Under the pieces are notes generated by a model that had not been told where the DNA came from, searched no databases, and saw only the letters and a program-made list of their open reading frames with translations. Shown here in pieces: positions 1 through 22,875 of a stretch of DNA of 22,875 nucleotides. The DNA lies in IMG/VR virus record IMGVR_UViG_3300020377_000036, positions 1 to 22,875 of that record; one strand, 5' to 3'. Each line of letters begins with the position of its first letter. Within the stretch, counting starts at the first letter, position 1. This DNA comes from a virus. The position numbers and the translations under genes were made by a program.

Positions 1-390
1 CTAATTCTATTTGTGTACTCACCAGTTAGATCTGATTCATCTTTAGTGATAACGTCAATACAGATCTTACCAACTTCACGCCAAGTATAGATTGACTGTA
101 GAAGTTCACCATTAACGTGCTTGAGAGCACCAGATCCTTCTAAGTATCCACGACCTGCAACGATAGTGTGGAAGTTACCACCTAACTTAAGGTCATTAAT
201 GATTGCAGGGATAATAAAGGAGTTAGTGTCACGAACACACTTGTCAGTACCTTGAGTAGATCCACCACCGTCACCTGGGATGACAAATGCAGGATATTTC
301 TCCTTCATACGTCCAACTGCTTCTTCTGCGATCCAGAAACGGTTCTTATCAATAATATCAGCACAATCTCTATAATCATCACGAGAAACA
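1..390 (-). repeat. Helical repeat unit C in the giant protein, cut by the window edge
   Basis: Residues from about 4578. The unit contains DKNRFWIAEEAVGRM (D at residue 4591), then KCVRDTNSF, LGGN, a GRGYLEG loop and HVNGELLQSIY. It matches units A and B in order and length, with the G-G-N and H-V-x-G positions kept. More copies may continue beyond the edge. Confidence 0.7.
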
Positions 391-3300
391 TCAATCTCCT
401 CTGTCATAATCTCTTCACGCCAGAGTTCTACACCGTCAGCGTTAGCAGATGAGATGATAGTCTGTTGATATGTTGCGTAGACTGCAGAGAGTTCCATTGG
501 GAACGGTGATTCACCATTGAAACCGAATGAGATGTCAAGTGCTTTGAAATCGTAAACAGTAGGGGGAGTAAACCCACTAGAGTAGCTGGCGGTTCCTTTT
601 CTGATAATAAGGTTGTCCATATTACCTGTGAAAGTCTCACCATTTGCCCAAGATGCACCGACAGTGATTGGAGAGTTAGGATAATCAGAAGCGTCAGTGT
701 AATCAGAACCAACGGGTTGACCGTTGACAAACATCTTAGTTACGTTAGATGCTCTAGAGATAGCAACGTGATACCACTGATTAGCAGTAGGAACTGCAGC
801 AGATCCAGTGATATGGTCATTTACGCCAATACCAAACTTGATTGATGTTCCTTGTAAGAAGATGCTACCTGCATTGCTACTTGAAGCAGTTCTGAAATCT
901 ATAATACGTTGTGTACCAGATACAGTTGTAGGATAGATCCAGAGTTCAACTGTGTAATCACCAGTTCCAAAGGCAAATGCTGCATTGGAATCGTGTCTAA
1001 GTCTAGAACTTGTACCACTAAATTCAAGTGATCCAGTGCCAGTTCCAGGGTTCAACTTATCAGTTGTAACGTTATTATATGTGATTGTTGAGTTTGTAAT
1101 GTACTCAGCAGGGTTGAATGCTCCAGTAACACCCTTTGTATAGACCCATTTGCTACCTGCATTGGTTCCAATGATCTCTGCAACAGCACCAGAGGAGACA
1201 CCCTTAAGAACTTGTCCGAAGTTGAAGAATCCACCAGATGATTTGTCCTTATAAGAATGCTTGATAGAACGGATTGTCTCACCCGCTTCAAAGGTGTATG
1301 CAGGTGCAATTCTAGGAACATTGCTGATAGACCACTGATAGGTAGCAGGATCTGCTCCAGTAGGATCTGATAGAGTATCAGTAATGATTTTGAAGAAGTT
1401 TGCAACAGCAGATGTCTGAGCAACACAAGCATTTTCATTAGGAATCGTAGTTCTACCTTGTGAGTAGTCTGCCTGAGGAGCAGTTGATGTAACTGCTGCT
1501 TGGAATGCTTCTCTAGTGCCTGGGGATGCAGTTGTACCAAGAGCATTGATGAGAATATCCATCAATGTTGTGATAGAAGCAGCAACTGCCTGACAAGTTG
1601 GACTTGCAGGGTCAGCAGTGATAGAAATGGTTACCTGATTCCAATCGTGTGATCCTGCCTTGGTAACAGCAATATTTCTCATAATATCGAGAGACATTGC
1701 CTTTGCCTTTGTAAAGGAGTTGACAATAGTGTCTCTATCACCAGATGTTACACCGTAGTGAAGGATTCTATCTGTTGCTTCCCAAATGAAATCGTTACCA
1801 CCGTGTGCAACGTTGTATGCAAGTGCTTCAACAACATCCACGATGTCAGAGAGGCAATGCTCATCTCCACCAGATACGTTATAACCTGGGTTTAGAGTCT
1901 TAGCATAGTGAAGTGACTCATACGCAATAAACCACTTGTTAGCAAGCAACAAGGTTCTAGCGTCACCGTGACTATTACTTACAACTTCATATTCAGGTGT
2001 AATAGTGAGATCCTTCCACTGAGACAGAGTTGTGTACTCAGTAGTGATGTCCACCATATTAATACACTTGTTAGCGAGATCTCTCGCTGCATTCATTGCA
2101 TATATTGTCTGAGCAACCTGTCCATCAACGTGATATACAGTATTGTTCTGAACATAGAAGTTTGCAGCATCCCAAACCTCAGAGTTACCATCGTGCTCAA
2201 GTTGCCAAGCAATTAGATTGAGCATATCAACGATGTCGTCCTCACAATTAACTTTACCTGTAGGAACAGTAAAGGAGGGGTAGAAATTCAACATCATTCC
2301 CACCGCTTCTTCAGCGATGAATCTGTCGTTCTTAACTAGTGCCTCTGCAGCGTTATTTGCACGGGTATCGTGTACAGTTCTAATAGAAGAGTTACCAAAG
2401 TAGATCTTCTTAAGTCTGATGTTAGTTCCAGGTGCAAAGTCATTACCAGTCAAACCATCATAACGAATCTCTTGGTTACGAACAGATTCGAAATCTAGGA
2501 AGTCTTGGTTATTAGGTGATTCAATATCATAGAGTTCAGTTGGGTTAATAACTGTATCTCCAATGTTATCAAGGATAACGTTAGGATATGTGATTGAAGG
2601 AACTCTCTGGAATACAAGAGCAAAGAAACTAGATGAAGGTGAAAGGTCAACAGTGTCAATAATCTGTTCTGAAACTGCATCCTGATAAGGAGCGATAGCA
2701 GAAACTGTTGCTGCAATCTTAGATCTTGCAGAATAGATTATATCGTTGAACTTGATCTCAAATTCACCAGTTTCATACTCAGCAGTACCAGATGTTCTAG
2801 AAACAACCAGTTCATTGTTGATATTACCATCATCAAGGTTGTTCTCTTCAATGATTGCAAACTTACCATCAAGGTTAGTAATTCTTTCACCTTGTTCGAA
2901 GATTGTCTTAGATGAAAGACCGCTTACACCGTTTGAAGCAATAGTTGAGTTGAAACCAGTAGCACTATTAAGAACTGCCTCTCCTGCTTGGAAAGTTCCC
3001 TCAATATTAATTACATCGATATAATCAGTACCAGAATCGACTACAGTAGCAGTTGCCTCAGAAACAAGACCTCTGACTCTGTTACCAGATAGCGGGAAGA
3101 TACCACCGATCAAATCAAAGGTGATACGAGTAATTAATAACTGAGCAAAGGTTACAGTTCTAAACTTAATTCTAGAAGGTGCCTTAGGTGGTTCAGAGAA
3201 CACAATAGAAGGACCTGATGTAGAGAATGAAGTTCCAGGTGACTGTGCAACACCATTGAGTAGCACAAACATCTGATCTTCAGTTGCAGTGATAGAACTA

Positions 3301-6300
3301 CCCTCAACATTCAGTGGGAACTGAGTTCTAACACCGTCAAAGTCATCAGAAATGTTATCGATCTTCTTAACAATAGAAGTAAGGATTTCCTCAGAGTTAG
3401 TCAGTCTCTTCTGTCTGAAGAGCACCTCAGTGTTGTTGAACTGAGTATAAATGGGTTGTGCGTTAGCAAATGATGTGATTTGGTTAATATTTGTGAACGC
3501 ATTGATATTAACCTCTTTGATTAGATCAGATACAACCTTTCTTCCAGAAATATCCTTACCACCAGTAATTGCTAGTTCACCGAAGAGGTTGAAACCAACA
3601 GGGTGGTTTGTTTCTAGAACAGGTTTTCTCCAAGTGTTAATAGGTGTTTCAGACTTAATAACGTAAGAGAAGTTCTGATAGAAGTAAGAGTCTTGTATTT
3701 TCTGAACAATTTCAGATGGTTTACCAACGTCATCAATGAACTGACCAGGGGTATTGGTAAGAGAGTCAATATTAAGAGTACCACGAGCGATTGAAAGGTT
3801 ATCAATCAAACCAGATGCACGGGAAACTTCACCAGTTACACGCTCACCTGCAGTCCAAACACCGTCATAGTTCTCAAGTTTAAGGATTCTAGGTCCGATC
3901 TGCCAACCTTCGTTAGTAGAAACATAACCAGTTGCAGATGCAAGTTCAAGTGATGAACCCTGATAAACAAGTTCACCCTCAAGGAATCTTGAAGTCTCAA
4001 CGATTGCAGTTGCTTGACCACCAAATACTTCGGTCAAGAGAATCTGTCTACCTTCACCCTGTGTCAAGAATGTAATGTAAGAACCAGATTCAGCGTCAAG
4101 TTTAGTCAGTGAGATACGAAGTTGGTCAGATTCAAGACCATTTGCCTCACCTGCGATAGCATAGTAAGTCTGAGATGATGACAAACTAACCAAACCTGCA
4201 GAACTTGGTTTTGGAAGGATACCAACTGTAGATCCAAGATCTTCTGCTCTCAACTGGATCTCAGCACCAGTTGTAATACCGTGTGGGAAGTTAAACTGTA
4301 GATAACCTAAGTCAATGTTAACAACGTAGTTGAACTCAGACTTAAGTGTAACTGTAGGTTCAGAACTGTATCCTGCACCAGGATCCTTAATAATAACTTC
4401 AGAAAGTCTATTGTTCTTAATAACTGCTTCTGCCTGAGCACCTGTACCGCCACCACCTTCGATAACAACAGCAGGTGTTGATGTATAACCAGAACCAGGG
4501 TCTGTAATCTTGATTTCTGCAAGAATAGCGGTATTAAACAACTGAAGGTTCACGGGGAAAGTGATTTCAGGTCTCAAAGTATAGTCGTGAGAATAACCGA
4601 AACCAAATTCGTTGTTCTTAAGTTTCTTGATACGTCCGATTGACTTACCTTGTAAGAATACAGATGCACCAGATCCCTCAGAAGGAATCACAACTTCTAG
4701 TTGTGCACCTGAACCTGCAAGAAGAGGACCAAGAATTCCAGGGATAGCGTCTACATCAATCGATGCAAAGGTGTAACCCTTACCTGCAGAGGTTAAAACA
4801 ACATCAGTAATGACACCAGTGAAGTCTCCGTCATCCTGAACAGTGATATTACAGGTTGCACCTTCACCATCTCCTGCAATAGGAACGTTATAGTACACAC
4901 CGTTGACATATTCAGTACCACCGTTGTTAACACGGACCTTTTCAATCTCTCTATTAGATGCAATATCAGTAACAATAGGTAATTTCTGATAGAATCCACC
5001 TGGGTTTACCAGTTTAATGCTTGCAATAGGTCCAATCGCCTTGATTGAGGTTGTAGAGTAGAAGGAACGTGGGTTTCCAAACTCATTATTACCAACAGGA
5101 GCGATAGTTTTCTCAGGTTCAACAAGAAGTGGGAAGTCAAACTCCAATCCATCGGAAGAAACCTTCGAAATTGTAAATGTACCTTGGTAAGGAGACTCAA
5201 TAACGTCAATAAATGACCCTTCACCAACAGGAGAGTTGTCTGCTGTGGTTCTAGATGGGTCAAAGTAGTATGAAATGTTAGTAACATCATCATTGATGAC
5301 GAATTTAACCAATGGAGTTGGTGAATCATCATCAGTAAATCCAGGTGTACCCTCTCTAATGATGTTAATGAATGGATATTCAAGTTTATACTGGTTATCT
5401 TTAGAGAATGATAGGTAGTATCCAAGGTTAGAAGAATCGTCAAGGTCAAAGATATACTGATGTCCTCTAACAAATAGGAACTTAGGATGCTTAGCAAAGA
5501 TATTAACGTTAGAAACAGAAGAACCTGAACCTGAGAATGTTGGATCCTGAACAGCAGTGCTTCTTAATTTGTATGTAAAGTCTCTAGAAGTGAATACTTC
5601 TTCCACAAAGAATGAACCGTTGTATTCATTAGTGGAGAATCCTTCAGTAAAGATGATGTCAGTTGCTGCAAAGTTATGTCTGGTATTAGCAGAGCAGTAA
5701 ACAAGATCAGTATTTGTTAGTCCCTGTGAAGGAATAACGTCTTTATTGAGTTTTGCCTGAAGATTGAACTGCTTAACACCAACAAGACCACCAAATGTTG
5801 CGATCTTACCAGTTGCATCAACATCAAATGTCAAGTTAACAGCATCAGCATCAATGGTGTCACCCTTAATGAAGTCTGAATCATCATAGATCTGTTGGAT
5901 TCTAATAGTATAGTCAGAAGCATTGAAAGGTTTCCAAGATGCAAACTGTGCAAGAGTACCTGAACCGTGTACGCTATTCGCCAAATCTACTGAGAAGGTA
6001 CCTGCAACGCTTGTAAATGCCCAGTTGATGTTACCATCAGAGACAGTACCAGATGTATGATTAGGAGCAATAGGACCTGCAGTTGCAGCAGTACCAGATG
6101 TATAGATCTTACCGTTACTATAAACAATATCACCAACATCATAGTTCTGGTTTTGTTCCCAGACAGGAGTTGTAGTTAGAACTGTAAACTCTTTATCTGT
6201 CTCGTTTACATCACCTGCGGTAGATTTAAGAAGTTTAGAGGTATCAAACGAACCAATAATCTTACCGATCTTACAAGAACTAGTTCCAACCTCAACAACA

Positions 6301-9300
6301 GTACCATATGCTGATACAACATCGTTACCACCAATAGTAGAATACTGCTGAAGAACAGTTCCTTTTGTAAAGGTTGCAGGTTGATTGAATGTAATTGTCT
6401 TAACAAGGTCAATACTAGTGTATTTTGCGTCTCTAATATAGAACTTAGGAATAACCTTAGTAGTTAAGAGTAGTTTCTTACCACCTTGTGTAGGAATAGT
6501 AGCAGTTCTACTTGCCCACGCCTCATCAGTAGATGTTACGGTATAAACTCCAGGGACGTGAGTTGATACAACATCAGAGTAATCAAGAATCTGAATACCT
6601 GCAGGACCGATCAACCAAGGGTTAACAGATACAGGTTGGGTATTAAACGTATAATTGCTTGTGGCGGAAGTTGTAAGAGTATGTCCAGTCTCTACATCGT
6701 TTAGAGTAAATGTTCCAAGTTTTGTCTTATCCTTGTCAATCTTATAGATGAATGCTTCAGTAACTTTGTTTGTACCAGTTACCAGTCCTGCAGTGAATGC
6801 ATCTGTGTACTTAGCAGAAGGTGTAACCACAAAGTTGTCAACCCAACCAATCCAGTTGTTCTGAGAACTTGGAGTTGAGATAGGACCAAGAGTTACCTGC
6901 ATCATATTGACATCAACACTGGCACTAGTTACTGAATGTGCCTCTACACCGTTGACGTATATACGATAGATGTAAGAACCAACACCAGGGCGTTCCTTAG
7001 AAATAGCAACGTGAACCCACGCCTCTGAGTTAAATCCAGTCCAGAATGCTGTACCAGTTGAATATGATGTAGTTCCATTTAGATCAAGGAAGATCTTACC
7101 AAAATTAGCACTACCTGAAGTACCATCAACACCAACCTTGACTTCTTGTGCTAACTGAGAGTAAATACCGAAGAATTCAGGTTTAGATGCTTGTGCAGCA
7201 TATTGAGTAGCACCAAGAGCAAACCAACCTTCCATTGTCCACTCAACACTAACATCAGCAGTTGTGCTGTATTGGAGGAGCAATGAGTTAGGTGCATCAA
7301 GTTTTACTGAAGAAGCACCGTTATAAAACTTGGTGTTATCAATAACAGCGTTACCAGTTGCATACCACTGCTTGTTAGTACCAGTTTTTAGAGTGTCATT
7401 GTATGTTTCATCAAAGAGGTTGTCTGCAGTGTTCCAGTTGAAGATTGCAAGTTGCTGTGCCTCAACCTTATTACCTGCAACCAAAGTATCACCAGAGTTG
7501 TCATTTGCAACACAAGTTGGATGATAACCAATACCAGAATCTTCTTTTGCTTCAGCAGCAGAAAGAATGTTGCCACTGTTCCAAGAAATTTTTGCAGTAA
7601 CTGATTGAACATCGTTGAAATCTCTCTCAACAAGTGCACTGACGTCAATATTACCAAATACATCAAAAGCAACACCTGCATTCTTACAAGATGTGTAATT
7701 TCCTGTAGGAACGTACATCTTAGACACAGATACTGCTGTATAGTCCTGATTATCAAACTTACAATAAAGAACACCGTAATTCTTACCGTTTGTGTCAATG
7801 GCAGTTGCAGTTACATAAACTGAACCGTATTCATCAATAGTAAATGTAGGATCAGCAAACTGATAAGCAGCAGATTCAATTTGTTTAGACCATACAACCT
7901 CGATAGTTGCAGTATCATAGTATGTTTCACCAAGAATGATGTTAGCAGCACCTGCAGGGTCAGAGATACCAGTGAAGAGGAATGTATCGTCAGTTCTCCA
8001 TTCGACTTGATGTAGATGCTCACTAGCAGCAGCAGAAGCGATCTTACGCTTCTCCATAATAGATCCGTCAATATCCATCAACGCAACCCACATATCGTCA
8101 GGAGCAGTTGCGTTAGAGTCTGTATAACCTGCAATCATTACACGACCATCTTGGTCAAGTCTAATGCTAGAAGCATAGTCTCTTCTAGTAGAACCAGAGA
8201 TGCCTGCAATATCACGCTGCCACTGAATGATACCATCAGGGTTGTTAGCGTTGTTAAATCCTGACTGATACTTAGCAACAACAATATCTGGGTTGTGAGT
8301 AAGATTACCTACATTAGGAACTGTCTCACCGATAACGTAGATGTTATGAGGATTACTGTTCTCAATATGAAGTGATTTCCACTGAAGTGACTTATCAGCA
8401 GTCTGAGGAACAGTAGGAATAAGTGTACGCTGCCAAAGCAATCTACCATCACTATTGAACTTAGCAAGAATACCTGCTACATCACCATCTGCAATCTCAG
8501 TCTTACCACAAACATAGAAGGTACGATCATCAGCAACTTTAATGTCATTAATAGTAAGAGTAGAACCTGCTTCTTTCAAGAATGATAAGAAGTAAGTTGC
8601 TTTCTTGAATCTCTGAGGATGAGAAACACGAATCTGAGGAGGATTGTTTTCGTCGTATCCTGAACCAGAGTTGATAATATTAACGTTCTCTACTCTACCA
8701 CCTTCATCTCTAACGATGTCGATGTTAAAATCTTGTCCACTGTTAGTAATAACCTCGTAAGTAGGAGGAATGTCCTCAGAGTATCCTAAACCAGACTGAT
8801 CAACAGTAACTCTTTCAACACCAGATATGACTTTTACCTTGAAAGTCTTGTTAGTGTCATCAAGAATAGGTGTACTGGTAACAATAATCTGATCATTTAC
8901 ACGGAGTTCGTGCTCAGTTGCAGTGGTAATCTTACCAACTGGTTGATCACCAGTCATATAAGAAGAGTAACCTGCAATGTCTAGACCCTTAACTGCCTCA
9001 ACTTTTGCAGATGCACCAAAACCATCAGTTCCTTCATTATCAAAGAACAGTTTATCATTAACCTTATAGGATATACCTGGGTTCTCAACCACGAATCCGT
9101 CAACTTTAGCGTCTTCGAATTTAGTCGTAGTCTCAATATCAATGTCAACAACAGATCTTGTAGAAACTTTAGGGTAGTAATCAAATAATTGTAGTACGGG
9201 TTCTTCAGTGATCTGAATAGGTGTGGTATCTTCTAGGTTATTAATAAGACCGTCTCTGTTAGTATCTTCGATTTCAAAGATAAGATCCTCACCAAGTTCA

Positions 9301-12300
9301 GTAACAAGAGTGTCAGTTGCTTGGTTAGGTGTACGATCAATATCAATATCCACATCCTCGTAAGGATCACGGAATCTAACCACGTTAGATGGGATATTTG
9401 TCTGTACAGCACTCTGAGAGAAGTTCCACTCATCAGGTGAAGAGTACAGTTGAGGACCACAAATGTAAGGGAATACAGGATTACCTGCATCAGATGCGTC
9501 GATTGATACGAAATATGCGTAAACACCTTCAGGGAAGTCAGGAGTCTTACAGAAACGACCATTATATTGGTCTAGATCACCCTCTTGGAAGACATATTCG
9601 AAGTCATCAATGAATGATCCCGCAATGTAATCAGTAAGAAGAGGACCATCTGCTCTAACTGGTTCTGGGTTAGTTGCAGCGTCGAAGATAAGTGCGGGTT
9701 TGATTCTGTAAGATGAACGAATCCTTCTGACACCAGATGATTGGTTAGTAGCATCAATGTAACCATAAGGTCCGTAGATGGGGTTACCATCAAACGCCCA
9801 ACCCAAAATAGGTGAGTGTTGGTATCCAGTTGTAAGTTCCTGTAACTGTTGAGTTGCCTGATTCTTGAATACGTTATCACCAAGAACGTATCTTAATTGC
9901 TTAGGATCAGAAAGGTGTGCGTACTCACCACCATACTGAGTGTTATAACCTGCAAACACGTAACCACGTGCTGTATCAAAGTTCTGTCCTAGTTCATCTT
10001 GAAGGTTTCTAGTCCACTCAAATACACTTGCAGTGAACTCTGCCAATTCACCAACCGCTTCCAAGCGGATAGTTGTATTACCAGTAGTGTAACCGATACC
10101 TCTGTTTACAACAGTAACACCGATAACCTTACCTCTATCCTCACCAACATTACCGATAGTTGCTCTTGCAATAGCACCGTAACCATCTCCGTTGATAACA
10201 ATCTCAGGAGCGGTTGTATATCCTCTTCCTGCTGCAATGATAGCGATAGAAACGATTCTACCGTTAATGATGATAGGTTGTGCAACAGCACCCTCACCAG
10301 AGTTTAGTTTGATCTCAGGAGATGCCGTATATGCTGCTCCTGCAGAATCTACAGTTACAGACTGAATTGGACCACGTACCTGTGCAGTAGCAGCACAACC
10401 AGTACCACCTCCACCAGATATAGAAACGTCAGGTTGTGAAGTGTAACCCTGACCTGGGGTTTCGACGAGAATCTTGGAAACTACGCCGTTAGTAATAACA
10501 GCAGTAGCAGTTGCACCAAATCCGCCACCACCCACAATGGAAACAAGAGGAGAACTAGTATAACCAGTACCGCCAGAAGAAACTTGGATTTCACTTAGAG
10601 CACCATTAACAACAACACTTGCTTTAGCACCAGTACCACCGCCACCATTGATTTCAATGACAGGAGGGTTTGCTGCGTCATATCCTTTACCTGGGTCATC
10701 AATACTGATTCCAGTCACTCCACCAAACTTAATCTTGTTCTGTGACTTGTAAGACCAAGTTGATACACCATTGACCCAAGAACCAATAGGACCGAATGTT
10801 GTGTCTGTACGCTTAGAGATCGTATTGATAGTTCTAGGAATACGGATCAACTTACGTTGGTTTCCAGGGAGAAGCGCAGATCCTAGGAAAGGACCAACTT
10901 CATAGTTAGGAATACCTGAAGATGCAACATATGCATAATCATCATTGAAGAATGTATTCTGTACGTTAGTAGTAAAGTCTCTGATAGCAACGCTGATACC
11001 TTCTTCAGGAGACTTACCTTTGTTCAGGTCAACAGAAAGAAGAATGTTACCCTGTGGTTCGTTTGGAGCAGGTGCAGGAATGTTATATTCAAACTGTGTG
11101 TTATTGATACGGGATGTGACCAAGAAGGTTCCGTTGAACACAGTTGGGTTCGCACCGTAGATGGTAACAGTGTCACCAACCAACAGACCGTGATTATTAG
11201 AGCAGGTAACAGTTGCAGTCTGATTATTGAGACCACCAGGGATGATCTGAGTAATATTGATTAGTTTCTTAACGTTGTACAACCAAGAGGTAATTCTCTT
11301 ATCGTTAGTTGTAGAACCAAGTGATGCAACGTTTAGTTTATCTCCAGGGAGGTAATATGAACCGTTATCAGATAGAACTGTAGATTCTGCATCAGCAATA
11401 CCAAGAACACGCAACTTACACTCAGTATCAGTGCCACGGTTGACATAAACGAAGATGTCAGAGTGAACAATAGTACCTGCGTCCCAATCTTCGACTACAC
11501 CGTTCTTAGAACGAGTACATTCGATGAACTGGTTCAGTGTTTTCTCTTTGTACTGTACAACTTCATCGTCATTGATGCGGATTGTACCATTTCTCTCTGG
11601 CCAACCAATCGTAGAGTCAACTGTAATAATAGACTCTGTAGTAGAAAGTTCCTCAACCAGTGTGGTCTTATATGGAATTGTAAATGCACCCTGCAGTGTT
11701 TCTTCAGAAATTGCAAGTTCATACACCGTACCAACACCAGTATTGATCGCAATAACGTTCTCAACCAGTGCAGATGCACCTCTAACGTTAACATCAACGT
11801 CGTCAATGTACTGAATCAACTGTGAGTCGAGTAGATTCTCAGGAGATCCTTCTAAAAGTTCTGCTCTTAGAACCGTATCTACGTTCCAAGTTGCAGCAGA
11901 TGGTTTGATAACCTCATCCTTAGGATAAGAAACATCGACATTTTCGGAGTAAAGTATCTTAAAGAGGTACTGTGTAGAGATCTTCGTACCTTTAGATGCG
12001 TAGAAATCCGAAATAGTCTTGATAATCTGCGGAGCGTTGACTTTTGTGTAGTCAATTTCCGCATTAGGAAGATATTGATTTACAAATCTTCTGTATAATT
12101 CTTTAGCAAAAAGATTATCCAGATTATGAATAACTGCTCCCTTAGCGTGAGAACTCTGTACCAGACTGGATTCTTTGCTGTAAATTTGATGACCTTTCTG
12201 GTCAAATGATGTAACACCAGAAACTCCGCGCTTTACTCCAGTAAATGCTGAAGGTTCGTATCCTGATCCGTCACTGTGGATAGTGAAACCAGTAATCTCT

Positions 12301-14120
12301 CCAAAACCAACGTCACAAGACGCCTCAGGTACAGGAGGAGCAGCGATAAAGACCTTAGGAGGTTCAGTATCAGAGTATCCGTTACCGAAACTAGTGATAT
12401 TGATGTCAGTGATCTCACCGTTGAAGATGGTAGCAACTGCTGTTGCACCCTCACCACCAATAGGTTGACCATTAGTGTCCTTTCTATTATCAACGATATA
12501 CACAGAAGGTGCATCTGTGTATCCCTTACCACCAGTCAGTAGTTCAATATTAGTAACTCTACCACCAGTACAAGACACATCAAGGATCTGTGCACCAACA
12601 GGGTCAACAATTCTTGCCCTGATAGCACCTTCATATCCTTGACCGTTAGAAATGATGTCAATACGTTCAACCCTACCGTCATCATCAAGAACTGCAATAG
12701 CAGTAGCATTGATAGCATTATCTCCAGTAGGAGGATCCATATACACCAAAGGTGGAGATGAATACCCTGAACCCCTGTCTATGACTGAGATTGATCCTGT
12801 TTTGATTGATCCTCCTTCGACGACAGGATCGGTGATAGTAGCACCACCAGGATTAACAAACTTAATTGAAGGAATGCGGTCATATCCAGATCCAGACGAT
12901 GTAACACGCAGTTCCGAGACTCCTTCGATTTCATCAGATACGATTGCTGTAATTTGTGCTCTACTGCCTTCTGAATCAGCAGGATCATCCACAACTACGA
13001 TAGGAGGATTGTTAGATGAATATCCTTGACCTGGGAACAAGAGTTGAGTATTCTTGATGCCATTTACGAGTGCTTCCGCAGTTGCACCCTCACCAGGACC
13101 TTTATTTGACTGAATAGTGATTCTAGGAGCAAAACTTACTCTATAACCTTGACCACCATTCTTTACAAGGATGTCACTAACAGATCCACCTTCGATTTGG
13201 GAGACTGCTGCAGCACCTGAACCAAATTCAGGAGCGATCAGTTCGACAGATCTTACGTCGATTGTAGCATTTTGTGATACATCCTGCTTGAATATGAGTT
13301 TATCGTTAAAAACTGTGAAGTCTTCGAACGGTCTTTTCTCAACTCTGTTAACAACAACGATTGAAGAAACTGTTGAAAGAGGAGTGTATGGTTGAGTATT
13401 TAATTTTAGATGAAATTCTTTTGCATCAGCATCAACTGTGATGGTGTCCAGAGAACGCACTGGAACGCTTGTGTAACCGATAAGGTAACGAATGGTATTG
13501 ATAGCACCTGTCAACGCCCCTGTAGTCGCTGCAGGAGGGTTTACAAAGCGTATCCTGTCACCCTCAACAAAGTAATCCCTGTCAGGGAACATAAAATCGC
13601 CATTTACAATCACCAAAAGATGATTGGAAGACTGAGGTGTAACTGGTCTACCGAGTAATCTTAAGTTAAATTCTGTCTTTGAACTATCAAACTGATTATT
13701 GATTGGTTCGAATTCTTGTATCTTTCTGTCAAATTCTTGTTTGTTGACCCCAGGAGTGAAAACGATGTCAGGGGAATGTGTTACAGACTCATAATATAAA
13801 ACTTCATCATCAATCTTTAGCGTACCATCCTTCTCTAAGAAGTAGTTTACATTCTCAGCAACGATCTTATTCTGTGTAGGATTGACCGCCTCCAACACAG
13901 CAGACTCTGATGACAAGAAATTAGGATCAAATTCACCTGATCCGATGTCGATATACGATAAGATGCTGTTTAGAACATCGTATGGGCGACCCGATTTCTC
14001 TTGTGACTTGTAATACTCTGTCAGCAAGTTGACGAACTGGTCGTGATCTTCCTTGATAAACGCAGGAATCTGACTGTTCAGTCTCTGGGAGACCTGAATT
14101 GCTGTGTTATGTGCAACCAT
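1..14120 (-). CDS. Giant modular virion structural protein, gp7 position, 3' end outside window
   Basis: One open frame starts with ATG at 14120 and is still open at the left edge, giving at least 4706 residues; for comparison T4 gp7 has 1032. The start lies 18 nt after the gp6 stop, with no Shine-Dalgarno but an A-rich leader ending TAAAAAATGG. Module order (approximate residues): N-terminal domain of the IPAFIKEDHDQFVNLLTEYY type (19-90), seen in phage baseplate/tail proteins; NG-V/P-G-x-x-F beta module (166-195); GxGY units (325-625); segment with FYASKGT and YPKDEV (700-750); a DSTIGWP...INDDEVVQY module (830-857); GxGY units (1140-1347); YHYH-like domain (1419-1559); dockerin-like Ca motif (1619-1631); GxGY units (1685-1825); propeller-like stretch (1840-2220); LamG (2244-2445); cupredoxin-like segment (2876-2960); GxGY units (3035-3255); second NG-V module (3615-3650); helical repeats (3918-4147, 4578 onward) around a second LamG (4363-4520). 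A structural, baseplate-linked role is inferred from gp6 adjacency and the modules. No catalytic site is evident. Confidence 0.93.
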   Translation of the reverse strand, partial: MVAHNTAIQVSQRLNSQIPAFIKEDHDQFVNLLTEYYKSQEKSGRPYDVLNSILSYIDIGSGEFDPNFLSSESAVLEAVNPTQNKIVAENVNYFLEKDGTLKIDDEVLYYESVTHSPDIVFTPGVNKQEFDRKIQEFEPINNQFDSSKTEFNLRLLGRPVTPQSSNHLLVIVNGDFMFPDRDYFVEGDRIRFVNPPAATTGALTGAINTIRYLIGYTSVPVRSLDTITVDADAKEFHLKLNTQPYTPLSTVSSIVVVNRVEKRPFEDFTVFNDKLIFKQDVSQNATIDVRSVELIAPEFGSGAAAVSQIEGGSVSDILVKNGGQGYRVSFAPRITIQSNKGPGEGATAEALVNGIKNTQLLFPGQGYSSNNPPIVVVDDPADSEGSRAQITAIVSDEIEGVSELRVTSSGSGYDRIPSIKFVNPGGATITDPVVEGGSIKTGSISVIDRGSGYSSPPLVYMDPPTGDNAINATAIAVLDDDGRVERIDIISNGQGYEGAIRARIVDPVGAQILDVSCTGGRVTNIELLTGGKGYTDAPSVYIVDNRKDTNGQPIGGEGATAVATIFNGEITDINITSFGNGYSDTEPPKVFIAAPPVPEASCDVGFGEITGFTIHSDGSGYEPSAFTGVKRGVSGVTSFDQKGHQIYSKESSLVQSSHAKGAVIHNLDNLFAKELYRRFVNQYLPNAEIDYTKVNAPQIIKTISDFYASKGTKISTQYLFKILYSENVDVSYPKDEVIKPSAATWNVDTVLRAELLEGSPENLLDSQLIQYIDDVDVNVRGASALVENVIAINTGVGTVYELAISEETLQGAFTIPYKTTLVEELSTTESIITVDSTIGWPERNGTIRINDDEVVQYKEKTLNQFIECTRSKNGVVEDWDAGTIVHSDIFVYVNRGTDTECKLRVLGIADAESTVLSDNGSYYLPGDKLNVASLGSTTNDKRITSWLYNVKKLINITQIIPGGLNNQTATVTCSNNHGLLVGDTVTIYGANPTVFNGTFLVTSRINNTQFEYNIPAPAPNEPQGNILLSVDLNKGKSPEEGISVAIRDFTTNVQNTFFNDDYAYVASSGIPNYEVGPFLGSALLPGNQRKLIRIPRTINTISKRTDTTFGPIGSWVNGVSTWSYKSQNKIKFGGVTGISIDDPGKGYDAANPPVIEINGGGGTGAKASVVVNGALSEIQVSSGGTGYTSSPLVSIVGGGGFGATATAVITNGVVSKILVETPGQGYTSQPDVSISGGGGTGCAATAQVRGPIQSVTVDSAGAAYTASPEIKLNSGEGAVAQPIIINGRIVSIAIIAAGRGYTTAPEIVINGDGYGAIARATIGNVGEDRGKVIGVTVVNRGIGYTTGNTTIRLEAVGELAEFTASVFEWTRNLQDELGQNFDTARGYVFAGYNTQYGGEYAHLSDPKQLRYVLGDNVFKNQATQQLQELTTGYQHSPILGWAFDGNPIYGPYGYIDATNQSSGVRRIRSSYRIKPALIFDAATNPEPVRADGPLLTDYIAGSFIDDFEYVFQEGDLDQYNGRFCKTPDFPEGVYAYFVSIDASDAGNPVFPYICGPQLYSSPDEWNFSQSAVQTNIPSNVVRFRDPYEDVDIDIDRTPNQATDTLVTELGEDLIFEIEDTNRDGLINNLEDTTPIQITEEPVLQLFDYYPKVSTRSVVDIDIETTTKFEDAKVDGFVVENPGISYKVNDKLFFDNEGTDGFGASAKVEAVKGLDIAGYSSYMTGDQPVGKITTATEHELRVNDQIIVTSTPILDDTNKTFKVKVISGVERVTVDQSGLGYSEDIPPTYEVITNSGQDFNIDIVRDEGGRVENVNIINSGSGYDENNPPQIRVSHPQRFKKATYFLSFLKEAGSTLTINDIKVADDRTFYVCGKTEIADGDVAGILAKFNSDGRLLWQRTLIPTVPQTADKSLQWKSLHIENSNPHNIYVIGETVPNVGNLTHNPDIVVAKYQSGFNNANNPDGIIQWQRDIAGISGSTRRDYASSIRLDQDGRVMIAGYTDSNATAPDDMWVALMDIDGSIMEKRKIASAAASEHLHQVEWRTDDTFLFTGISDPAGAANIILGETYYDTATIEVVWSKQIESAAYQFADPTFTIDEYGSVYVTATAIDTNGKNYGVLYCKFDNQDYTAVSVSKMYVPTGNYTSCKNAGVAFDVFGNIDVSALVERDFNDVQSVTAKISWNSGNILSAAEAKEDSGIGYHPTCVANDNSGDTLVAGNKVEAQQLAIFNWNTADNLFDETYNDTLKTGTNKQWYATGNAVIDNTKFYNGASSVKLDAPNSLLLQYSTTADVSVEWTMEGWFALGATQYAAQASKPEFFGIYSQLAQEVKVGVDGTSGSANFGKIFLDLNGTTSYSTGTAFWTGFNSEAWVHVAISKERPGVGSYIYRIYVNGVEAHSVTSASVDVNMMQVTLGPISTPSSQNNWIGWVDNFVVTPSAKYTDAFTAGLVTGTNKVTEAFIYKIDKDKTKLGTFTLNDVETGHTLTTSATSNYTFNTQPVSVNPWLIGPAGIQILDYSDVVSTHVPGVYTVTSTDEAWASRTATIPTQGGKKLLLTTKVIPKFYIRDAKYTSIDLVKTITFNQPATFTKGTVLQQYSTIGGNDVVSAYGTVVEVGTSSCKIGKIIGSFDTSKLLKSTAGDVNETDKEFTVLTTTPVWEQNQNYDVGDIVYSNGKIYTSGTAATAGPIAPNHTSGTVSDGNINWAFTSVAGTFSVDLANSVHGSGTLAQFASWKPFNASDYTIRIQQIYDDSDFIKGDTIDADAVNLTFDVDATGKIATFGGLVGVKQFNLQAKLNKDVIPSQGLTNTDLVYCSANTRHNFAATDIIFTEGFSTNEYNGSFFVEEVFTSRDFTYKLRSTAVQDPTFSGSGSSVSNVNIFAKHPKFLFVRGHQYIFDLDDSSNLGYYLSFSKDNQYKLEYPFINIIREGTPGFTDDDSPTPLVKFVINDDVTNISYYFDPSRTTADNSPVGEGSFIDVIESPYQGTFTISKVSSDGLEFDFPLLVEPEKTIAPVGNNEFGNPRSFYSTTSIKAIGPIASIKLVNPGGFYQKLPIVTDIASNREIEKVRVNNGGTEYVNGVYYNVPIAGDGEGATCNITVQDDGDFTGVITDVVLTSAGKGYTFASIDVDAIPGILGPLLAGSGAQLEVVIPSEGSGASVFLQGKSIGRIKKLKNNEFGFGYSHDYTLRPEITFPVNLQLFNTAILAEIKITDPGSGYTSTPAVVIEGGGGTGAQAEAVIKNNRLSEVIIKDPGAGYSSEPTVTLKSEFNYVVNIDLGYLQFNFPHGITTGAEIQLRAEDLGSTVGILPKPSSAGLVSLSSSQTYYAIAGEANGLESDQLRISLTKLDAESGSYITFLTQGEGRQILLTEVFGGQATAIVETSRFLEGELVYQGSSLELASATGYVSTNEGWQIGPRILKLENYDGVWTAGERVTGEVSRASGLIDNLSIARGTLNIDSLTNTPGQFIDDVGKPSEIVQKIQDSYFYQNFSYVIKSETPINTWRKPVLETNHPVGFNLFGELAITGGKDISGRKVVSDLIKEVNINAFTNINQITSFANAQPIYTQFNNTEVLFRQKRLTNSEEILTSIVKKIDNISDDFDGVRTQFPLNVEGSSITATEDQMFVLLNGVAQSPGTSFSTSGPSIVFSEPPKAPSRIKFRTVTFAQLLITRITFDLIGGIFPLSGNRVRGLVSEATATVVDSGTDYIDVINIEGTFQAGEAVLNSATGFNSTIASNGVSGLSSKTIFEQGERITNLDGKFAIIEENNLDDGNINNELVVSRTSGTAEYETGEFEIKFNDIIYSARSKIAATVSAIAPYQDAVSEQIIDTVDLSPSSSFFALVFQRVPSITYPNVILDNIGDTVINPTELYDIESPNNQDFLDFESVRNQEIRYDGLTGNDFAPGTNIRLKKIYFGNSSIRTVHDTRANNAAEALVKNDRFIAEEAVGMMLNFYPSFTVPTGKVNCEDDIVDMLNLIAWQLEHDGNSEVWDAANFYVQNNTVYHVDGQVAQTIYAMNAARDLANKCINMVDITTEYTTLSQWKDLTITPEYEVVSNSHGDARTLLLANKWFIAYESLHYAKTLNPGYNVSGGDEHCLSDIVDVVEALAYNVAHGGNDFIWEATDRILHYGVTSGDRDTIVNSFTKAKAMSLDIMRNIAVTKAGSHDWNQVTISITADPASPTCQAVAASITTLMDILINALGTTASPGTREAFQAAVTSTAPQADYSQGRTTIPNENACVAQTSAVANFFKIITDTLSDPTGADPATYQWSISNVPRIAPAYTFEAGETIRSIKHSYKDKSSGGFFNFGQVLKGVSSGAVAEIIGTNAGSKWVYTKGVTGAFNPAEYITNSTITYNNVTTDKLNPGTGTGSLEFSGTSSRLRHDSNAAFAFGTGDYTVELWIYPTTVSGTQRIIDFRTASSSNAGSIFLQGTSIKFGIGVNDHITGSAAVPTANQWYHVAISRASNVTKMFVNGQPVGSDYTDASDYPNSPITVGASWANGETFTGNMDNLIIRKGTASYSSGFTPPTVYDFKALDISFGFNGESPFPMELSAVYATYQQTIISSANADGVELWREEIMTEEIDVSRDDYRDCADIIDKNRFWIAEEAVGRMKEKYPAFVIPGDGGGSTQGTDKCVRDTNSFIIPAIINDLKLGGNFHTIVAGRGYLEGSGALKHVNGELLQSIYTWREVGKICIDVITKDESDLTGEYTNRI
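561..1034 (-). other. LamG/concanavalin A-like domain 2 in the giant protein
   Basis: Residues about 4363-4520 contain SLEFSG, DYTVELWIYPTT (W at residue 4394), QWYHVAISR, MFVNGQPV and FTGNMDNLIIRKG. These are the full set of LamG_3 landmarks and are closer to consensus than domain 1. The domain sits between helical repeat units B and C. Sugar recognition on the host surface is a plausible inferred role. Confidence 0.85.
1680..2000 (-). repeat. Helical repeat unit B in the giant protein
   Basis: Residues about 4042-4147. The unit contains ANKWFIAYESLHYA (N at residue 4061), then HCLSDIVDVVEALAYN, HGGN and W-E-A-T. It lies 131 residues after unit A with the same arrangement: N-K-x-F-I-A, C-x-x-D, G-G-N, then W-x-A. 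Helical content is inferred from the residue pattern. Confidence 0.75.
2050..2372 (-). repeat. Helical repeat unit A in the giant protein
   Basis: Residues about 3918-4024. The unit begins with a helix containing KNDRFIAEEAVG (K at residue 3930) and continues to a C-x-x-D-I-V-D helix, DGN, a W-D-A helix and HVDGQ. The same order recurs in units B and C, so these are diverged copies of one alpha-helical module of roughly 130 residues. Confidence 0.75.
4360..5015 (-). repeat. GxGY protein repeat array 4 (about 6 units)
   Basis: Units lie near 4995 (GGFY, degenerate), 4905 (GTEY, degenerate), 4775 (GKGY), 4589 (GFGY), 4486 (GSGY) and 4368 (GAGY). The last two are closest to consensus, as in SGYTSTPAVVIEGGGG. 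Spacing is less regular than in arrays 1 and 2. Confidence 0.75.
5230..5497 (-). other. Cupredoxin-like segment in the giant protein
   Basis: Residues about 2876-2960 contain FLFVRGHQYIFDLDDSSN, then a Y-x-L-S-F-S strand, then REGTPG, and end in an ISYYFDP strand. This resembles a beta-sandwich seen in marine phage structural proteins, where 'V-R-G-x-x-Y-x-F-D-x-S-D-S-S-N-x-G-H' is followed by a strand ending in YYC-x-x-H. The histidine and cysteine expected of a metal site are missing, so any role is probably structural. The family assignment is from memory and tentative. Confidence 0.45.
6786..7391 (-). other. LamG/concanavalin A-like domain 1 in the giant protein
   Basis: Residues about 2244-2445 show the LamG_3 pattern: 'G-x-S-S-V-K-L-D', then WTMEGWF, then EAWVHVAIS, a strand ending in IYVNGVE, and finally WIGWVDNFVVT. 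These correspond to the 'F-T-[VI]-E-x-W-[IVF]', 'W-x-H-[VI]-A' and 'Y-x-[DN]-x-[VF]' landmarks of sugar-binding jelly-roll domains. Carbohydrate binding is inferred from the family. Confidence 0.8.
7460..8603 (-). other. Beta-propeller-like (SBBP-type) region in the giant protein
   Basis: Residues about 1840-2220 contain repeated 'D-x-x-G-x-[IVM]-x-[IV]-x-G-x-[ST]' blades. Examples are DDRTFYVCGKTE, NPHNIYVIGET, DGRVMIAGYTD, TFLFTGISD, YGSVYVTATA, FGNIDVSALV and GDTLVAGN. W-Q-R and W-x-K strands alternate with them (LLWQRT, IIQWQRD, VVWSKQ). The pattern resembles SBBP-repeat or PQQ-like propellers. About seven blades can be counted by eye. A binding role is likely but no ligand can be named. 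Confidence 0.6.
8645..9075 (-). repeat. GxGY protein repeat array 3 (3 units)
   Basis: Three units lie near 9067 (GISY, degenerate), 8784 (GLGY) and 8657 (GSGY). They sit between the calcium-loop segment and the propeller-like region. The last two have the standard unit shape, ending in P-P-x-x-x-V or P-P-Q-I-R-V. Confidence 0.75.
9230..9266 (-). other. Dockerin-like calcium-binding loop in the giant protein
   Basis: Residues 1619-1631 read DTNRDGLINNLED. This matches the D-x-N-x-D-G-x-I-N pattern of dockerin type I and EF-hand-like calcium loops, with a terminal acidic residue at position 13. The stretch before it is unusually acidic (DVDIDIDRTP, LGEDLIFEIED). Only one copy is visible, so it is not a full dockerin pair. 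Calcium binding is inferred from the motif. Confidence 0.6.
9445..9865 (-). other. YHYH-like domain within the giant protein
   Basis: The in-frame translation contains HSPILGWAFDGNPIYGPYGY from residue 1435, followed by an FPEGVYAYFV segment and FPYICGP. This matches my recollection of the core of the YHYH domain, in which 'GHSPI-GYA-DG-PIYGPYG' is the hallmark. The literal YHYH tetrapeptide is not present and the position is represented by GYQH. The function of this domain in phage is not established. In this context it is probably a folded decoration on a fibre. Confidence 0.7.
10085..10700 (-). repeat. GxGY protein repeat array 2 (6 units)
   Basis: Six more units lie in the giant gene near 10680 (GKGY), 10560 (GTGY), 10442 (GQGY), 10328 (GAAY, degenerate), 10218 (GRGY) and 10090 (GIGY), about 38 residues apart. 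Several are followed by runs such as GGGGTG or GGGGFGA, consistent with glycine-rich turns between beta-strands. This array ends shortly before the YHYH-like domain. Confidence 0.85.
12255..13150 (-). repeat. GxGY protein repeat array 1 (8 units)
   Basis: Eight units carrying G-x-G-Y (GQGY, GQGY, GSGY, GSGY, GQGY, GKGY, GNGY, GSGY) lie in the giant gene, with tyrosine codons near 13143, 13021, 12884, 12763, 12632, 12520, 12376 and 12259. Spacing is about 37-48 residues. Each unit follows the pattern 'I-x-x-x-G-x-G-Y-x-x-x-P-x-V-x-I' and is followed by an alternating hydrophobic stretch, which suggests short beta-hairpins stacked along a fibre. The repeat is at the protein level, and the DNA copies are diverged. 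Confidence 0.85.
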
Positions 14121-14138
14121 TTTTTAACTACGGCGGTC

Positions 14139-16223
14139 TTAGAAACAGGAGTTGAACTCAGGAAGTTCGAATACTGTTGTTGGATAGTCAATGATATTTA
14201 GTGGAGTTCCGTCAAAGTTGATTGCAGTAAAGTCAAATGGATCAAATGCACCAATATTGCTGCCGTCAATAGTGTAGTCAACGGTTGTTACAATCGGGTT
14301 AAAGATTGTTGGGTCAACGCCAGAACCTACGTTGATATTTGGTGATTTAGGAATCACCGTTACAGGGATACGGTTTGTTCCATCAGGTGTAGAATCTACA
14401 TCGATAGGACCGACACAAACAAGTCCACTCTTGTAATCCACAGTCCCCACTGAAGATTTGAGTACAACTTCCTTCTCATCTTGCTTGGTAACCATAATCA
14501 AGTTCCCATAACCATCATCACGGATGTTTACAGGTAGGAGTGCTGATGTATCTCCATCAATGAATGATGTAGCAGAAATTGAGTTAGATTCTGTGCCTTG
14601 GATAGCAAGTAAATTCTCAGAATATCCAGTTGCATAGAATGTTCCCGATTTCACACTTGAGAACTTAGGTAAACAAGTTCCTGTGCCACCAGATCCAGTG
14701 TCATTCTTAGCACCACCAGACAGGTCATTAGGATTCTCAATCTCATTCTCAAAGTCAACACATTGTGAGAAGGTTTGACCAAATTCAAATCCTTCCACAT
14801 TCATACCGAGTGTCATATGAGTGATGTTACCGCTAATCGCAGGATCAGCATCATCAATCATTCTCTGATATGCAGAGATGTCAATACGTCCATTGAATCT
14901 TGCAGCAGAACCTTGTTGGTTATACTGATCGATAGATCCAAGGATAGTTGTTGCAACTTCGTTGTTAGACAACGCAGTTTTAGTACCATCAAAGAACGCC
15001 CAAGTCTTAGGTCTGATATAGAGTGAAATAGGATCGATAATTACTGGTTCAATAGCAGCAATCGCATATTTCTGCAAATTATTCTTGATACGCTTCTTAG
15101 TTGTGGTATTCAACGTTGCACCAGACTTCGTACGGATTGCAACATACACTTTTCCGTAAACAGGAGGATTAAGACGCTCTCCACCATAAGCAGTTACAGA
15201 TCTTGCCTGAGGATACACCTTTTTAGTGATATATTCGTAATCTGACTCAGTAACCGCTCTGTTCTGACTGTTAAACGCCCTAGGAGCGTTGTATTTGATG
15301 CTCAAGGTAGTTTCTAACGCTTCACCATCCTGTGACCCGTCTATGGTCACTAGAGAGATGCTTGCGTTGTTGATAAAACGACCTTCGCTGTCTTGAACTC
15401 TACCAATGAAGTTAAAACGCTTACATCCGTTCGCTTCTGGACCGTCAGTGCGAACATACTTCAAACGGATGACCTCACCAGAGATCAATCTACGACAAAT
15501 GACGCCATCACCGAAAATGACGTTGTAACGTAGATCATCAGTCTCTTCTAAGAAGTAACCACGAGTAGTTCCGTCTACATCTACAATATTCTGTACTAGA
15601 TTGTAAGTATCGATTTCTGTTGACTGTGCATTGGGAGAAATTGACACGCTGAGGAGTTCTGTGTCAACATTCTCTGCAGGAACTAGATATTCTCTCTTAT
15701 TGACGTCATCGACTGTATATTGGAACTCAAGAGTGTTACCCTGATAGATGATAACCTTATCAAACGTAGCAACACCGTCAGATTGGTTTACAGTTGCTCT
15801 GATGTCATTAGGTAGAGTAAATGTATATGCATCACCGTTAGTTGTGGACACAAACACATCACCGCTATGAAGAGTTACCTGTGTTGGGTAAGATGTGTTG
15901 TCACCTAGAAGTGCTGTCTGTACACTAAACCTAACACACGCTTTTGACGCTTTGATAGATCTAGGAGTGTAATTAAGTTGCTTGGCAATCTTTACAACGT
16001 TGTCTCTAACAGTTGCAGACTCCAAGAACGCTTCATTCATCGCCATATTAGCGTTGAACGCAGCATAGTACGTGTTATATGATAATACATCCAAAAGATA
16101 GGACGCAGCGGAACCATCGAAGTCATAATCCGTAAACTCGTCTCTGGTTCGCAGATATGATCTAATAGATTCTCTTATTTCGGAAAAATCTAATGATGTT
16201 AGATTTGAGGGAATTGCTGCCAT
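14139..16223 (-). CDS. gp6: Baseplate wedge subunit gp6
   Basis: A 694-residue protein close to the length of T4 gp6 (660). In T4, gp6 forms the dimeric ring that clamps the wedges together and transmits the baseplate change that triggers sheath contraction. Recognisable parts are the N-terminal helical region (DGSAASYLLDVLSYNTYY, 36-53), a baseplate J-like strand set around VIFGDG (235-240) with GEVIRLKYVRTDGPEANG (249-266), and the hallmark GGERLNPPVYGKVYVAI (347-363). The last 190 residues, with GSGGTG-like linkers, look lineage-specific. The ATG lies 3 nt after the gp25 stop in the string TAAAAAATGG, with no clear Shine-Dalgarno, so translation is probably coupled to gp25. The giant gene follows 18 nt downstream. 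Confidence 0.95.
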   Translation of the reverse strand: MAAIPSNLTSLDFSEIRESIRSYLRTRDEFTDYDFDGSAASYLLDVLSYNTYYAAFNANMAMNEAFLESATVRDNVVKIAKQLNYTPRSIKASKACVRFSVQTALLGDNTSYPTQVTLHSGDVFVSTTNGDAYTFTLPNDIRATVNQSDGVATFDKVIIYQGNTLEFQYTVDDVNKREYLVPAENVDTELLSVSISPNAQSTEIDTYNLVQNIVDVDGTTRGYFLEETDDLRYNVIFGDGVICRRLISGEVIRLKYVRTDGPEANGCKRFNFIGRVQDSEGRFINNASISLVTIDGSQDGEALETTLSIKYNAPRAFNSQNRAVTESDYEYITKKVYPQARSVTAYGGERLNPPVYGKVYVAIRTKSGATLNTTTKKRIKNNLQKYAIAAIEPVIIDPISLYIRPKTWAFFDGTKTALSNNEVATTILGSIDQYNQQGSAARFNGRIDISAYQRMIDDADPAISGNITHMTLGMNVEGFEFGQTFSQCVDFENEIENPNDLSGGAKNDTGSGGTGTCLPKFSSVKSGTFYATGYSENLLAIQGTESNSISATSFIDGDTSALLPVNIRDDGYGNLIMVTKQDEKEVVLKSSVGTVDYKSGLVCVGPIDVDSTPDGTNRIPVTVIPKSPNINVGSGVDPTIFNPIVTTVDYTIDGSNIGAFDPFDFTAINFDGTPLNIIDYPTTVFELPEFNSCF
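14195..14202 (-). promoter_or_regulatory. T4-late-like -10 motif before the giant gene
   Basis: ACTAAATA on the minus strand lies in the last codons of gp6, 75 nt before the giant gene's ATG. It has two mismatches to the T4 late box. It is the weakest of the four grouped motifs by distance. Confidence 0.25.
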
Positions 16224-16226
16224 TTT

Positions 16227-16634
16227 TTACGCCTTTTCTAATAGAAAGTCAACAGTTTGAACAAGTGTCTGACCGACAATAGTGTAATCAATTTCCACTG
16301 CTAGTTCGTTTCTGTCTTCTATTACAGTTCGAACGTCATTAACAATAATACGAGGTTCTAACCGACGAAGAGTGTTCTTAATCTCGTCAGTTAGACCCTC
16401 AATCATAAAGACATCGAAATTCTCAAACAGCATTCCCCTTACACGTGATCCTGTATTGGGTTGAAAAGGTCTTTCACCAAACTGCGTCAGCAGCAGGTTT
16501 TTCATTGCTTGTTTGATTGCGTTTTCATTCTTCACAACAGAAAAGTCTTCAGTATTGGGATTTGCTTTCATCCCAATACCAAAATCTCTAAACTGTCTGC
16601 TTAGATTCTTGTCTGCTTTGAACCTGTACGCCAT
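16227..16634 (-). CDS. gp25: Baseplate wedge subunit gp25 (lysozyme-like fold)
   Basis: A 135-residue protein, the usual size for gp25 (132 in T4) and homologous to TssE of type VI secretion. It joins the wedge core and starts sheath assembly. The segment LTQFGERPFQPNTGSRV (49-65) and the RRLEPRI motif (90-96) are diagnostic, and EPR is the conserved core of this family. Despite the historical 'lysozyme' label, the motif is structural rather than catalytic. The start overlaps the end of the preceding small gene by 47 nt and has only a GAAGG directly against the ATG, which suggests coupling or use of the late-like motif at 16661. gp6 follows at once, as in T4-like wedge operons. Confidence 0.96.
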   Translation of the reverse strand: MAYRFKADKNLSRQFRDFGIGMKANPNTEDFSVVKNENAIKQAMKNLLLTQFGERPFQPNTGSRVRGMLFENFDVFMIEGLTDEIKNTLRRLEPRIIVNDVRTVIEDRNELAVEIDYTIVGQTLVQTVDFLLEKA

Positions 16635-16737
16635 CCTTCGATTTTGGGACTTGTTTTAGGTATTTATCAGCAACAGGATCAGTCACTAAAACCATACCAG
16701 AATCGATGAACCACTGTGCTCTGTCAACTTGTACCAT
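16588..16737 (-). CDS. Small protein of unknown function upstream of gp25
   Basis: From the ATG at 16737 this is a 49-residue protein beginning MVQVDRAQWFIDSGMVLVTD. I chose this start because GGAGG lies 8 nt upstream, a good spacing. An in-frame ATG at 16818 would give 76 residues; it also has a GGAGG, but only 3 nt away, and it adds a serine/asparagine-rich, low-complexity N-terminus while overlapping the previous gene. The 3' end overlaps gp25 by 47 nt. No domain is recognised. The compact VQVDRAQWFIDSGMVLV stretch could form a small beta/alpha fold. Position suggests a baseplate-associated or expression-linked protein, but this is only context. Confidence 0.7.
   Translation of the reverse strand: MVQVDRAQWFIDSGMVLVTDPVADKYLKQVPKSKDGVQVQSRQESKQTV
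16661..16668 (-). promoter_or_regulatory. T4-late-like -10 motif before gp25
   Basis: GATAAATA on the minus strand has one mismatch to TATAAATA. It ends 26 nt before the gp25 ATG, a good distance for a late promoter that needs no -35 element. It lies inside the preceding small gene. Confidence 0.4.
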
Positions 16738-16795
16738 TGATCGTTCCTCCGTTTGTAAAGAAGAACTTTTAGAGCGGTTCCTATCGCTGCTGTTA

Positions 16796-16966
16796 TTATT
16801 TAGACCTTTCGAACTCATATTCCTCCGTTGGGGGGTGAAGGGCACAATATTCATTGAAAGTGATTTTCATTTCTTTGTTTGTTAGACCACAGTGGAGTGC
16901 TGCAGTTGGCAAGTTCCATTTTGCCCCCCATAGCATCTCCATTGCGTGTCTGGTCTCTGGTCTCAT
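16796..16966 (-). CDS. Conserved-looking 56-residue protein of unknown function
   Basis: The 56-residue frame begins MRPETRHAMEMLWGAKWNLP and ends EEYEFERSK. Its ATG overlaps the stop of the preceding 48-residue gene as ATGA (16963-16966), so coupling is likely. It contains an amphipathic helical N-terminus, then LHCGLTNKEMKITFNEYCAL, which resembles a small helix-turn-helix, and an acidic tail. No Shine-Dalgarno is visible. I have a recollection of similar short proteins in T4-like cyanophages near gp25 but cannot verify it here. A longer frame over this span (16851-17084) is a shadow in a third frame. Confidence 0.75.
   Translation of the reverse strand: MRPETRHAMEMLWGAKWNLPTAALHCGLTNKEMKITFNEYCALHPPTEEYEFERSK
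16797..16804 (-). promoter_or_regulatory. T4-late-like -10 motif before the 49-residue gene
   Basis: TCTAAATA on the minus strand has one mismatch to TATAAATA. It overlaps the stop of the 56-residue gene and lies 59 nt before the ATG at 16737. The stop codon supplies part of the match. Confidence 0.3.
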
Positions 16967-17109
16967 TTACCTTGTCCTCGATATTTTTTCTTAGCACCAT
17001 TCCTAGATGTTGCCGAGTATTTTGTGTTTTTCCCGTTTCCTTGACGGGTGCTCTTTGGAATTGCTTGGATAAAGACGCCTCCACCGAGACCGACTTTTGC
17101 CTTTGCCAT
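16963..17109 (-). CDS. Small basic 48-residue protein of unknown function
   Basis: The frame begins MAKAKVGLGGGVFIQAIPK and ends AKKKYRGQGK. It is strongly basic, with many Lys and Arg and few acidic residues, and has a short hydrophobic VFIQAI strand. The composition suggests nucleic-acid or virion-interior contact, but no family can be named with certainty. It lies 37 nt after the PAAR-like gene, behind a good extended -10 box at 17135-17143, and overlaps the next gene by 4 nt. It resembles a short protein I remember from cyanomyovirus tail clusters, which is unverified. Confidence 0.75.
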   Translation of the reverse strand: MAKAKVGLGGGVFIQAIPKSTRQGNGKNTKYSATSRNGAKKKYRGQGK

Positions 17110-17113
17110 TAGA

Positions 17114-17130
17114 GAGTAATCAAACTACTC
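17114..17130 (-). repeat. Small inverted repeat between promoter candidate and 48-residue gene
   Basis: GAGTA (17114-17118) and TACTC (17126-17130) could form a 5-bp stem with a 7-nt loop in the leader of the 48-residue gene. The stem is short and may be chance. It would place a weak hairpin 4 nt before the ATG. Confidence 0.25.
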
Positions 17131-17134
17131 GAAA

Positions 17135-17143
17135 ATTATAGCA
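17135..17143 (-). promoter_or_regulatory. Extended -10 promoter candidate before the small-gene cluster
   Basis: On the minus strand TGCTATAAT is a perfect extended -10 box (TGnTATAAT) in the 37-nt gap between the PAAR-like gene and the 48-residue gene. The expected start point is about 20 nt before the ATG at 17109. No good -35 lies 17 nt upstream, which extended -10 promoters tolerate. It would let host sigma70-type polymerase read the small genes and the wedge genes. Confidence 0.5.
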
Positions 17144-17146
17144 TAC

Positions 17147-17689
17147 TTATCCCGCAAGGACATTAGGTGATCCGTATGCAATCTTAGACATACACGGATA
17201 CCCTATGCTGACGGGCGGTAGACTGCCTTTACCTAAGTTATCACCCAATCTACCTATGGGTATCTTAAACGCTCTCACAGACTGGTAGAACCCAGTATCA
17301 AGAACCCTAGGATGACCACCTGTAATATCTTCAGCAGTCAGTAGGGAGCAAATTGTTGGAGTAGGAATGATACAGGTTGCCTTACCACAAGGACACAAAT
17401 AGTTAATAATGTTAGTTGTTGGTGACGAATGAGGAGTGAACACATCACCTTTGATCATTATAGGTATTTTATTGACCACAACCATCGCTCTGAAGGGATT
17501 TAGACCAGTCAAAGAGACTAAAGGCGTGGGTGGCCACAGACAAGTTTTGTTTTTCATCACAATTCCTAACCTAATCGGTGGTGTTCCACACGATTGTGTT
17601 GAGTGTATTGTTGACGGAATGGGTATTCCGTGTCCTGTACAGGGCAAACCGTTATGATTTGCTACTGGTTTTGCTAATCCTAGTGCCAT
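17147..17689 (-). CDS. PAAR-like baseplate spike-tip protein
   Basis: A 180-residue protein rich in Gly, Pro, Cys and His. VVNKIPIMIKGDVFTPHSSP (71-90) and the C-terminal YGSPNVLAG fit the PAAR pattern ('V-N-G-x-P-x-x-x-G-D-x-x-x-x-H-S-S-P' and 'G-S-P-N-V'). The N-terminus has a second set, with C17, H20 and C34. PAAR proteins such as T4 gp5.4 sharpen the membrane-piercing tip of contractile tails and bind a metal ion through His and Cys. Candidate ligands include H20, H87, C99, C101 and C106. It is longer than T4 gp5.4 (about 97 residues) and carries eight cysteines. The ATG overlaps the stop of the 1143-residue gene as TAATG, which implies coupling and perhaps a shared place at the baseplate centre. 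Confidence 0.65.
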   Translation of the reverse strand: MALGLAKPVANHNGLPCTGHGIPIPSTIHSTQSCGTPPIRLGIVMKNKTCLWPPTPLVSLTGLNPFRAMVVVNKIPIMIKGDVFTPHSSPTTNIINYLCPCGKATCIIPTPTICSLLTAEDITGGHPRVLDTGFYQSVRAFKIPIGRLGDNLGKGSLPPVSIGYPCMSKIAYGSPNVLAG

Positions 17690-20600
17690 TAGTAGGTCTC
17701 CAAGTCACATTCTTCGAAATATGGGTTCCCAAATCTATCTAGCGATCTATCAAGGAGGATAGTTGCGCCAGTCAAGTAGTTTGTATAGTTCAATCTTCCC
17801 CCAATAGGAGCAAGTTCAATGTTATTGTCAACATCTGAGATCGCACCTGGGTCAAATGCGATGGTTGAGAAGATAACACTCCTCAATGCTTCACAACTCA
17901 AGAGGTAATTATTGAATGGAGGTGACGTACACATATTTGCACCCCAAGTTACGGAAGCATTTCCCGAACTATCGTATGCATTGTACACATCAAGTACACC
18001 ATCTGTGACAAAATTGTGCCAACACGGGTTAGGGAACTTACCTCCACTGCACGCTACGATCTGAATCGTGTTGTAATTCTCAGTATAAGGAACAGATGTA
18101 CCAGTATTAGGGTCTGTCACAGTGTATGTTGCAGTTCCTGCACCGTATCCAGTGAAATTACCTGCACCTAACCACGTTTCTAACTGCTCTAACTCAGTAC
18201 CGTAGAAGTCAAACGTGTTTTCATCCCCAGAATCAGGCACAAATGTGTATTGACCTTTGCCAGTTGAGTAACATTTACCCTCTACATTGCTTCCTCGCTT
18301 ACAAGCGTGCGATTTTCCACTGGTATTTGTGGTTGGGCGCGGTCTAGTAAGGGTTGGTTTGGGTAATGTCTTCAGAAAATCAATAAAATCAGTGTTTATT
18401 GCCTCTCCTTTCTTAATTACATTACCTTCTACCTCCATTGTTACCCTAATTTGTGCACTTTCTCTGTCAGATCCGCAATATTTGTACGGCAAATAACCAA
18501 AAGTTCGTGAAACACCGTCTTTACCCAACTCAGTATAGGGACAAGGTATGTCAAAGAAGCGTCTAACACCGTAAAGTGTTGACTGAGATACCTCAAGACA
18601 GTCTCCACCGAGGAATCCAACCATCCCATTGTTCATTCTGTTGTTGATTATCTGTGATGTTTCCTCTCCTTCTGCAACAATACGTGCAAGTTCCTCCTCT
18701 TCCTTCTCCAAGTTAGGATTATACTGCTTTGCAGAAGAGAAAATTTCTGATGGATTGATGTAATTTCTTAAATTATGCCACTCACCACCGATTCCTAGAT
18801 CTAAACACTTGACAGGAAGCACATCTTTACAGAACTTCATCTTCTCAGTATCGCTCTTATCGTGTGCTTCGATGTAAGAAGTGACTATATTTGTCTCAAC
18901 AGTGTGATCAAACTCACCAACTACGCTATTATACGTTCCTAGACCCTCATCAAACAGTGTATTAGTCGAAACTTCGACTTTATCACCGTTTTCATTGAGA
19001 ATATATGCAGGAGTATCCGCCATAGGCATATCTGGGTCGGAAAATGTGTTATTCATCTTCTCAGTTACCCCTTTCATAGGATCACCAATGAATTCATCCG
19101 CTCTAACCTCGATTTCTCGCTCCACAACGTAAATTGCAACCTTATCTCCAGGTGTGTAACCCTTTCCCTTCTCAGTAATGGTTACAGTCTTAACAGCACC
19201 TTGCTCATTCAGTGTAATACGTGCTTTTGCCTGTCTGATCTCTCTTGCGAATCCTGCATCAGTCAAAAACTTCTCATCTCTCAGTTTTCGTCCCAAAGCA
19301 CGCGGTGCCTTGTCTGCAGTTTTGAATTCATCCGAAGTTTCGACGTTAATATTGTATTTTGCAAACCTTCCGTCCTCAAATGACTCCACAACGTTGTCTG
19401 CGGTGTCTGCAAACCCCTCTTCCTTGAATTCATCGGGAACTGACACGATAACATCGGGATTTATATAACCTAGACCTGCATTTATGATCTCTGCCGACGC
19501 AACACGCCCCTGTTCGTCAATAGTTGCCTCAATAATCGCTTCATCAAGCGTTCTTTTTGGTATTAACGCTCTATTATCGACTTTTATCTTAAAATATGAG
19601 ATTCTTTTCGGAAATTCGTACACTCCGAAGAACGCTGCCTTGTCTTTTATGCCATAACCCGCCAAAACGAGTCCAGTTGCACCGTCCTGTGCCGTAATTA
19701 CCTCATTGTAACTAAATTCCTGTCCATTTCTTGCTTTTTTGTGCTGCAAACGTATGTAACCGCACCTAAGTTCGTCTCCAAAGTACCTAACTTGGGTAAT
19801 TAACCATCCTTTGAGTGTTTCTCCAACTAAAAACGCACCAGTTGACGATGTATAACGGAAAAACACCATCTGATCGTCCGTTCCTACTGCCCAGAACGAG
19901 TCAGCGATGTTATCTGCGTTAGGAGCAGAGACAGTTAAGCGTGTTTTCTGTGTTTGCCACGCATCATCACGTATTTTATAGTAAACAGAGTAGTATTGTA
20001 CGTTAGGAGTCTGTACACCACCATAATCATCACCATCAAAACAAGGTGCATCAGTAGTAGTGAAGTTGATACCAAACACAGGACCATTAAAAGGTTTCTC
20101 TGTGTCATACAAGTAGTACACAAACTGCCCTTCAAAGGCATCGTGGAATCCTAAGAACCTAGGCAGTGCACACTTGACAGCACCATTCTTACCGAAGTAC
20201 CATTCGAAGTTTGCATCACCTGAGATGATGTCTGCGTTGTTAGGATCACCCCATCCTTGTTGTGCAGGTGTTAGTGTTTGATCTCTATAGTCATCTTCAT
20301 CATATCCACTTCCGTAACTGTACCAACTAGAGCGGTCAACCTCTCCAGTGTTCTGTGGACCACCAGTATCAATAACAGTCTTCTTCTTTCTAGGAGCAAA
20401 TGCACTAAGCACATACCCATAGATGCCAACATACTGGTATTCTTGTTGGAATGGTTTAGCAGGGTCAGGAACTCCTGGGACACCAGTCTGTAGATTGACC
20501 TCATTGGCAGGATCTACAGTATAGAAATCATCATAGTGACCGTTTATATTCTTTCTATAGTGATATAAAGGTATTGTTTGTTCATTAGGATTCAATACAT

Positions 20601-21120
20601 CACTAGGAGCACTAGAAGATGTAAAGATATATCCCAATAGTTCTATAGAACCACTAGAAGAACTAGAGAAATAAGAATTAAAGTTTGAAGAATCATAGTG
20701 CAGATATACTGGTTGCGATCCCGTCTGGGAATTTTTCATCAAATAGAACGCCCAGATTCCGTTTCGGGGTTCTCTATTATATCGTTGTGGGTTTTGAGGT
20801 GCTTTGTCAGGCATAGCAGTCTCATACCAATAAGTATGATCCTCTCTTCTACCACTGTAGAAACGATAGACTTCTCGTCTCTCTGCATCACAGTGTGCTA
20901 TACAAGTCTCATTCTGAATACCAATGTAATATACCTCGTCTCGTCCGAAAGCATATGACCCTGGTCCTGCACCTTCTATCTCAATACGTCCATAGGGAGA
21001 ACCATCCTCATCAGTACCTGAAAAGGACGGGTGATCATCAGTAGTGTAAAGACGTTGATAGTCAAAAGAATCAATCGGATTCTCGTAACTACGACCCGTC
21101 TCAATCAGATATATGCTCAC
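17689..21120 (-). CDS. 1143-residue virion structural protein with DUF5648-like N-terminus
   Basis: I do not recognise a T4 counterpart. Residues 84-240 look like DUF5648-type modules: VYRFYSG-x4-HTYWY, then PLYHYRK-x-INGHYDDFYTVDP and YQYVGIYGYV. They match the pattern 'L-Y-R-Y-Y-x-x-x-x-x-D-H-F-Y-T-x-D ... Y-x-G-I-x-G-Y-V'. A serine run lies at 145-170. Two GxGY units (GLGY 549-552, GKGY 652-655) match those of the giant protein. The C-terminal third is cysteine-rich (12 of 17 Cys after residue 763) and ends in a globular-looking domain. The start codon is GTG, overlapping the previous gene by 20 nt; GGAGG lies 15 nt upstream, too far to be ideal. A late-like motif (21145-21152) precedes it. 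Position before a PAAR gene suggests a baseplate or fibre component. Enzymatic activity is not evident. Confidence 0.85.
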   Translation of the reverse strand: MSIYLIETGRSYENPIDSFDYQRLYTTDDHPSFSGTDEDGSPYGRIEIEGAGPGSYAFGRDEVYYIGIQNETCIAHCDAERREVYRFYSGRREDHTYWYETAMPDKAPQNPQRYNREPRNGIWAFYLMKNSQTGSQPVYLHYDSSNFNSYFSSSSSGSIELLGYIFTSSSAPSDVLNPNEQTIPLYHYRKNINGHYDDFYTVDPANEVNLQTGVPGVPDPAKPFQQEYQYVGIYGYVLSAFAPRKKKTVIDTGGPQNTGEVDRSSWYSYGSGYDEDDYRDQTLTPAQQGWGDPNNADIISGDANFEWYFGKNGAVKCALPRFLGFHDAFEGQFVYYLYDTEKPFNGPVFGINFTTTDAPCFDGDDYGGVQTPNVQYYSVYYKIRDDAWQTQKTRLTVSAPNADNIADSFWAVGTDDQMVFFRYTSSTGAFLVGETLKGWLITQVRYFGDELRCGYIRLQHKKARNGQEFSYNEVITAQDGATGLVLAGYGIKDKAAFFGVYEFPKRISYFKIKVDNRALIPKRTLDEAIIEATIDEQGRVASAEIINAGLGYINPDVIVSVPDEFKEEGFADTADNVVESFEDGRFAKYNINVETSDEFKTADKAPRALGRKLRDEKFLTDAGFAREIRQAKARITLNEQGAVKTVTITEKGKGYTPGDKVAIYVVEREIEVRADEFIGDPMKGVTEKMNNTFSDPDMPMADTPAYILNENGDKVEVSTNTLFDEGLGTYNSVVGEFDHTVETNIVTSYIEAHDKSDTEKMKFCKDVLPVKCLDLGIGGEWHNLRNYINPSEIFSSAKQYNPNLEKEEEELARIVAEGEETSQIINNRMNNGMVGFLGGDCLEVSQSTLYGVRRFFDIPCPYTELGKDGVSRTFGYLPYKYCGSDRESAQIRVTMEVEGNVIKKGEAINTDFIDFLKTLPKPTLTRPRPTTNTSGKSHACKRGSNVEGKCYSTGKGQYTFVPDSGDENTFDFYGTELEQLETWLGAGNFTGYGAGTATYTVTDPNTGTSVPYTENYNTIQIVACSGGKFPNPCWHNFVTDGVLDVYNAYDSSGNASVTWGANMCTSPPFNNYLLSCEALRSVIFSTIAFDPGAISDVDNNIELAPIGGRLNYTNYLTGATILLDRSLDRFGNPYFEECDLETY

Positions 21121-21391
21121 GTTGAGATAGTTTTTCCTCCAAGGTATTTAGTCTGCCATACAGATCGTCAAATAACTGCGTCAGGTTTAGATGCTTATCC
21201 GCACCTGGGGGTTTGTACTGAATCATATCAGCACCCCTCATCAGGAATGTCTCGTGTTGCATTGACCTTTCTGCCAGATTCTTGATTGACTCTGAGATCT
21301 TCTCAAAGCGCCACTCTAGTTCTTCCTGATAGGTCTCGAACTTTGGTACACCTGGGATAGGTTGTTCATCTTTTGGGAATTCAATGCTCAT
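21101..21391 (-). CDS. 96-residue coiled-coil protein of unknown function
   Basis: The protein is acidic and starts MSIEFPKDEQPIPGVPKFET, with a proline-rich N-terminus. Two likely helices follow: EELEWRFEKISESIKNLAER (24-43) and NLTQLFDDLYGRLNTLEEKL (69-88). Both have heptad-like hydrophobic spacing, so oligomerisation through a coiled coil is plausible. No family is recognised. It overlaps the endonuclease stop as ATGA (21388-21391) and the start of the 1143-residue gene by 20 nt, placing it in the same transcript. A chaperone or trimerisation role for the next gene's product would fit the context but is a guess. Confidence 0.8.
   Translation of the reverse strand: MSIEFPKDEQPIPGVPKFETYQEELEWRFEKISESIKNLAERSMQHETFLMRGADMIQYKPPGADKHLNLTQLFDDLYGRLNTLEEKLSQREHISD
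21145..21152 (-). promoter_or_regulatory. T4-late-like -10 motif before the 1143-residue gene
   Basis: ACTAAATA on the minus strand has two differences from the T4 late box TATAAATA. It ends 24 nt before the GTG start at 21120. It lies inside the end of the 96-residue gene, so it may be only coding sequence. See the finding on the four grouped motifs. Confidence 0.3.
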
Positions 21392-22272
21392 ACAAAAAAC
21401 TCATCTAGTACAGGAACTTGCTTACTGACAAAGACATCATCGTGACTATTACTATGGTTTCCACCACGAGCAATCAGTGATTCGAAGTTATTGTCAACAC
21501 CTCTCTTACGTTCGAGGTTTGTCCATCTGTTATCATAACACTTTTGGTTACAATGATCAATCTCGAAGAGAGCAGACATCTTGCGCTTTCCCTTCTTAGA
21601 CATACGCTTCCATCCAATATCCTTTAGGAAGTTCTCATCTCTACAGTTAGGAGGATGATCACATATGTCAATAAAGGTAGAAGCAATAATCATATGCGCT
21701 CCAATATCTTTTGTTCCGTGCTGTGCTGCACAACTTACAAATGGAGCATACTTACCCTCCACTCCCTCAGGTAGAAGGATAGGATAGAAATACCACTTAT
21801 CACCATCACGATACTTAATCTTATAGTGAACACGATCTCTCCACTTACCGTCCAGACCTTTCTGACTCTTCATCTTACCGAACGCTAGACAGTTATATTG
21901 TTTTGACCACGTTGCAGTCTGCTTAGTTCTCTTATTATGAGAAGGATGATGCACGTGACTGACAACTCGCCCTAGATTACTCACGTGGTAGTAAGGTAAG
22001 ATAACCTCCTTACCAGAATCATAATGTCTCATACATCGCCAGATCTCATTCGGCAGTGTTGTGACTACGGTCCCTCTCTTACATCCTCTCAGACCTAACA
22101 CTTGGATTAGTTCATCATCTCCCTTTTCTTCTAGTTCCTCCAATAATTGCTTCCGTCGCGGTGCTTGCACATCACTCCCAGAGTTCTTAGTATTCAGAGG
22201 TTGGATAAAGTTAGGTTCCCAGTCCAGATCCCACGACTTTTCATAGGGCCAGGTATAGAGTTCGTATTTCAT
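21388..22272 (-). CDS. NUMOD4/HNH homing-type endonuclease
   Basis: A 294-residue protein. NEIWRCMRHYD (75-85) and YYHVSNLGRVVSH (94-106) form a NUMOD4 DNA-binding motif ('E-x-W-x-x-[IV] ... Y-x-V-S-N-x-G-x-[IV]-x-S'). IGAHMIIASTFI (190-201), FEIDHCNQKCYDNRWTNLE (236-254) give the HNH_3 core, with H193, D239-H240 and N248/N252 as the expected metal and catalytic positions; the core looks intact. Such free-standing enzymes cut related phage genomes and spread their own gene. It is unrelated in function to the structural neighbours. Its last bases form an ATGA overlap with the next gene, so insertion is seamless or old. An N-terminal 70-residue extension has no recognised motif. No Shine-Dalgarno is visible before the ATG; a 55-nt gap with competing hairpins precedes it. 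Confidence 0.8.
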   Translation of the reverse strand: MKYELYTWPYEKSWDLDWEPNFIQPLNTKNSGSDVQAPRRKQLLEELEEKGDDELIQVLGLRGCKRGTVVTTLPNEIWRCMRHYDSGKEVILPYYHVSNLGRVVSHVHHPSHNKRTKQTATWSKQYNCLAFGKMKSQKGLDGKWRDRVHYKIKYRDGDKWYFYPILLPEGVEGKYAPFVSCAAQHGTKDIGAHMIIASTFIDICDHPPNCRDENFLKDIGWKRMSKKGKRKMSALFEIDHCNQKCYDNRWTNLERKRGVDNNFESLIARGGNHSNSHDDVFVSKQVPVLDEFFV

Positions 22273-22287
22273 AGTGTTTTCAGAATA

Positions 22288-22312
22288 GTTACGACGCTCG
22301 CGGGGTAACGTC
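22288..22312 (-). repeat. Competing short inverted repeats before the endonuclease gene
   Basis: In the 55-nt gap between the oxygenase and endonuclease genes, GTTAC (22288-22292) pairs with GTAAC (22305-22309). GACG (22293-22296) can alternatively pair with CGTC (22309-22312). Both loops are 12 nt and GC-rich against an AT-rich background. No T-run follows, so it is not a standard terminator. Confidence 0.35.
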
Positions 22313-22327
22313 TCAGTAGTTTAATAC

Positions 22328-22828
22328 CTAAAAGTAATTTAAGTTTAGCACAAATCTAAATTTGCTGTTTGTTGTTGATGTACCTGCGTGTGGAATGTTA
22401 ACAGGAAAGAAGACTATTCGATTCGCCTTAGATTCCACTCTAGTGCCATCCTTAAAGAATGTATAACCATCGTTATCATTTAGATAGTACACAGCGGTTG
22501 TAGCGCCTTTGAAGACGTTCTCACCACCATCAGGATGATACTCCCCACAGTCAGTATGATAATCGTATTCGATAAGTTCATCAGTATGATGATTCAAATT
22601 TGCCTTGACACGTATCAGTGCTCTGGGTTGGATTCTATTGATAAGAGGTAAGATCAGATCCCACTGTGGACTCTGTGGTCTTCCTCCTTCATAGAACTTG
22701 TGAACCATCTGCCAGTTATATATTTCCTTTGCCTGTAAGTCTGGGTCTATCATCCTTGCTACGTGCATCACCTTTGCGTGATTCAAATACCAAGGAAAAC
22801 ACTGATCACCACAGATCTCATCCCTCAT
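22328..22828 (-). CDS. 2-oxoglutarate/Fe(II)-dependent oxygenase
   Basis: From the ATG at 22828 this is a 166-residue protein. It has the double-stranded beta-helix ligands of the family: the H-x-D pair in DYHTD (H91, D93), the distal histidine in PVNIPHAG (H147), and R158 in KFRFVLNLNY, expected to bind 2-oxoglutarate. TTAVYYLNDNDGYTFFKDG and NRIVFFPVNIPH are the usual core strands. Cyanophages carry many such genes; substrates are mostly unknown, with protein or nucleotide hydroxylation as possibilities. I chose this start because GAGGAG lies 9 nt upstream. A TTG at 22858 would add ten residues (LLLRKEEFLK) that resemble the normal family N-terminus, and an in-frame TAG at 22865-22867 stops any further extension. 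The true start is therefore uncertain. Confidence 0.85.
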   Translation of the reverse strand: MRDEICGDQCFPWYLNHAKVMHVARMIDPDLQAKEIYNWQMVHKFYEGGRPQSPQWDLILPLINRIQPRALIRVKANLNHHTDELIEYDYHTDCGEYHPDGGENVFKGATTAVYYLNDNDGYTFFKDGTRVESKANRIVFFPVNIPHAGTSTTNSKFRFVLNLNYF

Positions 22829-22875
22829 CTTGAGGAACTCCTCTTTGCGCAGGAGCAATTCCGTCTAAATTAAAT
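22818..22875 (-). CDS. Possible 3' end of an upstream gene
   Basis: A frame open from the right edge reads FNLDGIAPAQRGVPQDEG before a TGA at 22818-22820. It would overlap the oxygenase start in the way other genes here overlap. Only 18 codons are visible, so a chance open frame cannot be excluded. No function can be assigned. Confidence 0.25.
   Translation of the reverse strand, partial: FNLDGIAPAQRGVPQDEG

Follow-up and report, generated by a model that had tools for sequence, protein, structure and literature searches.

What does a reading frame encode that stays open across more than 14 kb of a virus contig and then runs off its edge, and is it really one gene? The frame lies on the minus strand of IMG/VR virus record IMGVR_UViG_3300020377_000036, whose complete 22,875 bases make up the stretch analyzed here (hereafter, the window). 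A preliminary description, made from the letters of the sequence alone, proposed a single phage structural gene of at least 4706 codons at the map position of T4 gp7 and took its size to be exceptional. We conclude that the frame very probably represents the first two thirds of a ∼6920-residue, ∼748-kDa baseplate protein, an enlarged wedge protein at the gp7 position that carries modules homologous to phycobiliproteins. The source is probably a T4-like marine cyanophage. Coordinates of the relevant features are collected in Table 1.

Integrity and length of the reading frame

The frame begins with ATG and remains free of stops through 4706 codons. For DNA of this composition, ∼287 stops would be expected in that many codons (log10 of the probability of finding none is about −129), and the five other frames across the same interval contain 128 to 631 stops each. 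In 15 of 16 bins (300 codons per bin), GC is lower at the third codon position than at the other two, and all 13 landmarks that had been named as sharing one codon phase are in phase with the ATG.

It had been suggested that the contig be extended to find the stop, and this could be done using a second contig, IMGVR_UViG_3300020416_000001 (171,756 bases), which was matched by 300-residue queries from both ends of the frame (best segments at 100%, with full query coverage). Its gene, read from two overlapping stretches that are identical over 7682 bases, runs for 6920 codons to a stop (42311–63073), so that 4706 codons was a true lower bound. There is no sign of the frameshift or assembly join that would have undermined a single gene of >14 kb: the second contig has the same gene with one amino-acid difference in 4706 residues, and an ungapped comparison over the entire window finds 41 of 22,875 bases different. 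The full-length protein has 6920 residues (747.7 kDa), and its gene, at ∼20.8 kb, makes up 12.1% of the second contig.

Table 1. Features of the window and of the sequences compared with it (residues refer to the 6920-residue protein; coordinates are those of the window unless another record is named)
Feature	Residues	Coordinates	Strand	Basis or remark
Giant wedge/arm gene, 5′ 4706 of 6920 codons		3..14120	−	ORF, second contig, phrog_701; 3′ end outside window
N-terminal wedge segment	8–66	13923..14099	−	In phiM12 (8–66) and HTVC008M (8–37)
∼65-residue repeated domain, two copies	134–198, 3584–3647	13527–13721, 3180–3371		Self-comparison; third copy at 6562–6639 (second contig)
Glycine-rich GxGY repeats	300–622	12255..13223	−	Self-comparison
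Core wedge segment	672–815	11676..12107	−	HTVC008M; phiM12 at 674–746
Further GxGY blocks in window		10086–10739 and 4341–5105	−	Self-comparison
Segment 1137–1307	1137–1307	10200..10712	−	HTVC008M match inside GxGY repeat block
YHYH domain	1373–1542	9495..10004	−	PF14240, E=2.6e-30
Last core segment	3405–3550	3471..3908	−	HTVC008M; phiM12 at 3473–3530
Module 1	3915–4041	1998..2378	−	Cys3959 codon 2244–2246; self-comparison, profiles, AlphaFold2
Module 2	4045–4173	1602..1988	−	Cys4089 codon 1854–1856
LamG/concanavalin-like domain	4382–4506	603..977	−	PF13385, E=1.1e-22
Module 3	4577–4703	12..392	−	Cys4628 codon 237–239 (C-V-R-D); PF00502 match here
gp6-type baseplate wedge gene, directly upstream of giant		14139..16223	−	PF21379, phrog_219
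gp25-type baseplate wedge gene		16227..16634	−	PF04965, phrog_261
Bilin reductase gene, phage near-identical to window's		IMGVR_UViG_3300020416_000001 106515–107072		PF05996, E=4e-46
∼1,010-aa protein after gp6, HTVC008M		KC465899 33435–36485		Core segments in common with giant
∼1,010-aa protein after gp6, phiM12		KF381361 60408–63431		Core segments in common with giant

A family of giant proteins downstream from gp6

Residues 8–3765 of the protein match positions 4–3741 of the 6136 in phrog_701 (“virion structural protein”; PHROGs, E=0). The remainder of the gene, including the C-terminal part, also matches this family, and a match over most of the protein length places it among the giant cyanophage virion proteins. 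In the window as in its relatives the gene order is gp25, gp6, giant, which puts the gene at the gp7 position.

Homologues are annotated as single CDSs of 3048–8573 aa in all 16 cyanophage records examined, namely S-PM2 (3048), S-CAM4 (3494), ACG-2014e (3495), Sf-CH1b (3640), Sf-CH8 (4878), syn9 (6076, annotated “putative fiber”), S-SSM5 (6171), S-SM1 (6180), S-RIM2 (6378, “similar to gp7”), S-RIM8 (6395), P-RSM4 (6603), S-SZBM1 (6619), S-WAM1 (6737), ACG-2014d (6817), P-TIM40 (7351), and P-RSM6 (8573). A baseplate wedge gene lies immediately upstream in 15 of the 16 annotation tables and is named gp6 in 10; the sixteenth table (S-RIM2) displayed the giant itself without its neighbors. Comparison of length and position across T4-like cyanophages, which had been proposed as a check, finds the gene immediately behind a baseplate wedge gene in every table that displays its neighbors. 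The exceptional size did not hold up. Because these 16 records hold similar single CDSs, the giant gene is ordinary for its group, and it is shorter than those of P-TIM40 and P-RSM6; the giant gene itself is an already known trait of T4-like cyanophages.

The family extends beyond cyanophages. The N-terminal 300 residues matched 356 phage records, and a wedge query (residues 1–1000) matched 475, including Sinorhizobium, Methylophilales, Pelagibacter, and other marine phages; the four top isolates for the latter query were S-SZBM1, S-WAM1, P-RSM6, and P-TIM40. Overall, homologues that follow gp6 span from ∼1,010 residues (one Pelagibacter and one Sinorhizobium phage, the shortest being 1007) to the 8573 of P-RSM6.

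Evidence from virions comes from two relatives. The 6619-aa protein of S-SZBM1 was identified in CsCl-purified virions from 71 peptides at 13.5% coverage (Table 1 of PMC9146016), and T4-GC969 of S-SM1, which is the 6180-aa gene, is named among virion-detected proteins (PMC3037559). From these relatives we infer that the giant of the window is likewise a virion protein. With the 16 cyanophage records, the gp25 and gp6 genes upstream, and the relative in S-SZBM1 virions, the proposal that a single giant structural gene occupies the map position of T4 gp7 is well borne out.

Other genes in the window can be mentioned here. On the minus strand, 17689–21120 encodes a 1143-aa protein (phrog_22792) with a weaker baseplate-wedge match; four relatives have genes of 1231–1430 aa at a similar place, likened to it by position only. 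A gene for a PAAR-motif protein (phrog_281) is at 17147–17689 (−). At 22328–22858 (−) is a gene of 2OG-Fe(II) oxygenase type (PF13640, 28.0 bits, cut-off 27), whose best PHROG, phrog_274, is labelled DNA endonuclease V and disagrees with that assignment.

A proposed gp7-type scaffold with inserts

Six full-length giants were combined into a profile, which was set against the post-gp6 proteins of Pelagibacter phage HTVC008M (1016 aa) and Sinorhizobium phage phiM12 (1007 aa). In-order matches were found at giant residues 8–37, 672–815, 1137–1307, and 3405–3550 for HTVC008M and at 8–66, 674–746, and 3473–3530 for phiM12. One of these (1137–1307) may be a mere repeat-type match, because it lies inside a GxGY repeat block. 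Out-of-order matches were found at 6199–6274 (HTVC008M) and, weakly, at 1778–1834 and 1174–1242 (phiM12, mutually unordered). By computation, then, pieces of a ∼1,000-residue scaffold present in these two related phages of non-cyanobacterial hosts match in order across the first ∼3550 residues, with large inserts between them. We read the giant, on its sequence, as a gp7-type scaffold with large inserts in the first 3550 residues plus a C-terminal extension of ∼3,300 residues.

No direct link to T4 gp7 was recovered: the N-terminal profile had no match in the T4 genome, and none came from the PDB. Comparison by hhalign of the N-terminus with that of the neighboring gp6 detected no similarity. 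The predicted structure of the N-terminal part is poor (pLDDT 59.2), with matches for residues ∼123–238 only (Z up to 7.1), and the best 50 structural matches of this low-confidence model include neither gp7 nor gp6. The ∼1,010-aa protein of phiM12 is annotated as similar to PHA02579, which we take to be T4 gene 7. According to one published account, cyanomyophages and pelagimyophages have no T4 gp7, and VrlC appears to take its place (PMC7029224). The existence of ∼1,010-aa proteins directly after gp6 argues for a gp7 equivalent and against that statement as it is worded there.

Anatomy of the giant protein

When compared with S-SZBM1, S-WAM1, P-RSM6, and P-TIM40, the first ∼3,730–4,110 residues align unbroken at 50–53% identity and the last ∼1,180–1,560 residues at 39–43%. 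The middle (about 3820–5740) aligns piecemeal, and the longer relatives have additional and shuffled copies of its parts. The C-terminal ∼3,300 residues comprise a variable, length-changing middle and a conserved end. Five blocks of GxGY repeats were identified by self-comparison (residues 300–622, 1128–1345, 1765–1835, 3006–3260, and 6673–6772). The first copy of a ∼65-residue domain that occurs three times weakly resembles domains of phage fibres, adaptors, and necks, with Z reaching 7.1; among them are the T7 gp17 N-terminus (Z 5–6) and a T5 portal-complex protein (7.1). A C-terminal stretch is Ig-like (PF13927, E=0.017, under its cut-off).

The middle contains a ∼125-residue unit that self-comparison finds six times, at 3916–4041, 4046–4166, 4578–4702, 4737–4860, 4918–5031, and 5065–5193, of which the window holds the first three. 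A degenerate seventh module is at 5878–5982. The variable middle carries the LamG domain and six modules, each with a putative bilin-attachment Cys and an Asp three residues on, with the seventh just beyond. Just past the six modules, at residues ∼5203–5605, are tandem repeats of ∼80 residues (FTC..D.N..HSYPR motif), which are among the parts that align in several copies with the longer relatives.

Modules related to phycobiliproteins

These modules were absent from the preliminary reading of the frame, and a single-sequence search of the PDB with the whole window protein gave nothing at E≤0.01; in PDB searches the relationship becomes visible only with a profile of many copies. Against Pfam, residues 3800–5400 match PF00502 (Phycobilisome) with 33.9 bits (cut-off 22.2), and the window's own piece alone reaches 20.3 bits, under the cut-off. 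A first alignment of modules brought together 46 copies, taken from this phage, from contigs close to it, and from six isolates. It has one invariant column (the Cys) and six near-invariant ones (Asn24, Ile28, Asp55, Gly71, Asn72, and Tyr82). Searched against the PDB, its profile matched 147 distinct sequences at E≤10, the best being phycocyanin alpha (E=2.2e-8), in whose alignment the module Cys and Asp fall on the Cys and Asp of C-x-R-D. Among the best 60 of the 147, 59 are named as phycobiliproteins or phycobilisome parts and one as a “bacterial fluorescent protein.”

A second alignment (A2; 81 rows) drew on the window and IMG/VR loci only, with rows from GenBank isolates omitted. Its profile matched 132 PDB sequences (best E=1.9e-6), and the best 60 consisted of 55 phycobiliproteins and 5 fluorescent proteins. 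Of the 90 permitted copies A2 omits 10, and no fewer than 9 of these lack the Cys, so that the A2 searches and the structure model lean to Cys-type modules. A third comparison, by hhalign, was to 67 phycocyanin-type ORFs (156 before removal of near-duplicates) from 80 cyanobacterial loci, chosen by a length of 155–185 and C-x-R-D at residues 70–95, so that they carry the motif by choice. The module alignment matched this set with a probability of 96.5% (E=1.3e-8 for one comparison, 130 columns), and the Cys and Asp residues of the two sides coincide; none of 11 scrambled controls (one reversed and ten column-shuffled) exceeded 0.2%.

Single copies are less telling. PF00502 was found in 19 of the 46, at best with 9.5e-5, and any other family in no more than two. 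At E≤1, 12 of 12 module-bearing phage records had a PF00502 match (above cut-off in six), as did 4 of 14 control genomes (above cut-off in 1 of 14); three of these four are not cyanobacteria.

An AlphaFold2 model of the module (pLDDT 87.4, pTM 0.81) has the globin-like helical fold of the PF00502 family. The best 50 PDB rows from Foldseek were 49 phycobiliproteins and one bacterial fluorescent protein at probabilities of 0.94–1.00, with weak E-values (best 0.043). VIA-align gave the same 49 and one among its best 50 rows, with Z up to 12.7 over 121 residues (rmsd 4.2) and low identity (9–21% over aligned residues); values of Z below ∼13 can reflect a common helical-bundle arrangement. Given the weak Foldseek E-values and a Z under ∼13, the case for homology rests on sequence and fold jointly. 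The first ∼18–35 residues of the phycobiliprotein chain are unmatched: alignments begin at chain residue 18–45 by structure, and at 36–40 for most alpha chains by sequence; the modelled sequence included seven residues ahead of the module. Among predicted viral structures there were eight matches at E≤0.001, the named ones being structural, tail, or LamG-type proteins of Synechococcus phages. Taken together, profiles and predicted structure indicate that the modules are almost certainly homologous to phycobiliproteins.

Distribution of the modules and their putative bilin-attachment site

With module 1 as a tblastn query, 309 phage records were matched, all named Synechococcus, Prochlorococcus, or cyanophage, and none of the best 60 annotations among them names a phycobilisome protein. 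A search of cellular genomes, which reaches only close relatives, confirmed none for module 1. The module profile matches 13 times in S-PM2 and is also matched in 11 of 12 further cyanophage records, P-SSM2 being the one without; it has no match in HTVC008M, phiM12, or T4. The location varies. In S-CAM4, ACG-2014e, and Sf-CH1b, modules are in the gene at the gp7 position and also in other ORFs of 3,040–4,093 codons; in Sf-CH8, they are confined to an 836-codon ORF outside the gp7-position giant; and in S-PM2, the gp7-position gene has none and all of them sit in two further large ORFs, of which one bears the annotation short tail fiber protein. Since they are spread across different genes, the modules are a building block that recurs in cyanophage tail-type proteins and is not tied to the wedge protein. 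As an aside, within the module-carrying “short tail fiber protein” CDS of S-PM2 (NC_006820.1, 165928–177267), RefSeq puts fourteen tRNA genes in a 2-kb stretch, and the placement of these features looks wrong or shifted.

CXRD is described as the bilin site (PMC10151467). To count its residues, 442 module copies were collected from fetched loci, of which 301 are unique after removal of duplicates; copies starting after model position 8, ending >35 positions early, or containing X had been dropped beforehand. Cys and Asp are both at the model positions in 255 of the 301, Cys only in one, Asp only in six, and neither in 39. The residue at Cys+2 is variable, and only 109 of the 301 have Arg or Lys there together with Asp at +3. 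In the giant itself, C-x-x-D is present in six of seven modules and C-x-R-D in two of seven. The motif-less copies (40 of 45 were inspected) belong to a small number of kinds, chiefly one that is C-terminal and degenerate and another marked by “APT..”. C-x-x-[DE] is kept in 19 of 26 copies in ACG-2014e, S-CAM4, Sf-CH1b, and Sf-CH8, and in 25 of 33 when syn9 and S-RIM2 are included, both counts being limited to matches that span the Cys column (model 40–52). Module copies are related, so retention counts are not independent events. Cys and Asp thus behave jointly, as the residues of a ligand site should if the site is retained or lost as a whole, although this pattern falls short of proof.

Bilin genes in the phages

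A bilin reductase (PF05996) was detected in 5 of 23 records, namely the contig of this phage, a close relative, P-RSM6 (two genes), P-TIM40, and P-SSM2; 12 of the 23 are contigs and possibly fragments. Among 17 records, CpeT-family genes occur in 14 and heme oxygenase in two, in neither case in the window's own phage. CpeS was found in 0 of 17, that phage included, and a CpeS-type lyase was rejected as a partner of the modules. Co-occurrence of modules with the reductase is likewise not supported: most of the module records searched yielded no reductase, and P-SSM2 has reductase and heme oxygenase yet no module. If the modules bind bilins, most would need a supply from the host. Cyanophages are known to carry phycobilin lyase-family and bilin genes (PMC10665884), and the benefit of bilin genes to phages of Prochlorococcus, which has no standard phycobilisomes, is described as unclear (PMC2984593).

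What the modules may do

On the arrangement proposed here, the N-terminal part of the protein would build the wedge beside gp6, and the C-terminal part may project from the baseplate as an arm bearing binding domains. S-SZBM1 reportedly has no long tail fibre (PMC9146016, section 3.4), and the same paper relays this from others for S-WAM1, P-RSM6, and P-TIM40. As these are the four top-matching isolates, the arm may replace such fibres.

Two readings of the modules on the arm deserve most weight. Tentatively, we favor the one in which bilins, furnished by enzymes of the host or the phage, are covalently attached to the Cys-type modules and turn them into biliprotein units of the virion. The main alternative, almost as likely, is that the modules descended from bilin-binding globins but are now colorless structural or adhesive spacers, with Cys and Asp kept for folding or contacts. 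That modules and bilin reductase genes do not track is what colorless spacers would lead one to expect; so too are the persistence of several paralogous positions after loss of Cys and Asp, the variable residue at Cys+2, and the spacer-like look of arrays that differ in copy number. What spacers do not readily explain is the joint retention or loss of the two residues (only 7 of the 301 copies have just one of them) and the survival of the motif in most copies of the isolates counted above (19/26 and 25/33).

The other explanations are weaker. The modules could act as mimics during infection, binding to phycobilisome parts of the host, to its bilin lyases, or to bilins and so sequestering or redirecting them, an idea that draws on their homology to host antenna proteins, their restriction to cyanophage records, and the lyase-family and bilin genes mentioned above (PMC10665884); it is improbable, given that the modules sit in a protein whose relative occurs in virions and are also found in phages of Prochlorococcus, a host without phycobilisomes (PMC2984593). 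It is more improbable still that the region is made as separate proteins, from internal starts or by processing, with no giant polypeptide in the virion. The 13.5% peptide coverage of the S-SZBM1 homologue is too low to reveal cleavage, but the frame is intact in the second contig and five isolates, and no in-phase internal start lies behind AGGAGG, AGGAG, GGAGG, or AAGGA (a weak argument, because the gene's own start also has none of these). Least credible of all is that the resemblance to phycobiliproteins arose by chance, or that helices arranged around a conserved Cys have converged on it. The 9–21% identity, the lack of any Foldseek E <0.001, and the modest Pfam matches of single copies would fit such an explanation; against it stand three profile tests at E about 1e-8 to 2e-6, best-listed matches that are nearly all phycobiliproteins, scrambled controls that fail, and a motif that aligns on the bilin Cys and Asp.

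If the reading with attached bilins is correct, the consequences can be spelled out. A T4 particle contains roughly six copies of gp7. Six copies or so of a protein with six Cys-type modules would amount to tens of covalently bound bilins per particle. The modules would then be a direct acceptor for bilins produced by cyanophage genes and might give pigment a role in the particle itself (e.g., in photoprotection, in the sensing of light or redox state, or as a trigger at the host surface). The fuller proposal, that cyanophage virions are biliproteins whose arm modules receive bilins made with host or phage bilin reductases, we consider rather doubtful. Even so, the modules could help explain the pigment-making genes of cyanophages, and the purpose of their bilin genes becomes testable. 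Phycobiliprotein-fold modules in phage structural proteins appear to be undescribed in open-licence PMC papers. They represent the reuse of an antenna-protein fold within a phage structural protein and assign a fold to a previously unexplained part of large marine virion proteins.

Comparison with known systems

The giant resembles T4 gp7 by position; searches of the T4 genome and the PDB gave no sequence match. The likeness to the ∼1,010-aa proteins of HTVC008M and phiM12 goes further, as they also lie directly after gp6 and share several segments in the same order, but they are about seven times shorter, and the module profile found no phycobiliprotein-like module in either genome. Closest are the members of the phrog_701 family (“baseplate wedge initiator,” T4-GC 969/643) in S-SZBM1, S-WAM1, P-RSM6, and P-TIM40, which have the same position after gp6 and the same kind of module and differ from the 6920-aa protein in length and in the module order of the middle part.

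For the modules themselves, one point of reference is the bilin biosynthesis-associated globins (BBAGs), which extend the family of bilin-binding globins beyond the antenna; a number of them have CXRD, and they are described as binding bilins without lyases (PMC10151467). These are bacterial proteins in gene clusters, and they are likened to the phage modules here by description. The phycobiliproteins proper (PF00502; phycocyanin alpha closest in the PDB) resemble the modules in sequence profile, in predicted fold, and in the two bilin-site residues, Cys and Asp. The phage modules are unlike them in that the first ∼18–35 residues stay unmatched in the alignments, in their tandem fusion within a structural protein, and in the frequent replacement of the Arg of CXRD.
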